The translations under genes were made by a program, and so were the position numbers. This document shows, in pieces, positions 1 to 64,000 of a stretch of 64,000 nt of DNA. The first letter of the stretch is position 1, and every line of letters begins with the position of its first letter. The stretch lies in assembly GCF_900105385.1 (NCBI RefSeq), contig NZ_LT629772.1:1-64000 (forward strand). The letters are read 5' to 3'. Origin of the DNA: Microlunatus soli (GTDB lineage: Bacteria > Actinomycetota > Actinomycetes > Propionibacteriales > Propionibacteriaceae). The notes beneath the pieces are model-generated. The model was not told the origin of the DNA and ran no database searches. It was given only the letters and a program-made list of their open reading frames with translations.

Positions 1-1
1 G

Positions 2-1237
2 GGTGACTCCGACCAGCCGGGTGACTCCGACCAGCAAGGTGCAAGCACCCTTGAGGTAGGAACCCCGGAGATCAACGGAGAGTCGGCGGACTCGCAGCCG
101 GGTCCGCAGGTCAAGCCAGGTGATTCGTTCGACCTCGAGGTTTCGGCCACCAACACGGGCGATGACCCCGTGTCCGATGTCCGCGGCCAGGCCGGCGACA
201 CCGAACTGAAGTGCAACGACACCACCCTGGACAGTGGCGCAACCACCACTTGTGCAGGCACGATCGACGCCCCGGTCGAGGCCGGCGGCTACTCGTTCGG
301 CGTTGGCGTCGGTGGGACGAATGCATCCACCGATGACCCCGTTCAGTCGACGACCTCCGCCTACTTCACCGCAGGCAAGGCGTCGCAAGGCGACTCCCCG
401 CAGGGGAACTCGTCCGACAGTGATTCCGATCAGCCGAGCACTTCGGATGATTCCGATCAGCCGAGCAACTCGGGTGATACCGACCAGACCGGAAGCTCGG
501 ACGGCTCTGACCAGCCGAGCGACTCCGATCAGGGTGGGAGCACCATCGAGGTGGGCGCTCCGGTGATCAACGGCAGCACTGCAGGTTCGCAACCGGGCCC
601 GCAGGTCAAGCCAGGTGATTCGTTCGACCTCGAGGTTTCGGCCACCAACACGGGCGATGACCCTGTGACTGATGTCCGCGGCCAGGCCGGCGACACCGAA
701 CTGAAGTGCAACGACACCACCCTGGACAGTGGCGCAACCACCACTTGTGCAGGCACGATCGAAGCCCCGGTCGAGGCCGGCGGCTACGTATTCGGACTCG
801 GCGTCGGTGGGACGAACGCATCCACTGACGAAGCTGTCCAGTCGACGACCTCCGCCTACTTCACTGCAGGTGAGGCGTCGGAAGGTACCTCCGGTTCCAA
901 CACCGGTGGCACCGACAACGGTTCCTCGACCGCGGGAGCCAACGGCTCCGGGACCGAGAGCGGTATCGGCGGTCAGTACGGCACCGGTGGCGACAACTCC
1001 ACCGGAACCGAAGGGCAGTACGCAACCGGTGGTACCCAGTCCGGGTACGGCCAGGTGGGTGCGGTTCCGCAGGGCAGCGTTCATGCCGGATATGGGCCGA
1101 GCGATCGGTACCCGGATCCGATGTGGCTGCTCGCCGGCGGTCTCCTCGCCCTCGTCTCTGCCGGCGGCCTGTTCGCCGCGCAGCGGCGGCGTACCGCCGA
1201 CAACGCGGGTTCCTCGTCCGACGGAGGTCGGCGGTGA
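2..1237 (+). CDS. Repeat-containing surface protein, C-terminally membrane-anchored (5' end outside window)
   Basis: The reading frame is already open at base 2, so the N-terminus and any signal peptide lie upstream. The visible 411 residues contain two copies of a beta-sandwich-like domain (TNTGDDPVxDV, then a Cys pair in LKCNDTT...TTTCAGT that could form a disulfide). They are joined by SD/DSDQPS-type linkers and followed by a Gly/Thr/Ser/Gln-rich stalk. The end is a hydrophobic segment (PMWLLAGGLLALVSAGGLFA) followed by QRRR, which resembles the tail of a sorted protein, but no LPXTG-like motif precedes it. The domain resembles DUF11/DUF7507-type adhesin modules (family-level guess). The stop overlaps the start of the sortase-like gene, so the two are translationally coupled and probably functionally linked. 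Confidence 0.85.
   Translation, partial: GDSDQPGDSDQQGASTLEVGTPEINGESADSQPGPQVKPGDSFDLEVSATNTGDDPVSDVRGQAGDTELKCNDTTLDSGATTTCAGTIDAPVEAGGYSFGVGVGGTNASTDDPVQSTTSAYFTAGKASQGDSPQGNSSDSDSDQPSTSDDSDQPSNSGDTDQTGSSDGSDQPSDSDQGGSTIEVGAPVINGSTAGSQPGPQVKPGDSFDLEVSATNTGDDPVTDVRGQAGDTELKCNDTTLDSGATTTCAGTIEAPVEAGGYVFGLGVGGTNASTDEAVQSTTSAYFTAGEASEGTSGSNTGGTDNGSSTAGANGSGTESGIGGQYGTGGDNSTGTEGQYATGGTQSGYGQVGAVPQGSVHAGYGPSDRYPDPMWLLAGGLLALVSAGGLFAAQRRRTADNAGSSSDGGRR
43..870 (+). repeat. Two-copy intragenic direct repeat, period 495 bp
   Basis: Bases about 43-375 and 538-870 are direct copies offset by exactly 495 bp (165 codons). Within bases 105-297 versus 600-792 only a handful of substitutions are visible, so the duplication is recent or kept homogeneous by recombination. 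The start of the window shows the end of another DSDQ linker, so further copies may lie upstream. Confidence 0.85.
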
Positions 1238-1929
1238 ACTCTCGTTCACGCAGACGGTCGACGTTCGGCGTTGGCCGGCAGCGCTTCATCGTGCTGCTGG
1301 TCCTCGCCGTCGTCGCCGTGCTTTTCCTGGGCAGGGCGTTGGCCGGTTTCGGCCAGGACCAGGCCGGCTCCCCCGGAGCCGAGCCGAGTCCGACGGCGCC
1401 GACTTCGGCCAGCCCCAGCCCATCGGAAACGCCGACACCGTCTGCGGCTGCTCCGCTCAGCTTGACGGCTTCGAAACCGAAGTCGATCAAGATCCCCAGT
1501 ATGAAGGTCGACACCGATCTGGACCCGCTCGGCAAGAAGCAGTCCAAGTACGTCGTCCTTCCCAAGAAGCCGGCCGAACCGGGCTGGTACGAGCAATCAG
1601 CGACTCCCGGGGAACTCGGGATCTCGACGGTGATCGGCTACATCCGGAAGTCTGCGAAGGTTCCGGGCGTCTTCGTCCACCTGAAGAAGCTCGACAAGGG
1701 TGATCACATCACCATCAGTCGGGCGGACGGAACCGATGCCGTCTTCGCGGTAGACCGTGTGAAGTCCTATACCGAGAAGGATTTCGACAGCGATGAGGTG
1801 TACGGCCAGAGCAAGCCTCGGGCTGAGCTGAGATTGATCACGTGCGGTGGCACCCTCAAACCGAAGGACCCACCGGGCAATGTGGTCGTCTTCGCCCACC
1901 TGATCGAGCCGGACGGTTCGTCGCAATGA
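1234..1929 (+). CDS. Class E/F sortase-like protein lacking the catalytic His
   Basis: The GTG at 1234 is chosen because GGAGGT at 1223-1228 is well placed and the start overlaps the upstream stop (GTGA). The 231-aa product has an N-terminal TM segment (about residues 13-35), a Pro/Ser/Thr-rich spacer and a sortase beta-barrel ending in LRLITCGGT (Cys204). At the position of the catalytic His (normally GH in the IGH strand) it has Tyr136 (TVIGYIR). No Arg is visible in the strand after the Cys (KPKDPPGNVVVFA), where the third catalytic residue normally sits. By family knowledge sortases need His-Cys-Arg, so this copy is probably inactive or altered. It overlaps the next sortase gene by 4 bp (ATGA). 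Confidence 0.82.
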   Translation: MNSRSRRRSTFGVGRQRFIVLLVLAVVAVLFLGRALAGFGQDQAGSPGAEPSPTAPTSASPSPSETPTPSAAAPLSLTASKPKSIKIPSMKVDTDLDPLGKKQSKYVVLPKKPAEPGWYEQSATPGELGISTVIGYIRKSAKVPGVFVHLKKLDKGDHITISRADGTDAVFAVDRVKSYTEKDFDSDEVYGQSKPRAELRLITCGGTLKPKDPPGNVVVFAHLIEPDGSSQ

Positions 1930-2741
1930 CATCCGAGCACGCCACCCGAGCCCGGCGGGACAAGACACCCGCCGGGACAGAGGTCCGTTCCTCTGGACGA
2001 CACGGTCAGGAGTCTGTCGGCGACCGGGGCCAACCCTGGGCCGGTCGGCGGCTGGTCCTGACCGGGATCATCGTCGTCCTGGTGGCTCTCGGATTGATCA
2101 TGATCGGGATGGCCGCGCGGTCGGTCTCCGAACAACGTGGGGCGGGGGTCGAGAGTCGGCCCCTCGCCGGCGGTGCGCCGTCGGCGGCCACGGCGGATCC
2201 GAAGCCGCCGGCCGATCCGACACCGGCCGACGACGATCCGACGAGCAAGCCGGTCGCCGGTGCTTCTCGGCGGGCCGCCGATCCGGTCGACATCACGATC
2301 CCCCGGATCGGTGTGAAGACCTCGGTCATGAAGCTCGGCCTCGCTGCCGACAGGACGGTGGAGGTTCCCCCGTACGACAGGGCCGACGATGTCGGCTGGT
2401 ACACCAAATCCCCCATCCCTGGCGCCACTGGCCCGTCGGTCCTGATCGGCCACGTCGATTCGCCGGACGGTCCGGCCGTCTTCGCGCGAATGGCCCAGCT
2501 CGACGCCGGTGACAAGGTCAGTGTCAAGCGCTCCGACGGCAGCACCGCCGTCTTCTCCATCAAACGGGTCGAGACGTTCGCCAAGGACGACTTCCCAACC
2601 CAGAAGGTCTACGGCGACACCGATCATCCGGAGCTTCGCCTGATCACCTGCGGCGGAACCTACGATCGTGGGGCCGGTGGATATCAGGCCAACACCATCG
2701 CGTTCGCCGATCTCGTCTCGATCAAGCACGCACAGCAGTGA
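1926..2741 (+). CDS. Class F-type sortase
   Basis: The start at ATG 1926 overlaps the stop of the preceding sortase-like gene. The 271-aa protein has a basic cytoplasmic N-terminus, a TM helix at about residues 43-65 (RRLVLTGIIVVLVALGLIMI), a disordered Pro/Ala/Asp spacer and a sortase domain. His176 (LIGHVDS) and Cys242 (LRLITCGGT) are present, so two of three catalytic residues are canonical. The Arg that usually follows in the YRDN-type stretch is not obvious here (DRGAGGYQAN); Arg248 in DRG might serve. It is expected to act on the outer membrane face as a transpeptidase. The natural substrate candidate is the surface protein two genes upstream, although no LPXTG motif is visible there. 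Confidence 0.88.
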   Translation: MTSEHATRARRDKTPAGTEVRSSGRHGQESVGDRGQPWAGRRLVLTGIIVVLVALGLIMIGMAARSVSEQRGAGVESRPLAGGAPSAATADPKPPADPTPADDDPTSKPVAGASRRAADPVDITIPRIGVKTSVMKLGLAADRTVEVPPYDRADDVGWYTKSPIPGATGPSVLIGHVDSPDGPAVFARMAQLDAGDKVSVKRSDGSTAVFSIKRVETFAKDDFPTQKVYGDTDHPELRLITCGGTYDRGAGGYQANTIAFADLVSIKHAQQ

Positions 2742-2776
2742 ACTGAACCTCGGGGACCCGATATCGAGGAAGTTCC

Positions 2777-3943
2777 ATGACTTATCCACGACCTCGGGCG
2801 AGGAAGACGCTCGCCCTCACCGCGACGCTGCTGTCGGCCGTTCTGTCGGTCGGCACCGCTGCGCTCGCACACGCAGATCAACCGGTCCGCCGAGACCATC
2901 AGATCACCACCGTCCCGACGTCGAAGAGCAACCCCGCGTTGGACCGAGCAGTCGAGAGACTCGGCCCCGCTCGCACCGGCGGCGGTTACATCGACGACAA
3001 CGGCACGCCGGTCGTCACCACCACCGCAGCCGGACGCCAGACCGCGGTCCGATCCGGCGGCGTCACCGTCCGCGTCGTCGATCACTCGCTGCAGGAACTC
3101 CGCCGGGCACGTGCGTCCTTGGACAAGTACGCCAAGGCACGTGGCGCCGGGCAGGTCCAGGAGTGGCACATCGACGTCGTCGCGAATCGGCTGCTGGTGG
3201 CATCGGCCGACAGCGACGACGCCGTGACGCGGTCGTTCCTTCGACACGCACGCTCACTGGGTGACGCGGTACAGGTCGAGACGGTCGAGAGCAGCATCCG
3301 GCCCGCTGGTCGTTCGCTGTACAACAGTGACAACATCAGCCTGAACAACACCCTCGAATGCTCGGTTGGCTTCAACGCCACCGATTCCCAGAATCGTCAG
3401 ATCTTCCTGACAGCAGGCCATTGCCTCAACGGTTCGTCCGCGGCCTATCGAGGAACGTTCGTCGGATCGCCATCGGTTTCCCGGTATCCGAATTCCGATT
3501 TCGGCGCCGTACGCACCGATACGTCTGTCTGGACACCAGAGCCTGCCGTCAACAAATACGATGGGAAGGCCCGTGCGGTGCTGGGAACCGCCCAGCCCGC
3601 GGTCGGGTCGGAGGTTTGCAAGAGCAGCAGTAGGAGTGGCTGGACCTGCGGGACGATCCAGGCCTACGGTCAGACCGTCAATTACGGCGGCGGCAACATC
3701 GTGTACGACCTCGTACGATTCAGTGCCTGTGTTGAACCCGGTGACAGTGGCGGTGCCGTCATGGACGGAAGTTCGGCGGTCGGATTGATCAGCGGTGCAC
3801 AGTTCTACACCACCGGTAATGGGCGGGAAATCTGTGGAAGCCGCGTTGGGCAACCAAATGTGAGCTTTTATCAGCCCATCCGACCAGCCCTGAAAGCGCT
3901 GGACGCAAAATTGTTGACCTATCCGTACAAGTCCACGGACTGA
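2777..3943 (+). CDS. Secreted S1-family (chymotrypsin-like) serine protease with propeptide
   Basis: The 388-aa protein starts with a Sec signal peptide (basic RPRARK, hydrophobic core, cleavage near ALAHADQ at about residue 33). A propeptide-like region of about 150 residues follows, as in streptogrisin/alpha-lytic-type enzymes. The triad is visible: His215 in TAGHC, Asp241 in NSDFGAV and Ser324 in GDSGGAV. Cys pairs around the His and in SGWTCG/ACVEPGDSGG fit extracellular disulfides. GAGGAAG lies about 5 bases upstream of the ATG. It lies 35 bp after the sortase gene on the same strand, suggesting a cell-surface processing role or co-expression. The substrate is not predictable. Confidence 0.92.
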   Translation: MTYPRPRARKTLALTATLLSAVLSVGTAALAHADQPVRRDHQITTVPTSKSNPALDRAVERLGPARTGGGYIDDNGTPVVTTTAAGRQTAVRSGGVTVRVVDHSLQELRRARASLDKYAKARGAGQVQEWHIDVVANRLLVASADSDDAVTRSFLRHARSLGDAVQVETVESSIRPAGRSLYNSDNISLNNTLECSVGFNATDSQNRQIFLTAGHCLNGSSAAYRGTFVGSPSVSRYPNSDFGAVRTDTSVWTPEPAVNKYDGKARAVLGTAQPAVGSEVCKSSSRSGWTCGTIQAYGQTVNYGGGNIVYDLVRFSACVEPGDSGGAVMDGSSAVGLISGAQFYTTGNGREICGSRVGQPNVSFYQPIRPALKALDAKLLTYPYKSTD

Positions 3944-4055
3944 CCGACGGCGATCTGCTCGGCGCCGGCGCGGGGAACCGCCCGGAGCCGGACAGTTCAT
4001 TTGGTGAAATGACGCAGCCGCCGGCTTTACCAGTTGACCTACTGGACAGTAGCCT

Positions 4056-6467
4056 ATGCCCATCGACGCTGTGCATCTCGGCCCAGAAACGCAGCAGCCG
4101 TTGACGAATGAGCCAACCGCTGCGCCGCGGTGGCATGCCTGGATGCGGATCCTGGCTCTCACCGTGCTTGCCGCCGGGTTGGGCCTGGCGCTTGCCACCA
4201 CGACCGCTCAGGCGGCGCCGAGCGACGACGATCCCGGCCCTGCGCACAGCAAGCACTCACAGCGTTCGACCGAGCCTGTCGACGCGCTGGGCGGCACCTC
4301 GGACCGAGTGACCAAGCGACTGTCGTCACACCTGGACGAGACGACGAAGCAACTCTTCGGCCAATCCGGTGGATCCACGCCGGACTCGTCCGGAAACGCC
4401 GGCTCCGGGGACGACCCGGTCTCGTCTGACGACTCCGACGATACCGAAGCGAACAGTACGACGAGCACCGAACAGGACGGCACGTCGGACTCCGCACCGG
4501 TAGATGATGGCTCCGACACGGACCAGGCCGAGGCAGTCGAATCACAGCACGCCGACTCGGCGGTCGGCGACAACGGTGCCGGCTCCGACGCTGGAGCCAG
4601 CGATCAGGCCGACTCCGACGAGATGGCTGACGACGACGCGGGCGACTCGGGGGACGGCGACACCGAGGGCGAGAACACCAAGGCGTCCACGCCTCAGGAC
4701 GACAACGCGACGGGCAGCACCGATTCCGACAACGTTGAATCCGACAACGCCGCGTCCGACAACGTTGAGTCCGATAACGCCGACTCCGACAATCCCGGCT
4801 CCGACAGTCCCGATCAGGATCACGCGGGCATCGACGCCGTCCGGGCAGCCGAGGACGTGGTCAGCTCGGTCAAGATCAACAACGACGACTCGACAGACGA
4901 GTCCGACAAGATCAACTCCGACAGGATCACCGACGACGACGGCGAGGCCGCCGGAGTTGTCGGTGAACTGTCCGCGGTCGTCGAGCAAGCAACCGGGAGT
5001 GACGACGCCGCGTCCACCCCGGACGATCAAGCCGGCAGGGACAGCTCCACGAGCGGCCACCCGGCACGGGACAAGATCAAGAAATCGTCCCACCCCGAGT
5101 CCCTCACCGATGTAGCAGCCCCGGAAACGAACGCATCCGACCCGGCCGATGACACATCGGCCGAGTCCGGCCGGAAGACCGACACTGACGCGTCCGAGCT
5201 AGCCGAAGTCGTTCCATCGGATACCGATGTCACGCCCGAGACGGTCACCGTCGGGGAGGTCGTCGACGACGCCGTGCTGGCGCCGGCAGCCGACCTGGTG
5301 GAGTCCACCGGAACGTCGCGGCCGACCACCACACTGGTGCGGACCGGTACCGACCTCGTGTCCTCGGCCGCGGAGCCGTCGCAGCTGGTGCCGCAGGTCT
5401 TCGACACTGTTTCCCAGCTCACCCCATCCGAGCTGCGACCGATTGTCGATCAGGTCGGGGACACGTCATCGCAGGTCACCGATCCGGTGACCGGGATCGC
5501 CGATTCCGCGGTCCAAGCGGCCGATCCGGTAGTTCCGGTCCGCGACGTCGTCGATTCCGTGACGACACCATTGAGACAGGCTCCGACCGACTCGGTCGAT
5601 GCGGCGCTACCGGCGCTGACCGAGCCGGTCGCCGAGACCGTTGCAACTGCCGGCGGCGTGGTGCGGAGCGCTGTCGGCGTCCCCGTACCGCGGCAGATCG
5701 TCGACGACCTCGGCAGTGGCCTTGACGGCGTCTCCGACACCGTCGGCCTGCTGAGCCGCGACGTCGCCGGTGGTCTCGGTCAGGTGTCGGCGAGCCTGAA
5801 GCCGGCGACCGACGCGGTCGGTGTGCTCGGTGACGGAGTCAGTGCCGTGATCGACGCCACCGGGGATCAGGTGTTGCAGCCGCTGTCCCCCGTGTTGCCG
5901 CCGCCGATCATTTCAGGACCCTCCGGCGGCGACCCGCTACCCGGCCTGCAGTTCCCGATTCTGCAGCCTCCCACGACCGATCAGATCGTGAAGGTCCCGA
6001 CCCGCATCGCACCGGCCCCGCGGTCGATCGTGGCGACCGCCGGCTTCCAACGACTGGGTCCGCCGACATCAGCCCTCACGGTCGACGGCATTCGGACCAC
6101 CGAGCCCGTCGCCGACAGCGGACCGGCCGACCTGTCCGGAGCGCCCCGCAGCACGCTGTCCTTGACCGATCTCCAGGTCCCGGAGCGGATCGCCGGTGTC
6201 ACGCCCGACGCCCCTGGCGAGGTCCGGACCGCGGTCGGGGCCGACGCCTTGGCCGTCGACGTGCCGCACCGTCCGGACACGGCCCCGGCCGGTAACGGGA
6301 CGGGATCCGGGTCAGCCGCCGGCAGCAATGGCACCGGGGGCGCCCAGCCGGCTGCTGCGGCGTCGTGGCCCGGCCACTCTGATCTCCCGGGTCTCGTCCC
6401 CCATGATGGGGACGACGAAGACGCGACACCTTCGTCGACATTCGACCCCGGCTTCTCGCCCGACTGA
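4056..6467 (+). CDS. Large Asp/Ser-rich secreted protein of unknown function
   Basis: This is an 803-aa protein with a signal peptide (hydrophobic core LALTVLAAGLGLALATTTA, cleavage near AQAAP). About 330 very acidic, low-complexity residues follow, with degenerate (E/A)SDN(V/A) pentapeptide runs around residues 225-255. The second half is Val/Pro/Asp/Ser-rich with recurring DPV/DTV/VDSV patterns. There is no C-terminal TM segment or sorting signal, so it is predicted to be released or held non-covalently by charge. An internal ATG at 4143 (MRILALTV) would give a more usual signal peptide and has GGTGG upstream, so the true start may be there. No family is recognised. Confidence 0.78.
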   Translation: MPIDAVHLGPETQQPLTNEPTAAPRWHAWMRILALTVLAAGLGLALATTTAQAAPSDDDPGPAHSKHSQRSTEPVDALGGTSDRVTKRLSSHLDETTKQLFGQSGGSTPDSSGNAGSGDDPVSSDDSDDTEANSTTSTEQDGTSDSAPVDDGSDTDQAEAVESQHADSAVGDNGAGSDAGASDQADSDEMADDDAGDSGDGDTEGENTKASTPQDDNATGSTDSDNVESDNAASDNVESDNADSDNPGSDSPDQDHAGIDAVRAAEDVVSSVKINNDDSTDESDKINSDRITDDDGEAAGVVGELSAVVEQATGSDDAASTPDDQAGRDSSTSGHPARDKIKKSSHPESLTDVAAPETNASDPADDTSAESGRKTDTDASELAEVVPSDTDVTPETVTVGEVVDDAVLAPAADLVESTGTSRPTTTLVRTGTDLVSSAAEPSQLVPQVFDTVSQLTPSELRPIVDQVGDTSSQVTDPVTGIADSAVQAADPVVPVRDVVDSVTTPLRQAPTDSVDAALPALTEPVAETVATAGGVVRSAVGVPVPRQIVDDLGSGLDGVSDTVGLLSRDVAGGLGQVSASLKPATDAVGVLGDGVSAVIDATGDQVLQPLSPVLPPPIISGPSGGDPLPGLQFPILQPPTTDQIVKVPTRIAPAPRSIVATAGFQRLGPPTSALTVDGIRTTEPVADSGPADLSGAPRSTLSLTDLQVPERIAGVTPDAPGEVRTAVGADALAVDVPHRPDTAPAGNGTGSGSAAGSNGTGGAQPAAAASWPGHSDLPGLVPHDGDDEDATPSSTFDPGFSPD

Positions 6468-6668
6468 ATTCTTCTCCGAGAGACTCCACCACCAGTTTTG
6501 CGTCCGTGACGCAGTGGCTGGACAAGGGCCTCGTCGCATCATCGCACCAGTAGCGAATTCAGCGACGACACCATCGGTGATCTGATCCTCGGTGCGTCTT
6601 GACGACACATCTCGAGACTGATCACGGCCCCACGGTGAATTCACCCATTCCTTCATCGGAGAAGCACC

Positions 6669-7523
6669 ATGGACAACTGGGCAATTCGCGCCCTGGGCAA
6701 TTCTGCCCTGCCAGCGGGCGCGACCGCGTACGATCACGAATCCCGGGCCGGCAGATCGCACTTCCACACAATGCGGCGACAACGCAACGGACACCCGACG
6801 GCATTCACCACTGACCTCGTGAATACCTCCGAGATCAGTACGACGATCGGTATCGACGAGATTCTCGAACATCGTCACCGAGAACGTTCCGACCACGATC
6901 TCGATCGTCGCCGGCGCAATGATTCCGGTCACCGGCTTCCCGTGGCGGGCTCGACGTCGGATTCCGTCGCGACCCCGCGCCCATCGCCGGAAAGACCCGG
7001 CGAACCGGCGAAACGCCGGCCGAATCCGAAAACGCCGAAATCGGCTCCCCGAGCCGGCGGCGAGGGACCGCGCCGGGCCGCCCCTGCCGGCAGCGAGGGC
7101 TCTCCGCGGTCCTCGTCGACGCCACGGCACGCGGCCGATCCCGTCCCCCGGCACGCCGCCGCCCCGGACGCCGAGGTCACCCCGACGCCCTCCCCCGGAA
7201 CCGACCGCCCTCCGATCAGCACCACCAGCCCCGGTCTGGTGATCACCAGGATTGTCCGCCACTCTGCCGCCGGCACCATCCCGACATTCGTCGACACCGC
7301 GGACTGTCAGCCGCCACAGGAAGTTGCCGCGTCGGCTGACGGCTCCGCGGTCGCGGTGTGGACTTCCGATCGAGACGCCCGACCTACTGCCGGCTCCCCC
7401 GGCCCGAACGGCCCACCCTCCCGGATCGTCCCGTTCACCAGGCTCCGGGCACCTCGCGCCCCCGACGTCGGTCGATCCGTTCCTGGTCGGGCGGCGAAGG
7501 GAACGAGATCCGGACTTCCCTGA
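6669..7523 (+). CDS. Hypothetical Pro/Ser/Arg-rich protein
   Basis: The frame starts at ATG 6669 with GGAG at 6658-6661. It encodes 284 residues with no recognisable domain: a mixed N-terminal 90 residues, a Pro/Arg/Ala/Ser-rich centre and a C-terminal part beginning near SPGLVITRIVRH. Third codon positions are mostly G/C, particularly after 7221, which supports real coding. A 406-codon frame on the opposite strand is less convincing. There is no signal peptide or TM segment. It could be an orphan protein or a decayed gene; function unknown. Confidence 0.45.
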   Translation: MDNWAIRALGNSALPAGATAYDHESRAGRSHFHTMRRQRNGHPTAFTTDLVNTSEISTTIGIDEILEHRHRERSDHDLDRRRRNDSGHRLPVAGSTSDSVATPRPSPERPGEPAKRRPNPKTPKSAPRAGGEGPRRAAPAGSEGSPRSSSTPRHAADPVPRHAAAPDAEVTPTPSPGTDRPPISTTSPGLVITRIVRHSAAGTIPTFVDTADCQPPQEVAASADGSAVAVWTSDRDARPTAGSPGPNGPPSRIVPFTRLRAPRAPDVGRSVPGRAAKGTRSGLP

Positions 7524-7632
7524 CCGAGCCACACATCACGGTCCGACCTGTGCCTTCCCCCGATGGTGCAGATCGGATCCCCCGAAGATCAGCACATGCC
7601 CCTTGAACCGACCCCGAGCACCGGAGGTGACG

Positions 7633-8091
7633 ATGACCCCGACGGCTAGCATCAACGCTGTGAGTGTTGACGTGATCTGCCGCATCGTCGCCGGTGATCT
7701 TGACGCCGAGATCGTCCATCGTGACGACGATCTGATCGCGTTCCTTGATCATCGTCCGGTGTTCAAGGGGCATGTGCTGATCGCCCCCGTCCGTCATATC
7801 GACGATCTGCTTTCCCTTCCGGGCGAGCTGATGCAGCCGATGCTCGGGCTGGGGCAGCGGCTTTCGCGGGCGTTCATCACCGCCCTCGGAGCCCAAGGCA
7901 GCTTCACTGCGATCAACACGATCATCAGTCAGTCGATACCGCACCTGCACATGCACGTCGTGCCTCGTTCCAAGGGCGACGGGCTGCGTGGCTTCTTCTG
8001 GCCGCGCACCCGCTACGCCGATGGAGAGGCCGCCGAGTACGGGCAGCTGATCACCTCGGCGCTGGCCGACCTCGATCTGACCGATGCCTGA
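7633..8091 (+). CDS. HIT-family (histidine triad) hydrolase
   Basis: This 152-aa protein ends its HIT fold with the triad motif PHLHMHVVPR (His-x-His-x-His). Upstream are typical HIT stretches (IVHRDDDLIAFLDHRPVFKGHVLIAPVRH). HIT proteins hydrolyse nucleotidyl phosphoramidates or adenylates; the actual substrate is unknown. The start at ATG 7633 is preceded by GGAGG at 7623-7627; a GTG at 7660 is an alternative but lacks an SD. It stands alone between the secreted-protein block and the ROK operon. Confidence 0.92.
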   Translation: MTPTASINAVSVDVICRIVAGDLDAEIVHRDDDLIAFLDHRPVFKGHVLIAPVRHIDDLLSLPGELMQPMLGLGQRLSRAFITALGAQGSFTAINTIISQSIPHLHMHVVPRSKGDGLRGFFWPRTRYADGEAAEYGQLITSALADLDLTDA

Positions 8092-8292
8092 TCACCGAAG
8101 CCGCCTTCGCACATCTCCCGCTCGCCCGGCCACCACGCGGTGACCGTAGATCGGACGGGGTCTTGACGACCCGCCCGAGTGAGGACGAAGGTAGCCATGT
8201 CACAATTCATAAACCCAGTTTCAAAAACTCCGTTCGAGGGGACGTCCCCGAGTAGTCGGACGGGCCAACGAAGATCACATCGGAGGCGAGCC

Positions 8293-9738
8293 ATGTCGGG
8301 TGCCGATCGCGCCGCGGCAGCCGTTCGGCAGGCGAACGCGCGCGATTGCCTGCTCAGTCTCCGCGACACCGGCGTCCCGATGACCGTCGGCGAACTGGCC
8401 CTGCACACGGGGCTGTCCCGTCCGACCGTCGACGCGGTCCTCGCCGAGTTGGTCGCGCACGGCACCGTCCAACCTTCGACCCGCTCCGAGGCCAACGCTC
8501 CCGGCCGGCCCGCCCGTCGATTCGTGTTCGAACCGGCCGCGACCCTGGTGGCAGGGGTCGACGTCGGTGCGCGCAGCATCCGCTGCACGATCTCCGATGC
8601 TGCCGGAACGGTGCTGGCGCGCTCGGTGGTGCCCAGTGCACCTGAGGAGTGCCCCGACCGGATCGACGCGATCGTCCGAACCGTACGCAATGCCGTCGCC
8701 CGGACCCAGGAACAACTGGCCGCCGACGACGTCGACGATGATCATGCCCATCGCGATCGGCCCGAGCAGGCCGATGAGGGCGACCGGGCCGATGATCGCG
8801 AACGGGGCGAGCACGGCGACGACCCGTACGGTGCCCGCCACGTCGGCCCGGCCGGGCGTCATGCCGGACCCGTGGACCAAGATCGTCACGAGGCCGGCGA
8901 CACCGGCGGTACCGGAGACGATGACATCGCAGCCGGCGACGGCCACGACACCTCGGCGGAGGAGTCGCCCGAGCGGTTGGTCCCCCAACTCGCAGCTGTC
9001 GGACTGGCCGTGCCGGGCGTTCTTGATCATCAGGACCGGATCACCCAGAGTCTGACGGTTCCCGAATGGGTCGGGATCGATCTGAAGGGCCAGCTCGCGG
9101 AGCGACTCGGCTGTGCCGTCAGCATCGAGAACGACATCAAGCTCGCCGCGCTCGCCGAACATCACTTCGGCGACAACATCGAGAGCCTGATCTACGTCCA
9201 GATCGGCAATCGGATCTCGGTGTCGGTGGTGATCGACGGCAAGATCCTGCAGGGCAGCCATCGGTTGGCCGGTGAGCTGGGGACCCAACGCGGGATGCGA
9301 TGGACCGAGACCTCACAGCGCGGCGAGCTCCGCTGGTCGACCGGAGATCAGGCCGAGGAAGTGTTCCGACGAGCCGCGGCCGGCAACCATGACGCGCAGT
9401 CGGAGATCTCCTTGTTCTGCGCCGAGATCGCACCCAAGATCGCCCCGCTGTTGTTGGCGATCGATCCGGAGCGTCTGATCATCGGTGGCGGTCTCTCGCG
9501 CGCCGGCGAGGCACTCCTCGATCCCCTGCGCCGACACATCAACCACCTGTTGACCGGCGACGACAAGCCTGAGCTGTCCCTGGCCCAGCTGACCTCCGAC
9601 GGTGTCGTCATCGGCGCCCTCGGGCACACTTTCGAGCAGAGCTCGACCGACATCTTCGGTATTGCCGGCGTCCCCGCACCGTGGACCCGGCTCCGTACCG
9701 AATCCAAACCGACTCCCGATCAAGAGAACAGGACATGA
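8293..9738 (+). CDS. ROK-family transcriptional regulator with a large hydrophilic insert
   Basis: The start at ATG 8293 follows GGAGG at 8282-8286; longer in-frame starts lack an SD. The protein has 481 residues: a winged HTH (about residues 15-75, TVGELALHTGLSRPTVDAVL) and a ROK sugar-kinase fold (VAGVDVGARS, GLAVPGVLD, SIENDIKLAAL, IIGGGLSRAG). The kinase Cys zinc motif and the GxxGH-type His are missing (GELGTQRGMRW), which suggests sugar sensing without catalysis. Residues about 145-228 are a D/G/H/R-rich insert before the LAAVGLAVPG strand, not found in ordinary ROK proteins. The stop overlaps the TIM-barrel gene start (ATGA), so this is probably the local repressor of that operon. Confidence 0.88.
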   Translation: MSGADRAAAAVRQANARDCLLSLRDTGVPMTVGELALHTGLSRPTVDAVLAELVAHGTVQPSTRSEANAPGRPARRFVFEPAATLVAGVDVGARSIRCTISDAAGTVLARSVVPSAPEECPDRIDAIVRTVRNAVARTQEQLAADDVDDDHAHRDRPEQADEGDRADDRERGEHGDDPYGARHVGPAGRHAGPVDQDRHEAGDTGGTGDDDIAAGDGHDTSAEESPERLVPQLAAVGLAVPGVLDHQDRITQSLTVPEWVGIDLKGQLAERLGCAVSIENDIKLAALAEHHFGDNIESLIYVQIGNRISVSVVIDGKILQGSHRLAGELGTQRGMRWTETSQRGELRWSTGDQAEEVFRRAAAGNHDAQSEISLFCAEIAPKIAPLLLAIDPERLIIGGGLSRAGEALLDPLRRHINHLLTGDDKPELSLAQLTSDGVVIGALGHTFEQSSTDIFGIAGVPAPWTRLRTESKPTPDQENRT

Positions 9739-10637
9739 CGGACAAGATCACTTTCGGCTTCAGTTCCTACAGCTTCCACTCCAAGCTGAGCACCGGGGAG
9801 ATGACGCTGCCCGACGTCATCGACTGGGTCGCCGACAGCGAAGGCGAGCATCTCGAGCTCGCGGTGGTCGGAAGCAACGGCACCGACGGCCCGATCCCCA
9901 GTCTCGATTCCGACCCCGGATACGTCGACAGCATCGCCAAGAAGGCCGATCAGGCCGGCGTGATCTTGTCGAACATCGCGATCGGGGCAAACTTCTTCAC
10001 CTCCGATCCGGCCGAGATCGAGGCCGAGGTCAAGCGGGTCAAGGCCTATCTTGATCTTGCCGAGCAGCTCGGCATCAAGCTGATGCGTCACGACGTCGTG
10101 GCTCATTCCGGCCTGCAGGGCGACGACACTCCCCTCTTCGAGGAGGCGTTGCCGAACATCGTCGGCGCGGCCAAGGAGATCGCACAGTACGCCGCCGGCA
10201 AGGGCATCACCACCAGCCTGGAGAATCACGGCTTCTTCGTCCAGGCCGCTGATCGGGTCCGCCGGATCATTCACGCCGTCGACGAACCGAACTTCAAGAC
10301 CACCCTGGACGTCGGCAACTTCGTCTGTGTGGACGAGGATCCGACGGTCTCGGTCCCGCAGAATCTGCCATACGCGATGATCGTGCACTTCAAGGACTTC
10401 TACATCCGGCCCGCCGACCGTGATCCGGGCGAGGGTTGGTTCCGCAGTCGCGGTGGCAAGTACCTGCGCGGCGCGGTCGTCGGCAACGGGGACATCGACC
10501 TGTGGTCCGTCGCCCGCTCGATCAAGGAGTCCGACTACAGCGGATTCGCCTCCATCGAGTTCGAAGGCCACGAGGACTGCCTGCTCGGCTGCGCCCGTGG
10601 TATCGCCAACGCCAAGCGCCTGATCGCCCAGGCCTGA
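9735..10637 (+). CDS. Sugar phosphate isomerase/epimerase family protein (xylose isomerase-like TIM barrel)
   Basis: The 300-aa protein starts at ATG 9735, overlapping the ROK stop by 4 bp. The fold is suggested by FGFSSYSFHSKL at the N-terminus, LMRHDVVAHSG, ITTSLENHG, TTLDVGNFVC, MIVHFKDFY and FASIEFEGHED. The Glu, Asp, His and Glu residues there match the metal ligands of AP-endonuclease-2-type barrels. Such enzymes isomerise or epimerise sugars, inosose or related ketoses. With the following Gfo/Idh/MocA dehydrogenase it forms a typical polyol/sugar oxidation module; the exact substrate cannot be read from the sequence. Confidence 0.9.
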   Translation: MTDKITFGFSSYSFHSKLSTGEMTLPDVIDWVADSEGEHLELAVVGSNGTDGPIPSLDSDPGYVDSIAKKADQAGVILSNIAIGANFFTSDPAEIEAEVKRVKAYLDLAEQLGIKLMRHDVVAHSGLQGDDTPLFEEALPNIVGAAKEIAQYAAGKGITTSLENHGFFVQAADRVRRIIHAVDEPNFKTTLDVGNFVCVDEDPTVSVPQNLPYAMIVHFKDFYIRPADRDPGEGWFRSRGGKYLRGAVVGNGDIDLWSVARSIKESDYSGFASIEFEGHEDCLLGCARGIANAKRLIAQA

Positions 10638-10656
10638 CCCGAACGGAGAAATGATC

Positions 10657-11718
10657 ATGAGCAAATTCCGCATCGGCGTCATCGGCACCGGCACCATTGC
10701 CCAGGCCCACCTCGCCGCGTACGCAGCAAATCCGGACGTCGAACTCGTCGCCGTCAGCGACATGAACCTGGAACGCGCCAAGACGGTCGCCGACAAGTAC
10801 GACGCGCCGCGCGCCTACGGCGACCCGCACGAGCTGCTGTCCGACCAGGGCGTCGACGGTGTCAGCATCTGCACCTGGAATAACAGCCACGCATCCTGGG
10901 CGATCGCCGCGGTGCAGGCCGGCAAGCATGTGCTGGTGGAGAAGCCGATCAGCCGGACCTACGACGAGGCGCTGGAACTGCAGAAGGTCGTCGAGGCCAG
11001 CGACCGGATCGTCCAGGTCGGCTTCGTCCGTCGCCACTCCGCCAACTGCCAGGTGCTGAAGTCGTTCATCGACGCCGGCGACCTCGGCGAGGTCTACTAC
11101 GCCAAGGCCAGCTGCATCCGGCGGATGGGCAACCCGGGCGGCTGGTTCGCCGACAAGGAGATCGCGGGCGGTGGCCCGTTGCTGGACATCGGCGTGCACG
11201 TGATCGACCTGTGCTGGTATCTGATGGGCTCACCGCGCGCGACCGCGGTCAGTGGCCACACCTACAACCGGCTGGGCAATCGGGCCAACATCACCACTTA
11301 CCCGCGCTACAAGGTGTCGGACTACGACCCCGACAAGAACAGCGTCGAGGACATGGCCAACGCCGTGGTGCGCTTCGAGAACGGCGCCTCGCTGCTGGTC
11401 GACGCCTCCTACTCGCTGCACGCGGTCAAGGACAGCATCGACGTGTCGGTCTACGGTGACAAGGGCGGTGCCGCGTTGGAGCCGAACCTGGAGATCGCTA
11501 CCGAGAAGAACGACACGGTGATCAACATCGCGCCGCAGATCTCCTCGGGCACCTTCGAGGGCGGACCTGCCTTCCGCAACGAGATCGCCAACTTCGTCGA
11601 CGCCAGCCTCGGCCGCGTCGAGAGTGTCGCCCCGGCCTGGCACGGCGTTGAGATCATGAAGATCCTGGACGGGATCTACAGCTCCGCCGAAGCCGGCAAG
11701 GAGATCACTCTCGTCTGA
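10657..11718 (+). CDS. Gfo/Idh/MocA-family NAD(P)-dependent oxidoreductase
   Basis: The 353-aa protein has an N-terminal Rossmann fold (RIGVIGTGTIAQAHLAAY), the EKPIS motif with the conserved catalytic Lys, and a C-terminal alpha/beta domain with GGGPLLDIGVHVIDL. ATG 10657 is preferred over ATG 10651 because GGAG at 10645-10648 has normal spacing only to 10657. It follows the TIM-barrel gene by 19 bp and is the last gene of the ROK operon. The probable role is oxidation of a cyclitol or sugar; the specific substrate is unknown. Confidence 0.9.
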   Translation: MSKFRIGVIGTGTIAQAHLAAYAANPDVELVAVSDMNLERAKTVADKYDAPRAYGDPHELLSDQGVDGVSICTWNNSHASWAIAAVQAGKHVLVEKPISRTYDEALELQKVVEASDRIVQVGFVRRHSANCQVLKSFIDAGDLGEVYYAKASCIRRMGNPGGWFADKEIAGGGPLLDIGVHVIDLCWYLMGSPRATAVSGHTYNRLGNRANITTYPRYKVSDYDPDKNSVEDMANAVVRFENGASLLVDASYSLHAVKDSIDVSVYGDKGGAALEPNLEIATEKNDTVINIAPQISSGTFEGGPAFRNEIANFVDASLGRVESVAPAWHGVEIMKILDGIYSSAEAGKEITLV

Positions 11719-11726
11719 TCCGCCCG

Positions 11727-11793
11727 GTCCTTCGACAGGCTCAGGATCCACACCGCACCTGAGCCTGTCGAAGATCCCTGAGCCCGTCGAAGC
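11727..11793. repeat. REP-like palindromic cluster (CCTTCGACAGGCTCAGG family)
   Basis: Three copies of the unit lie here: one in the CCTTCGACAGGCTCAGG orientation (about 11729-11745), then two in the complementary orientation (CTGAGCCTGTCGAAG and CTGAGCCCGTCGAAG). Together they can form stem-loops just after the Gfo/Idh stop and may act as a terminator or mRNA-stabilising element. The family recurs at 15030, 21986, 37828, 40742 and 47587. Confidence 0.75.
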
Positions 11794-11813
11794 GCAGCGA
11801 TCAACCTGAGATG

Positions 11814-11972
11814 TCAGGCCGCCAGGTGCACGTCGCTCTTGTGCTTTGGCCGCGGCTGGTCGACTCGATCCGGCCGCGGAATATTCATCACGGTCGGCAC
11901 GATGGCGAGCACGCACACGACGATGATGCCGACGACCGCGACGACGGTGATGAGAATCTGCGTGATGTCCAT
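11814..11972 (-). CDS. Small single-pass membrane protein
   Basis: This is a 52-residue frame starting at ATG 11972 (MDITQILITVVAVVG). It has one strongly hydrophobic helix (residues 5-29, ending VCVLAIVPTVM), then a basic, Pro-rich cytoplasmic-type tail. No strong SD precedes it, and a longer in-frame version to 12035 is possible. The function is unknown. It sits between the REP cluster and the palindrome that ends the broken HAD gene. Confidence 0.5.
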   Translation of the reverse strand: MDITQILITVVAVVGIIVVCVLAIVPTVMNIPRPDRVDQPRPKHKSDVHLAA

Positions 11973-12094
11973 GTCAACCAGAGTGCCCCGCGACACCGAC
12001 AGAATCGTCTGGCCACGGACACCATCCCGCCGCACTCCCCTGCGACCCCAGCCCTCCGGCCATCGGCCCGGAGTCCTACGGGCGAAACCCGGAT

Positions 12095-12153
12095 GATATA
12101 TCGAGCTTAGGCACGTTCCCGGGTCGCGGGAACGTGCTCAAGCTTGATATATC
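12095..12153. repeat. Long near-perfect palindrome (two 26-bp arms, 7-bp loop)
   Basis: Arms 12095-12120 and 12128-12153 match at 23 of 26 positions. Both ends carry GATATATC, and the inner stem is GCACGTTCCC/GGGAACGTGC. The stop codon of the truncated HAD gene (12138-12140) lies inside the right arm. The structure may be a transcription terminator, a MITE-like insertion or a dimeric regulator/recombinase site; AT-rich GATATATC ends are unusual in this high-GC context. Confidence 0.8.
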
Positions 12154-12578
12154 GCGCTTAGTGCAGCCTTGGAGTTGCCGTTGGTGATCACGCCCAGTCG
12201 GAGTTCGGACTGCAATGCCTCCAGCACCGGGATGACGTCGGGGAACAACACCGGGTCGGCGAACCGGATCGCCAGATAATGATCGGTGATCTGATCGATC
12301 GCTGCCGCATCAGCCAGGTCGGCCAGTACTTCGGCGAACATCGCCCGACGGACCTGCACCAGCGGCACCGGACGATCGCCGTAGGTCGCCGCGATCGTGT
12401 TGCGAACGGCCTCCAGATCCTCGGGGCGGTAGCGCCCGGTGAGTGTCGGCCAACGGCGTTCCATCTCGGCGATCGACCCCGAGAGCGCACGGCGCATCAT
12501 CGCGTCGAAGTCGCACAGCGTCTGATCGACGTCGAAGAAGATCCACTCCGGGCGCGACCCCACGATCAGTCGGCCCAT
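12138..12578 (-). pseudogene. HAD-family hydrolase, C-terminally truncated
   Basis: From ATG 12578 the frame encodes the start of a HAD phosphatase: motif I WIFFDVDQTLCDFD, a helical cap, and motif II LGVITNGNS. Straight after motif II the sequence changes to KAALSAIYQA and stops within the 12095-12153 palindrome. Motifs III and IV (Lys and acidic pair) are absent, giving 146 residues against about 220-240 for YjjG-type members. The missing C-terminus is not found in the sequence beyond the palindrome. The start overlaps the end of the cds1-like gene by 13 bp. Probably a non-functional remnant. Confidence 0.72.
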
Positions 12579-13645
12579 GCGCCGGTTGCGAGGAACTGCT
12601 CCATCCGGTCCAGGTGCGGCTGCAGGTCGAGCCCCTTGGACGCGACCCAGTCGTCGTTGTAGTAGGTGTCGGCGTAGCGCTCGCCGCCGTCGCAGATCAG
12701 CGTCACCACGCTGCCCTGCTGGCCGTCGGTGATCATCCGGGCGATCAACTGGAAGGCGCCGTACAGGTTGGTGCCGGTCGATCCGCCGGCCCAATGACGG
12801 GTCCGTGAGCGGAGCAGCCGGATCGCGGCCAGCGAGCCGGCATCGGGGATCTGCAGCATCTCGTCGATCACGCCCGGGACGAAGGACGGCTCGACCCGCG
12901 GTCTGCCGATCCCCTCGATCCGGGACGGCATCCCGGTGGCGTAGTCGGCGGCGCCGGTCTGCCAGCCGCCGAAGAAGGCCGAGTTCTCCGGGTCCACCAC
13001 CGCGATCCTGGTGTCATGGCGTCGATAGCGCACGTAGCGGCCGAAGGTGGCGCTGGTGCCACCGGTGCCTGCACCGACCACGATCCAGGTCGGCACCGGA
13101 TAGCGTTCGGCCGACAGCTGGGTGAAGACCGACTCGGCGATGTTGTTGTTGCCGCGCCAGTCCGTGGCCCGCTCGGCATCACTGAATTGATCAAGGTAGT
13201 GGCCGCCGCAGTCGCTGGCCAGACGGGCCGCCTCGTCGTACATCTCCGCCGGCCGATCGACGTAGTGACAGCGGCCGCCGTAGAACTCGATCATCGCGAT
13301 CTTCTCTTCGCTGGTGCTCTTCGGCATCACCGCAGTGAACGGCAGACCGAGCATCCGCGCGAAGTAGGCCTCCGAGACCGCGGTCGATCCGCTGGACGCC
13401 TCCACCAGACCGGTGTCGGGACCGATCCGTCCGTTGACCAGCCCGTACAAGATCAACGAGCGCGCCAGCCGATGCTTCAGCGACCCGGTCGGATGCACCG
13501 ACTCGTCCTTCAGATAGAGGTCGATCCCCCATGTCGCGGGCAGCGGGAAGACGTGCAGGTGAGTGTCCGCGCTCCGATTCGCGTCCGCTTCCAGCAACCG
13601 GATCGCGTTTCGCACCCAGCGGGCTTCCGCACTCGTCTCGACCAC
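12566..13645 (-). CDS. cds1: PLP-dependent cysteine synthase-family protein, Cds1-like L-cysteine desulfhydrase
   Basis: The 359-aa protein starts at GTG 13645. It has the fold type II PLP signature with Lys in [12 protein letters not shown], the Ser/Thr loop [15 protein letters not shown] and the phosphate-binding [10 protein letters not shown] loop. Long stretches ([46 protein letters not shown]) match what I recall of mycobacterial Cds1 (Rv3684), which degrades L-cysteine to sulfide, pyruvate and ammonia. Assignment by recalled similarity is good, but a cysteine synthase or cystathionine-type role cannot be excluded. It overlaps the HAD remnant. Confidence 0.85.
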
Positions 13646-13680
13646 ACTCCGACCCTACCCAGCGATGCGGTCCCGGTCGA

Positions 13681-14931
13681 TCAGCGGGCGGTCTCGGTGG
13701 CCTTGGCCCGGGTGGTGGCATCCTCACGGAACAGGGCGTAGAAACCGATCAGGACGACCGCGGCGATGGCTGCCGGGATCAGCCAGATGCCGAGCCAGGA
13801 GTGACCGCCGCCGGTGGCGAAGGAATCGACGATCGGACCGGAGATCAGTGACCCGATCAGCAGTCCGACACCGTAGGTGGCCAGCGAGATCATCCCCTGC
13901 GCCGAGCTCCGCAGCCCGGGTCCCGCGAACCGGTCGGTGTAGACCTGCCCGGCAACGAAGAAGAAGTCGTAGCACACCCCGTGCAACAGCAGCCCGATGA
14001 CGATCAGGAAGAACAACGCACCGGTGTCACCGAATCCGAAACAGATGTAGCGCAGCGCCCAGGCAGCCATCCCGACCGCCAGTGTCTTCTTGAAGCCCAG
14101 TTTCTTGATCAACAACGGCATCGCCAGCAGGAAGCCGACCTCGGAGACCTGCCCGAGGGTCTGGACCGCGGCAGCGGACTTGACGCCGATCTCGTTCAGA
14201 TAGAGGTTGGTGAAGTTGTAGTAGAACGCCAGTGGGATGCAGATCGCGATCGAGGAGCAGAAGAAGACCAGGTACGCCCGGTTCTTCAGCAGGCTCAGTG
14301 CGTCGAGCCCGAGGATCTCGCGCCAGCCCGATCGGTCGGACGGCTCCGGTGGCGTCGGCGGCAGGAAGAAGCTGTAGACCCCGAGGATCAGCGCTGCAAT
14401 GCCGGCCATCACCAGGGTCAACTGCAGGTTGTGGGACTGTTCCCACCCGAGCCAGCCGATCAGCAGGCCGGCGATGATCCAGCCGATGGTGCCGAACACC
14501 CGGATGTTGGCGAACTGCCGACCCGGATCCTGCAACTGACGGAACGCCACCGCATTGGCCAATGCCAGGGTCGGCATGAACAAGATCATGTTGATCAAGA
14601 TCAGCGGGAAGAAGCCGCCGAAGCTGTCGGCGCGGGAGGCGATCAACAGCAGCACACCGCCGGCCAGATGCAGCACACCCATCAACTTCTGCGCGGACAC
14701 GAACCGATCAGCGATCCGACCGACGATGAACGGCGCGATGATCGCACCCAGTGACTGGGTCAGGAACGCCAACGAGATCTGGCTCCCTGACGCTTCCAGA
14801 TTCTGTGCCAGATAGGTGCCCAGTGTGACGAACCAGCCACCCCAGACGAAGAATTCCAGGAACATCATCACCGACAGCTTGATCCGGATCGGTGGTGCGA
14901 TCTTCACCTGCGCTTGGACGTTCTCACTCAT
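13681..14931 (-). CDS. MFS transporter, nucleoside:H+ symporter (NHS/NupG-like) family
   Basis: The 416-aa, about 12-TM protein starts at ATG 14931 behind GGAGG (14936-14940). The N-terminal FFVWGGWFVTLGTYL is characteristic of the NHS branch of the major facilitator superfamily. GRIADRF at the loop between helices 2 and 3 is also MFS-typical. It probably imports a nucleoside or a sugar-like compound by proton symport; the substrate is uncertain. It is transcribed from the 14932-15277 divergent region; the cds1-like gene lies 35 bp downstream. Confidence 0.87.
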   Translation of the reverse strand: MSENVQAQVKIAPPIRIKLSVMMFLEFFVWGGWFVTLGTYLAQNLEASGSQISLAFLTQSLGAIIAPFIVGRIADRFVSAQKLMGVLHLAGGVLLLIASRADSFGGFFPLILINMILFMPTLALANAVAFRQLQDPGRQFANIRVFGTIGWIIAGLLIGWLGWEQSHNLQLTLVMAGIAALILGVYSFFLPPTPPEPSDRSGWREILGLDALSLLKNRAYLVFFCSSIAICIPLAFYYNFTNLYLNEIGVKSAAAVQTLGQVSEVGFLLAMPLLIKKLGFKKTLAVGMAAWALRYICFGFGDTGALFFLIVIGLLLHGVCYDFFFVAGQVYTDRFAGPGLRSSAQGMISLATYGVGLLIGSLISGPIVDSFATGGGHSWLGIWLIPAAIAAVVLIGFYALFREDATTRAKATETAR

Positions 14932-15029
14932 GAGGCCTCCTGTGCCACCCAACGCTGCGTGGACCTGTAGGTCAAGATCATAGGACAGGCTCGTACGGCT
15001 CCGACGCAGCGCAACGGCCAGGATCAGTC

Positions 15030-15053
15030 GGCCCTGAGCCTGCGGAAGGGCCC
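15030..15053. repeat. Degenerate REP-like unit
   Basis: GGCCCTGAGCCTGCGGAAGG followed by GCCC keeps the core of the CTGAGCCTGTCGAAGG family with TC lost from the centre. It lies in the MFS/SDR divergent region. Confidence 0.5.
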
Positions 15054-15213
15054 AGCAACGGAATGCACCCAGCTCCGCCTTGTACCACCGCTTCGACGAA
15101 CTCACAGGACCGTGTGGGCTTCGGTCCGCACACGACCTGCTCCGGGCTCGACTGGTTACTAGCCGAGAACAAGCCGTACCCATCCGGTAGGTCCACGGAG
15201 CACCGTCCGCTTG

Positions 15214-15233
15214 ACTTCAACTGAACTTGAAGT
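15214..15233. promoter_or_regulatory. Candidate MerR-family operator
   Basis: ACTTCAA-ctgaac-TTGAAGT is a perfect 7-bp dyad overlapping a TTGAC -35-like element (15211-15215). Dyads of the form ACTTCAAGTtaACTTGAAGT placed between -35 and -10 are typical targets of SoxR/MerR-type activators. It lies 44 bp before the SDR start. No MerR gene is present in the window, so the regulator would act in trans. Confidence 0.5.
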
Positions 15234-15277
15234 TGCACGCTCTTCTCACCCGTCGAGAACGAGTCACCAGGAGAGCC

Positions 15278-15976
15278 ATGCCACGCGCCGTCATCACCGG
15301 AGGGTCCGCCGGCTTCGGCCATGCCCTCAGCACCGCATTGGCCCGCGAGGGCTGGCAGGTCTACATCACCGGTCGTGACCAACAGGCACTCGCCGCTGCC
15401 GCTGCGCCGGTGAGCCCGGGCACGATCACTCCGGTCGCCGGCGACGTCACCGACGCCTCTCATCGTGACGCCTTGGTCCGTGCGGCCGCGCAGGACGGCC
15501 CGGTCGATCTGCTGGTCAACAACGCGAGCACTCTCGGCCGCTCGCCGCTGCCCCGCGTTCTCGACCTGGACCCCGACGTCTTCGAGGCGCTCTGGAAGAC
15601 CAACGTCGGCGGCCCGCTTGCCCTGATCCGGGCGCTCGCGCCGCACCTGACCGACGGCGCGGCCGTCGTCAACATCTCCTCCGACGCAGCCGTCGAGCAC
15701 TACGAGACCTGGGGCGGCTACGCCGCGACGAAGGCCGCCCTGGATCACCTCACGCTGACCTTGGCGGCCGAGCAGCCCGATCTGCGGTGGTATGCGTTCG
15801 ACCCCGGCGACATGCGCACCCGAATGCATCAGGATGCCTTCCCCGGCGAGGACATCTCCGACCGGCCCGAGCCAGAGACCGTCGTCCCGACGTTTTTGCG
15901 CCTGCTCCGGGACCGTCCGGCGAGCGGCCGCTACCGCGCCGCGGACCTGTCCGCAAGGACGGAGCGCACCGCATGA
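15278..15976 (+). CDS. Short-chain dehydrogenase/reductase
   Basis: The 232-aa protein starts at ATG 15278 behind AGGAGAG. It has the SDR cofactor loop TGGSAGFG, the NNAS motif (LVNNASTLG), catalytic Ser in NISSDAA and YAATK (Tyr and Lys). The acidic/basic pattern after strand 2 (TGRD) suggests NADP(H). The substrate is unknown. Its stop overlaps the queA-like start (ATGA), so both are made from one transcript, probably under the dyad at 15214. Confidence 0.9.
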   Translation: MPRAVITGGSAGFGHALSTALAREGWQVYITGRDQQALAAAAAPVSPGTITPVAGDVTDASHRDALVRAAAQDGPVDLLVNNASTLGRSPLPRVLDLDPDVFEALWKTNVGGPLALIRALAPHLTDGAAVVNISSDAAVEHYETWGGYAATKAALDHLTLTLAAEQPDLRWYAFDPGDMRTRMHQDAFPGEDISDRPEPETVVPTFLRLLRDRPASGRYRAADLSARTERTA

Positions 15977-17064
15977 GCTTGCTGACGCTGACCCCGACGA
16001 CGGTCTTCCCCGCACCCGCGGCGGCGACCGCACCCAGACCCGCCGAGGAGCGCGGGCTGCGCCGCGACGAGGTTCGGATGCTCATCGCCCGCGACTCCTC
16101 GATCACGCATGCCCGGTTCCACGACCTACCTGCGCAGCTCGACCCTGGCGACCTGCTGGTGGTCAACGACTCGGCAACCATCGCCGCCGAGTGCGACGCC
16201 CGGATCGGCGAGGACCCCGTAGTCCTTCACGTCGCGAGCCGACTCGGCGACCATGACTGGGCCGTCGAGCTGCGTACGGCGCCCGACGCCGCGCGAGCGA
16301 TCCTCGATGCCGCCGTTGGTACCGAGGTCGTCCTCGACGGTGACGATGGTGTCCTCGAGCTGGTCGCGCCGTACCCGGCGCCGGGCTCCTCGCCCACCGG
16401 GCGGGGCACGAGGCTGTGGCGTGCTGCGTACGAAGGTCACGCACCGCTGCTGGACCTGCTCGACCGGGTGGGGCGGCCGATCGCGTACGGCTATCTCGAC
16501 CGGCGCTATCCGCTCTCGGCGTACCAGACGGTCTTCGGTCTCCGACCCGGCAGCGCCGAGATGCCGAGCGCGTCGCGGCCGTTCACCCCCGAGCTCGTCA
16601 CGCGTCTGGTCGCCGGTGGGGTCGGCATCACGCCGATCACGCTGCACACTGCCGTCTCCTCCCAGGAGGCCGGGGAGGCACCGTTGCCCGAGCAGTTCAC
16701 GGTGCCCTCCGTCACGGCGCGAGCCATCAATACTGCCCGAGATGCCGGTCACCGAGTCGTTGCCGTCGGCACGACCGCCGCACGGGCCGTCGAGTCGGCT
16801 GTCGAGGAGACCGGCGCCGGCTCCGTGGCCGTACCGCGGTCCGGGTGGACCGACCGGGTGATCACTGTCGCCGAGCCGCCGAGGCTGATCGACGGGCTCA
16901 TCTCGGGCTGGCACGACCCGCAAGCGTCGCACCTGCTGTTGGTCGAGGCCGTCGCCGGCGCGGAGTTGACGCAACGCGCCTACGACGCCGCGGCGGCCAC
17001 CGGCTACCTCTGGCACGAGTTCGGCGACTCCGCCCTGCTGCTACCCGACCGCCGGACGGGTTGA
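15973..17064 (+). CDS. QueA-like S-adenosylmethionine:tRNA ribosyltransferase-isomerase
   Basis: The 363-aa protein carries QueA hallmarks: the RDEVRMLIARDSS and GDLLVVNDSATI regions, IAYGYLDRRYPLSAYQT, AEMPSASRPFTPELV, GITPITLHTA and VVAVGTTAARAVES. Authentic QueA transfers the ribosyl group of SAM to preQ1 in tRNA during queuosine synthesis. No other queuosine gene is present here, and the pairing with an SDR behind a MerR-like operator is unusual for que genes. An altered substrate is therefore plausible. The start at ATG 15973 overlaps the SDR stop. Confidence 0.85.
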   Translation: MSLLTLTPTTVFPAPAAATAPRPAEERGLRRDEVRMLIARDSSITHARFHDLPAQLDPGDLLVVNDSATIAAECDARIGEDPVVLHVASRLGDHDWAVELRTAPDAARAILDAAVGTEVVLDGDDGVLELVAPYPAPGSSPTGRGTRLWRAAYEGHAPLLDLLDRVGRPIAYGYLDRRYPLSAYQTVFGLRPGSAEMPSASRPFTPELVTRLVAGGVGITPITLHTAVSSQEAGEAPLPEQFTVPSVTARAINTARDAGHRVVAVGTTAARAVESAVEETGAGSVAVPRSGWTDRVITVAEPPRLIDGLISGWHDPQASHLLLVEAVAGAELTQRAYDAAAATGYLWHEFGDSALLLPDRRTG

Positions 17065-17077
17065 CGCCCACCCAACC

Positions 17078-17213
17078 GGGGATTTCGGCCCTCTGGCTGA
17101 GTTCCGGGTGTGGCGGGCGTTGCGTCGCGGCCGGTAGGACCAGCGCGCCCCGACCGCAAACGCAACCCGGCCGCGATGCTGGGCGGGAGCTCAGCCAGAG
17201 GGCCGAAATCCCC
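17078..17213. repeat. 136-bp element bounded by perfect 24-bp inverted repeats
   Basis: Bases 17078-17101 are the exact reverse complement of 17190-17213. The 88-bp centre contains a second, imperfect stem (TCGCGGCCGG versus CCGGCCGCGA). It fills the gap between convergent queA-like and acnA. It may be a bidirectional terminator, but perfect terminal repeats and inner symmetry also fit a MITE-like mobile element. No flanking target duplication is obvious. Confidence 0.75.
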
Positions 17214-17269
17214 ACCCCGGCATCGCGGCCGAAGTTGCCAGCCCTTTGACACGCGGAGGGCTCGAACCG

Positions 17270-20101
<2,832 letters not shown>

Positions 20102-20206
20102 GCTCACTCCGTCGTCGTTGAAACTCTCTCGACATCAAGATATCACGCCGACCGCACCCTTCCGCAGCCGGTCGCGGCGCACCGACCGACCGCGAACCTC
20201 CACCTT

Positions 20207-20266
20207 CGCACCAGTTCCGTACCTTCGCACCAGGTGTACGGGGTGCGAAGGTACGCAGCTGGTGCG
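20207..20266. repeat. 60-bp palindromic repeat, copy 1
   Basis: The left end 20207-20232 is identical over 26 bp to 39432-39457. Stems CGCACCAG/CTGGTGCG and GTACCTTCGCACC/GGTGCGAAGGTAC pair within the element. It lies between acnA and the small membrane protein, both on the minus strand. The long hairpin with no associated ORF suggests a dispersed REP/MITE-type unit. Confidence 0.8.
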
Positions 20267-20294
20267 GATGTGATCGGTGGCCGGGTCCGTGGGG

Positions 20295-20639
20295 TCAGGT
20301 GGTGCTGCAGGTGCTGCCGTGTTGCTGGTTCCAGGCTCGCACTCGCGGCGCGCTGCGCAGCACGTAGGAGACGATCAGGGTGGCCTCGATCGCGGCCATC
20401 AGGATGAGCCAGCCGATGGCTCGGCTGAGATCGCCGATGAGCGGTTCGGCGAACCAGGACCACATCCCGTCGCCACCGGCCAGCACCAGCGGCACGATGC
20501 CGATCACCAGGATCGCGCCGCCGGCCATGGCCCGGTACATCAGGCCGCGGCTGTAGTCCTGCGGCGACAGCGGCTGTGTGCCGTTGCTGTTGACGAGATG
20601 CGGGCTCACGGGATTGTGGTTCCTGGGGTCCTGGGTCAC
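20295..20639 (-). CDS. Small integral membrane protein of unknown function
   Basis: The 114-aa protein has a hydrophilic N-terminus, then two hydrophobic segments (MAGGAILVIGIVPLVLAGG and AIGWLILMAAIEATLIVSYVL) and a short polar tail rich in Ser/Thr. No family is recognised. It starts 3 bp after the RNA methyltransferase stop on the same strand, so it is probably co-transcribed with it. Confidence 0.75.
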   Translation of the reverse strand: MTQDPRNHNPVSPHLVNSNGTQPLSPQDYSRGLMYRAMAGGAILVIGIVPLVLAGGDGMWSWFAEPLIGDLSRAIGWLILMAAIEATLIVSYVLRSAPRVRAWNQQHGSTCSTT

Positions 20640-20642
20640 AGG

Positions 20643-22061
20643 TCAAGTATCGCGGGAAGTGGGCTCACCGTCGCCGTGCAGGATCGCCACGCACTCCAGA
20701 TGATGGGTCATCGGGAACAGATCGAAGGCACGCAGCCGCTCCAGCCGGTAGCCGCGGGCGGCGAAGTAACCCAGGTCGCGGGCCAGGGCAGCCGGATCGC
20801 AGGCGACGTAACCGATGGCACGCGGTCGACGGGCGACGATCTGCTCGACCACCGCTCGGCCGGCTCCGCTGCGAGGCGGATCGAGGACGACCAGATCGGT
20901 CCGGGTCGGCAGCGGGCGTGGCCCCTGCCGCCGGTCGCGCCGACGTCCGGACCGTCGGTTCGGGCGATCGCCACTCCTCCGTTGCCCCTCGGGCTGTCTG
21001 GCCAACGCCCGATCGACGCGATCGGCGACGAACTGGACCCGGTCACCGGCATCGGCGAGATTGCGGCGGGCCAGCTGGATCGCCGTCCGACTGCCCTCGA
21101 CGCCGATCACCCGGCAACCGGCTGCCAGCAGGCCGCCAACGAACGGGCCGACGCCGCAGTACAGATCGAACGCGGTCTCCCCCGGCTGCGGGTCGAGTCC
21201 GTCAACCACGGTCCGGACCAGTAGGTCGGCCGCTGCCGGATGGACCTGCCAGAAGCCGTCACCGGCCACCAGCCAGTCCCGGCCGACGGCATGCTCGGTG
21301 ATGGTGTCCGGTCCCGTCGGCCAGTGCACGCCGTCAGCGGCAGCGACCCCGATCACCTCGACGCCGGTGCCGTCGACCTGCGAGAGATCGGCCGCGGGAA
21401 CCGGTGCGACCGGGTGGGCGATCATTGGCTGGGCGATCCGGCAACCCGCCGCCGGCAGCGCGATCACCTGATGGGAACGATGCGCGCGCAGACCCGGACG
21501 GCCGCGATCATCAAGCTGGTAACGCATTCTGGTCCGCCAGCCGAGGGCGGAGTGGTCGGCACCCGGACCATGATCAGCCCCGTTGCCATGATCAGCCCCG
21601 TCCAACGGGACCTCCTCGACCGTCACCCGCAGGTCCAGTCCAGCGAGCCGCTGCAGTTGCTCGGCCAGCACGTCGGCCTTCAACCGCCGTTGGGCGCCCG
21701 GGTCGACGTGCTGGAAGTCGCAGCCGCCGCAGAGGCCGGGGCCGGAGATTTCGCACGCCGGCGTGATCCGGTCGGGCGACGGCTCGATCACAGCGGTCGC
21801 GTCGCCGCGCCAGAAGCTGCGCTGGCTGGTGTCGGTCAAGGTGATCATCACCCGCTCGCCGGGCAGCGCGTGTCGGGTGAAGATCACCCGGCCCTGGTGA
21901 CGGGCGACGCAGTGCCCGCCGTGCGCGATCGGGCCGACGGTGACCGGGCCGACCACGGTGCCGGGCTCGGGGGTCGGGTCCGGGTGCCCTTCGACAGGCT
22001 CAGGGACCTGACCTTCGACAGGTTCAGGGACCTTTCCGACGGGCTCAGGGATCTCGGTCAT
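20643..22061 (-). CDS. TRAM-domain class I SAM-dependent RNA m5U methyltransferase (TrmA/RlmCD family)
   Basis: The 472-aa protein has an N-terminal TRAM-like region (VGPVTVGPIAHGGHCVARHQG), a 4Fe-4S cysteine set (ACEISGPGLCGGCDF plus Cys in PAAGCRI), the SAM motif FDLYCGVGPFVGGL, the catalytic VVLDPPRSG and the nucleophile Cys in YVACDP. It methylates uridine C5 in tRNA or rRNA. The start at ATG 22061 overlaps the permease stop by 4 bp. It differs from a normal member by an N-terminal tail made of repeat-derived PEPVEG units (22000s), a (G)ADHGxGADH insert (about 21545-21610) and an Arg-rich insert before the DPPR motif. Equivalent position to Rv2689c of M. tuberculosis. Confidence 0.9.
   Translation of the reverse strand: MTEIPEPVGKVPEPVEGQVPEPVEGHPDPTPEPGTVVGPVTVGPIAHGGHCVARHQGRVIFTRHALPGERVMITLTDTSQRSFWRGDATAVIEPSPDRITPACEISGPGLCGGCDFQHVDPGAQRRLKADVLAEQLQRLAGLDLRVTVEEVPLDGADHGNGADHGPGADHSALGWRTRMRYQLDDRGRPGLRAHRSHQVIALPAAGCRIAQPMIAHPVAPVPAADLSQVDGTGVEVIGVAAADGVHWPTGPDTITEHAVGRDWLVAGDGFWQVHPAAADLLVRTVVDGLDPQPGETAFDLYCGVGPFVGGLLAAGCRVIGVEGSRTAIQLARRNLADAGDRVQFVADRVDRALARQPEGQRRSGDRPNRRSGRRRDRRQGPRPLPTRTDLVVLDPPRSGAGRAVVEQIVARRPRAIGYVACDPAALARDLGYFAARGYRLERLRAFDLFPMTHHLECVAILHGDGEPTSRDT
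21986..22053. repeat. REP-like units inside the methyltransferase coding region
   Basis: There are three same-direction units: CCTTCGACAGGCTCAGGGAC, CCTTCGACAGGTTCAGGGAC and TTCCGACGGGCTCAGGGA. On the minus strand they are translated as PEPVGK-VPEPVEG-QVPEPVEG at the methyltransferase N-terminus. This shows expansion of an intergenic repeat into the 5' end of a gene. Confidence 0.85.
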
Positions 22062-24049
22062 CGGCGGACTCGGGTGCGGCGTCGGGCCTCGCGCTCCATC
22101 CTGCTGTTGGCCGCGCTGGAGGACTGCAGGTGGTACGGCACCGAGGTGACCATCACGCCGGGCGTGAACAGCAGCCGTGCCTTCAGCCGCAGCGCACTCT
22201 GGTTGTGCAGCGCCTGCTCCCACCAGTGGCCGACGACGTATTCGGGGATGTACACGGTGACGACGTCGCGCGGGCTCTCCCGGCGGACGTTCTTGACGAA
22301 TTCCAGGGCGGGGTTGGTGATCTCCCGGTACGGCGAGGCCACCACCTTCAGCGGCACCGGAATGCCGGCGTCCTCCCACTGCTGGACCAGTCGTTCGGTG
22401 TCCTCCGGATCGACGTCGACGGTGATCGCCTCCAGGGTGCTCGGCCGGGACGCCTTGGCGAACGCCAGCGCCCGCAGCGTCGGCTTGTGCAGCTTGGAGA
22501 CCAGCACGATCGCGCGCACCCGGCTGGGCAGCATCCGATCTTCGTCCGGGTCGATGGTGGTCTCGTCGGCGACGGCGTCGTAGTGCCGCCGGATCAGCTT
22601 CATCAGACCGAACAACACCACCATCGCGATGATCGCGATGTAGGCACCCTGGACGAACTTGGAGATCAGCACGATGATCAGCACCGTGCCGGTGCAGACC
22701 GCGCCGACGCTGTTGATCACTCGAGCGCGGATCATCCGCAGCCGCCGCTTGCGGTCGGTCTCGGTCTTCAGCAACCGGGTCCAGTGGATGATCATGCCGG
22801 TCTGGCTGGTGGTGAAGGAGACGAACACCCCGACCACGTAGAGCTGGATCAGTGCGGTCACGCTGGCGTCGAAGGCCAGGATCAGCACGATCGCACCGAC
22901 CGCCAGCAACAGGATGCCGTTGCTGAAGGCCAGCCGGTCACCGCGGGTGTGCAGCTGCCTCGGCAGGTAGCCGTCCCGGCCCAGGATCGACCCGAGCACG
23001 GGGAATCCGTTGAACGCCGTGTTGGCGGCCAGGAACAGGATCAGCATGGTGGCGCCGAGGACGAAGTAGAACGCCGGCGGGAAGCCGCTGAAGATCACCC
23101 GGGCCAGCTGACCGATGGCGGTGTCGGCATTGATGTCGACGATCCGGCCGTTCAACGTGTAGTGACTGAACGGCTTGTCGACCAGATGCAGACCGGTCAG
23201 GTTGGCCAGCGAGATGACGCCGATCATCATCGCGACCGCGATCGTGGCCAGCATCGCCAGCGTTGTCGCCGCGTTCTTGCTCTTCGGCTTGCGGAAGGCC
23301 GGTACGCCGTTTGAGATCGCCTCCACACCGGTCAGTGCCGCCGACCCGGAGGAGAACGTCCGCGCCATCAACACCACAAACGCCAGCCCGGTCAGTCCGG
23401 TGAACCGGCTGTCCCCCTGGACGCCGTATTTGGCGGTCTCGACCTGAAGATCATTTCCGAGCACCAGGATCCGGACCAGACCGGTCACGATCATGATCAG
23501 CACGCCGCCGATGAAACAGTAGGTCGGGATCGCGAACAGTGTCCCCGATTCCCTGACCCCGCGCAGATTCATAGCTGTCAGTAACAACACGACAAGGGTT
23601 GCAGCAAAAGCTTCGTGTCCCTTGAGGAAAGGAAAAACGGCCTCGGCGTTCTGGATGCCCGAGGACACCGACACCGCGACGGTCAGCACGTAGTCGACCA
23701 GCAACGCCGACGCCACCGTCAGCCCGGCATTGGGGCCGAGATTGGTGGTCGCCACCTCGTAGTCGCCGCCGCCGGACGGATAGGCGCGCACGTTCTGCCG
23801 GTAGGACGCGACAACGATGATCATCACCAGCGCGACCAGGATCGCGATCTTCCAGGAGTACGCGTAACCTGCCAGCCCGGCCAGCGACAGGGTGATCAGG
23901 ATCTCGTCCGGTGCGTAGGCGACCGAGCTCATCGCGTCGGAGGCGAAGACGGGCAGGGCGATCCGTTTCGGCAGCAGGGTCTCGCCCAGCTGCGTACTGC
24001 GCAGCTTGCGACCGATCAGCAGTCGCTTGCCCACATCCGCGATATTCAC
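22058..24049 (-). CDS. APC-superfamily permease, KimA-like potassium transporter
   Basis: The 663-aa protein starts at GTG 24049. It has about 12 TM helices (PVFASDAMSSVAYAPDEILITL in the first) and a C-terminal cytoplasmic domain of about 160 residues after RRHYDAVADE, as in KimA/YdaO-type K+/H+ symporters rather than plain amino-acid permeases. Two TrkA-type K+ regulatory proteins lie divergently next to it, supporting a K+ role. It matches the position of Rv2690c beside ceoB/ceoC in M. tuberculosis. Amino-acid transport remains possible. It ends in a 4-bp overlap with the RNA methyltransferase. Confidence 0.87.
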   Translation of the reverse strand: MNIADVGKRLLIGRKLRSTQLGETLLPKRIALPVFASDAMSSVAYAPDEILITLSLAGLAGYAYSWKIAILVALVMIIVVASYRQNVRAYPSGGGDYEVATTNLGPNAGLTVASALLVDYVLTVAVSVSSGIQNAEAVFPFLKGHEAFAATLVVLLLTAMNLRGVRESGTLFAIPTYCFIGGVLIMIVTGLVRILVLGNDLQVETAKYGVQGDSRFTGLTGLAFVVLMARTFSSGSAALTGVEAISNGVPAFRKPKSKNAATTLAMLATIAVAMMIGVISLANLTGLHLVDKPFSHYTLNGRIVDINADTAIGQLARVIFSGFPPAFYFVLGATMLILFLAANTAFNGFPVLGSILGRDGYLPRQLHTRGDRLAFSNGILLLAVGAIVLILAFDASVTALIQLYVVGVFVSFTTSQTGMIIHWTRLLKTETDRKRRLRMIRARVINSVGAVCTGTVLIIVLISKFVQGAYIAIIAMVVLFGLMKLIRRHYDAVADETTIDPDEDRMLPSRVRAIVLVSKLHKPTLRALAFAKASRPSTLEAITVDVDPEDTERLVQQWEDAGIPVPLKVVASPYREITNPALEFVKNVRRESPRDVVTVYIPEYVVGHWWEQALHNQSALRLKARLLFTPGVMVTSVPYHLQSSSAANSRMEREARRRTRVRR

Positions 24050-24235
24050 GTCCGGAAACTCTATGCCCCCAACAGGCTGTTGCCCGCATTTGACGACCGA
24101 CCGACACAAACCCGAGATGGGGGTTTGCCGTTACGGTTGCAGTGGATCAGGATGAACCGCAACGCGATCGATGCAGCGAGCATCGACCAGGTGGGTTCAA
24201 CACCACCCACTCAGTGGGACCGAGGAGACCGAGCA

Positions 24236-24898
24236 GTGCACATCGTCATCATGGGCTGCGGCCGGGTGGGCTCCACCCTGGCCCGGATCCTGGAGAAGCG
24301 CGGCCACACCGTCGCGGTGATCGACGTCAACACCGACGCGTTCCGCCGCCTCGGTCCGGACTTCACCGGACAGACCGTGAAGGGTGTCGGCTTCGACCGT
24401 GAGGTGCTGTTGGAGTCCGGGATCAAGGATGCCGACGCGTTCGCGGCAGTCTCCAGTGGCGACAACTCCAACATCATCGCCGCCCGCGTGGTCCGGGAGA
24501 CCTTCGAGGTGCACAACGTGGTGGCGCGGATCTACGATCCCGGCCGGGCCGAGGTCTACGAGCGGCTCGGGATCCCGACCGTCGCCACCGTCCGATGGAC
24601 CGCCGACCAGGTGATGCGCCGACTGCTGCCGGCCGGTTCGGAGCCGCAGTGGCGCGACCCGTCCGGTTCGGTCCGGTTGATGGAGGTGCACGTCCATCAG
24701 GGTTGGGTCGGCAGCCGGGTGGACCGGATCGAACAGGCAGCCCAGACCCGGATCCCGTTCATCTTCCGGATCGGGACCGGGATGGTGCCGAAGGACAGCA
24801 CCGTCTTCCAGGACGGCGATCTGCTCTACGTCGCCGTCGAGAACGACCGGCTGGCTGCGGTCGAGGCGATCCTCAGCGCCCCGCCGGCCCCCGAGTAG
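24236..24898 (+). CDS. ceoB: TrkA-family potassium uptake regulatory protein (CeoB-like)
   Basis: The 220-aa protein starts at GTG 24236 behind GAGGAG. It has an N-terminal RCK/TrkA-N Rossmann domain (MHIVIMGCGRVGSTLA, acidic residue at the end of strand 2 in VIDVN) and a C-terminal TrkA-C domain (about residues 140-215). It binds NAD(H) and probably gates a K+ transporter. It is followed by the second TrkA gene and stands divergent from the KimA-like permease. The gene symbol is given by synteny with mycobacterial ceoB. Confidence 0.9.
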   Translation: MHIVIMGCGRVGSTLARILEKRGHTVAVIDVNTDAFRRLGPDFTGQTVKGVGFDREVLLESGIKDADAFAAVSSGDNSNIIAARVVRETFEVHNVVARIYDPGRAEVYERLGIPTVATVRWTADQVMRRLLPAGSEPQWRDPSGSVRLMEVHVHQGWVGSRVDRIEQAAQTRIPFIFRIGTGMVPKDSTVFQDGDLLYVAVENDRLAAVEAILSAPPAPE

Positions 24899-24967
24899 CC
24901 GATCCGATCGGCCGACAGACCAACGATTGAACGAAACGCGCACAGCTCAGAGAACGGGAAAGATCAG

Positions 24968-25648
24968 ATGCGAGTCTCCATCGCCGGGGCCGGCAACGTC
25001 GGCCGTTCGATCGCAGCAGAGCTGGTGGAGAACGGCCATGAGGTGCTGTTGATCGACCGCGATCCGCGGGCGATCAAGGCCGACAGTCTGCCCGAGGCCG
25101 AGTGGCTGCTGGCCGACGCCTGCGAGCTGTCCACCCTGGAAGAGGCCGGCATCGACACCTGCGATGTCGCTATCGCCGCGACCGGTGACGACAAGGTCAA
25201 CCTGGTCACCTCGTTGCTGGCCAAGACCGAGTTCAGCGTGCCGCGCACGGTCGCCCGGGTGAATCACCCGAAGAACGAGTGGCTGTTCAACTCCGACTGG
25301 GGTGTCGATCACGCGGTGTCCACGCCACGGCTGATGTCGGCGTTGGTCGAGGAAGCGGTGTCGGTCGGCGACCTGGTCCGGTTGCTGACCTTCCGCGCCG
25401 GCGAGGCCAGCCTGGTCGAGCTGACGCTGCCGCCGCAGAGCCCGAGCGTCGGTGAGCGGGTCGGTGATCTGACCTGGCCGGGCGACGTGGTGCTGGTCGC
25501 GATCATCCGCGACGGACACGCCCAGGCACCCGATCCGGACGGTTCGCTGGAGGCCGGCGACGAGTTGCTGTTCGTCGCCACCGAGGACTACGAGGACGAA
25601 CTGGCGAGGATGCTGTCGCCGCGGGACAGCAACGCGCCGCGACGGTGA
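24968..25648 (+). CDS. ceoC: TrkA-family potassium uptake regulatory protein (CeoC-like)
   Basis: The 226-aa paralogue of the preceding gene has TrkA-N (MRVSIAGAGNVGRSIA, LIDRDP) followed by TrkA-C (LVELTLPPQSPSVGERVGDL). GGGAAAG precedes the ATG. Two single-unit TrkA proteins probably form a hetero-oligomeric ring. It ends 21 bp from the convergent DUF3159 gene. Confidence 0.9.
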   Translation: MRVSIAGAGNVGRSIAAELVENGHEVLLIDRDPRAIKADSLPEAEWLLADACELSTLEEAGIDTCDVAIAATGDDKVNLVTSLLAKTEFSVPRTVARVNHPKNEWLFNSDWGVDHAVSTPRLMSALVEEAVSVGDLVRLLTFRAGEASLVELTLPPQSPSVGERVGDLTWPGDVVLVAIIRDGHAQAPDPDGSLEAGDELLFVATEDYEDELARMLSPRDSNAPRR

Positions 25649-25669
25649 CCTGCGTCGATCGTTGCCGTC

Positions 25670-26398
25670 TCAGGTGTCGCCTGCGCGGTCGTCGTCCTCG
25701 ATGATCTCGATCGGCGTCCGGCCGCGGGACAGCAGGTAGCCGATCACCAGCAGCGCCAGCCCCAGCAACGGCCAGCCCAGAACGATCTTGGCCACCCCCA
25801 GCCAGACCACCTGGCCGGCCAGGTAGAGCGGCAGCTGGATGACGAACCGCAACACGTACGGCACGGCCAGTACGGCGGTCAGTTTCGCCATCATCCGGAT
25901 CAGGCTGCGGTGTCGGGCCCACCCGGTCGGGTCGCCCATCGCGGCCCCGAGGATGAAGCCGACGACCGGGCGGCGGACGACGATGCTGAGCACCGACACC
26001 AGTGCCAGCAGCCCGTTGTAGAGGATGCCCGGCAGGAAGGCGTCCTCGGCCCGGCCGGTGCGGGCCGCGACGATGGCGGCGATCGCGGTCGGGACGACGG
26101 CCTGGGCGACGTAGCGCAGTGACTGCCGTTGCAGCAGCCGGACCAGTGCCAGCACGGCCGCGCAGGCCAGCGCCACGATCAGGCTGAGGCCGAGCCTGCT
26201 GCTGATCATCCAGGCGATGGTGAACCCGACGAACGGTGCCGCGCCCTCGAGCATGCCGCGCACCCCGCCGAGAGTGTGCAGCAGCTCGGCGCGGACGTAC
26301 TCCTCGACGTAGCGGTAGTCCTGCAGCTCCGGACGCTGTTCGGCCTCGGTCGCCGGGTACCGGCGCGGACGGGGTCCTTCGGTGGCGTCCTCGCTCAC
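25670..26398 (-). CDS. DUF3159 family membrane protein
   Basis: The 242-aa protein starts at GTG 26398, 5 bases after the OB-fold gene. A hydrophilic N-terminus leads into about five to six TM helices (FVGFTIAWMISSRLGLSLIV, FILGAAMGDPTGWARH). The RYVAQ and GDPTGWARH patterns are typical of DUF3159, conserved beside ceoC in actinobacteria (Rv2693c). The function is not established. Confidence 0.85.
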   Translation of the reverse strand: MSEDATEGPRPRRYPATEAEQRPELQDYRYVEEYVRAELLHTLGGVRGMLEGAAPFVGFTIAWMISSRLGLSLIVALACAAVLALVRLLQRQSLRYVAQAVVPTAIAAIVAARTGRAEDAFLPGILYNGLLALVSVLSIVVRRPVVGFILGAAMGDPTGWARHRSLIRMMAKLTAVLAVPYVLRFVIQLPLYLAGQVVWLGVAKIVLGWPLLGLALLVIGYLLSRGRTPIEIIEDDDRAGDT

Positions 26399-26402
26399 GC
26401 GG

Positions 26403-26813
26403 TCAGCGCAGCTCGTAGCGCGGGTTGAACATCACGCGCCGGCCGTCCTCGGTACAGCTGATCCGGCCGGTGACCTTGATCGCCCGGCCGGCTTCGATGC
26501 CGGGGATCCGACGTCGGCCGAGCCAGACCAGGGCGACGGTGCCGGAGCCGTCACGCAGCTCCACCTCCATCGCCGGCTTGCCACCGTGCGGGTTGATGGT
26601 GACGGCGCTGACATCGCCGCACAGGTCGACGACCTGGCGGTCGGCGCAGGAGCTGATCGGGGTGGCACCTGCTTCGCGCACGATGCGTTGCCGATCCTCG
26701 GCCTCCAACTCCTCGTTGGAGGAAGCAAGTCGGCGCAGCGCGCGGCGGAACAGACCTCCCCGTCGCGGATCGTCGGTGGAGACTCGTGCCTGCGGATGCG
26801 GGCTCATCGTCAT
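26403..26813 (-). CDS. OB-fold nucleic-acid-binding-domain protein
   Basis: The 136-aa protein starts at ATG 26813, overlapping the DUF3710 stop (ATGA). It has a basic N-terminus, then an OB-like five-strand pattern (VVDLCGDVSAVTINP, MEVELRDGSGTVALVWLGRR, GIEAGRAIKVTGRIS, RRVMFNPRYEL). This layout resembles the anticodon-binding/RecG-type OB domain. It corresponds to Rv2694c in position; its target (RNA or DNA) is unknown. Confidence 0.83.
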   Translation of the reverse strand: MTMSPHPQARVSTDDPRRGGLFRRALRRLASSNEELEAEDRQRIVREAGATPISSCADRQVVDLCGDVSAVTINPHGGKPAMEVELRDGSGTVALVWLGRRRIPGIEAGRAIKVTGRISCTEDGRRVMFNPRYELR

Positions 26814-27661
26814 ACTCCAGTGTCGGTTTCGGCCGCTGCGGCTCCCGCCGCGTCCTGGGCCGTTCCAGGTTGTGGTGCGAGGTCTTCGGGTAGGGACAGC
26901 GGGAGCAGGTCTCCCGGTGCCATGGCTTCGTCGCCGCGTCGGACGACGATCTGACGGAACGCCTCCAGGATCTCCGCCACAGGGGTCTCGATGCCGTCCT
27001 CCAGGGCGGCCTGACCGTAAATGATGCCGCGGAGCATCCAGCGCGGGCCCTCGGCGACCCACATCCGGGTCGGCTGATAGCCCTGTTGGCCGTCCGGGGT
27101 CTGCACCGGCAGCACCCGGCGCAGCTCCACCCCGTACGGGCCGGGGACCAGGTTGGCCGAACCGCCCGCGCTCTCCGCGGCCTGGACCAGTTCGTCGCGG
27201 ACCTCAGCCCACAGGCCACCGCTGCGCGGTGCGGCGAAGGCGCCGACCTCGAGCGCGGAGTCTGCGCGGATCATCATCGCCGAGACGATCTGCTGGCTGT
27301 TCTCGTCGACCTGGAGCCGCAGCTCCATGCCGTCGGTGCCGGCCAACACGATGCTGCCCAGGTCGATCCGCGGTTGGTCCGGATCCGGTTCCTCCAACGC
27401 CTCGGCGTCGACCTCACCGATGTCGTACGGTCCGAGCTCGCGCCATTCGCCGGCATCCAGCTCGTCCAGGTCGATGGCGCCGTCGTCGGGCCCTCCGACC
27501 TCGGGTTGGGTCGACTCGGCGAAGTCCGTCGTTGCGCCGGAGGTGCCGGCGTTGTCGCCGGGCGGCGGTCCGGACGCGGTGTCCAGGTCGTTCTCGCCGG
27601 GATCCCGGCCGGCGGCAGCCGCCAGACCCTCGTCACCGCGCGGACGTGACCGGAAGATCAT
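26810..27661 (-). CDS. DUF3710 family protein
   Basis: The 283-aa soluble protein has an acidic disordered N-terminus (about 75 residues) and the conserved DUF3710 core ([49 protein letters not shown]). Four-base overlaps link it to dut upstream and the OB-fold gene downstream, so this is one operon. The function is unknown despite strong conservation next to dut in actinobacteria. Confidence 0.88.
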
Positions 27662-28290
27662 GAACTGTGCTCCTGCTGTTCGGTGCTCGCGGCACCCTGG
27701 TGGGGGTCGGGTCCGGCGTCGGCCGGGCGACTCGTCGTCGACCCGACGGGCATCCCGCCGGTCGAACCGTGGCCATCCGATCCGCGGATGGACCCGGGCA
27801 ATTGTGACACCGAAACGAAGTTGACTCGACTCACCCTCTGAACGACCAGTTGAGCGATCCGATCGCCCCGGGTCAGCGTGATCGTGGCGTCCCGGTCGGT
27901 GTTCAGCAGACAGACCTTGATCTCGCCGCGGTAGCCGGCGTCGACGGTGCCCGGAGCGTTCACCACGGTGAGCCCGTGCCGGGCGGCCAGACCGGACCGC
28001 GGGTGCACCAGTCCGACGTAGCCCGGCGGCAACGCGATCGCCACGCCGGTGCCGACCAGTTTGCGTTCGCCGGGCCGCAGCACGGTGTCCTCGGTCAACC
28101 GCAGGTCGGCGCCGGCATCATCGGGTCGTGCATAGCCGGGAAGTTCGAGATCGTCGGGGTCGGGATCGGCCGGGTCACGATCTGTCGAGCTCGGTCGGGT
28201 CCGAGTGATCAACACATCGACCTGATCTGGCATCTCATCGCCTGTTTCGACACTCGTTTCGACAGCCTGTCCGTCGTCGTGAGTTTCCAT
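27658..28290 (-). CDS. dut: Deoxyuridine 5'-triphosphate nucleotidohydrolase
   Basis: The 210-aa protein contains all five dUTPase motifs: DAGADLRL (I), [11 protein letters not shown] (II), [13 protein letters not shown] with catalytic Asp117 (III), [10 protein letters not shown] (IV) and [10 protein letters not shown] (V), the last needed to close over substrate. It hydrolyses dUTP to dUMP and PPi, limiting uracil in DNA. Both ends are extended compared with the about 150-residue family core: an acidic N-terminus of about 22 residues and a Ser/Gln/Glu-rich tail. A GGAGGGG SD supports ATG 28290; ATG 28233 would give a shorter, more typical N-terminus. Confidence 0.95.
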
Positions 28291-28296
28291 CGGTGC

Positions 28297-28842
28297 TCAC
28301 CCCTCCAGCGTAGCGCCGGGGGTGGCATCCGGTCGGTTGATCCGGGCCTGGATCGCGGCCGCAAGTCGCTGCGGCGACCGCGAGTTGATCAGCCAGTACG
28401 GGGTCGGATCCTCCGGGTCGTCCAAGGTCACCTCGACGGCGGTGTTCAGGTACGGACGCAGCGTCATGAAGGCCCGCGCGTCGGCCCGCGGACCGCGCCG
28501 CAGCCGGGTCCTGGCCTCGTCGTGTGCCTCGACGGCGGCGACGTAGCGCCACTCGATGTTGGCCTGCCCCACCCAGAGCCGATCGTCGGTGACCCGGATC
28601 GCCGCCCCGCCGTACCGCAGGAAGATCGCGGCGATCGCGGCCATCAGCAGCACGAAGGTGACGACCGCGGCGACCGGACCGAGATAGAACAACACGGCGA
28701 CCAGCATCGAGAGCGCGAACAGTCCGCCCAGCAGCCACCAGCCGACCGGTACCCACAACCGCTCGTGGTACTCCCCGACCGACCTGTTGTCCCGCCGGTC
28801 GGGCTCGTCGTCGCGCCGGTCGCGCGGGTCTGACTGCTTCAT
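28297..28842 (-). CDS. DUF3093 family membrane protein
   Basis: The 181-aa protein starts at ATG 28842. A charged N-terminus (RDRRDDEPDRRDN) is followed by YHERLWVPVGWWLLGG and two adjacent TM helices, then a soluble C-terminal domain with FMTLRPYLNTAVEVTLDDPEDPTPYW. This matches DUF3093, encoded beside dut in actinobacteria (Rv2698). The function is unknown. Its stop lies 6 bases before the dut start. Confidence 0.85.
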   Translation of the reverse strand: MKQSDPRDRRDDEPDRRDNRSVGEYHERLWVPVGWWLLGGLFALSMLVAVLFYLGPVAAVVTFVLLMAAIAAIFLRYGGAAIRVTDDRLWVGQANIEWRYVAAVEAHDEARTRLRRGPRADARAFMTLRPYLNTAVEVTLDDPEDPTPYWLINSRSPQRLAAAIQARINRPDATPGATLEG

Positions 28843-29115
28843 GGCTGGACTCGAAACTCCCGCTGACGGGCTCGGCACAGGCTCAGGCACGACCCCACCG
28901 TACGGGACCCGTGACGGTCGGCGGAATCGCACCGCTCACTTCGATCCGCCCGCTCCGATCCCGCGCTCCGGTCCCGCCGCGGCAGCGGCTGACGGTTCCA
29001 CGCGGCACCCGGTCCACCGTCGCCGATCGGAACCGTCGGCCGGTAGGGTCGGATCCATCGGCATCCGCCGAGCACCATCGCACCAGGTAGGTCCCGCCGA
29101 GGAAGAGGAGTGGCG

Positions 29116-29409
29116 ATGAAGGTGTCATCGAAGCTGGTCTGGCAGATCTACATGGGCGTCTTCGGCGCGGTGACCACGATCGGCGCGCAGCAGGCGATCA
29201 AGCGTGGCTGGAAGTTCGCCACCGGCAAGGAGCCGCCGTCGGCGACCGACCCCGACACGCCCCTCACCGAAGCCGCGATCTGGGCGCTGGCCAGCGGCGT
29301 CGGCATCGGCCTGACCCAATTCACCGTGACCCGGTTCGCCGCCACCCGGTGGGCCAAGGACATGGGCACCAAGGCGCCGAAGATCCCGAAGATCAAACTG
29401 AAGGTCTGA
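29116..29409 (+). CDS. DUF4235 family small membrane protein
   Basis: The 97-aa protein starts at ATG 29116 with GAGGAG at 29105-29110. It has two hydrophobic helices (LVWQIYMGVFGAVTTIGAQQ and AAIWALASGVGIGLTQFTVT) and a Lys-rich C-terminus (KAPKIPKIKLKV). The pattern matches DUF4235 of actinobacteria; the role is unknown. Confidence 0.82.
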   Translation: MKVSSKLVWQIYMGVFGAVTTIGAQQAIKRGWKFATGKEPPSATDPDTPLTEAAIWALASGVGIGLTQFTVTRFAATRWAKDMGTKAPKIPKIKLKV

Positions 29410-29431
29410 ACCGCGTCCCACCCGGGAACAC

Positions 29432-29455
29432 TTGGCAAGCGTTTGCTTGCTAAGG
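29432..29455. promoter_or_regulatory. TetR operator overlapping the tetR promoter
   Basis: The core GCAAGC-GTTT-GCTTGC (29435-29450) is a perfect 6-bp dyad. It ends directly before TAAGGT (29451-29456), a -10-like hexamer 6 bases before GTG 29463, as expected for a leaderless transcript. Binding here should block transcription of the tetR gene. The reverse complement carries AGCAAGCAA...CTTGCC, also found at 31678-31695. Confidence 0.7.
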
Positions 29456-29462
29456 TCGCCGG

Positions 29463-30104
29463 GTGCAGAGTCGACGGGAACGGATCCTCACCGAGGGCAT
29501 GCGGCTGTTCGGCGAGCAGGGCTACGCCGCGACATCGATCGCCCAGATCGAGGAGGCCGCCGGGCTGTCACCCGGTTCGGGCAGTCTGTACAAACACTTC
29601 CGGTCCAAGCAGGAGCTGCTGGCGGCCGGCCTGGATCGACTGCTCGGCTCCGGCCCGCCCGCGCCCCGGAGCGCGGCAGAGCCGGAACGACTCGACGCCC
29701 TGTTGGCGGCCGCCGTTCGCAGCGGATTCGATCGGATGAAACACGATCGGGATCTGAATCGGGTGGCCTTCCGCGGTCTGACCGCGTTTCCCGAGCTGCT
29801 CCGGCGATTCGGCACCGAGGAGGTGCAGCGGATCGAGCAGGAGACCGCGCACCTGCTGGCCGGAGCGGCATCCCGAGCCGCCGATGATCAAGCCGCCGGT
29901 GATCACGCCGGCAATCGTCCCGGCGGTCATGCCGATGATCAGGATTGGCAGGCCGTCGCCACGGTGCTGCAGGCAGCCACCGCGCACTACTGGCTGCTGG
30001 AGGATCTGTTCGGCGGCGAGCATCCGACCGGCGTCTCCCGGGAACGGTTCATCGCCGCCGTGGTGACGTTGGCGACCGCTGCCGTTTCGCCGCGCGGCGG
30101 ATGA
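29463..30104 (+). CDS. TetR/AcrR-family transcriptional regulator
   Basis: The 213-aa protein starts at GTG 29463, probably leaderless. The HTH is at residues about 8-52 (ILTEGMRLFGEQGYAATSI, LSPGSGSLYKHFRSKQELL). The ligand domain contains a D/A/G/H-rich stretch (about residues 138-162, AADDQAAGDHAGN...) that interrupts the helical pattern and resembles low-complexity inserts in other genes of this window. Matching dyads occur in its own promoter and in the 31621-31727 divergent region, so it likely represses itself and the epimerase/oxidoreductase pair. Confidence 0.9.
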   Translation: MQSRRERILTEGMRLFGEQGYAATSIAQIEEAAGLSPGSGSLYKHFRSKQELLAAGLDRLLGSGPPAPRSAAEPERLDALLAAAVRSGFDRMKHDRDLNRVAFRGLTAFPELLRRFGTEEVQRIEQETAHLLAGAASRAADDQAAGDHAGNRPGGHADDQDWQAVATVLQAATAHYWLLEDLFGGEHPTGVSRERFIAAVVTLATAAVSPRGG

Positions 30105-30122
30105 GCCGTCGGCCGATGATGA

Positions 30123-30635
30123 TCATGGCTCCGCGCCGGCCGCCCGCGCATGCAGCAGCCGCATCTGTTCGTCGTAGGGCGACACCGGGCCGATCACCTC
30201 GACAGTGAGCGCGATGTCGTCGGCCGCCAGCACCGCCACCGGTGCCGCCGGCAGGCCCGAACCGGCCCGCCAGCCGGCGAGTTGGGACGCCGACGCCGCG
30301 TAGACGATGCCGCCGATCCTGGCCCAGCCGTGCGCCGCGGAGCACATCGGACAATGCTCCCCCGAGGTGTAGACCACGGCTCCGCGGCGCTGGTGAGGCG
30401 TCAGCCGGAGCGCCGCCCACCGGGCCAGTGCGAATTCAGGATGTGCGGTCGGATCGCCGGAGGTGTGTTCGCGATTGCGATCCTCGGCGAGCATCGTGCC
30501 GTCGGCAGCGACCAGCACCGAGCCGAACGGGCCGTCCTCGTCGGCCAGCGCCGCCTCCGCCAACTCGACGCAACGCCGCAGGTGTTGATGATCCGCCGGA
30601 CTCAATTCACGACTGCCCCGGTTGCCGGTCCTCAT
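30123..30635 (-). CDS. Zinc-dependent nucleoside/nucleobase deaminase (CDA fold)
   Basis: The 170-aa protein has the deaminase motifs HPE (His65, catalytic Glu67 in TAHPEFALARW) and Cys95-x2-Cys98 (SGEHCPMCSAAHGWA). The usual P before the first Cys is His94. It resembles guanine/cytosine deaminase-type members (GPFGSVLVA at the N-terminus). The reaction is hydrolytic removal of an amino group from a purine or pyrimidine; the substrate is uncertain. Confidence 0.87.
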   Translation of the reverse strand: MRTGNRGSRELSPADHQHLRRCVELAEAALADEDGPFGSVLVAADGTMLAEDRNREHTSGDPTAHPEFALARWAALRLTPHQRRGAVVYTSGEHCPMCSAAHGWARIGGIVYAASASQLAGWRAGSGLPAAPVAVLAADDIALTVEVIGPVSPYDEQMRLLHARAAGAEP

Positions 30636-30639
30636 CGTG

Positions 30640-30693
30640 CCATTGTTCCATGATCACCGGTGGCGTCCATGATCAATCCAGCATGATCCATGA
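30640..30693. repeat. Four CATGATC units in a short intergenic region
   Basis: The pattern (C)CATGATCA occurs four times between the deaminase start and the epimerase stop, in part as TCCATGATCA at near-regular spacing. It is AT-richer than the surroundings. TGATCA-rich stretches also occur inside several coding regions here. Function unknown. Confidence 0.45.
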
Positions 30694-31620
30694 TCAACTT
30701 CCTACGACCGACGCCCTGATGCCGTCGGTGAAGCCGGGATGGCTCGGCCGCCAGCCGAGCTCTTCTGCGGCACGATCGTTGGACACCCGCAGCGAGGCGT
30801 TCAGCATCGCCGCGACGTAGGGCGCGGCCAGCTTGATCAGGAAACCGGGCAGCACCGGAGGCGACGGGGCGTGATGGGCCGCGGCCGCCGCGGTGATCAC
30901 CGACCGCCAGGAGGCCGGAACGTCGTCGACGATGTTGTAGGCCTGCCCGGGACGCCCACGATCGAGGGCCGCGACAGTAGCGGTGACCGCATCATCGAGG
31001 TGGATCCAGGCAAGTGGACGGTCCGGCCCGGACGTCACCGGCACCTTGCGGGCCCGCAGCAGGTCGGGCAACGGATCGGGGTCACCGCCGTAGAACAGCC
31101 CGTAGCGCAGCGCGATCCCCTCGAGCGCCGAACTGCCGAGGACCAACTCCTCGTTGGTCGCCATTGCCGCGATGTGCGGCGCGGTCGGACCGCCGGTCGG
31201 CCGGCCGAACGGCGCGTCCTCGGTCAGGCTCCTCGACCCGTGGTCGATGTAGCCGTAACCGAAGACGATGCTCTGGGTGACGAACCGCCGGGCGCCGGCG
31301 CGTTCGGCGACCTCGAGCAGATGGCGGGTGCCGTCGGTCCGCAGCAGATTGGTGACGGCCATCCCACGGTGCCGCACCGGCGGTTTGGTCAGCGCCGTCA
31401 GTTGATGGATCACGGCGTCGAACTCGACCCCGTCGGTCGCCCGGAGCAACTCCGTACGGTCCAGGGCGTCGGCCACCACGGCCTGCACCCCGGACCGGCG
31501 GAACTCCGCCGCTCGCGACGGGTCGCGGGTCAACGCGATCACCTCGTGGTTGTCGCGCCCCAGCGCCGGCAACAGTCGGCGACCGATCGCGCCGGTGGCA
31601 CCGGCCAGCAAGATCTTCAT
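30694..31620 (-). CDS. NAD(P)-dependent epimerase/dehydratase (extended SDR)
   Basis: The 308-aa protein starts at ATG 31620 behind GGGGAGAG. It has the Rossmann glycine motif GATGAIGRRLLPAL, an SDR-like core (VIHQLTAL, FVTQSIVFGYGYID) and the AWIHLDDAVTATV motif of atypical extended SDRs. The typical YxxxK is not clear. Substrate unknown. It faces the DDN-like oxidoreductase across a promoter region with two TetR-like operators. Confidence 0.85.
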   Translation of the reverse strand: MKILLAGATGAIGRRLLPALGRDNHEVIALTRDPSRAAEFRRSGVQAVVADALDRTELLRATDGVEFDAVIHQLTALTKPPVRHRGMAVTNLLRTDGTRHLLEVAERAGARRFVTQSIVFGYGYIDHGSRSLTEDAPFGRPTGGPTAPHIAAMATNEELVLGSSALEGIALRYGLFYGGDPDPLPDLLRARKVPVTSGPDRPLAWIHLDDAVTATVAALDRGRPGQAYNIVDDVPASWRSVITAAAAAHHAPSPPVLPGFLIKLAAPYVAAMLNASLRVSNDRAAEELGWRPSHPGFTDGIRASVVGS

Positions 31621-31634
31621 CTGCTCTCCCCAGA

Positions 31635-31649
31635 AAGTAAGGACTTGCC
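31635..31649. promoter_or_regulatory. Second TetR-type operator (epimerase side)
   Basis: AAGTAAGGACTTGCC matches AAGCAATTACTTGCC at 31681-31695 in 12 of 15 positions. It lies 15 bp upstream of the epimerase start, where bound repressor would occlude its promoter or ribosome access. Confidence 0.5.
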
Positions 31650-31677
31650 TTCGACTCTAGGAACCGGCCATCCTGAA

Positions 31678-31695
31678 AGCAAGCAATTACTTGCC
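31678..31695. promoter_or_regulatory. Third TetR-type operator (oxidoreductase side)
   Basis: AGCAAGCAATTACTTGCC shares AGCAAGCAA...CTTGCC with the reverse complement of the tetR operator at 29432-29455. It lies 33 bp before the DDN-like gene start, inside the shared divergent promoter region. Confidence 0.65.
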
Positions 31696-31727
31696 GCCAC
31701 AGTGCGCCGACCCAAGGGGGAGTCTCG

Positions 31728-32243
31728 ATGAACCAGCAGTCGACCGCCCGGAGACCGATCCGGAAGCGGGCCGGTGACCTGTTCCGCAGCACCGCCCGGT
31801 ATGTCGATGACCGGATCGTGAAGTCGGGCATGCGGTCACTGTTGCGAGCCGGTCTCGCCCCCACGGCGTTCGCGATGGTGGAGACGACCGGACGTCGGTC
31901 CGGCCTGCCCCGCCAGACCCCGGTCGGCAACGGCCTGGTGGACGGCACGTTCTGGCTGATCGCAGCCCGCGGCCGATCCGCCGACTACGTCCGCAACCTC
32001 ATCCAGCAGCCAGCCGTGCGGATCAAGATCGGCCGCCGCTGGTATCGCGGCCTCGCCACCGTGCAACCCGACGATGATCCCGAACGCCGACTGGCCGACA
32101 TCCTCGCCCACCACGGCTGGCTGCGTCGGTTCGACGCCCGGGCACTGCGGTCCTCCATCCGGCTGCTGAACAGTGAGCCGATCGTGGTCCGGATCGCACT
32201 CGAGGACGCGCCGGCGACGGCAGGATCGGAGCGCAGTCACTGA
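31728..32243 (+). CDS. DDN-like (FDOR-B type) deazaflavin-dependent oxidoreductase
   Basis: The 171-aa protein has the signature VETTGRRSGLPRQTPVG followed by FWLIAARGRSADYVRNL and WYRGLA, typical of the nitroreductase-family deazaflavin-dependent (Ddn) fold that uses F420H2. Its substrate is unknown; relatives reduce nitroimidazoles, quinones or other electrophiles. GGGGGAG precedes ATG 31728. The operator context suggests repression by the nearby TetR and induction by a xenobiotic or metabolite. Confidence 0.87.
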   Translation: MNQQSTARRPIRKRAGDLFRSTARYVDDRIVKSGMRSLLRAGLAPTAFAMVETTGRRSGLPRQTPVGNGLVDGTFWLIAARGRSADYVRNLIQQPAVRIKIGRRWYRGLATVQPDDDPERRLADILAHHGWLRRFDARALRSSIRLLNSEPIVVRIALEDAPATAGSERSH

Positions 32244-32251
32244 ATCCCTCG

Positions 32252-32371
32252 GTGATCGGGCTCGTGCTGGTCCGTTCCCGGGATCTGCACAGCAGCGCCG
32301 TGTCCACGGTCCCACCGGATGTTCCCGAGCCGTTGATCGACGAGCACATCGACTCGTTCGCGGCGCGTTAG
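32252..32371 (+). CDS. Small ORF in the whiB leader region
   Basis: The 39-codon frame from GTG 32252 to TAG 32371 (VIGLVLVRSRDLHSSAVSTV...) has almost exclusively G/C third positions, unlike the other two frames. No SD is seen. It lies between the DDN-like stop and the WhiB7-like start (78 bp away), where leader ORFs of whiB7 genes occur in other actinobacteria. It could instead be a remnant of a longer gene, since the frame stays open upstream into the DDN gene. Confidence 0.35.
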   Translation: MIGLVLVRSRDLHSSAVSTVPPDVPEPLIDEHIDSFAAR

Positions 32372-32448
32372 CCCGTGGCGTCGAAGCCGACAGCGGCCCT
32401 TTGCCGAACACGCCTACCGCATCTCATGATCAACAAGGAGTGCCAAAG

Positions 32449-32736
32449 ATGATCAACGCGGTCGACCCCGGGACCGGACGGCGCGCCCGCACCGGCCGAA
32501 CGAATCCCCCGATTCCCTGCCGGGTGCACGATCTGGAGCTCTGGTTCTCCGAATCACCGGCGGACCTGACCAGGGCCAAGCAGTTGTGCAGCGGCTGCCC
32601 GATCCGCAGCCGCTGCCTGCAGGAGGCACTGGAACGGGGCGAGCCCTGGGGTGTCTGGGGTGGCGAGGTCATCGTGAACGGCCTCGTCCGGCCGTTCAAG
32701 CGCGGCCCCGGCCGGCCGCGCAAACAAGCTGCCTGA
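32449..32736 (+). CDS. whiB7: WhiB-family Fe-S transcription factor, WhiB7-like
   Basis: The 95-aa protein starts at ATG 32449 with AAGGAG at 32435-32440. The four cluster cysteines are PCRVHD and LCSGCPIRSRC, followed by the turn motif EPWGVWGGE and a C-terminal AT-hook (RGPGRPRK). The AT-hook and EPWGVWGGE are hallmarks of WhiB7, the activator of intrinsic multidrug resistance that works with the primary sigma factor. A 205-bp leader precedes it. The symbol is given on motif grounds; another WhiB class is less likely. Confidence 0.85.
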   Translation: MINAVDPGTGRRARTGRTNPPIPCRVHDLELWFSESPADLTRAKQLCSGCPIRSRCLQEALERGEPWGVWGGEVIVNGLVRPFKRGPGRPRKQAA

Positions 32737-32854
32737 CGGCACCTCGGAGCCGTTGCGGCTCAAGACGACGACAGTCGCATCATCCCGGCGTCACGCACCC
32801 AGCGGGGGCGACGACGCCGGTCCGATGCGGCTGCTCGTCGATCGACGGCCTGGC

Positions 32855-33154
32855 TCAGCCGGCGCAGTCCACGCAGTACATCTGGCCGTTGCGTTCCTCG
32901 GCCAGCTGGCTGCGGTGTCGCACCAGGAAACAGCTGGCGCAGGTGAATTCGTCGGCCTGCCGAGGGAGCACCCGTACGGTCAGCTCCTCGTGCGACAGGT
33001 CCGCACCGGGCAGCTCGAACGATTCGGCCGCCTCGGTCTCGTCCTCGTCGACCTTGCCCGAGTTCTTGTCGTTGCGCCGATTCTTGAGTTCCTCGATGCT
33101 GTCTTCGCTGACGTCCTCTTCGGTCTTACGCGGGGCGTCGTAATCAGTCGCCAT
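32855..33154 (-). CDS. DUF4193 family protein
   Basis: The 99-aa acidic protein contains the highly conserved DUF4193 sequence: MATDYDAPRKTEED, SIEELKNRRNDKNSG, AESFELPGADLSHEEL, RVLPRQADEFTCASC and a second CxxC near the C-terminus (YCVDC). The four cysteines probably bind zinc. The function is unknown. It is the counterpart of Rv2699c, which in mycobacteria sits directly beside the DUF3093 gene; here about 3.7 kb separates the two. Confidence 0.92.
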   Translation of the reverse strand: MATDYDAPRKTEEDVSEDSIEELKNRRNDKNSGKVDEDETEAAESFELPGADLSHEELTVRVLPRQADEFTCASCFLVRHRSQLAEERNGQMYCVDCAG

Positions 33155-33347
33155 CTTCTTCCCTCCCGGGCTACTGCCCGAGCTCGTTTTGCCTTCTCAT
33201 CCGCATCGGTGCCGTCCGCCTGGTCGGCGGCCGGTCCCTCTGCGGCCCTGCTTCAACAGCTGAGTGATCGGCTGTCTGGTCACCGTCGGAGTAGAAGTCC
33301 GAGCGCAATGCATACCACATCCAGTCAAGTCCCACCTGATCGTGCAC

Positions 33348-35453
33348 CTACAACACGCGCGAACGGACAAAATTCCCGCCGGTGCGCACCGATTCCAGGA
33401 AGGACCGCACGGTCTCGTACCAGACGATCGCGTGCTGCGGGGACAGCACCCAGTGATTCTCGTCGGGGAAGTACAGGAACTTGTGCGGCAACTCCTCGGC
33501 CGGCCCGTCGTGCTGCTCGACCAGAGCTGCCCACAACCCCAATCCCTCCGCGATCGGCACCCGATAATCCTTGTCGCCGTGGATGACCAGCATCGGCGTC
33601 CGGATCCGATCGACGAACAGGTGCGGCGAGTTCTGCTGCACCATCGCGTCGGTCAGTTCCGGCAGCCAGAACGTCGCGCTGTCGGTGGTGTAACGGAACG
33701 CCGCCAGATTCCACAGGCTGGCGTGCGTCACGATCCCGGCGAAACGGTCGGTGTGTCCGGCCACCCAATTGGCCATGTACCCACCGAACGAGCCGCCCAT
33801 CGCGACGGTGTCGTCGGCGTCGATGTCGTCCCGGTCGACAGCGGCATCGGTGATCGCCATCAGGTCGGTGTACGGCTCGGCGCCCCATCGGCCCCAGCCA
33901 CGCTGGATGAAGTCCCGGCCGTAGCCGGTGGACAAGGCCGGGTCCGGCAGCAGCACCGCATAGCCCTGGGACACCAACAGCCACGGGTTCCACCGCCAGG
34001 ACCAGGCGTTCCAGGAACCCAGCGGCCCGCCGTGGATCCACAACGCGAGCGGTGCAGGATGCGCGGCCGAGGCGTCGGCGGGCAACGCCAGATGGGCCCG
34101 GATCCGGGCTCCGTCGGCGGCCGTGGTCTCGACCTCGGTCAGTGATCCGGGCAGCTCCGGATAGTCCACCGGCCCGCGCAACACGGTCAGCCGCCCACTG
34201 GCGACGTCGACGGAGACGATGCTGCCCGGGTCGGTGTAGGAACTGCGGAGCGCGTACAACGTGCTGCCGTCCGGTGACAGCAGCAGCGAGCCGAACGCGC
34301 CGTCCTCGGTCAGTCGGCGGGCCCGGCCCGCCGCCACGTCGACGGCGAAGATCGGGGCCTGGCCGTCCTCGTCGGCGACCACGTACAGCACCGATCCGTC
34401 GGGTGAGAAGGCGTACGGGGTCGCCCAGCGATCCCAGTCCGCTGCCAGCACCCGCTCATCGCCGCTGCTCCGGTCGATCAGCCAGAGCTGCAGGGTCGGC
34501 GCCTCTTCCGCGGTCGGTGCGGTCTCCCGGACGGCCGCTACCAGCGAACCGTCGGAACTGATCACCGCGGAGGAGAATTCGACGCCGTCCTGCTCGACCA
34601 GCGTGCTCCGGGCACCGGTCGACAGATCGATCTCGATCAGCCCGATCGACACCCGGCCGCGCGGTCTGGGTGTCTTCCAGGTTGCAACCGCGAAGCTGCC
34701 GTCGTCGGCGACCGCCTCGATGTCCCCCAGACGTCGACCGCTGTCGGGAGCCAACACGGTCGCCGCCTCGAGTTCGACGCTCAGGTCGCCACGATCATCG
34801 GTGACGGTCAGGTCGGCGCCGTACAGCCGGGTCTGGGAACCACCGAGATCATGGTCCCAGAATCGCACCGGGTAACCCTCGTGCAGCAATGCGGAGACCT
34901 TCTTGGTCTTGCGCAGCTTGCGCAGGTCCTGATCCTGTTGCTCGGTCTCGGCGCCGGGGAAGGAGTCTGCGGCGAGGACCGCCCGACCGACGTGCCGCGC
35001 GGTGGCGATGTCCTGCCAGCCGCCGCTGCGGCGGGCGATCGGATGGGCCTCGCCGCCACCGGCCGGCAGGAACCACAGGACGCCGTCGTCGTCGCTCGGT
35101 TTGGTCGCGGGCTTCGGTCCGTAGCCGGTCCGCGCCGCCGGGGTCGGCCGGCCGGAGCCGAAGATCAACGACCCGTCCGGGGTGAAGGCGGCGATCGATT
35201 CACCCTCGACCGAACGGGTCATCCGGCGAGCGGGTCCGGCGGCGGCCGGATCGACCCGCCACCAACTCGTGCGGTATCCGGTCTGCTGGTCGTCCAGTTC
35301 GCTCACCGACGCCAGCAGCGTCGAACCGTCGGAGGACAACAGCAACGACTGCAGTCGCGGCGTACCGACGTAGGCCCGCAGGTCGTCCCAGGGCGAGCCG
35401 AGCGGGAGCTCGTCGGGATCGGGAGTCTTGTCAGCGGTGCTGTCCGCAGTCAT
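33348..35453 (-). CDS. S9-family serine peptidase (prolyl oligopeptidase/acylaminoacyl peptidase type)
   Basis: The 701-aa protein starts at ATG 35453 behind GAGGTGG. Residues about 20-420 form a WD40/beta-propeller-like domain (repeated SPDGS/SSDGS units). The C-terminal alpha/beta-hydrolase domain carries the nucleophile in GGSFGGYMA, Asp in HGDKDYRVP and His in PDENHWVL. It lacks a signal peptide, so it is probably cytosolic and cleaves short peptides. It is divergent from the glycerate kinase gene. Confidence 0.93.
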   Translation of the reverse strand: MTADSTADKTPDPDELPLGSPWDDLRAYVGTPRLQSLLLSSDGSTLLASVSELDDQQTGYRTSWWRVDPAAAGPARRMTRSVEGESIAAFTPDGSLIFGSGRPTPAARTGYGPKPATKPSDDDGVLWFLPAGGGEAHPIARRSGGWQDIATARHVGRAVLAADSFPGAETEQQDQDLRKLRKTKKVSALLHEGYPVRFWDHDLGGSQTRLYGADLTVTDDRGDLSVELEAATVLAPDSGRRLGDIEAVADDGSFAVATWKTPRPRGRVSIGLIEIDLSTGARSTLVEQDGVEFSSAVISSDGSLVAAVRETAPTAEEAPTLQLWLIDRSSGDERVLAADWDRWATPYAFSPDGSVLYVVADEDGQAPIFAVDVAAGRARRLTEDGAFGSLLLSPDGSTLYALRSSYTDPGSIVSVDVASGRLTVLRGPVDYPELPGSLTEVETTAADGARIRAHLALPADASAAHPAPLALWIHGGPLGSWNAWSWRWNPWLLVSQGYAVLLPDPALSTGYGRDFIQRGWGRWGAEPYTDLMAITDAAVDRDDIDADDTVAMGGSFGGYMANWVAGHTDRFAGIVTHASLWNLAAFRYTTDSATFWLPELTDAMVQQNSPHLFVDRIRTPMLVIHGDKDYRVPIAEGLGLWAALVEQHDGPAEELPHKFLYFPDENHWVLSPQHAIVWYETVRSFLESVRTGGNFVRSRVL

Positions 35454-35500
35454 CTGCCACCTCGTGTCGACGATCCGTACCGGCCGCGCAAGACTATGCC

Positions 35501-36730
35501 ATGCCTTCGCACCAATCGGACGTGTTCCCCGAAATCCCCGAAACGGCTCCGTCGGCCACCGGCGAAGATCACAACGATGATCAACTTCCGTCCCGTCGCC
35601 GCGCTGATGATCACGGCGGGTCCGATGATCATGGACGCAGCACATTGCGGGTCCTGGTCGCACCGGATTCGTTCAAGGGCAGCCTGTCCGCCGCCGACGC
35701 GGCAACAGCGATCGCCGCCGGCTGGCGCCGCGTCCGTCCCTCCGACGAACTGCAGCAGATCCCGCTCGCCGATGGCGGAGAGGGCACGGTCGACGCGATC
35801 GCTGCAGCCCGTCCCGATGGCGTTCGACACGTCGTCGACGGACTGACCGGACCGGACGGACGCCCGGTCGCGGCGTCCTGGTTGCAATTGGGCAGTGACA
35901 CCGCGGTGATCGAGATGGCCGCGGTCGCCGGGCTGCCGTTGATGGCCGAACCCGACGCCGTCGGGTCGACCACCCGCGGACTCGGCGAGCTGATCGGGGC
36001 CGCACTGGACGCGGGAATGTCGACCGTCATCGTCGGCGCGGGCGGATCGGCGACCACCGACGGCGGCGCCGGGGCACTGGTTGCGCTCGGACTCGAACTG
36101 CTGGACCCCGACGGCGCTCCGATCCCCGACGGCGGCGCCGGTCTGCAACGCCTGGCAACGGTACGCGGCGCAGCTCGCCGGCCGGCGAAGTTGATCATGC
36201 TCAGCGACGTGGACGCACCCCTGCTCGGCGAACACGGTGCAGCGGCCGTCTTCGGCCCGCAGAAGGGCGCCGACGCAGCGCAGATCGGCTTGCTGGACGG
36301 CGCTCTGCGGCAGTTCGCGATCGCCCTCGGCGGCAGCCACGACCTGCCGGGGATGGGTGCCGCCGGTGGACTGGGCTACGGCCTGGTCAGCGGGCTGGGC
36401 GCCGAGATCGTGCCCGGCGCTGCGTACCTGTCCGAGTTGGCCGGACTGGACCGGGCCATCGGTTCGGCCGACGTGGTGATCACCGGCGAAGGGCGGTTCG
36501 ACGCGACCTCGCTCGGCGGCAAGGTGGTCGGGCATGTCTTCGAACTGCTCGACCGGGCGGGTCCGGAGATCCCGACCGAGCGTTTCGTCGTCGCAGGCCA
36601 GATCGGTCTGCACCCGGAGGGTGTACACACCTGGGGACTGGCCGATCTGGCCGGTTCGGTCGACGCGGCGATCGCCGAGCCCGCCCGCTGGCTGTCCGAA
36701 GCGGGAGCCAGCGCCGCGTCCCGGCTCTGA
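35501..36730 (+). CDS. Glycerate kinase (GckA/GlxK family)
   Basis: The kinase domain begins at LRVLVAPDSFKGSLSA and continues through PLADGGEGTVDA, GAGGSATTDGGAGAL, GPQKGA, GMGAAGGLGYGL and TGEGRFDATSLGGKV, all typical of the glycerate 2-kinase family. The ATG at 35501 adds about 48 residues of D/H-rich sequence with no SD, and bases 35504-35519 resemble part of the 60-bp palindromic repeat. TTG 35645, directly at the first conserved strand, may be the real start. The protein would phosphorylate D-glycerate with ATP. Confidence 0.9.
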   Translation: MPSHQSDVFPEIPETAPSATGEDHNDDQLPSRRRADDHGGSDDHGRSTLRVLVAPDSFKGSLSAADAATAIAAGWRRVRPSDELQQIPLADGGEGTVDAIAAARPDGVRHVVDGLTGPDGRPVAASWLQLGSDTAVIEMAAVAGLPLMAEPDAVGSTTRGLGELIGAALDAGMSTVIVGAGGSATTDGGAGALVALGLELLDPDGAPIPDGGAGLQRLATVRGAARRPAKLIMLSDVDAPLLGEHGAAAVFGPQKGADAAQIGLLDGALRQFAIALGGSHDLPGMGAAGGLGYGLVSGLGAEIVPGAAYLSELAGLDRAIGSADVVITGEGRFDATSLGGKVVGHVFELLDRAGPEIPTERFVVAGQIGLHPEGVHTWGLADLAGSVDAAIAEPARWLSEAGASAASRL

Positions 36731-36756
36731 ACCTGCAACAATGAAGCCGCAGATCC

Positions 36757-36762
36757 TATATT
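36757..36762 (+). promoter_or_regulatory. Candidate -10 element
   Basis: TATATT in an AT-rich patch 23 bp before the 3-hydroxyacyl-CoA dehydrogenase start, within the short gap after the glycerate kinase gene. No convincing -35 is visible, so it is tentative. Confidence 0.3.
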
Positions 36763-36784
36763 TTCCGCTGAAAGGACAGCCTCG

Positions 36785-37759
36785 ATGGCCATCACCCAGA
36801 CAGATACGCCCCTGAAGATCGCGATCGTCGGATCCGGCTACATGGGTGGCGGCATCGCGCAGGTGCTCGCGCTGGCCGGGCACCAGGTCGTGCTGGCCGA
36901 CGTCTCGGCGGAGGTGGCGGAGAAGAGTCGGCAGCGGCTGCTCTCCGAATCCGATGCGTTCGTCGCCGACGAGCTGTTCGAGGCCGGCTCGACCAAGATC
37001 ATCGACGAGCATCTGACCGCTGCCGAATCGATCGAGGCCGCCGTCGCCGACGCCGACTTCATCGAGGAGGCCGTACCGGAGAAGCTGGAGCTGAAGCGGG
37101 AGATCCTGGCCCGGGTCAGCGCCGCCGCCCGCCCGGAGGCCATCATCGCCAGCAACACCTCGACGATCTCGATCGGTGCGATGGCCGATGCCGTCGATCG
37201 ACCGGAGCGGTTCATCGGGGTGCATTTTTCCAACCCGTCGCCGTTCATCCCCGGAGTCGAGGTGATCCCGCACGACGGCACCGCCGAGGACACCATCGGC
37301 AAGGCCGAGCAGGTCGTGCAGTCCACCGGCAAGGAGACCGCGCGGATCAAGGACGTCACCGGCTTCGTGCTGAACCGGCTGCAGTACACGCTGTTCGAGG
37401 AGGCCACCCGGCTGGTCGACGAGGGCGTGGCGACGGTCGAGGACATCGACACCATCGTCCGGACCACGTTCGGCTTCCGGTTGCCGTTCTTCGGTCCGTT
37501 CGCGATCGCCGACATGGCCGGTCTGGACGTGTACGCGTTCTGCTATGACTCGCTGCACGCCGGATTCCCGGACCGGTTCGAGACCCCGAAGCTGCTGGCC
37601 GACCTGGTCGAGGCCGGCAAGCTCGGCACCAAGTCCGGCGCCGGCTTCCTCAACGTGCCGTCCGACGCAACCCCCGAACTCGTCGCGTACCGGAACAAGG
37701 CGTACGTGAAGATGCAGAAGCTGCTGGACGAGCTCGGGCCCGCTCCCCTGTCTTACTGA
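36785..37759 (+). CDS. 3-hydroxyacyl-CoA dehydrogenase (3-hydroxybutyryl-CoA type)
   Basis: The 324-aa protein starts at ATG 36785 behind AAAGGA. The N-terminal NAD domain is IAIVGSGYMGGGIAQVLALAG; SNTSTISI and GVHFSNPSP carry the conserved catalytic Ser/His. The C-terminal domain has the dimer helix VLNRLQYTLFEEATRLVDEG and a second part FGPFAIADMAGLDVY. It oxidises 3-hydroxyacyl-CoA to 3-ketoacyl-CoA in beta-oxidation or butanoate metabolism. Size fits a stand-alone HbdA-type enzyme, and a hydroxyacid dehydrogenase role is also possible. Confidence 0.9.
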   Translation: MAITQTDTPLKIAIVGSGYMGGGIAQVLALAGHQVVLADVSAEVAEKSRQRLLSESDAFVADELFEAGSTKIIDEHLTAAESIEAAVADADFIEEAVPEKLELKREILARVSAAARPEAIIASNTSTISIGAMADAVDRPERFIGVHFSNPSPFIPGVEVIPHDGTAEDTIGKAEQVVQSTGKETARIKDVTGFVLNRLQYTLFEEATRLVDEGVATVEDIDTIVRTTFGFRLPFFGPFAIADMAGLDVYAFCYDSLHAGFPDRFETPKLLADLVEAGKLGTKSGAGFLNVPSDATPELVAYRNKAYVKMQKLLDELGPAPLSY

Positions 37760-37893
37760 AATCTGCTGATGTCTTACTGAGGTCTGCTGATTCCGGGCCC
37801 TACTGATTCCGGGCCCTACTGATTCTGGGCCCTGAGCTTGTCGAAGGGCTGGTACTCGATCTCGGGTACCGGCCCTTCGACGGGCTCAGGGCC
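37757..37893. repeat. Short tandem repeats plus REP-like units at a convergent gene end
   Basis: From 37757 come tandem copies of a TCTTACTGAnnTCTGCTGA unit, then TTCCGGGCCCTACTGA twice and a variant. REP-like units follow at 37828-37849 and 37871-37893 in opposite orientation (GGGCCCTGAGCTTGTCGAAG and CCCTTCGACGGGCTCAGGG). The repeats overlap the 3' end of the SPFH gene and encode its last residues. Confidence 0.75.
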
Positions 37894-38856
37894 CTTTGTC
37901 ATGTCAGGGCCCTTCATCAGGTCCGGGCCTTTTGTCAGCTCGGGGTTCTTCGATTGCCCGGAATCCTTGCTCTGCGGGGATTCCTCGGTTCCCTTCTCGG
38001 CGAACGCCTTCGACACCTGGGTGAGCGCACTGGTGACCTCACTCGGAATCACCCAGAACGTGTTGCCGTCGCCCTTGGCCAGCTCGGGCAGCACCTGCAG
38101 ATACTGATAGGCCAGCAGCTTGGGATCCGGGTCGTTGCGGTGAATGGCCTCGAAGACGGTATCGATCGCCTTGGCCTGGCCCTCGGCGTTCAAGATCGCG
38201 GACTGCCGGTTGCCCTCTGCAGTGAGGATCGCTGCCTGCCGATCCCCTTCTGCGGTGAGGATCCGGGACTGTCGGACACCTTCGGCGTTCAGGATCGCGG
38301 CCCGCTTCTCCCGGTCGGCCCGCATCTGCTTCTCCATCGACTCCTTGATCGACGGCGGCGGATCGATCGACTTCAGCTCGACCCGATTGACCCGGATCCC
38401 CCACTTGCCCGAGGCCTCGTCCAGGACGCCGCGCAGCGTGGAGTTGATGTGTTCCCGGGAGACCAGCACCTTTTCAAGATCAAGACTGCCGATCACGTTC
38501 CGCAGCGTGGTGACGGTCAACTGTTCGATCGCCTGGATGTAGTCGGCGATCTCGTAGGCGGCGTCGCGCGGATTGGTGACCTGGAAGTAGAGCACGGTGT
38601 CGATGTGCACGCTCAGGTTGTCCTCGGTGATCACCGACCGCGGCTCGAAGGACACCACCTGCTCGCGGACATCGATCAGCGGGCGGACCCGGTCAATGAA
38701 CGGGATGACCAGATTCAGGCCCGGTTCGAGGGTGCGGATGTAGCGGCCGAATCGCTCCACGTTGCCGGCCCGTGCCTGCGGGACGATCCGGACCGTTCTC
38801 AGCACGATCAGCACGGCGACCAGTGCGGCCACGATGCCGACGATCAACTCTGCCAT
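37816..38856 (-). CDS. SPFH/Band 7 (stomatin-like) membrane protein
   Basis: The 346-aa protein starts at ATG 38856 behind GGGAGA. It has an N-terminal TM helix (LIVGIVAALVAVLIVLRTV), an SPFH domain (QARAGNVERFGRYIRTLEPG, REQVVSFEPRSVITEDN) and an Ala/Glu-rich coiled coil (REKRAAILNAEG repeated ILTAEGDRQ). The normal end is near VSKAFAEKG. The last 45 residues, with several TKGPD/MKGPD units and EPVEGPV, come from the repeat cluster at 37757-37893. It overlaps the NfeD gene by 13 bp; NfeD-stomatin pairs form membrane microdomain complexes. Confidence 0.92.
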   Translation of the reverse strand: MAELIVGIVAALVAVLIVLRTVRIVPQARAGNVERFGRYIRTLEPGLNLVIPFIDRVRPLIDVREQVVSFEPRSVITEDNLSVHIDTVLYFQVTNPRDAAYEIADYIQAIEQLTVTTLRNVIGSLDLEKVLVSREHINSTLRGVLDEASGKWGIRVNRVELKSIDPPPSIKESMEKQMRADREKRAAILNAEGVRQSRILTAEGDRQAAILTAEGNRQSAILNAEGQAKAIDTVFEAIHRNDPDPKLLAYQYLQVLPELAKGDGNTFWVIPSEVTSALTQVSKAFAEKGTEESPQSKDSGQSKNPELTKGPDLMKGPDMTKGPEPVEGPVPEIEYQPFDKLRAQNQ

Positions 38857-39308
38857 GGTGTCTCCCAAGAAATCATCGCGTCCCGAGGGTGCACGAGGGC
38901 GGTCGCGCCCTCGATGGCGAACACGTCGACGGTGGTGCCCTCGGGGATCACCAGACCGTCCTCGTACGGGCGGGCGGTCCACTCCTCGCCCTCCAGCTTC
39001 ACCCGGCCGCTGTCCCGGCCGACCACGGTCAGCGTGACCGCCGTCCGGCCGACCAGCCGAGCCGTGCCGGACCGGATCATCGGTGTGTTGCGCAGGTGCC
39101 GACGGGCCACCGGGCGGACCAGCAGCGCCAACAACACCGCCACCACGAAGAAGGTGAGGAACTGGAATCCGATTCCCAATCCGAGGGCGGCGACCCCGGC
39201 GGCGCTCAGTGCGGCGACCGCCAACAGGGCGAAGTCCAGCGTCATCGCGGCCAACTCGACGAATCCGAGTCCGGCGGCGACGGCCAACCAGATCAGCCAG
39301 GCCTGCAT
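38844..39308 (-). CDS. NfeD-family membrane protein
   Basis: The 154-aa protein starts at ATG 39308. It has three to four TM helices (WLIWLAVAAGLGFVELAAM, LLAVAALSAAGVAALGLGIG, FLTFFVVAVLLALLV) followed by a soluble OB-type domain (LVGRTAVTLTVVGRDSGRVK, GLVIPEGTTVDVFAIEGATA). This is the short NfeD form lacking the protease domain. It partners the overlapping SPFH gene. Confidence 0.9.
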   Translation of the reverse strand: MQAWLIWLAVAAGLGFVELAAMTLDFALLAVAALSAAGVAALGLGIGFQFLTFFVVAVLLALLVRPVARRHLRNTPMIRSGTARLVGRTAVTLTVVGRDSGRVKLEGEEWTARPYEDGLVIPEGTTVDVFAIEGATALVHPRDAMISWETPWQS

Positions 39309-39431
39309 CAGCACACCTTTTCGCCCCAGCGTTCCCGGAGAACGGGCGCTCCCCGTCGAACGCCGATAACTCGAAGCTACTCCGCGGCCGATCGCCAGCC
39401 AACACCCGCTATTGCGCGCCCGCCCCACCGC

Positions 39432-39491
39432 CGCACCAGTTCCGTACCTTCGCACCACGTACACCTGGTGCGAAGGTACGGAAGCGGTGCG
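39432..39491. repeat. 60-bp palindromic repeat, copy 2
   Basis: Arms 39432-39457 and 39466-39491 are complementary at 24 of 26 positions with an 8-bp loop. The left arm is identical to 20207-20232. It lies between nfeD and the ferrochelatase gene, both on the minus strand. Confidence 0.85.
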
Positions 39492-39554
39492 ACCGTGGTT
39501 GGACGACTGTGGTTGGACGGTGGCAGTCGGGCGGCGGATCCCCCGGCAGCAGGG

Positions 39555-40682
39555 TCAGCGTTGGCAGAGGGCCGGACGATCCGGCTGACGCAGGTTGAGA
39601 CAGCAGTCCGCGGCGCAGACGTCGGCACCCACTTCCGCGCCGGGGATGACCGGGCGCTGCGGTGTCTCACCGCGGGCAGCGGCCGCCCGTTCCAGCGCCA
39701 GGTCGACCAGGGCGCCGACGAAGGCCGGATGGGTTCCGGCCGTCGCGGCGCGGACGAAGCCGAGCCCCAGCTTCTCCGCGGTCGCCGCGGCCTCGGTGTC
39801 CAGGTCGTAGATCACCTCCATGTGGTCGGAGATGAAGCCGATCGGGACCAGCACCACCGATGCCACGCCGTCGTCACGGCAGGCCGCAAGATGATCATTG
39901 ACGTCCGGCTCGAGCCAGGGCTGGGTCGGCGGGCCGGATCGTGAGCAGTAGGCAAGATCCCAGCGGTAGTCGGTGCCTCGTTCGGCACTGACCTGCCGAG
40001 CCACCTCGTCGGCCACTGCGCGGTGCCAGCCGACATAGCCTCGGGTCGCCTGTCGGGACGCATCCTCCATGGCCGTCGGGATCGAGTGGGTGACGAAGAT
40101 CAGCCGGGTGCCGTCGACGTCCGCACCAGCGGCCCGCAGCTGATCAAGAGCGGCGTTGGTCGCATCGACAGAGGCAGTGACGAAGCCGGGATGGGTGGCG
40201 TACTGCCGGATCCGGTCGACCTGCAATGCGGTGTCCTGGGCGGCGTCGTACAGGTTCTCCCGATATTGACGGCACGAGGAGTAGGACGGGTAGGCACTGG
40301 TGGTGATCGCCAGCACCCGCCGATGTCCGGCGCGGTCCAGGCTGGTCAGGGTGTCGGTCAAGTACGGCTCCCAGTTGCGGTTGCCCCAGCCGATCGGGGT
40401 GTCGATCCCCCGCCGGTCCAACTCGCTGCGCAGTGCCGCCAACAGGGCACGGCACTGGTCATTGATCGGGCTCTTGCCGCCGAAGGAGTAATAGTGTTCG
40501 CCGACCTCTTCCAGCCGTTCGTCGGGGATGCCCCTGCCCCGCGTCACGTTGCGCAGGAACGGCACCACGTCCTCGGGCTTCTCCGGTCCACCGAAGGAGA
40601 CCAGCACGAGCGCGTCGTACGGGTCGAGCTCAGGCGTCGTCGTCACCATCGATTCTTGACTCACGGGCGAATCTTCACACAT
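39555..40682 (-). CDS. hemH: Ferrochelatase (coproporphyrin III type in actinobacteria)
   Basis: The 375-aa protein inserts Fe2+ into a porphyrin in haem synthesis; actinobacterial forms use coproporphyrin III (also named cpfC). Signatures are VSFGGPEKPEDVVPFL, the invariant His in FVTHSIPTAM and Glu in SDHMEVIYDLD. Cysteines in SSCRQY and the C-terminal VCAADCCLNL fit the [2Fe-2S] cluster of actinobacterial enzymes. Alternative starts at 40664 and 40649 are equally weak in SD. Monocistronic by context. Confidence 0.95.
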   Translation of the reverse strand: MCEDSPVSQESMVTTTPELDPYDALVLVSFGGPEKPEDVVPFLRNVTRGRGIPDERLEEVGEHYYSFGGKSPINDQCRALLAALRSELDRRGIDTPIGWGNRNWEPYLTDTLTSLDRAGHRRVLAITTSAYPSYSSCRQYRENLYDAAQDTALQVDRIRQYATHPGFVTASVDATNAALDQLRAAGADVDGTRLIFVTHSIPTAMEDASRQATRGYVGWHRAVADEVARQVSAERGTDYRWDLAYCSRSGPPTQPWLEPDVNDHLAACRDDGVASVVLVPIGFISDHMEVIYDLDTEAAATAEKLGLGFVRAATAGTHPAFVGALVDLALERAAAARGETPQRPVIPGAEVGADVCAADCCLNLRQPDRPALCQR

Positions 40683-40708
40683 CCGTCTGCACCGGCCGCG
40701 ATCAGGTC

Positions 40709-40724
40709 CTACACAATGTCGTAG
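40709..40724. promoter_or_regulatory. Candidate operator upstream of the ferrochelatase gene
   Basis: CTAC-ACAATGTC-GTAG forms a CTAC-N8-GTAG dyad 27 bp before the ATG 40682. The shape recalls BlaI/CopY-type or GntR-type sites, but no specific regulator can be named. Confidence 0.3.
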
Positions 40725-40741
40725 ACAACCGGGATCTGTCT

Positions 40742-40764
40742 CGGTCCTTCGACAGGCTCAGGAC
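40742..40764. repeat. REP-like palindromic unit
   Basis: GGTCCTTCGACAGGCTCAGG followed by ACC is a single unit with self-complementary ends (GGTCCT/AGGACC). It lies in the 264-bp divergent region between hemH and the alpha-mannosidase gene. Confidence 0.75.
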
Positions 40765-40946
40765 CCTGGTGGTCGGCGCGGCCACCCAGGGTCAGATTTG
40801 GCTCCGAAGTTGGCAAAGGCTTGGGAACCGCGTTACGGCCGGGGTTCGGATCGACTACTGTTTCCGATCGGGATTAATCAACTCGAGGGACAAAACCACC
40901 TCGGGGTTCTCTTCACCCCACAGTCTCGTTACAAGGAGTCGCATCG

Positions 40947-43900
40947 ATGCACGACCGTCAGTCGGAGATCGAGAATCGCGTCCGTCGCAACCTCAAGGAA
41001 CGGATCTCGCCGGCCGTCCACACCCCGCTGAGCGACCTGACGGTCGAGGCCTGGCACGTCGAGGGCGGGACCGGTGAACCGGTCGATCCGGCCGTCGCGC
41101 TCGGTCTCAACGGCAACACCCGGCCCGACTACGAGACCTTCGGGGTCGGCCGGCCCTGGGGACCGCCGTGGGGCACCAGCTGGCTGCACTTCACCGGTAC
41201 CGTTCCCGCCGACGTCAATCCCGAGGATCTCGAGATCGTCATCAACCTGGGCTGGAACTACGGTGGCGCCGGCTTCCAGGCCGAGGGTCTGGTCTACCGG
41301 CCGGACGGCTCGGTGATCAAGGGCATCAACCCGTTCAACGAATGGCTCAAGCTCGAGGGTCGGGAGATCGACTTCTACGTCGAGGCCGCGGCCAACCCGA
41401 TGGTCGGCGACTGGCGTCCGACCGAACTCGGCGACAAGCTGACCGCACCGACCGACCCGATCTACAAGCTGATCCGGGCCGACCTGAACGTCTTCCACGA
41501 GCAGGTCTGGGAGCTCGTCGCCGACATCGATGTCCTTGATCAACTGGCCAAGGCGCTGCCGGTCGGCGAACCCCGCAAGTGGGAGATCCTGCTCGCTCTC
41601 GATCACGCGCTGGACCTGATCGAGCTGGCCGACATTCCCGGCACCGCCGAGGCCGCCCGGGAGTCGCTGAAGCCGGTCTACGCCAAGCCGGCCAACGCCA
41701 GCGCCCATCAGCTGACCGCGACCGGGCACGCACACATCGACTCGGCCTGGCTGTGGCCGGTCCGGGAGACCGTACGGAAGGTGGCCCGGACCACCGCCAA
41801 CCAGGTCAACCTGCTGGAGAACTACCCCGACCACGTGTACGCGATGAGCTCGGCTCAGCAGTACGAGTGGATCAAGGAGCATCGCCCCGAGGTCTATGAC
41901 AAGGTCAAGGCCGCGGTCGCCGAGGGTCGGTTCGTCCCGGTCGGCGGCATGTGGGTGGAGTCCGACACCAACATGGTCGGCTCGGAGGCGATGGCCCGGC
42001 AGTTGATCATCGGTCAGGGCTTCTTCAACGACGAGTTCGGCATCCTGTGTGACGAGGTCTGGCTACCCGACTCGTTCGGCTACTCCGGTGCGCTGCCGCA
42101 GATCGTCAAGCTGGCCGGGGTGAAGAACTTCCTGACCCAGAAGATCTCCTGGAACCGGGTCAACAAATTCCCGCACCACACCTTCAACTGGGAAGGCATC
42201 GACGGCACCCGGGTGTTCACCCACTTCCCGCCGGTCGACACCTACAACGCCGATCTGTCCGGCCGGGAACTCGATCACGCGGTGACCAACTTCCGCGACA
42301 AGGGCGCATCCTCGCATTCGCTGGCTCCGTTCGGCTGGGGCGACGGCGGCGGCGGCCCCACCCGCGAGATGCTGCAGCGGGCCCGCCGGACCAAGGATCT
42401 GGAGGGTTCGGCCCAGGTGATCGTCCGGTCGCCGAAGGACTTCTTCGCCGACGCCCGCGCCGAATACCCCAACCCGGCGGTCTGGAAGGGCGAGCTGTAC
42501 CTGGAGATCCACCGCGGCACCTACACCTCGCAGGCCAAGACCAAGCAGGGCAACCGGCGCAGCGAACACCTGCTCCGCGAGGCCGAGCAGTGGTCGGCGA
42601 TGGCCGCACTGCACGCCGGATTCTCCTACCCGTACGAGGATCTGACCCGGATCTGGAAGCTGGTGCTGCTGCAGCAGTTCCACGACATCCTGCCCGGTTC
42701 GGCGATCGCCTGGGTGCACCGCGAGGCCCGCGAGAACTACCTGAAGATCTTCGACGAGCTGAACGCGATCATCGACCAGGCCCAGCAGGCACTGGTGACG
42801 AAGTTCGGATCCGGAGACGGCGAGACCGTCTTCAACGGCGCGCCGGTCGGACGCGGCGGTCTGGCTGCGCTGTCGGCGGCTCCGGCGGCCGACGTCGCGG
42901 CTGCGGAGAAGGTGACGCTGACCGATGCCGGCGGCGGCTACACGATCGAGAACAGCAAGATCACCGTGGTGATCGATGATCATGGTCTGATCACCTCGGC
43001 GATCGACAAGGCCACCGGTCGGGAGACCCTGCCGGCCGGGCAGACGGCCAACCTGCTGCAACTGCACGCCGACTTCCCGAACGCCTGGGACGCCTGGGAC
43101 ATCGACGAGTTCTACAAGCACACCGTCACCAACCTGACCGAGGCCGAAGGCCTGGCCGCCGAACAGCTGGCCGACGGTTCGGTGCAGGTCACGTTGCGGC
43201 GTACGTTCGGTAGCTCGTCGGTGGATCAGACGCTGCTGGTGCGGCCCGGTGAGTCCGGTGTCGAGATCACCAACGCCATCGACTGGCACGAGCAGGAGAA
43301 GCTGCTCAAGCTGGCGTTCCCGATCGACGTCCATGCCGACAGTGCGGCGTACGAGACCCAGTTCGGGCATCTGGTCCGGCCGACCCACGAGAACACCTCC
43401 TGGGACACCGCGCGGTTCGAGGTCTGTGCCCATCGCTGGGTGCAGGTCGGCGAGACCGGCTTCGGCGCCGCGCTGGCCAACGACTCGACCTACGGTCACG
43501 ACGTCTCCCGGCACGCGTCGCCGGAGGGCGGCAGCTATTCGGTGGTCCGGTTGTCGTTGCTCCGCGGACCGCGCTACCCCGACCCGCGGACCGATCAGGA
43601 TCAGCACGTGATCAAGGCCCGGTTCGAGATCGGTGCCGGGATCGCCGAGGCGGTCGACGCCGGCTACCGGATCAACCTGCCCGAGCGGCGCCAGTCCGGT
43701 GCGGCGCAGGTGCCCGCGATCGTCACGGTCGACGGCCCGGCGATCGTCGAGGCGATCAAGCTGGCCGAGGACCGATCCGGCGACGTGATCGTCCGGTTGT
43801 ACGAGCCGTACGGCGGTCGTGGCAGCGCGACGGTCACCCCCGGGTTCGACTTCGGCTCGGTCTCCGAGGTCGACCTGCTGGAGCGCCCGTTGACCGAGTT

Positions 43901-43997
43901 GGAGGAGCCCAAGCCGGCCTTGGTCGAGGCGGACTCGAAGGCGGCGACCATCGCCGTCCGTCCGTTCAAGATCATCTCGCTACGGTTCTCCCGCTGA
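40947..43997 (+). CDS. GH38 alpha-mannosidase
   Basis: The 1016-aa protein starts at ATG 40947 behind AAGGAG. Residues about 255-560 are the GH38 catalytic domain: ATGHAHIDSAWLWPVRET (zinc His and Asp) and WVESDTNMVGSEAMARQL with the probable nucleophile Asp, then DSFGYSGALPQI. A helical middle domain (QQFHDILPGSAIAWVH) and C-terminal beta-domains follow. There is no signal peptide, so it probably trims imported mannosides in the cytosol. It leads a cluster with an alcohol dehydrogenase and a GH95 enzyme. Confidence 0.95.
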   Translation: MHDRQSEIENRVRRNLKERISPAVHTPLSDLTVEAWHVEGGTGEPVDPAVALGLNGNTRPDYETFGVGRPWGPPWGTSWLHFTGTVPADVNPEDLEIVINLGWNYGGAGFQAEGLVYRPDGSVIKGINPFNEWLKLEGREIDFYVEAAANPMVGDWRPTELGDKLTAPTDPIYKLIRADLNVFHEQVWELVADIDVLDQLAKALPVGEPRKWEILLALDHALDLIELADIPGTAEAARESLKPVYAKPANASAHQLTATGHAHIDSAWLWPVRETVRKVARTTANQVNLLENYPDHVYAMSSAQQYEWIKEHRPEVYDKVKAAVAEGRFVPVGGMWVESDTNMVGSEAMARQLIIGQGFFNDEFGILCDEVWLPDSFGYSGALPQIVKLAGVKNFLTQKISWNRVNKFPHHTFNWEGIDGTRVFTHFPPVDTYNADLSGRELDHAVTNFRDKGASSHSLAPFGWGDGGGGPTREMLQRARRTKDLEGSAQVIVRSPKDFFADARAEYPNPAVWKGELYLEIHRGTYTSQAKTKQGNRRSEHLLREAEQWSAMAALHAGFSYPYEDLTRIWKLVLLQQFHDILPGSAIAWVHREARENYLKIFDELNAIIDQAQQALVTKFGSGDGETVFNGAPVGRGGLAALSAAPAADVAAAEKVTLTDAGGGYTIENSKITVVIDDHGLITSAIDKATGRETLPAGQTANLLQLHADFPNAWDAWDIDEFYKHTVTNLTEAEGLAAEQLADGSVQVTLRRTFGSSSVDQTLLVRPGESGVEITNAIDWHEQEKLLKLAFPIDVHADSAAYETQFGHLVRPTHENTSWDTARFEVCAHRWVQVGETGFGAALANDSTYGHDVSRHASPEGGSYSVVRLSLLRGPRYPDPRTDQDQHVIKARFEIGAGIAEAVDAGYRINLPERRQSGAAQVPAIVTVDGPAIVEAIKLAEDRSGDVIVRLYEPYGGRGSATVTPGFDFGSVSEVDLLERPLTELEEPKPALVEADSKAATIAVRPFKIISLRFSR

Positions 43998-44073
43998 CCC
44001 TCGCCGACCTGTCGGCGTCGGCACGCGCTATAACAGGCCCTGACGTTGACAGGTCGGGCGGCGGAGGTGAGCG

Positions 44074-45105
44074 ATGAGGGCACTGGTGTACACAGCGGTT
44101 GCCACTGCACCGGTGGTGACCGACGTGCAGGACCCCGGCTGTCCGGCGGACGGGGTGCTGATCGAGGTCCGGGCGACCGGTGTCTGCCGGTCGGATTTCC
44201 ACGCCTGGAAGGGAGATGACCCGGTCCGACTCCCGCACGTCGGTGGTCATGAGCTGGCCGGCGTGATCATCGAGGTCGGCAGCCAGGTCGACAGCTGGCG
44301 ACCCGGTGACCGGGTCACCGTACCGTTCGTCTGCGGCTGCGGCCGGTGCGTGGACTGCCGGGCCGGTTCGCCGCAGGTCTGTGCCCGACAGACCCAGCCC
44401 GGCTTCACTCATTGGGGTTCCTTCGCCGAACGGGTGGCGATCCAGGCCGCCGATTTCAATCTGGTCCGGCTACCCGATGATCTTGATTTCGTCACCGCCG
44501 CAGCCCTCGGCTGCCGGTTTGCAACCGCCTATCGAGCGGTGACGGGGCATGCGTCGACCCGACCTGGGGACCGGCTCGCCGTGTACGGCGCGGGTGGTGC
44601 TGGTCTCTCCGCAGTCATGATCGGCTCGGCGCTGGGACTGGAGGTGGTGGCGGTCGATCCATCGGCGGCCGCCCGGGACCGCGCCGCCGACTGCGGTGCC
44701 ACGCTGACCATCGATCCGCGGGCCGACGATCCGGTCGCCAAGATCAACAACGACCTCGGCGGTGTGCAGCTCAGCCTGGATTGTGCGGGCACCGCGATCA
44801 CGGCGGTCCAGTCCGTACGCAGCCTGCGCCGAGGTGGCCACCACGTCCAGGTCGGCCTGCTGTTCGGTGAATCCGCGACACCGCCGGTGCCGATGGATCG
44901 GGTGATCGCCTGGGAACTGTCGGTGCACGGGTCACACGGCATCGCCGCAACCGACTATCCCGGGCTGCTCGAGCTCGTCATCTCCGGCCGGGTCGACCCC
45001 GCCCGACTGATCGGTGAGGTCACCGATCTCGCCGGTGCCGGCCGGGCCCTCACCGCAATGGCCGAGCCGAGCACCGGCGCCGGCATCACCGTGGCCGTCC
45101 CCTGA
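44074..45105 (+). CDS. Zinc-dependent medium-chain alcohol dehydrogenase
   Basis: The 343-aa protein has the catalytic zinc site in TGVCRSDFHAWKGD and HVGGHELAGVI, the structural zinc cysteines in FVCGCGRCVDCRAGSPQVC and the Rossmann motif VYGAGGAGLSAVMIGSALG. It probably oxidises an alcohol or sugar alcohol with NAD(P)+. Between two glycosidase genes on the same strand, it may process a released sugar, though MDR substrates vary widely. Confidence 0.92.
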   Translation: MRALVYTAVATAPVVTDVQDPGCPADGVLIEVRATGVCRSDFHAWKGDDPVRLPHVGGHELAGVIIEVGSQVDSWRPGDRVTVPFVCGCGRCVDCRAGSPQVCARQTQPGFTHWGSFAERVAIQAADFNLVRLPDDLDFVTAAALGCRFATAYRAVTGHASTRPGDRLAVYGAGGAGLSAVMIGSALGLEVVAVDPSAAARDRAADCGATLTIDPRADDPVAKINNDLGGVQLSLDCAGTAITAVQSVRSLRRGGHHVQVGLLFGESATPPVPMDRVIAWELSVHGSHGIAATDYPGLLELVISGRVDPARLIGEVTDLAGAGRALTAMAEPSTGAGITVAVP

Positions 45106-45168
45106 ATTCACTTCTCGCCCGGACGACCCGTCCTCAGCCCGCTTCTCAGCCCCACAAGGAGAATCTCG

Positions 45169-47580
45169 ATGCCAACGGCACCGTCGCCGCGACTGCGCTA
45201 CCGGACACCCGCTCGCTACTGGACCGACGCGCTGCCGATCGGGAACGGCCGGCTCGGCGCGATGATCTTCGGCCAGCCGGACCATGATCGCTGGCAGCTG
45301 AATGACGACACCTGCTGGTCGGGATCCCCGCAGACGACCGTGGGTGAACCGGCGACCGACCAGTCGCCGGCAGCGGCCGTGGCCCGGGCCCGCCGGCTTC
45401 TCCTCGACGGACAGCCGGTGCAGGCGGAGGACGAGATCAAGAAGGTCCAGTTCGGGCACTCCCAGGCCTACCAACCGCTGGCCGATCTGGAGATCATCAA
45501 CGAGGACGGCCACCATCGGCTGACCACCCGCGAGCTGGACCTCGGGACCGCGGTCGCCGGCTGGCAGGCCGAGGGCGCCGAGGCCGAGGTCTTCGCCAGT
45601 GCACCGGCGAACGCGATCCTCGGCAGCTACCGCTGGGACACCGCCCACACCGTCCGGCTGCGATTGACGGCCGCCCACCGGGAGTACGGCCACAGCCGGC
45701 TGACCGTGACCGAGGACCGGGTGGTCGTCAGCACCCGGATGCCCAGCGACGTCTACCCCGCGCGCGATCACCGCACCAAGACCGTGGTGTACGACGACCG
45801 GCCCGGCGTCAGCGCCGTCGTGGTGGCAGCGGTCCGCACCGACGGCACTGTCAGCACCGACGCCGATTCCCTGATCATCACCGGTGCCACCCGGCTGCGG
45901 ATCGCGCTGACCACCGAGACCGACTTCGTCGACCCGCGGACGACGCCGCACGGCGACATCGATCGGCTGACCGAAGCTGCCGGCAGTCGGGCTGCTGATC
46001 TGCTGCAGGTCGATCATGATCAGCTCCGCGCCGCCCATCTCGAGGAATACCGATCCTGGTCCGACCGATTCGACCTGGTGCTGGGTGGAACGGCGGAGGA
46101 CGCGACCGTCGACACGCTGTTGGAACGGGCCCGGTCCGGTGACGTCGCGCCCGGCCTGGTGGCGCTGATGGTCCACTACGGCCGCTACCTGATGATCAGT
46201 GCGAGTCGACCCGGCAGTCGGGCGATCAACCTGCAGGGCATCTGGAACCCGTGGATCCAGCCGCCGTGGCACAGCAACTACACCGTCAACATCAACACCG
46301 AGATGAACTACTGGCCGGCCACCGTTGCCAATCTGGCCGAATGCGCCGAGCCGCTGTTCGATCTCGTCGAGACGGCGGCGGCAACCGGTGCAGCGACAGC
46401 GACCTCGGTCTACGACAGACCCGGCTGGACGGCCCACCACAACACCGACGTCTGGGGCTTCACGCTGCCGGTCGGCAACGGAACCGCCAAGCCCAGTTGG
46501 GCATCCTGGCCGATGGCCGGTTTCTGGCTGCTCCGGCATTTCCGTGAGCAGTACGCGTTCACCGGCGACGACGCGTTCCTGATCGATCGTACGTGGCCGC
46601 TGCTGGACGGTGCAGTCTCGTTCGGCCTGGCGACTCTGTGTCAGCTGCCCGACGGGACCCTGGGTGTCGCCCCGTCCACCTCACCGGAGAATCAGTATCT
46701 GGCCCGTGACCGGGACGGCACCGAGCAGCCGATCGCGGTGACCGTCTCCTCCACGATGGACATCGCCCTACTGCGGGACACCTTCGCGTTCTGGCAACAG
46801 GCGGCAGCGGTCGTGGCCGAGCATGGGCGCCCGGTCGACGCCGATCGTGCGGCGGACGTCGCGACGGCGCTGGAGCGGTTGCCGTTGCCCCGGCCGACCG
46901 AGCGCGGCAGCTACCCGGAGTGGCTGGCCGATCTGCCCGAGGCGGAGCCGGAGCACCGTCATCAGTCCCACCTGTACGACCTCTTCCCCGGCGACGCTGT
47001 CACCGGTTACGACCCGACGCAGGCCGACCTGCTGGCGGCGATGGCCGAAACCCTCCGGCTCCGCGGCGACTACTCCACCGGCTGGTCGCTGGCCTGGCGG
47101 CTCTGTCTGCACGCGCGGCTGCGGGACGCCGACGCCGCTACCCGGAGCCTGGGGCACTTCCTCAGCCCGGTGTCGGACGAGATCGCCGCCGCCGGTCCGG
47201 CGGTGGCCCAGGCCGGCGGTGTCTATCGCAACCTGTTCTGTGCCCATCCGCCGTTCCAGATCGACGGCAACTTCGGCGCGACCGCCGGGGTGATCGAGAT
47301 GCTGATCCAATCCCACGGCCGGATCGACGGGCTACCGGTCGTCGAGATGCTGCCGTGTCTGCCCGTCGGCTGGCCGGAGGGTCGGCTGACCGGGGTCCGT
47401 GCGCGCGGCGGCCTGACCGTCGACCTCGCGTGGTCGGCCGGCCGGCTCAGCACACTACGGATAACCGCCGATCGTGATCACCGATTCCTGCTCCGGGTTC
47501 CCGGCCGTGCTGATCGCCGACTCGACCTCGCAGCGGGACAGCTGTGGGGCGATCCGGACCTGCCGCCGGCCGGCCGCTGA
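45169..47580 (+). CDS. GH95-family glycoside hydrolase (alpha-L-fucosidase/galactosidase type)
   Basis: The 803-aa protein starts at ATG 45169 behind AAGGAG. The N-terminal sequence WTDALPIGNGRLGAMIFG and LNDDTCWSGSP is diagnostic of GH95. The (alpha/alpha)6 catalytic region has NLQGIWNPWIQPPWHSNYT, NINTEMNYWP with the probable catalytic Glu, and AHHNTDVWG. There is no signal peptide. It would release alpha-1,2-linked L-fucose or L-galactose, or a related sugar. It pairs with the GH38 enzyme for intracellular glycan breakdown. Confidence 0.93.
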   Translation: MPTAPSPRLRYRTPARYWTDALPIGNGRLGAMIFGQPDHDRWQLNDDTCWSGSPQTTVGEPATDQSPAAAVARARRLLLDGQPVQAEDEIKKVQFGHSQAYQPLADLEIINEDGHHRLTTRELDLGTAVAGWQAEGAEAEVFASAPANAILGSYRWDTAHTVRLRLTAAHREYGHSRLTVTEDRVVVSTRMPSDVYPARDHRTKTVVYDDRPGVSAVVVAAVRTDGTVSTDADSLIITGATRLRIALTTETDFVDPRTTPHGDIDRLTEAAGSRAADLLQVDHDQLRAAHLEEYRSWSDRFDLVLGGTAEDATVDTLLERARSGDVAPGLVALMVHYGRYLMISASRPGSRAINLQGIWNPWIQPPWHSNYTVNINTEMNYWPATVANLAECAEPLFDLVETAAATGAATATSVYDRPGWTAHHNTDVWGFTLPVGNGTAKPSWASWPMAGFWLLRHFREQYAFTGDDAFLIDRTWPLLDGAVSFGLATLCQLPDGTLGVAPSTSPENQYLARDRDGTEQPIAVTVSSTMDIALLRDTFAFWQQAAAVVAEHGRPVDADRAADVATALERLPLPRPTERGSYPEWLADLPEAEPEHRHQSHLYDLFPGDAVTGYDPTQADLLAAMAETLRLRGDYSTGWSLAWRLCLHARLRDADAATRSLGHFLSPVSDEIAAAGPAVAQAGGVYRNLFCAHPPFQIDGNFGATAGVIEMLIQSHGRIDGLPVVEMLPCLPVGWPEGRLTGVRARGGLTVDLAWSAGRLSTLRITADRDHRFLLRVPGRADRRLDLAAGQLWGDPDLPPAGR

Positions 47581-47586
47581 GTTCTC

Positions 47587-47611
47587 GACCCTTCGGCACG
47601 CTCAGGAACCC
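47587..47611. repeat. Degenerate REP-like unit
   Basis: CCCTTCGGCACGCTCAGGAA keeps the CCTTCG...GCTCAGG frame of the repeat family with GG-C changes in the loop. It lies between the GH95 stop and the convergent PrsW-type gene. Confidence 0.6.
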
Positions 47612-47669
47612 GCTAGCGAGGTCCACGACACGCTCTCGTGTCCCGCACCCGGAGTTCGGGCGCGCGACC

Positions 47670-48803
47670 CTAGCCGCGGCGAGGTGCGAAGACGTTGTGC
47701 GCGTCCACCATCAGGCGCACCAGCGTGTCCTGACGGAACGCGTAGCGGCGGGGGTCGACGGTCCGGCTCTCGGCGTGGGAGTGCAACAACGCCAGCTCGG
47801 TAGCGGCGAGTTGGTAGTCGGCCATCGCTCGCTTGCCGATCTTGCCGAAACGGCCGGCCGCCCACCGCCGAGCCTGTGACCGCTCCCGCAGTGTGCTCAG
47901 CATCGCGACGTCGGCCGGGGTGACGCTGCCGGTCGCGTGGTAGGCCGGTAGATAACGCCGGATCAGCCCGACGACTCGACGACGATCCCGGACCAGCAGC
48001 ACGATCAGGATCACGATCACCACCAGCAGGATGCCGTAGGCCACGGCCAGCCCACCGAATCCGAAGCTGCTGGAAAAGTTCCAGGTCGCGTGCAGCAACA
48101 TCGCTCCGACCCAGCCGGCCAGCACCGCAAGTACTCCCCGACCGCCACGGTGGTTGGCCGCATAGGTGATACCCAGCCCGGTCATCGAGGTGAAGATCGG
48201 GTGGCACAGCGGCGACAGCAGACCACGCAGCACGAAGGTGAACGCCAGCGCCGCACCCGAGGTCGACATCGCCTGCAGGTAGTAGTTGACGTCCTCCACG
48301 ACGGCGAAACCGATGCCGACCATGCCCGCATAGATGATGCCGTCGGTCGGGCCGTCGATCTCGTCGCGGCTGCGCCACAGGAAGATCAGCAACACCAGGC
48401 CCTTCAGCGTCTCCTCCACGATCGGCGCACCGATCGACGCGCCGACCATCATCCCGCCCTTCGGACCGAACTGCGGGGTGAAGATCAACGCGATGCCGGC
48501 CGTGTTGATCACCAGCGCGAACAGACAGGCGACCCCGGCACCCCAGAGGAAGGCGAACAGCATCTTGGTCGGCGGTTCGGGTTCCAGCCGGTCGATCAGC
48601 AACAGCAGTCCGACCACCATCAGCCCGGACGGCACGGCGAGCAGAATGCCGACCACCGTGTGGATCGGACCGGCACCGAGCAGGTCGTAGGCCAACACGA
48701 CCAACAGGCAGACGCCGCAGATGATCGTCCCGGCGATCAGACCACCGGTCGGTCGGTTGCGGTAACGTCCCTCGATCACGGATTTCGGAGTCAGTGCTGG
48801 CAC
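47670..48803 (-). CDS. PrsW-family intramembrane metalloprotease
   Basis: The 377-aa protein starts at GTG 48803. It has about eight TM helices. Motifs are IVEETLKGLVLL (EE pair), FAVVEDVNYYLQA, LLSPLCHPIFTSMTGLG and MLLHATWNFSSSF, matching the E-E/H/H pattern of PrsW/CPBP-type site-1 proteases. A soluble C-terminal tail of about 100 residues (RYLPAYHATGSVT...) follows. It may release membrane-bound anti-sigma factors; no such partner is in the window. Confidence 0.9.
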   Translation of the reverse strand: MPALTPKSVIEGRYRNRPTGGLIAGTIICGVCLLVVLAYDLLGAGPIHTVVGILLAVPSGLMVVGLLLLIDRLEPEPPTKMLFAFLWGAGVACLFALVINTAGIALIFTPQFGPKGGMMVGASIGAPIVEETLKGLVLLIFLWRSRDEIDGPTDGIIYAGMVGIGFAVVEDVNYYLQAMSTSGAALAFTFVLRGLLSPLCHPIFTSMTGLGITYAANHRGGRGVLAVLAGWVGAMLLHATWNFSSSFGFGGLAVAYGILLVVIVILIVLLVRDRRRVVGLIRRYLPAYHATGSVTPADVAMLSTLRERSQARRWAAGRFGKIGKRAMADYQLAATELALLHSHAESRTVDPRRYAFRQDTLVRLMVDAHNVFAPRRG

Positions 48804-48939
48804 GCGGCCGACGCTACCGGCTGATCGGGTGCCGGCGGCACACGGTCCGGGCGTTCCAGGGCTACGTTCGCCGCCGTCGATTGATCCGGCACCACCATCG
48901 GCGTGTCCCGGATCGGCGGCAGCCGACCATGGCTGCGGA

Positions 48940-49761
48940 TCAGACCTGACCGCCCTTGACGAGCACGATCCCCTGCTCAGCCAACTCGTTCTCCCGTGCC
49001 CTGACGACATCGTCACGTCGGTTGCGGATCCGGAGCAGTTCGGCGACGCAGGCCTCGACGTCGACACCGCCGCTGGCGACGTCGCCACCGAAGTGTGCTT
49101 CCAACTGCTCGATCGCCCCGTCCGGTTCGGGCGATCGACCGACGACCCTGACCCGAGCTTCCGCGTCGAATCCCATCAGCCGGGAGCCCAGCCAAGCCTT
49201 GGACTCCTCATCTGGTGCGAGGACGTAGTCGTACAGTCGCATTCGATTGCTGAGCCACTTCGTCCGCTCGCTTCCCGGCGCGCCGAGGAAGACGTGGAAC
49301 ATGTCGTGGAACCCGCCCTCGCGCAGATTGAGCTTGGATTGGTTGATGTAGACCATCACTTTGGTCTCCATCTGTTGCGCGACATACTCCGCCTCGGTCG
49401 CGATCCGTCCGAAGTAGCACGGCAATCGGGTGGCTGCCTGGACCGCGCGGTACGCCGACACGTCGCCGACCAGGATCGCGACCGGAGCTTCGCGGCTGAG
49501 GCGGTCCAACACCGGGAGCCAGGCGACCAAGCCGGCGATGCTGCTCGGCGACCCTGGAAAATTGATCAGGAAGTGGGTGCGATTGGCGGGATCTGCTGCG
49601 CGTGCCCTGCTGTTGGGCAGTACCGCGTGCTGATGACGCAAATTGCGTTGCAGGCGCCGATATCGCTGGACATACCCGGTCCAACGGCGAAGCCTGTTGC
49701 TGATCGGCTCACGGTGCAGTTGTCGGGTCCGCTGCATGAGCTGCGCGGGATCCGAGGCCAT
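48940..49761 (-). CDS. Polymer biosynthesis protein, related to CDP-glycerol transferase N-domains
   Basis: The 273-aa protein starts at ATG 49761, overlapping the stop of the CDP-glycerol transferase gene by one base. It has a basic N-terminus, then an alpha/beta domain: RTHFLINFPGSPSSIAGLVA, APVAILVGDVSAYRAVQA, KVMVYINQSKLNLREGGFHD, DMFHVFLGAPGSERTKW and MRLYDYVLAPDEESKAW. This resembles the N-terminal GT-B half of TagF-type enzymes and has no nucleotide-binding C-half. It could be a divergent partner subunit of the adjacent enzyme. Specific function unknown. Confidence 0.65.
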   Translation of the reverse strand: MASDPAQLMQRTRQLHREPISNRLRRWTGYVQRYRRLQRNLRHQHAVLPNSRARAADPANRTHFLINFPGSPSSIAGLVAWLPVLDRLSREAPVAILVGDVSAYRAVQAATRLPCYFGRIATEAEYVAQQMETKVMVYINQSKLNLREGGFHDMFHVFLGAPGSERTKWLSNRMRLYDYVLAPDEESKAWLGSRLMGFDAEARVRVVGRSPEPDGAIEQLEAHFGGDVASGGVDVEACVAELLRIRNRRDDVVRARENELAEQGIVLVKGGQV

Positions 49762-51122
49762 CAGGCGACCACCCTTCCGATCCGGGCCAGTTCCTTCGGC
49801 ACCGGATGCTTGCGGTGTACCCACTCATCCCGCTCTGCGATCATCCGTTCGACGGCCTGCGTAAACCGATTCAGCGAGGCACCCGGCGTCGTGTCGCCGT
49901 AGTAGTAGGCGGACCAGTTGCGCATCTTGGCGATCTGTTCCGGATCGGTCAACGCACGCCGCACGACCGCCACGATGTCGTGCGCCTGATCGGCGTTGAG
50001 CAGCGGCAGGTCGGCCAGGAATGTGGTCGGGTCGATGACGGCCGAATCTTCCGCAGGCTGGGTGACGACCAGCGGTTTGGCGGTGGTCAGCCAATCGTAA
50101 GCAACCGCCGAGACGTCGGTGATCATCAGGTCCGCGCCGGTCAGATGCCACCCGAAGGCGGTGTTGTCGATCAGATGCCCCGCCTGCGGATCCGCGGCAT
50201 TGGCGGCTTCGATCATCTGTCGGATCTTCAGGTCGCATGCACCGTGCTCGGCGACGGCGATTCCGGTCCGCGGATGCGGGCGATAGATCAGCCGGAAGCT
50301 GGGATCACCGAGCAACGATTCAACCATCGGGATGCCGTGGCTTGCCACCGACCCATAGCGCATCGACGTGCGACCCCCTTCCCAGGTGGGGGCATACAAG
50401 ATCGTCGTGCGGTGCCTGTCCGGCATGATCGGCGCGGAGTACTCGACATCGATCTGAGGACGCCCGATCTCGATCGTCCGGGCGTCGACGTCATAGTCGA
50501 ACAATCGCCGTCGCAATCGGTCCTTGGCCGCAGGACCGGCGACCAGATCGTAGTTGAACACCTTCATCCAATTCGACGCCATGTAGATCTTGTCCGATTC
50601 GCCATGGCAGATGAACGCATGCTGGCAACTGTTCAGACCGAGGATGCCGAAGTTGGTGTAATTCTGATTGGGATACAGGATCACTTTCGGCCGGTGTACC
50701 TTCCGCACGTGGTTCAGATCAGCCGCACCACGGATCAGCACTACCGGCAGTGACGTCTCCGCACGGACAATCTCGGCCGTCTCCGGCTCGTAGCACAGAA
50801 CCGCCACCGACCGTTGCCTGGACAGATACTCCAGCGGCCCATACCACTGGCGCACCTGGTAGAGGTTCACCGGTAGGTCAGGGAAGTGCAGCAACACATC
50901 GAACTGGCGGTGGGAGTGCCGACGGTAGGCAGGCAAACGAGCGAGGCGGTGATGCGCACGGCGACGATTCCACCATCTACGGACCCGACGCGCAGGCTCA
51001 AGGGCGTCGTGACCGCCGCGGCCGAAAGCAGGAGTCACCGCCGTCTCCGGGTCCGAGATCTGCTCGGTCGTCGACGTCGCAGCCGATCGGCCGGCCGCCG
51101 GCGTCGATACTCGGTCGACCAC
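49761..51122 (-). CDS. CDP-glycerol glycerophosphotransferase-family protein (TagB/TagF-like)
   Basis: The 453-aa protein starts at GTG 51122 behind GGAGGGGG. It has a GT-B fold with AFICHGESDKIYMAS (the His-Gly motif), ILYAPTWEGGRTS, LIYRPHPRTG and MITDVSAVAYDWLTTAKPLV, the motifs of the glyphos_transf family. Such enzymes add glycerol- or ribitol-phosphate from CDP-activated donors to membrane-linked acceptors during teichoic acid synthesis. It is divergent from the GT2-TagF fusion. Confidence 0.87.
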   Translation of the reverse strand: MVDRVSTPAAGRSAATSTTEQISDPETAVTPAFGRGGHDALEPARRVRRWWNRRRAHHRLARLPAYRRHSHRQFDVLLHFPDLPVNLYQVRQWYGPLEYLSRQRSVAVLCYEPETAEIVRAETSLPVVLIRGAADLNHVRKVHRPKVILYPNQNYTNFGILGLNSCQHAFICHGESDKIYMASNWMKVFNYDLVAGPAAKDRLRRRLFDYDVDARTIEIGRPQIDVEYSAPIMPDRHRTTILYAPTWEGGRTSMRYGSVASHGIPMVESLLGDPSFRLIYRPHPRTGIAVAEHGACDLKIRQMIEAANAADPQAGHLIDNTAFGWHLTGADLMITDVSAVAYDWLTTAKPLVVTQPAEDSAVIDPTTFLADLPLLNADQAHDIVAVVRRALTDPEQIAKMRNWSAYYYGDTTPGASLNRFTQAVERMIAERDEWVHRKHPVPKELARIGRVVA

Positions 51123-51432
51123 GTACTACCCCCTCCAGCGAGCTGCGCGTGCCTCCCCGGGCGCGCTTGATCCGCACACCGAAACAACCGACGTACCCAA
51201 AGTTAGCCCACAGTTCATGCCAGGATCACACGTTTTGGGTTGTGATGGACAGTCGCCACCCCCTCGGCGCGATCACGATCGGTATTATCCACCGAACTCC
51301 GGGTCGTGCAGGCGATCTACGTCAGGTGGCACGGGTCCGCACTCCACGTGAGTCGATCCGCACCTCGTAGCCGGGTTATCGTGGCGGGTCGGCCCTGCAG
51401 CCATCGGCTGCCGAGCGCAACGAAAATCAGCG
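51123..51432. other. Divergent intergenic region of the glycopolymer cluster
   Basis: 310 bp without a credible gene. It is AT-richer than average around 51180-51300, with AT-rich patches (AAAGTTAGCC, GGTATTATCC near 51281-51290) that could be -10 regions for the two divergent polymerase genes. No clear dyad operator was found. Confidence 0.5.
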
Positions 51433-54400
51433 GTGACACGTAGCATCACCGCGCGAGCTTCAAGGAGTCCGGGCCAGTTGTTGCCATCAGTCCGCAGACA
51501 CCTCGCCGGGAAGTATCGCGAGCACGTCCATCCCGCGTTGAGGGCAACGCTCCGCCGAGCTCGGGCGCGGCGTTCGGAGCAGCAGAGCGCGCTGGTCAGC
51601 ATCGTCATCCCCATCTACAACGTCGAGGAGTACCTCGACGAATGCCTCACCTCGGTCATCGAACAGACCTACCGCAATTTGGAGATCATCGTCGTCGACG
51701 ACGGGTCTCCGGACGGCTCGTACGAGATCGCGAAGTCCTACACCCGATGGGACCCGCGGATCCGCATCATCCGGCAACCGAACCGCGGACTGGGCGCGGC
51801 GCGTAACACAGGCATCGCCGACGCGCACGGCCGCTACCTCTGTTTCGCCGATTCCGATGACACGCTCCCCCAGGATGCGATCGCCAGAATGGTGGAGTCA
51901 CTGGGCCGCACAGGTTCCGATTTTGCCGTCGGAGCGCCGATCCGGATGGCCGACGGGAGGACCTGGAGTTCAGGATGGGTGAAGGACGTGCACGCGGTCG
52001 ACAGACCGCGCCTCACGCTCGACGAATTCCCCGAGATCCTGAAGGACGTCTTTGCCTGGAACAAGCTGTTCCGCGCCGACTTCTTCCACCGCGTCGTCGG
52101 CGCGTTCCCTGAGGACATCCGGTACGAAGACCAGGAAGCGACGGCGAAGGCCTACGTCGCCGGCACGTTCGATGTCCTGGCGGCACCGGTGTACTACTGG
52201 CGCCTCCGCGGCGACGGCACCTCGATCACCCAACAGAAGTCTGATCCGGCCGACCTTCACGACCGACTGATCGTGAAGAACCAGGTATCGGAAGTGATCT
52301 CCAACGGTGCCAGCAAGCAGACCCACGACGTGTGGTTGGCCAAGGCGATCGGCTTCGACCTGCGCTCCTACTTCGAGCAGATCCCGCGGACAGATGAAGC
52401 GTTCTTCCAGCAGTTGAGAGACGGCGTGAGGGCCCTCAACAGTCGGATGACGCCCGACATCTGGCGACTCGTTCCGATCATCGATCGGATCCCCGCGCGA
52501 GCTGTGTTGGCCGGGAATCGCGACGACGCCATCACAGCGGTGACGCAGCGTGAAGAGTATGGCTGGTTCGTCCCGGGTGATCTCCGCGACGGCGCCGCAT
52601 ACCTCGGCCGACGCTATCTGGAGGAGATGCAGCTCGAGCGGGACGACGCCTTGCTGCGCTTGGCCGATGCCGATGTGAAGGTGATGGCCAAGGCGACCTC
52701 GGTCTGGTGGCACGATCACTTCTTGCGCGTCGAGGGCCACGCCTACCTCAGCAATCTGGCCTATGACCCCGACGTGATGACGACCAGGATGGAGTTGGTG
52801 TCCGAGAACGAAATACGGGTCCCGCTGAAGGTTCGGAATCGACGAGACGAGCGACTCGACCTCGAGACCAAGGACTCCTGGAACAGCCACGCCGAGAGCG
52901 GCTTCGCCGTTGACATCGACCCGACCGAACTGCCGATCGGTGCCACCGACCCGTGGCGGGTCGAGATCACGGTCACCGCAGGAAAGATCAGCCGGACCGC
53001 CGTGTTGCGCGATTGCGACATCCGGGGAATCGGCGGCACGCGTCCAGTGGCACCTGCCCACGGCAACGTGCGTTGGATGGCCGGGTTCGAGGACGACAAC
53101 TTCTTCTCCCTTCGCCACACCACCGAGCTCGAATCACCGGTCTCCGAGCTCACCGTCGGGTCCCGCGGCGTCACGATCACGGTCGCCGACGCCGAGGCTC
53201 GGTCGCTGCGACTGACCTGCCGATCGCTGCGGCGGACCGTTGAGATCGCCGGCAGCCCGGTGAAGGTGGATGGCAAGAAGAGCGGCCACGTCCGTTTCAC
53301 GGTTTCGTTGCCGGAGCTGGTCGACGGCGACAAACTCTCGGTGGAGCATGTTTGGTCCATTCGCGCCCACGGCGGACAGCGGGAACCACGACGCCTGACA
53401 TATCCCGGCAATGCCGACCAGCTTCATCAGGCATCGCCAGAGCACCGGCAGCTACGCGCAACGATGACGCGGGCCGGTACGCTGCGCATCGCCCAGAACC
53501 GTTGGTGGGCGGTCGCAGACGACGTCAGCGTCGAGGACGAGACGGTCACGGTCACCGGGCGGATCGGCGCTCCGGGCGCTAGCGGTCTGCAGGCCAGGAT
53601 GGTCGGCGACAGCCAGATCATCGCGGCTGACAAAATCAAGCTCGACGGCTCTGCCGAGAGCTTCGCAGTGCGCTTTCCGTTCAACCTCGACGGTCGCATC
53701 CCCAGCACCAGGCACGGATTCAGTGTGCGGCTCTCGGTCTGGCTCGACGGCCGCCGCCAGGAGCGGTGGCTGAAGGTCTCCGACGGCCTCCAACACCGGT
53801 TCCCCGCAGACGCCGACAGTCGCCGGTTCGGTGTCACCATGACCCGGACGAAGAAGGCGGCCGGGCTCTGGCTACGGTTCCGGCCGCGGTACGCCACACC
53901 GGAACGGGGCCGGCTGGCACAGCGCCGATTGCACGAGCATTATCGGCTTCCCAGCTCTGCCGGGGGTGGGCTGACCACCGAACTTCGCGACGCCGTTCTG
54001 TTTGAGAGCTTCAACGGGCGCAATGTCGGCGACTCCGTCTTGGCGATCTATCACGAATTGCTCTCCCGCAACTCCACGATGAAGTTCTTCTGGTCAGTGT
54101 CGGATCTGACGACGCCTGTCCCAGAGGGAGCGACGCCGCTCCTGGTGCATACCCAGGAGTGGATGGACGTCTTGCACAATGCACGGTATCTGGTGAATAA
54201 CAGCAACTTCCCATTCTATTACCGCAAGCGTCCGGGACAAACCTACATCCAGACCTGGCACGGTACGCCGCTGAAGAAGATCGGAAACGATGTCCCCGGC
54301 GCGAACCTCTCCCTGTCCTATCGCCAACTGATGCGCCGGGAGCCACATTATTGGGATTCCCTCCTGGCCCAGAACGACTTCGCTGCCACCACGCTGCCAA

Positions 54401-55068
54401 GGGCATTCGGCTACGCCGGGCCGGTTGTGACTCAGGGTTACCCACGTAATGACATGTTGACCGGGCCCGATGCCCAACTGCGCCGCAAACAGGTTCGCTT
54501 GAACCTGGGACTCACCGACGAGAACTCGGTAGTGCTGTATGCACCGACGTGGCGGGACAACGTGTCGGTCAGCACCGGCTACGCGCTCGTATCGCACCTG
54601 GACTTCGCGAAGATGCGCAAGGCGATCGGTCAGCAGACCAGCATCCTGCTCCGTGGCCATGCCAACACGGCTCATCAAGCAAGCGCGGCCCCGGAGGGCG
54701 TCACGGACGTGACCCGTTACCCGGACATCAATGATCTTCTGTTGGCATCCGATGTCCTGATCACCGACTATTCCTCGGTGATGTTCGACTATGCGGTTAC
54801 CGGCAAACCCATGCTCTTCCTGACACCCGACATCGACGAGTACCGTAATGTCACGCGCGGGTTCTATCTGGATTTCGAGAAGATCGCTCCCGGACCCCTA
54901 TGCCGGACCAATGACGATCTGATTGCAGCGCTACGAGACCTGCCGGGAACGACCGAGGCCTTCCGGGAGCGCTATCGACGGTTCGCCGCCGACTTCACAG
55001 CTCGAGACGATGGCAACGCGACCCGCCGAGTTGTCGACACCATCTGGGGGCCGGCTGTTTCCGGCTGA
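51433..55068 (+). CDS. Bifunctional GT2 glycosyltransferase / CDP-glycerol transferase (TagF-like)
   Basis: The 1211-aa protein has a GT-A family 2 domain at about residues 54-290 (VSIVIPIYNVEEYLDEC, VVDDGSPDGSYEIA, FADSDDTLPQDAI with the DxD). A beta-rich middle of about 450 residues follows. The C-terminal GT-B glyphos_transf domain covers residues about 850-1205, with TWHGTPLKKIGND (His943), VVLYAPTWRDN, LLRGHAN and LITDYSSVMFDYA. It is a single-chain polymerase that could add a sugar and then polyol-phosphate. The start codon is uncertain (GTG with no clear SD). The sulfotransferase gene follows. Confidence 0.92.
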   Translation: MTRSITARASRSPGQLLPSVRRHLAGKYREHVHPALRATLRRARARRSEQQSALVSIVIPIYNVEEYLDECLTSVIEQTYRNLEIIVVDDGSPDGSYEIAKSYTRWDPRIRIIRQPNRGLGAARNTGIADAHGRYLCFADSDDTLPQDAIARMVESLGRTGSDFAVGAPIRMADGRTWSSGWVKDVHAVDRPRLTLDEFPEILKDVFAWNKLFRADFFHRVVGAFPEDIRYEDQEATAKAYVAGTFDVLAAPVYYWRLRGDGTSITQQKSDPADLHDRLIVKNQVSEVISNGASKQTHDVWLAKAIGFDLRSYFEQIPRTDEAFFQQLRDGVRALNSRMTPDIWRLVPIIDRIPARAVLAGNRDDAITAVTQREEYGWFVPGDLRDGAAYLGRRYLEEMQLERDDALLRLADADVKVMAKATSVWWHDHFLRVEGHAYLSNLAYDPDVMTTRMELVSENEIRVPLKVRNRRDERLDLETKDSWNSHAESGFAVDIDPTELPIGATDPWRVEITVTAGKISRTAVLRDCDIRGIGGTRPVAPAHGNVRWMAGFEDDNFFSLRHTTELESPVSELTVGSRGVTITVADAEARSLRLTCRSLRRTVEIAGSPVKVDGKKSGHVRFTVSLPELVDGDKLSVEHVWSIRAHGGQREPRRLTYPGNADQLHQASPEHRQLRATMTRAGTLRIAQNRWWAVADDVSVEDETVTVTGRIGAPGASGLQARMVGDSQIIAADKIKLDGSAESFAVRFPFNLDGRIPSTRHGFSVRLSVWLDGRRQERWLKVSDGLQHRFPADADSRRFGVTMTRTKKAAGLWLRFRPRYATPERGRLAQRRLHEHYRLPSSAGGGLTTELRDAVLFESFNGRNVGDSVLAIYHELLSRNSTMKFFWSVSDLTTPVPEGATPLLVHTQEWMDVLHNARYLVNNSNFPFYYRKRPGQTYIQTWHGTPLKKIGNDVPGANLSLSYRQLMRREPHYWDSLLAQNDFAATTLPRAFGYAGPVVTQGYPRNDMLTGPDAQLRRKQVRLNLGLTDENSVVLYAPTWRDNVSVSTGYALVSHLDFAKMRKAIGQQTSILLRGHANTAHQASAAPEGVTDVTRYPDINDLLLASDVLITDYSSVMFDYAVTGKPMLFLTPDIDEYRNVTRGFYLDFEKIAPGPLCRTNDDLIAALRDLPGTTEAFRERYRRFAADFTARDDGNATRRVVDTIWGPAVSG

Positions 55069-55234
55069 GACAGCCCGCACGCGGGCGCTCGGTAGGGCTC
55101 TACTCACGGCGGCGGCCGCCGCAAGCTCTGCGACGTACAGATTCGAGTCCCTTCCGTCACGGAACAATGCACCCGCTATCGTTTTGGCGCAAAGGGCTCT
55201 GATGGCAGAGCCCCGGTCTCGTTGAGGAGTGTCA

Positions 55235-56098
55235 TTGCCCGGCCCCGAGCGTCGACTCTCGTCCGCCCTCCGCCAGCTCGCTGTGAAAGGGCGTCCCGGA
55301 GCTCGGCGGTACCCCGAACAGCAAGTCGTCGATGCCTCGGCTGCGGAGCACGACTCGGGGGCGCACCGATTGGAGACGGCCCTGTCGCTAGCTCAAACGC
55401 TGGTCAACGAGCTGCAGCACCAGCGCGCCGAGACGCCGTCGCCGGCAAGCGAGCACGATCTCGGCTACCTGTTCGTCGTCGCGTACGGGCGGTCTGGCTC
55501 GACCCTGCTGCAGGGCATCCTGAACTCGATTCCCGGCTATGACATCCACGGAGAGAACAGAGATGCCCTGCACCATCTCTATCTGTTCCACTCGACCCTG
55601 GACGCTCAACGCCAACGGAACACCAGGGACTACGAGCTCACCCCTACCAGTTCGTGGTACGGCATCGATCGATACGACCATGCTCGCGCGATGGACGACC
55701 TCCGAGCCACTGTCATCGACAGGATGCTGCGTCCCGCCCCCCATACCAGGGTCGTCGGTTTCAAGGAGATCCGGTGGTGGCACAAGGACTGGGAGTCCTA
55801 CCTCGACTTCCTCCTCAACTTGTTTCCCGGTGCTCGATTCGTCTTCAACACGCGATCCCACGAGGCCGTGGCTCGCAGCAAGTGGTGGGGTTCATCCCCC
55901 GACCCGCGGGCCGAACTCAAGCGGTACGAGTCGCGAATGGACGACATGGCAGCGCACCTGGGCGAGGCAGCCTATCGAGTTCACTATGACAGCTATGTCG
56001 CCGATCCCACGGTGTTGACAGGACTCTACGATTGGCTGGGCGAGTCGTTCGACCATGAGTCGATCAGCGCCGTCATGGCGCGGAAGCACTCCTATTGA
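55235..56098 (+). CDS. Sulfotransferase-family protein
   Basis: The P-loop-like PAPS-binding motif FVVAYGRSGSTLLQGIL and the 3'-phosphate motif FVFNTRSHEAVARSKWW define the family. GFKEIRWWHKDWESYL also fits sulfotransferase folds. The N-terminal about 70 residues form a predicted coil. TTG 55235 is favoured by GAGGAG at 55224-55229; GTG 55229 is an alternative. It would transfer sulfate from PAPS onto a carbohydrate. Placed directly after the GT2-TagF gene, it suggests a sulfated surface polymer. Confidence 0.9.
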   Translation: MPGPERRLSSALRQLAVKGRPGARRYPEQQVVDASAAEHDSGAHRLETALSLAQTLVNELQHQRAETPSPASEHDLGYLFVVAYGRSGSTLLQGILNSIPGYDIHGENRDALHHLYLFHSTLDAQRQRNTRDYELTPTSSWYGIDRYDHARAMDDLRATVIDRMLRPAPHTRVVGFKEIRWWHKDWESYLDFLLNLFPGARFVFNTRSHEAVARSKWWGSSPDPRAELKRYESRMDDMAAHLGEAAYRVHYDSYVADPTVLTGLYDWLGESFDHESISAVMARKHSY

Positions 56099-56115
56099 GT
56101 CCACGTCGCGGCATG

Positions 56116-58221
56116 TCACCGTTGCTCACTGCGAGCCGGGGATTCTCCGGCGCCGCGGATGACAGCTGCCAAGTACGAGTCGGACGAGATGAACCCGTCC
56201 CGATGCTGCCGGTTCAGCTTGTGGGTCAGCTTGTGAATGAACGATGACCTCAGAACCCGATCCAGCTCGTTGCTGTCGAGCGGCTCGTACATCATGACCT
56301 GCAGCGCATGCGGTGGCCGCGATCCCAGCCGGATCCCGCCGTCCCACTCCTCGGCGAATCCGGGCTCAAGACGATAGAGCATCTCGAACAGATGATGAAT
56401 CAGGTAGTAGTCGATCAGATCCTGCCGATGCTCGAACCAGGTCAGCAACGCTGCGCGCAACAGAGCAACGATGCGAGACCCCTGCCGGCTGACCATGAAC
56501 CAGCTGGAGATCCGCGACTCGACATAGTTGAACGCGAAGAAGCCGGAGCCGGCCAACTCGGTCACGGACTCCGTCAGTGGCGCGGTGGTGAGACAGGTTG
56601 CATCGACCCAGATCCCGCCGTACCGGGCCAGCAGCTCGACCCGCAGCGCGTCGGAGAAGAGCGCACGCTGACCCACTGACCCCCTCATCAGGGAATCGGG
56701 GAAGTCGGCGTAGTAGGGCAATGTCGCATCGTCGATGAAATGCAGCTGATCGGGCGGGTTGTGGCGTTCGAGGGCTCGTCTGCACGCCCGGACAACTGGC
56801 GGAGCATCGTGGTAGCCCTGCCCCCAGTAGGTGAAGATCGGGAATTCGCCGAGCCCTCCGGCACCGGATCGTGCGGTGTGATCGGCACGCAACCGGATCT
56901 CAGACAGGTGCTCGGCGAGGAATTCGCCGACCTCCCGTCGGGGGGCGAACCGATTCACATCGATCTCCGCCGCGCGTCGGACATCGAACGGCGCGCCGGC
57001 CTCGGCCGCCGCCGTCGATCGAACCAGCTTGCCGATCTCCGCCCGTTGACCGGTTCGTTCCAGCGCGAACGCCAGTCGATAGCGGGTCGTGGAACCGGCG
57101 TCACCGTCAACCGCCTCCCGCAGCGGGTCGACCGCCGCCGCCCACGCACCCTGATCGGACAGGCGACCGCCGACGAGCTCGGCCAGAATCGGCGAATGCG
57201 GCTTGGTCAGGAGGCGAACAAGCTGATTGTTCGTCTTGCTGATGATCTTGCTCGCGGGTGATCGGACGTCCGCTTCGCGCCGCGTCGCGATCATCCGTTC
57301 AGCCTCACTGATCAACAACGTCGCTGCCGCGGACAGGTCCGCGTACTCACCGGCTCGCACCTGATCCAGATACTGCCCCAGGACCATCGCCTCATCAACG
57401 GCCAGATGGGTCGCCCGAGCGACGATCTGTGCAAAGATCTCGGCAATCACTGCGCGGTCTGGGGTGGCCCAACTGTCACTCCCGGGCCAGGACTTGGACG
57501 GTTCGATCATCGTCCGAACGGACTCCGAGGCGCCGGGCTCGCCGGCCCATCGGTAGGAGTACCACCGGTCGTCCGATTCGTCACCATCGAAGTAATCGAT
57601 ATCGCCGACGGTCTGAGTCAACTGGAACCGATCCCAGCCGACGGCACCACCGTTCGCGGTCATGCCACAGATCAGCCGGATCCACGCCTCCGAGGCCTCC
57701 TCGGGCACCCGGAAGCGCACCATGATCCGATACCGACCGGGTTCATTCGGCGCCCGGTCGCTACTGGCCAACGCCCATTTAGTGGAGCCGTCGATGACAG
57801 CGCCCGCCGCAATGGACAGGCGGCTCTGGGCCAGTGGCCCGGTCAACGGATCGCTCAGCACGACATCCACCGAACAGGTGTAGAACTTCCCCGGCTGCAT
57901 CCGCAGACGTATGCCGCCGTGCCGCCCCCCGGGAGCGAGGTGCGTATCGGTATTGCGACCGACACCCTCGATCCACAGTGCCGTCGTGGCGTCCGATCTC
58001 GACGCTCGGCGGGCGTGAACGTGGACGTAAACGGCACCGGCCGCGTATGACTCGGCGTCGCCGGAGTTCACACCCAGAACCGTCGCACGGCCCAGACGAG
58101 GGCACGGGGCCAGGTTGCGGACCTGCGGGAGGACAGTGTTCTCGCCAATGGTCACCGTTGACCTCTCCTGCTTGCCCGGTCCAGGTGTCTTCGGCGACTG
58201 ACGCCTCGCCGATCTGAACAT
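56116..58221 (-). CDS. Capsular polysaccharide synthesis glycosyltransferase with N-terminal beta-sandwich
   Basis: The 701-aa protein ends with a Caps_synth/GT32-like domain (about residues 440-690): FPIFTYWGQGYHDAPPVVRA, LHFIDDATLPYYADFP, FSDALRVELLARYGGIWVDA with the DxA/DxD-like site, and SWFMVSRQGSRIV. Residues about 30-220 look like a jelly-roll carbohydrate-binding module (IRLRMQPGKFYTCSVDV, YRIMVRFRVPEEASEAW, WDRFQLTQTVGDIDYFDGD). A helical linker joins the two. The combination of binding module and capsule transferase is unusual for a cytoplasmic enzyme. Convergent with the sulfotransferase gene. Confidence 0.87.
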   Translation of the reverse strand: MFRSARRQSPKTPGPGKQERSTVTIGENTVLPQVRNLAPCPRLGRATVLGVNSGDAESYAAGAVYVHVHARRASRSDATTALWIEGVGRNTDTHLAPGGRHGGIRLRMQPGKFYTCSVDVVLSDPLTGPLAQSRLSIAAGAVIDGSTKWALASSDRAPNEPGRYRIMVRFRVPEEASEAWIRLICGMTANGGAVGWDRFQLTQTVGDIDYFDGDESDDRWYSYRWAGEPGASESVRTMIEPSKSWPGSDSWATPDRAVIAEIFAQIVARATHLAVDEAMVLGQYLDQVRAGEYADLSAAATLLISEAERMIATRREADVRSPASKIISKTNNQLVRLLTKPHSPILAELVGGRLSDQGAWAAAVDPLREAVDGDAGSTTRYRLAFALERTGQRAEIGKLVRSTAAAEAGAPFDVRRAAEIDVNRFAPRREVGEFLAEHLSEIRLRADHTARSGAGGLGEFPIFTYWGQGYHDAPPVVRACRRALERHNPPDQLHFIDDATLPYYADFPDSLMRGSVGQRALFSDALRVELLARYGGIWVDATCLTTAPLTESVTELAGSGFFAFNYVESRISSWFMVSRQGSRIVALLRAALLTWFEHRQDLIDYYLIHHLFEMLYRLEPGFAEEWDGGIRLGSRPPHALQVMMYEPLDSNELDRVLRSSFIHKLTHKLNRQHRDGFISSDSYLAAVIRGAGESPARSEQR

Positions 58222-58346
58222 CTCCCAAGGCCCCTTTCGCCGGCGCCCGATCGAATCGGCAACGTTACCTTAATGTTCGGGGCGCCACGTGAGAATCAGC
58301 GGCACGGCGTGCCGATCGACACGTCGGCCCGACGTCGCCGAGCTCT

Positions 58347-58352
58347 AGACTC
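58347..58352 (+). promoter_or_regulatory. Likely -10 of a leaderless transcript
   Basis: TAGACT lies 6 bases before ATG 58359, the spacing expected when transcription begins at the start codon. No SD precedes that ATG, which supports leaderless expression of the methyltransferase. Confidence 0.5.
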
Positions 58353-58358
58353 ACGCAG

Positions 58359-59171
58359 ATGCCGCGTCCACCATTCTGGCCGAAACGACCGTCCAAACCC
58401 TCGTCGGCACCGGCCTACGTGAACGCAAGCCGGGTGCAACTGCGGCGAGCCATGGAGCGGTTCGCCGCAGAAACACCTAGTGGTTCGAGGGTGTTGGATG
58501 CCGGCGCCGGGACCTCGCCCTACAGGCGCCTGTTCCGCCGGCACCATTACGAAGCTTCCGACTTCGCCCAATTGCCCAAGAAGTATGCGCCGTTGGACTA
58601 CGTCTGCGACATCACTGCCATACCAACCGAGGACGACCGGTTCGACCGCGTCATCTGCAATCAGGTCCTGGAGCACGTCCCAGAGCCCGCCCAGGCGATT
58701 CGAGAGTTGTATCGAGTGCTGAAGCCGGGCGGATTGATCTTCTGCTCCGCACCACTCTTCTACGCCGAGCATCAGCGTCCGTACGATTTCTATCGCTATA
58801 CCCAATTCGCCCTGCGACGACTCTTCACCGAGGCCGGCTTCGAGATCGCCTCGATCGAGCGTCTGGAGGGTGTCTTCGGCACCACCGCCTACCAGTTCCA
58901 ACAGATGTGGCTGTTCCTGCCCCGGACCGTCGACGACCTCAGGCAACTGAACGTGGGCGGTCGCATCGTCTACCTCGCCCCATTCGTGCTCGGTACTCGG
59001 TGGATGGCGGGCCATCTGCGGAAGCTGTACTCGGCCGCCGAGGTCCGCTGGAAGTACGTCGGGCACGGCATGCCGAAGAACTGGGTGGTGATCGCACGGA
59101 AGCCGAATCCGGTACTCGACGAACGCGCTACGATCCGTCGACGATCGGCCGACGAAAGCGGTCGATCCTGA
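58359..59171 (+). CDS. Class I SAM-dependent methyltransferase
   Basis: The 270-aa protein has motif I VLDAGAGTSPYRRLF, the acidic residue in EASDFAQ, DRFDRVICNQVLEHVP and LKPGGLIFCSAPLFY. The pattern fits Methyltransf_11/UbiE-like enzymes. The C-terminal region is extended and hydrophobic (VYLAPFVLGTRWMAGHL). Context suggests methylation of a sugar or lipid intermediate of the surface polymer; substrate unknown. Confidence 0.9.
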   Translation: MPRPPFWPKRPSKPSSAPAYVNASRVQLRRAMERFAAETPSGSRVLDAGAGTSPYRRLFRRHHYEASDFAQLPKKYAPLDYVCDITAIPTEDDRFDRVICNQVLEHVPEPAQAIRELYRVLKPGGLIFCSAPLFYAEHQRPYDFYRYTQFALRRLFTEAGFEIASIERLEGVFGTTAYQFQQMWLFLPRTVDDLRQLNVGGRIVYLAPFVLGTRWMAGHLRKLYSAAEVRWKYVGHGMPKNWVVIARKPNPVLDERATIRRRSADESGRS

Positions 59172-59222
59172 CCGGATAGGGTTTCGCCAGTCCTCGATGA
59201 CAACGATCGAGGAGCGGTCACC

Positions 59223-61871
59223 ATGATCACTCTGCGGAGGAGTTGCATGTTCCAACCCGTTCGACGTGCTGTGCGCCGGATCGTCCCCGACCCGATCGCC
59301 GTCTTTCTGCGGAACAACCTGCCTACCGTGACCGGGAGCGCCCAGGCACCCGCGTCGCAGGCCGCGGGCACGACCACCGAGACGCCCGTCGCGTCGCACC
59401 GTGCAACATCTGCCGAGCGGCCCCACCCGACGAAGCAGTCCAAGACCTTGCAGATTGCCGAACCGCTGCTGTCGGCGAGTCCCGCAGATGTCGCCGCCGC
59501 GATACGCCGCCTGTTGGAGGAAAAGCAACCATCGACAGCACTGGGTGTCGCCTCCGCGCTGCAAGGCACCCCGGCCGCTCTCGCCGCCGGGATCGTCGCA
59601 GGCGTCCGAGGGTTCGATGATCGTGCATGGGGATTACTCAAAGACCTTCCCGTCGAGATCTGGTCGGTCCTGGCACCCAGCGAGTACGTGCGGTCGGGGC
59701 TCGCGTGCGACCGGGACGCCACGGTGGCAAGCCTGTGGTCGTTGACCAAGACGCCGCCGCCGAAGATGCCGGCACGGGCCTGGCACGATCTCCTCGGCCC
59801 GGTCTACGCCTACGGCGAGTCGGAGTTGGCCAAAGCCATCTTCAAACGGCTGGACGGGGCTGTCGGCGACGGGTCCGGTGTCGACGGAAACGTCCGCTGG
59901 CCCCGGGACTGGTTCCGTGACTGGGTGGACAAGCCGGGTGACGCACCGACCATCCAGCAAGCGCAGGGCGTCACGTCGTCATTCGCAATTCTTGACTACC
60001 GGCACCCGGACCGCTTTCGGGCTTCGGCGAACATCGGCGACCACGTCCAATCGCTGGCCGCGCTGAGCCACGTTGTCCGCCACCAGGGTTTGCGCTTCGA
60101 CGGCGCCGACGACATGGTCGACCTCGCCAGCCGGCTGCAGTCCCGGGTCCGGCCGGAGGTCCGGCGGACCGATCGCACCGGGACCGTGCAGCTCCTCTTG
60201 GCCCAACGCGACGCATCCAACCATGACGCCTTTCCGGTCGATACCTGGGCCATCGGTTTCGGCTGGTACATGCACCCACAGTTCGGCATCAACTACGACT
60301 TCCCGTTTCACCCGAACCTTCGCCCGATCTTCGTGTCGTTCCACGTCAACAGCCGGCAGATGATCACGCCGGAGGCGATCGAGTACCTCAAGAAGTACGG
60401 CCCGGTCGGCTGCCGGGATTGGACAACGGTCGATCTGCTGCTCTCCGCCGGTGTGGACGCCTTCTTCTCCGGTTGTATGACCACCACGGTGAGCAACGTG
60501 TTCCCCGACACCGATGTCCGGCCGGCCGACGACGCCCCGACGGCGTACATCGACGTCCCCGCCGAGAAGGTCCCCGCGGGCGCGCTGACCGCGGGCCAGG
60601 CTCGTGACGCCGTCCGTCTGACACCGTTCGCGCAGAACGTCGATTTTGCCGTCGGCATGCTCGAGACCTACCGGCGCAAGTATGCCGACATCACGACCAG
60701 TCGACTTCACGTCTACCTCCCCAGCCGGAGTATCGGCGTCAAGGTCAATTTCACTCCCGAGAACATGTCGGATCCCCGCTTCGCGGGCCTGGCACCGATC
60801 GATGACGCTGCCTTCGACGCGATCAGAGACGGCATCAACGCCAAACTGGAGCCGGTGATCGGAGCCGCGCTGTCCGGCAGTTCGGTTGACGAGGTCTACG
60901 GCCTGTGGCGAGAGCTCACCGGTCCCGCTGTCAGTGCTGCGAAAGAACGCCTCGCCCAGCAGGTCGAGATCGCCGCCCCGACGTCGCGTCTTGCCAGCGT
61001 CGTGCCGCAAAGCGCACCGGCACTGCCCAACGGGCTCGACCCGAATGCAATCCATGTTGCGATCCGGGCCACCCGACACCACGTCCGCCTGCTCCGGGTG
61101 CTGCTCTCATCGATCGCCGAGCACACGTCGCGACCGGTCCATGCACGGATCATCACCCGCTCACCCGATCTGTTCAAGGTCGGCGAGCTGGAGCAGACGG
61201 CGCCGGGGGTTCGCGTTTCTGTCGTCGACAGCCGCGCCTACGCCGAGGATCTGGTCAAGCCCGATGGCGACGAACACTCCGCGGCCGAAGTGGACAAGTT
61301 CATCACTGCCGATCTGTTCCCGGGAGTACGCCGGTTGATCACGATGCCGGTCGGAACGATCGTCACCGGTGACCTGGCCGAGCTGGCCGACCTCGAGCTG
61401 GACGGTCAGCTGCTGGCTGCCCCGCGCCCTTACGGATCTCGGCACACCAGCGGGTACGCCGTTCTCCTGGGAGCCGCCCGTAGACTACGCGATCTGATCG
61501 ATCGCAGCGCCGAATTCCGTCGCCTCATGCATCAACGTCACGCCTTCGACTTCGAACGATTCGAGACCGACCTGCTTGTGATCGATGCGCAGCAGTGGCA
61601 AGAGCGCGGATCGCTGAGAAGTCTGTTGGGCTGGGCGGAAAACTTCGGTCTGACCTACCGGGAGGCATTGCACGCCCATCTGGGGGCCGAGACCGCTGTC
61701 ATCCCCGACCGCTGGCACGTCATCCCCAGTCAGGCCCCGGCGAGCGATATCGCTCTGGTTCATTGGGCCGAACGTCCCTGGCCGTGGGGCGAGGATCCGG
61801 CACCGCTACGTGATATCTGGCAGGCGGCTCAAGCCGTCACGAACGCTCGATCTCAACCACCGGTCGCGTAG
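59223..61871 (+). CDS. Fusion of polysaccharide pyruvyl transferase-like and GT8-like domains
   Basis: The 882-aa protein has SDs for both ATG 59223 and ATG 59247. Residues about 255-465 resemble polysaccharide pyruvyl transferases (FAILDYRHPDRF, ASANIGDHVQSLAALSHV, PIFVSFHVNSRQM, GPVGCRDWTTVDLLLSAGV, AFFSGCMTTTV). Residues about 610-860 resemble GT8 (IHVAIRATRHHVRLLRVLLS, TIVTGDLAELADLELDGQLL, FETDLLVIDAQQW). At the usual DxD site it reads TMPVG (residues 707-711), so the metal-binding pair is lost. It may add ketal pyruvate to a polymer sugar. Confidence 0.82.
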   Translation: MITLRRSCMFQPVRRAVRRIVPDPIAVFLRNNLPTVTGSAQAPASQAAGTTTETPVASHRATSAERPHPTKQSKTLQIAEPLLSASPADVAAAIRRLLEEKQPSTALGVASALQGTPAALAAGIVAGVRGFDDRAWGLLKDLPVEIWSVLAPSEYVRSGLACDRDATVASLWSLTKTPPPKMPARAWHDLLGPVYAYGESELAKAIFKRLDGAVGDGSGVDGNVRWPRDWFRDWVDKPGDAPTIQQAQGVTSSFAILDYRHPDRFRASANIGDHVQSLAALSHVVRHQGLRFDGADDMVDLASRLQSRVRPEVRRTDRTGTVQLLLAQRDASNHDAFPVDTWAIGFGWYMHPQFGINYDFPFHPNLRPIFVSFHVNSRQMITPEAIEYLKKYGPVGCRDWTTVDLLLSAGVDAFFSGCMTTTVSNVFPDTDVRPADDAPTAYIDVPAEKVPAGALTAGQARDAVRLTPFAQNVDFAVGMLETYRRKYADITTSRLHVYLPSRSIGVKVNFTPENMSDPRFAGLAPIDDAAFDAIRDGINAKLEPVIGAALSGSSVDEVYGLWRELTGPAVSAAKERLAQQVEIAAPTSRLASVVPQSAPALPNGLDPNAIHVAIRATRHHVRLLRVLLSSIAEHTSRPVHARIITRSPDLFKVGELEQTAPGVRVSVVDSRAYAEDLVKPDGDEHSAAEVDKFITADLFPGVRRLITMPVGTIVTGDLAELADLELDGQLLAAPRPYGSRHTSGYAVLLGAARRLRDLIDRSAEFRRLMHQRHAFDFERFETDLLVIDAQQWQERGSLRSLLGWAENFGLTYREALHAHLGAETAVIPDRWHVIPSQAPASDIALVHWAERPWPWGEDPAPLRDIWQAAQAVTNARSQPPVA

Positions 61872-61879
61872 CCCACGGA

Positions 61880-61914
61880 TGAGGGCCCGCTCAGCAACGA
61901 CGAGTGGGCCCTCA
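61880..61914. terminator. Bidirectional terminator hairpin
   Basis: TGAGGGCCCGCTC (61880-61892) and GAGTGGGCCCTCA (61902-61914) form a 13-bp stem with one mismatch and a 9-base loop. It lies between the convergent pyruvyltransferase-GT8 and TylF-type genes. Confidence 0.75.
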
Positions 61915-61953
61915 AATCTCTGGCAACCGTCGATCAGGACGGTGCGCCACCCG

Positions 61954-62922
61954 TCACAACCTCACGACGTGGACCTTCTTACGCCGCTCAAGCAAGTAGC
62001 CCGGCCGGTTTGCGAAGTATTCGTCGACGGCCTTGCGGCAACCGGACCAGTGGAAGTAGTCGTCGAGCACCAGCCGGCCCCCGGTGACGAGGTGGGGTGC
62101 GATCCGCTCCAGGCAGACGATTGTCGACTCGTACCAGTCGCCGTCCAGGTGCGCGAACGCCACCGGCTCGTCGATCTGAATCGTGTCTTCGAACAAGCCT
62201 TTCACCAGGTCGATGTGGTGCTCAGCTGTCGGCACGCCGTGTCGGGCAAACGCCTCGGTGACCTCACCGAAGAGATCGTCGCGGTATCCGTAATACGTCT
62301 CTCCGGCGATGCCGGAGGCGCCGCCCTCAGCGATCTCCCGGTAACGCTTGTGCACGTCCTTCCCGTCGGACTCCGAAGGTTCCGGGATCTGACCGAACAC
62401 GTCGTAGACCTTCATCGGCCGCTCTTTGTCCTTCGCCGCCGCCATCACGATCGCCGAGCCTCCGCGCGCCGCTCCGGCTTCGATGATCAAACCCTCGCGG
62501 CCGGACAGATCCGCGTCGAGAGCCTGACGAGCAAGCACTGTCAGCTCCGGCACACCGAGGTAGGTGAGATGTTCCCCGCGGGTATCGTCGATGATCTTCC
62601 GCACGTGATCTGGTACGTCGAGCCCCGGCAACGGATCGAAGAGGGACAATCGAGTGGCGCGCAGTTCTGCCTTCCATTTGTTGACGGTCCGTCGCTCTCG
62701 ATCAGCAAGAGCCCGCAGCCGCCCGACCTCGGCCTGGGCAGCGGTCAGCTCCTCGCGCAGCTTGTTGTCGGCACGCAACCGTTCGACCTCTGCGTTGGCG
62801 TGCGCCAGCTCGAACTCCAATTCGCGCGTTCGCTGGCCGATGACGCGATCGAGGGTCTGTCTTCCGCGCCTCAGGACATCGGCTCCACGGCTACGGGCGG
62901 CTCGGGGCTGCTCTTCAGTCAT
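61954..62922 (-). CDS. TylF/MycF-family sugar O-methyltransferase with N-terminal coiled coil
   Basis: The 322-aa protein has residues about 25-95 forming a coiled coil (RELEFELAHANAEVERLRAD) before a TylF-like domain. Motif I is LIIEAGAARGGSAIVMAA; metal/substrate residues lie in AFAHLDGDWYESTIVCLERI and RLVLDDYFHWSGCRKAVDEY (acidic Asp pair). Relatives O-methylate deoxysugars of macrolides or surface glycans using Mg2+ and SAM. The coiled coil may dock it to the polymer assembly complex. Confidence 0.9.
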   Translation of the reverse strand: MTEEQPRAARSRGADVLRRGRQTLDRVIGQRTRELEFELAHANAEVERLRADNKLREELTAAQAEVGRLRALADRERRTVNKWKAELRATRLSLFDPLPGLDVPDHVRKIIDDTRGEHLTYLGVPELTVLARQALDADLSGREGLIIEAGAARGGSAIVMAAAKDKERPMKVYDVFGQIPEPSESDGKDVHKRYREIAEGGASGIAGETYYGYRDDLFGEVTEAFARHGVPTAEHHIDLVKGLFEDTIQIDEPVAFAHLDGDWYESTIVCLERIAPHLVTGGRLVLDDYFHWSGCRKAVDEYFANRPGYLLERRKKVHVVRL

Positions 62923-63248
62923 GCGTTCTCGGGCTCCTCACTGGTCGGCATCACGCTGGCTCGAGAGTCGGTGCCACGAGCAGGAATGCTTGCATCTGGT
63001 CGGCAGCACACCCCGAGTTGTGCGATGTCACGCTACCGGTGCCGGTGCCCGCCGAAGCGGAACCTACCGTGGTATCCCGAATTTCACTCGCCGTGTCCCC
63101 CGTCACGGCACGTTAAGGTTTCCAACATCTCGTGTTGGTGAATCGGCAACCTGAGAGGCTTCCCAGTCACGCCCCCGGCAGACGGCCCGAAGTACGTAGC
63201 CGTCCGACTTCAACGCAGTACGCTGATTCAGCCGACAAGGGGGAACCG
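62923..63248. other. Divergent intergenic region before the last GT2 gene
   Basis: 326 bp without a credible gene. It has a perfect small dyad CCAACA-TCTCG-TGTTGG at 63122-63138, near the AT-richer TTAAGG patch (63113-63118), possibly an operator or promoter. The SD of the downstream GT2 gene (GGGGGAA) is at its right end. Confidence 0.5.
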
Positions 63249-64000
63249 ATGATCCAGCGTGATGGCAGCCTTGGTGCGTCACTTCAGACCGGCGTCCACC
63301 GGGTCACCAGTAACTGGCAGGACCGCCGTCGTCGGGCGAAGGCATCCTCGGGGGTTCGGGTGTCGGTGATCATTCCGGTCTACAACGCGCTGCCCTATGT
63401 GATCGACTTACTGACCTCACTGGACCGGCAGGGTCTCAATGCACGACAGTTGCAGGTGATCATTGTCGACGACGGCTCGACCGACGGTGGGGACGCGGTG
63501 CTTGAGGATTACGCCCGGAGCCACACTCACGCGACCGTCATCCATCAAGCCAATTCGGGGTGGCCCGGACAACCGCGCAATCTGGGTCTTGACATCGCGA
63601 CCGGCAGGTGGGTGTTCTTCGCCGACGCCGACGACTGGTTCGCCCCGGACGCGCTGCTGGAGCTCGCGGATTTCGGCGATCGCCACGACGCCCAGGTCGT
63701 GCTGCCTCGCGTCAAGCGCTGCGGCACCCGACACGGCGGCAAGTTCCGCGAGACTCTCGTGTCGGCCTCCAAGCGGCAGGCCTTCCGGACCTTCACCCCT
63801 CACAAGCTCATCCGACGCGATCTGATCGAGGAACCAGGGATGCGGTTTCGTGAGGGAAAGGTGCGATTGGAGGACGGGATATTTCTGAGCCGTTGCTACC
63901 TCCTGGCAGATCGGATCGGCATCCTCGCCGAACGCGATCTCTACTACTTCCGCGGCCGCGAAGATGGTAAGAACCTATCGGCCGAACGAATCGATCCCGA
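63249..64000 (+). CDS. GT2-family glycosyltransferase (3' end outside window)
   Basis: The frame from ATG 63249, behind GGGGGAA, stays open to the window end (250 codons visible). The GT-A signatures are VSVIIPVYNALPYVIDLL, QVIIVDDGSTDGGDAVLE and FFADADDWFAPDALLE with the DxD. The sequence LEDGIFLSRCYLLADRIGIL is typical of the acceptor side of GT2 enzymes of teichoic/capsule clusters. The missing C-terminus may hold a second domain like that in the GT2-TagF gene. Confidence 0.92.
   Translation, partial: MIQRDGSLGASLQTGVHRVTSNWQDRRRRAKASSGVRVSVIIPVYNALPYVIDLLTSLDRQGLNARQLQVIIVDDGSTDGGDAVLEDYARSHTHATVIHQANSGWPGQPRNLGLDIATGRWVFFADADDWFAPDALLELADFGDRHDAQVVLPRVKRCGTRHGGKFRETLVSASKRQAFRTFTPHKLIRRDLIEEPGMRFREGKVRLEDGIFLSRCYLLADRIGILAERDLYYFRGREDGKNLSAERIDP

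What the first reader, a model, noticed from the sequence alone, without database searches (positions are those of the whole stretch)
48940..64000. Candidate new surface glycopolymer pathway: CDP-polyol polymerases with sulfation, pyruvylation and methylation
Within 15 kb are three CDP-glycerol-transferase-type proteins (one fused to GT2), a sulfotransferase, a Caps_synth transferase carrying a binding module, two methyltransferases, a pyruvyltransferase-GT8 fusion and a GT2. All belong to families that build or decorate cell-wall polymers. Sulfated teichoic-acid-like polymers are not well known in Gram-positives, and the multidomain layout is unusual. Neighbouring genes are divergently or convergently paired, so there are several transcription units. 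The idea of one pathway is inference from proximity.
Basis: partly seen in the sequence, partly recalled or inferred. Interest (0 to 1): 0.8.

Follow-up and report, generated by a model that had tools for sequence, protein, structure and literature searches.

The report
Variable teichoic acid locus with sulfotransferase
A soil actinobacterium carries a gene cluster that probably builds and decorates a teichoic-acid-type wall polymer, and the gene beside the chain-building enzyme looks as if it adds sulfate, a decoration not generally known on such polymers.

Summary
The cluster is real and continues to about 67.8 kb with two LicD genes. The host is Microlunatus-like. The locus sits at one chromosomal site (GH95 ... 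VWA-MoxR). Three same-genus species share its core there: gphDiv-gphN, TarS-linker GT2, LicD; two also have the full GT2-CDP-polyol polymerase. Decorating genes differ.

Main new result: the sulfotransferase follows the polymerase directly. In the two relatives with that polymerase, another sulfotransferase-like family (HIGPxKTGTT) fills the slot; homologues lie within 1.5 kb of TarIJ or CDP-polyol-transferase genes in 6 of 28 other loci. Relatives of the window's sulfotransferase sit in teichoic-acid loci of three other genera, once near cysQ-cysD-cysN.

Best reading: a teichoic-acid locus with swappable decorating genes that probably sulfates its polymer. A sulfated, pyruvylated actinobacterial wall polymer is known (Promicromonospora citrea): a new variant of a known kind. 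No chemistry tested.

The parts
48940..49761 (-). gphN: 273-aa half-protein, N-terminal half of a CDP-polyol-transferase fold only; its ATG starts on the last base of gphDiv's stop codon
   Evidence: no Pfam/NCBIfam match; aligns to the N-half of gphDiv, lacks HG motif and C-half; 24 matches incl. itself in the protein search, 20 of them 271-280 aa; paired with gphDiv in G006, G012, G007
49761..51122 (-). gphDiv: divergent CDP-polyol phosphotransferase (Glyphos_transf)
   Evidence: PF04464 34.8 bits; 71-74% identical orthologues in three same-genus genomes
51433..55068 (+). GT2 + CDP-polyol polymerase fusion (TagF-like C-terminal part)
   Evidence: PF00535 142 bits, PF04464 326 bits; PDB TagF 3l7i 252 bits; full-length matches 65% (G007), 59% (G012), 47% (G016)
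55229..56098 (+). Sulfotransferase (PF13469), 160 bases downstream of the polymerase on the same strand; start may be 55235
   Evidence: 59.4 bits; invariant YGRSGSTL loop in 20 aligned members; relatives in TA loci of other genera
56116..58221 (-). Caps_synth glycosyltransferase with an unassigned N-terminal region
   Evidence: PF05704 166 bits over residues 458-675; no PDB sequence match at E<=1
58359..59171 (+). SAM-dependent methyltransferase (Methyltransf_23/11)
59223..61871 (+). PyrGT8: N-terminal helical part, pyruvyltransferase-like domain (about residues 236-590), GT8 domain (about 600-882)
61954..62922 (-). TylF-type O-methyltransferase, recurrent neighbour of PyrGT8/PyrT genes
   Evidence: PF05711 78.8 bits; next to a PyrT gene in L047 and L049, one gene from a PyrGT8 paralogue in L012; fused to PyrGT8 in P0031
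63132..64000 (+). GT2 with TarS linker (ends at genome position 64373)
   Evidence: PF00535 103.6 bits, PF22181 59 bits in L009:3132-4373; best PDB sequence match 5tze 'Glycosyl transferase' (that this entry is TarS is recalled)

Best explanation
This is a teichoic-acid-type wall glycopolymer locus at a fixed chromosomal site, with a conserved assembly core and exchangeable decorating enzymes. The GT2-TagF-like fusion probably lays down a sugar and polyol-phosphate backbone from CDP-polyol (CDP-ribitol from the TarIJ fusion near 6.26 Mb). gphDiv with its half-partner gphN may start or switch chain growth. The TarS-like GT2, the Caps_synth enzyme and GT8 add side sugars; the LicD proteins add a phospho-substituent; PyrGT8 pyruvylates and the two methyltransferases methylate. 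The sulfotransferase beside the polymerase transfers sulfate from PAPS onto the polymer before export. Shown by sequence: families, domain order, conserved site and core, slot adjacency, PAPS enzymes in the genome. Inferred: every substrate, the order of steps, that all act on one polymer, and that sulfate is on it.
For: Core and site: gphDiv-gphN, TarS-linker GT2 and LicD lie between GH95 and VWA-MoxR in G000, G006, G012 and G007; full-length orthologues of the fusion polymerase are in G012 and G007, while G006 has only a 39% match to its C-terminal domain there. VWA is in 20 of 20 same-genus genomes; of nine others checked beyond VWA, G016 carries a related locus and eight show none by my probes (seven over 20 kb, G004 over 9 kb). 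Sulfation: the sulfotransferase follows the polymerase by 160 bases; in G007 and G012 the same slot holds a HIGPxKTGTT protein whose family profile has a PDB sulfotransferase as best match (3rnl, E 4e-4), and 9 of 30 members match Pfam Sulfotransfer_4 at E<=1, best 5.1e-4; in G006 a 60% homologue is 3.4 kb from TarIJ; 6 of 28 other homologue loci have TarIJ or a CDP-polyol transferase within 1.5 kb. Relatives of the window's own sulfotransferase lie in TA loci of Cellulomonas sp. PhB143, Segeticoccus rhizosphaerae and Nocardioides insulae; the Cellulomonas locus also holds cysQ, cysD, cysN. In Promicromonospora umidemergens one lies with a TagH-like ABC exporter (under NCBIfam's cut-off), a second sulfotransferase and a PS_pyruv_trans gene; the genus has a known Glc-3-sulfate, pyruvylated wall polymer. 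APS kinase is present. Pyruvylation: Pvg1p-like fold; clear PF04230 proteins at the same site in G012 and G007.
Against: No chemistry. The window's sulfotransferase is absent from 19 of 19 same-genus and 13 of 13 same-family genomes searched, and most of its relatives are not near TA genes by my probes: of 80 loci kept, 3 TA, 7 other glycan-like, 25 guaB-linked, 45 other. APS kinase is in 18 of 20 same-genus genomes, so it does not discriminate. The KTGTT family is only remotely tied to sulfotransferases: single proteins match no Pfam family at E<=0.01 and no PDB chain, and profile comparison with the window's family is not significant. Of 14 further KTGTT loci without TarIJ close by, 13 show no TA gene within about 10 kb. 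There is no independent background rate: the 18 control stretches without TA genes had already been seen to lack them. G016's stretch shows no sulfotransferase-type loop by a simple motif scan. Genes are on both strands, so they are not one operon. A profile comparison of PyrGT8 with clear pyruvyltransferases was not significant.
Confidence: 0.58

Rival explanations
1. An ordinary variable teichoic-acid locus in which the sulfotransferase acts on something else, such as a glycolipid, an exopolysaccharide or a small molecule, and sits there by chance or hitch-hiking.
For: Sulfotransfer_3 proteins are common in the genus (15 of 20 genomes); most kept relatives of this one are not beside TA genes; the decorating genes are not shared with G006, G007 and G012, apart from a 33% PyrGT8 match in G006.
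Against: The polymerase-adjacent slot is filled by a sulfotransferase-like gene of another family in both relatives with a full orthologous polymerase at the site; TA-linked cases in other genera, one with cysQ-cysD-cysN.
Confidence: 0.27
2. The locus makes a non-phosphate sulfated wall glycan or capsule (like the Promicromonospora teichulosonic acid), with the CDP-polyol transferases contributing only a primer or side groups.
For: The known sulfated and pyruvylated actinobacterial wall polymer is phosphate-free; Caps_synth and a WbbM-like GT8 point to other polysaccharides too.
Against: A TagF-like polymerase, a divergent CDP-polyol transferase, two LicD genes and a TarS-linker GT2 in one locus.
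Confidence: 0.1
3. Unrelated surface-glycan genes gathered by chance in a recombination-prone region; no shared pathway.
For: Genes on both strands; lower GC3 in the region (mean 0.777 for 9 called genes against 0.837 for 40 called before 47.6 kb, Mann-Whitney p 0.006); decorating genes differ between species.
Against: Core conserved in place in four species; the same functional classes (methyltransferases, pyruvyltransferase, GT2, LicD) refill the site.
Confidence: 0.05

Closest known systems
Wall teichoic acid biosynthesis loci (TagF/TarL polymerase, TarIJ, TarS type)
   Same: TagF-like polymerase domain (3l7i) and TarL match (8va1), TarS-linker GT2, TarIJ-type fusion in the genome
   Different: Polymerase fused to GT2; LicD, pyruvyltransferase-like, sulfotransferase and methyltransferase genes alongside; the TarIJ-type gene lies in another locus
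Sulfated and pyruvylated Kdn-teichulosonic acid of Promicromonospora citrea 665T (chemistry; review PMC6801904, section 22 read)
   Same: An actinobacterial wall glycopolymer with both sulfate and pyruvate; a congener has a relative of this sulfotransferase beside exporter and pyruvyltransferase genes
   Different: Described there as non-phosphorylated; here the polymerase families predict a polyol-phosphate polymer; the section read names no genes
Pyruvylated teichoic acids of Nocardiopsis and Brevibacterium iodinum (review PMC6801904, section 22)
   Same: Pyruvate ketals on actinobacterial polyol-phosphate polymers
   Different: No sulfate reported for them in the section read
wps-1 exopolysaccharide cluster of Actinoplanes missouriensis (PMC13390465, passages seen)
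   Same: Actinomycete glycan cluster with sulfotransferase and methyltransferase genes, sulfation predicted and not shown
   Different: Wzx/Wzy-dependent exopolysaccharide, not teichoic-acid type
WbbM (PDB 6u4b)
   Different: Only the GT8 part aligned; here the preceding domain is pyruvyltransferase-like

Membership tests
Teichoic acid biosynthesis locus | CDP-polyol polymerase of the TagF/Glyphos_transf family | tested here: met
   PF04464 326 bits against cut-off 22.1; 3l7i E 7.7e-74
Teichoic acid biosynthesis locus | CDP-polyol supply in the genome | tested here: inconclusive
   IspD + SDR fusion (TarIJ layout) over Pfam cut-offs at L011:13817-15265, under NCBIfam's ribitol-5-P cytidylyltransferase cut-off (135.6 of 166 bits); TagD-like match under cut-off (128.7 of 165.4)
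Teichoic acid biosynthesis locus | Linkage-unit synthesis (TagO/TagA), TagGH export, LCP ligation | not tested
   not searched for in the window's own genome
Teichoic acid biosynthesis locus | Wall polymer of polyol phosphate | not testable with these tools
   needs wall chemistry
PAPS-dependent sulfotransferase (PF13469) | Family score and conserved PAPS-binding loop | tested here: met
   59.4 bits against cut-off 27; invariant Y86-G-R-S-G-S-T-L93, R209 and S217 in 20 aligned members; that these are the PAPS contacts is recalled
PAPS-dependent sulfotransferase (PF13469) | PAPS supply | tested here: met
   APS kinase 192.9 bits beside a PAPS-reductase-family gene; also in 18 of 20 same-genus genomes
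Polysaccharide pyruvyl transferase (PF04230), domain of PyrGT8 | Pfam gathering score | tested here: not met
   16.3 of 25.3 bits; 24 of 37 homologues match at E<=0.01, best 3.1e-5
Polysaccharide pyruvyl transferase (PF04230), domain of PyrGT8 | Pyruvyltransferase fold | tested here: met
CDP-glycerol glycerophosphotransferase, gphN | Complete two-domain fold with HG motif and CDP-binding half | tested here: not met
   alignment with gphDiv and the polymerase; no family match
Sulfotransferase superfamily, HIGPxKTGTT proteins of relatives | Sequence match to sulfotransferases | tested here: inconclusive
   3rnl E 4e-4 as best PDB match of the family profile, next matches E 0.28 and more; Sulfotransfer_4 in 9, Sulfotransfer_1 in 4, Sulfotransfer_3 in 3 of 30 members at E<=1, best 5.1e-4; single protein alone matches no PDB chain; no match to the window's family profile

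The most novel reading that the evidence does not exclude
Sulfated teichoic acids are an unrecognised and widespread class in Propionibacteriales and some other actinobacteria: at least two unrelated sulfotransferase families have been recruited beside TagF-like polymerases or TarIJ genes, and in this genus the polymerase-adjacent slot is kept for a sulfotransferase even when the gene is swapped for a non-orthologous one.
Probability: 0.38. Interest if true: 0.8.

Novelty: new variant of a known kind. Interest (0 to 1): 0.62.

Why it matters
If right, sulfate joins D-alanine, sugars, phosphocholine and pyruvate (recalled, pyruvate) as a teichoic-acid decoration, with named candidate genes and an easy chemical test (sulfate in purified wall polymer). 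It would supply candidate genes for sulfation of actinobacterial wall polymers such as the one described in Promicromonospora, and would explain why sulfotransferase-like genes recur beside TarIJ and TagF-like genes. The gphDiv-gphN pair adds a small conserved half-enzyme family with no assigned function.

Tried and rejected
Whole-cluster co-conservation: rejected; only the core is shared. PAPS supply as a discriminating marker: rejected, APS kinase is in 18 of 20 same-genus genomes. Close plasmid relatives of the polymerase gene: none. Rfam and tRNA features in the window: none. Profile comparison of PyrGT8 against clear pyruvyltransferases: not significant, four rows only on one side. Profile comparison of the two sulfotransferase families: not significant. 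A sulfotransferase tree (91 of 108 rows; 17 guaB-linked rows dropped before building) was poorly resolved; the TA-linked rows did not group with the window's protein. A full-length PyrGT8 fold search listed only GT8 matches, so the domain was folded alone. Binding module in Caps_synth: no match found, which does not exclude one. Background control for TA genes near KTGTT genes: 23 held stretches, 5 with TA-type genes, all 5 fetched for gphDiv; the other 18 had already been seen to lack such genes, so they are no independent control. Papers: the phrases 'sulfated teichoic acid', 'teichoic acid sulfate', 'sulfated wall teichoic' and 'sulfate-containing teichoic' gave 0 papers; 'sulfotransferase' with 'teichoic acid biosynthesis' gave 1, unrelated by title and abstract start; Microlunatus with teichoic gave 4, none on the subject by title and abstract start; wider searches gave 14 and 11 listed papers, of which I opened one each (PMC6801904: passages and one section; PMC13390465: passages); PMC9912281 passages held nothing on it. 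The library is open-access only, so this is weak evidence of absence.
Full report
What was checked. The window is G000:C1:1-64000 of a one-contig 6.73 Mb genome. Fetching the next 36 kb shows that the locus runs on: the GT2 at 63132 ends at 64373 and has a TarS linker, then come two LicD genes (64380-65975, 66529-67836), then VWA and MoxR-type genes. Genes on fetched stretches were called by a simple script of mine (frame G+C), so their starts are not checked.

Where it sits. Orthologues of gphDiv at 71-74% identity occur in G006, G012 and G007. In all three the neighbourhood lies between a GH95 gene and VWA-MoxR, as in the window; in G006 the interval is longer, about 34 kb against 20 kb here, and holds other genes such as a UPF0182 protein. 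Identities: gphN 63-72%, TarS-linker GT2 54-62%, LicD 23-52%; the GT2-polymerase fusion is 65% in G007 and 59% in G012 over its full length, but only a 39% match to its C-terminal domain in G006. The sulfotransferase, Caps_synth protein, Methyltransf_23 protein, TylF protein and PrsW have no match at the site in any of the three; PyrGT8 has a 33% match in G006 only. VWA is present in 20 of 20 same-genus genomes. I looked downstream of VWA in nine more genomes: G016 holds a related locus (47% polymerase, 35% Caps_synth, a PS_pyruv_trans-like gene), seven show nothing by my probes over 20 kb, and G004 nothing over the 9 kb available. The other seven same-genus genomes were not examined there. 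Relatives refill the site with the same classes of enzyme: methyltransferases, clear pyruvyltransferases (47 and 56 bits), GT2, GT61, LicD, an acyltransferase, and a pyruvyltransferase-LicD fusion scoring 21.7 of 25.3 bits for the first part.

The half-enzyme. gphN (48940-49761) starts on the last base of gphDiv's stop codon. It aligns with the N-terminal half of gphDiv but stops before the CDP-binding half, and has LGAPG where gphDiv has ICHGE and the polymerase WHGTP. The protein search (which sees only relatives sharing short words) gave 24 matches including itself; 20 are 271-280 aa, and the 19 others among these are 62-80% identical to it; the two with organism names are from Microlunatus elymi and M. 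endophyticus; only one match, at 26%, is a complete PF04464 protein. It is a conserved partner or pseudo-enzyme rather than a third transferase (inference).

The sulfotransferase. It is a clear PF13469 protein, 160 bases downstream of the polymerase on the same strand. It is absent from the 19 same-genus and 13 same-family genomes searched and present in 8 of 24 same-order genomes. A scan of named genomes gave 271 encoded relatives, of which the best 80 were kept. By my probes 3 of 80 lie with teichoic-acid genes (Cellulomonas sp. PhB143, Segeticoccus rhizosphaerae, Nocardioides insulae), 7 match two or more other glycan probes, 25 lie beside guaB, 45 have none of these; the probes miss some glycan genes, as GT2-like neighbours in about 8 Nocardioides loci show (by eye). 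In the Cellulomonas locus the gene follows a GT2-polymerase fusion and one further gene, and cysQ, cysD and cysN follow within about 6 kb, before another CDP-polyol transferase gene; CysD and CysN pass NCBIfam cut-offs, CysQ does not. The N. insulae and Segeticoccus loci hold a second protein with a GAGRSGTS loop, sulfotransferase-like by eye. In Promicromonospora umidemergens the relative lies with a TagH-like ABC exporter (190.9 bits, cut-off 538), a UDP-GlcNAc 2-epimerase, a second sulfotransferase and a PS_pyruv_trans gene. A review reports for Promicromonospora citrea a wall polymer with glucose 3-sulfate and 7,9-pyruvylated Kdn (PMC6801904, section read). Two metagenome proteins, P0124 (sulfotransferase, 60%) and P0002 (PyrGT8, 70%), are listed on contigs of the same length, 5,846 bases; this suggests linkage but was not checked.

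The shared slot. Directly downstream of the orthologous polymerase, G007 and G012 carry a protein with the loop HIGPMKTGTTSLQ (66% identical to each other). In G007 the start I used is 11 bases past the polymerase stop; in G012 a likely start overlaps it (coordinates). No Pfam family matches these proteins singly at E<=0.01. A profile of 30 family members has a PDB sulfotransferase as its best match (3rnl, E 4e-4), and 9 of 30 members match Sulfotransfer_4 at E<=1 (best 5.1e-4). G006 has a 60% homologue 3.4 kb from TarIJ. The family is found in 111 of 293 genomes of the order. Of the 30 best loci returned, 8 have TarIJ or a CDP-polyol transferase within 1.5 kb: the two from this slot and 6 of the other 28. 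Of 20 larger stretches fetched, the 6 chosen for nearby TarIJ also hold a polymerase-type gene, while of the 14 others 1 does. An independent background rate is lacking: the 18 controls without such genes had been seen before. So two apparently unrelated sulfotransferase-like families occupy one slot in this genus, and each recurs in teichoic-acid loci elsewhere.

Mechanism, and what is inferred. Backbone synthesis by the GT2-TagF-like fusion follows from family knowledge. Which polyol is used is not shown: a TarIJ-type fusion points to CDP-ribitol, a TagD-like match is under its cut-off. Sulfate transfer to the polymer rests on gene position and on cases in other genera. PAPS can be made (APS kinase), but so it can in most of the genus: APS kinase is in 18 of 20 genomes, this one included. 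Linkage-unit and export genes were not searched in this genome.

Novelty. Pyruvylated teichoic acids and a sulfated, pyruvylated phosphate-free wall polymer are known in actinobacteria. A sulfated polyol-phosphate polymer did not turn up in the open-access library by the searches named under Tried and rejected, most of whose listed papers were seen only as titles and abstract starts. The locus is therefore a new variant of a known kind, with a testable claim on sulfation. On checking, I lowered the main confidence from 0.60 to 0.58 and the novel case from 0.40 to 0.38, and raised the first rival from 0.25 to 0.27, because the control is not independent and the Pfam count was taken at E<=1.

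Noticed in passing
G000:C1:6250001-6310000 (L011-L013): A second, larger teichoic-acid locus in the same genome: TarIJ-type fusion, several large CDP-polyol transferases, a PyrGT8 paralogue (39%) and a TylF paralogue (61%).
   Followed up: partly
G000:C1:6629000-6668800 (L049, L163): A third glycan locus with a PyrT-like gene, a TylF-like gene and a large GT2 protein; two PF13469 matches lie within about 20 kb.
   Followed up: partly
L213, L214, L215, L216, L217, L218: HIGPxKTGTT sulfotransferase-like genes, some in pairs, near TarIJ and CDP-polyol transferases in same-order genomes; L218 also has a PyrT-like gene.
   Followed up: partly
L220 (G109), L221 (G112): Three neighbouring HIGPxKTGTT genes each, without teichoic-acid genes found in the 20 kb.
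   Followed up: no
25 loci among L076-L146: In many Nocardioides a relative of the window's sulfotransferase lies near guaB (IMP dehydrogenase), a conserved place with no evident glycan link.
   Followed up: no
order-wide, e.g. L071, L073: gphDiv relatives occur in 122 of 293 genomes of the order; in L071 and L073 no other teichoic-acid gene was found nearby by my probes; role unclear.
   Followed up: no
window 47670-48821: PrsW-type intramembrane protease beside the locus; no match at the site in G006, G007 or G012.
   Followed up: partly
L067:7529-9895 (G007): Pyruvyltransferase-like (under cut-off) and LicD domains in one 788-aa protein with a weak F5/8 type C match between them.
   Followed up: no
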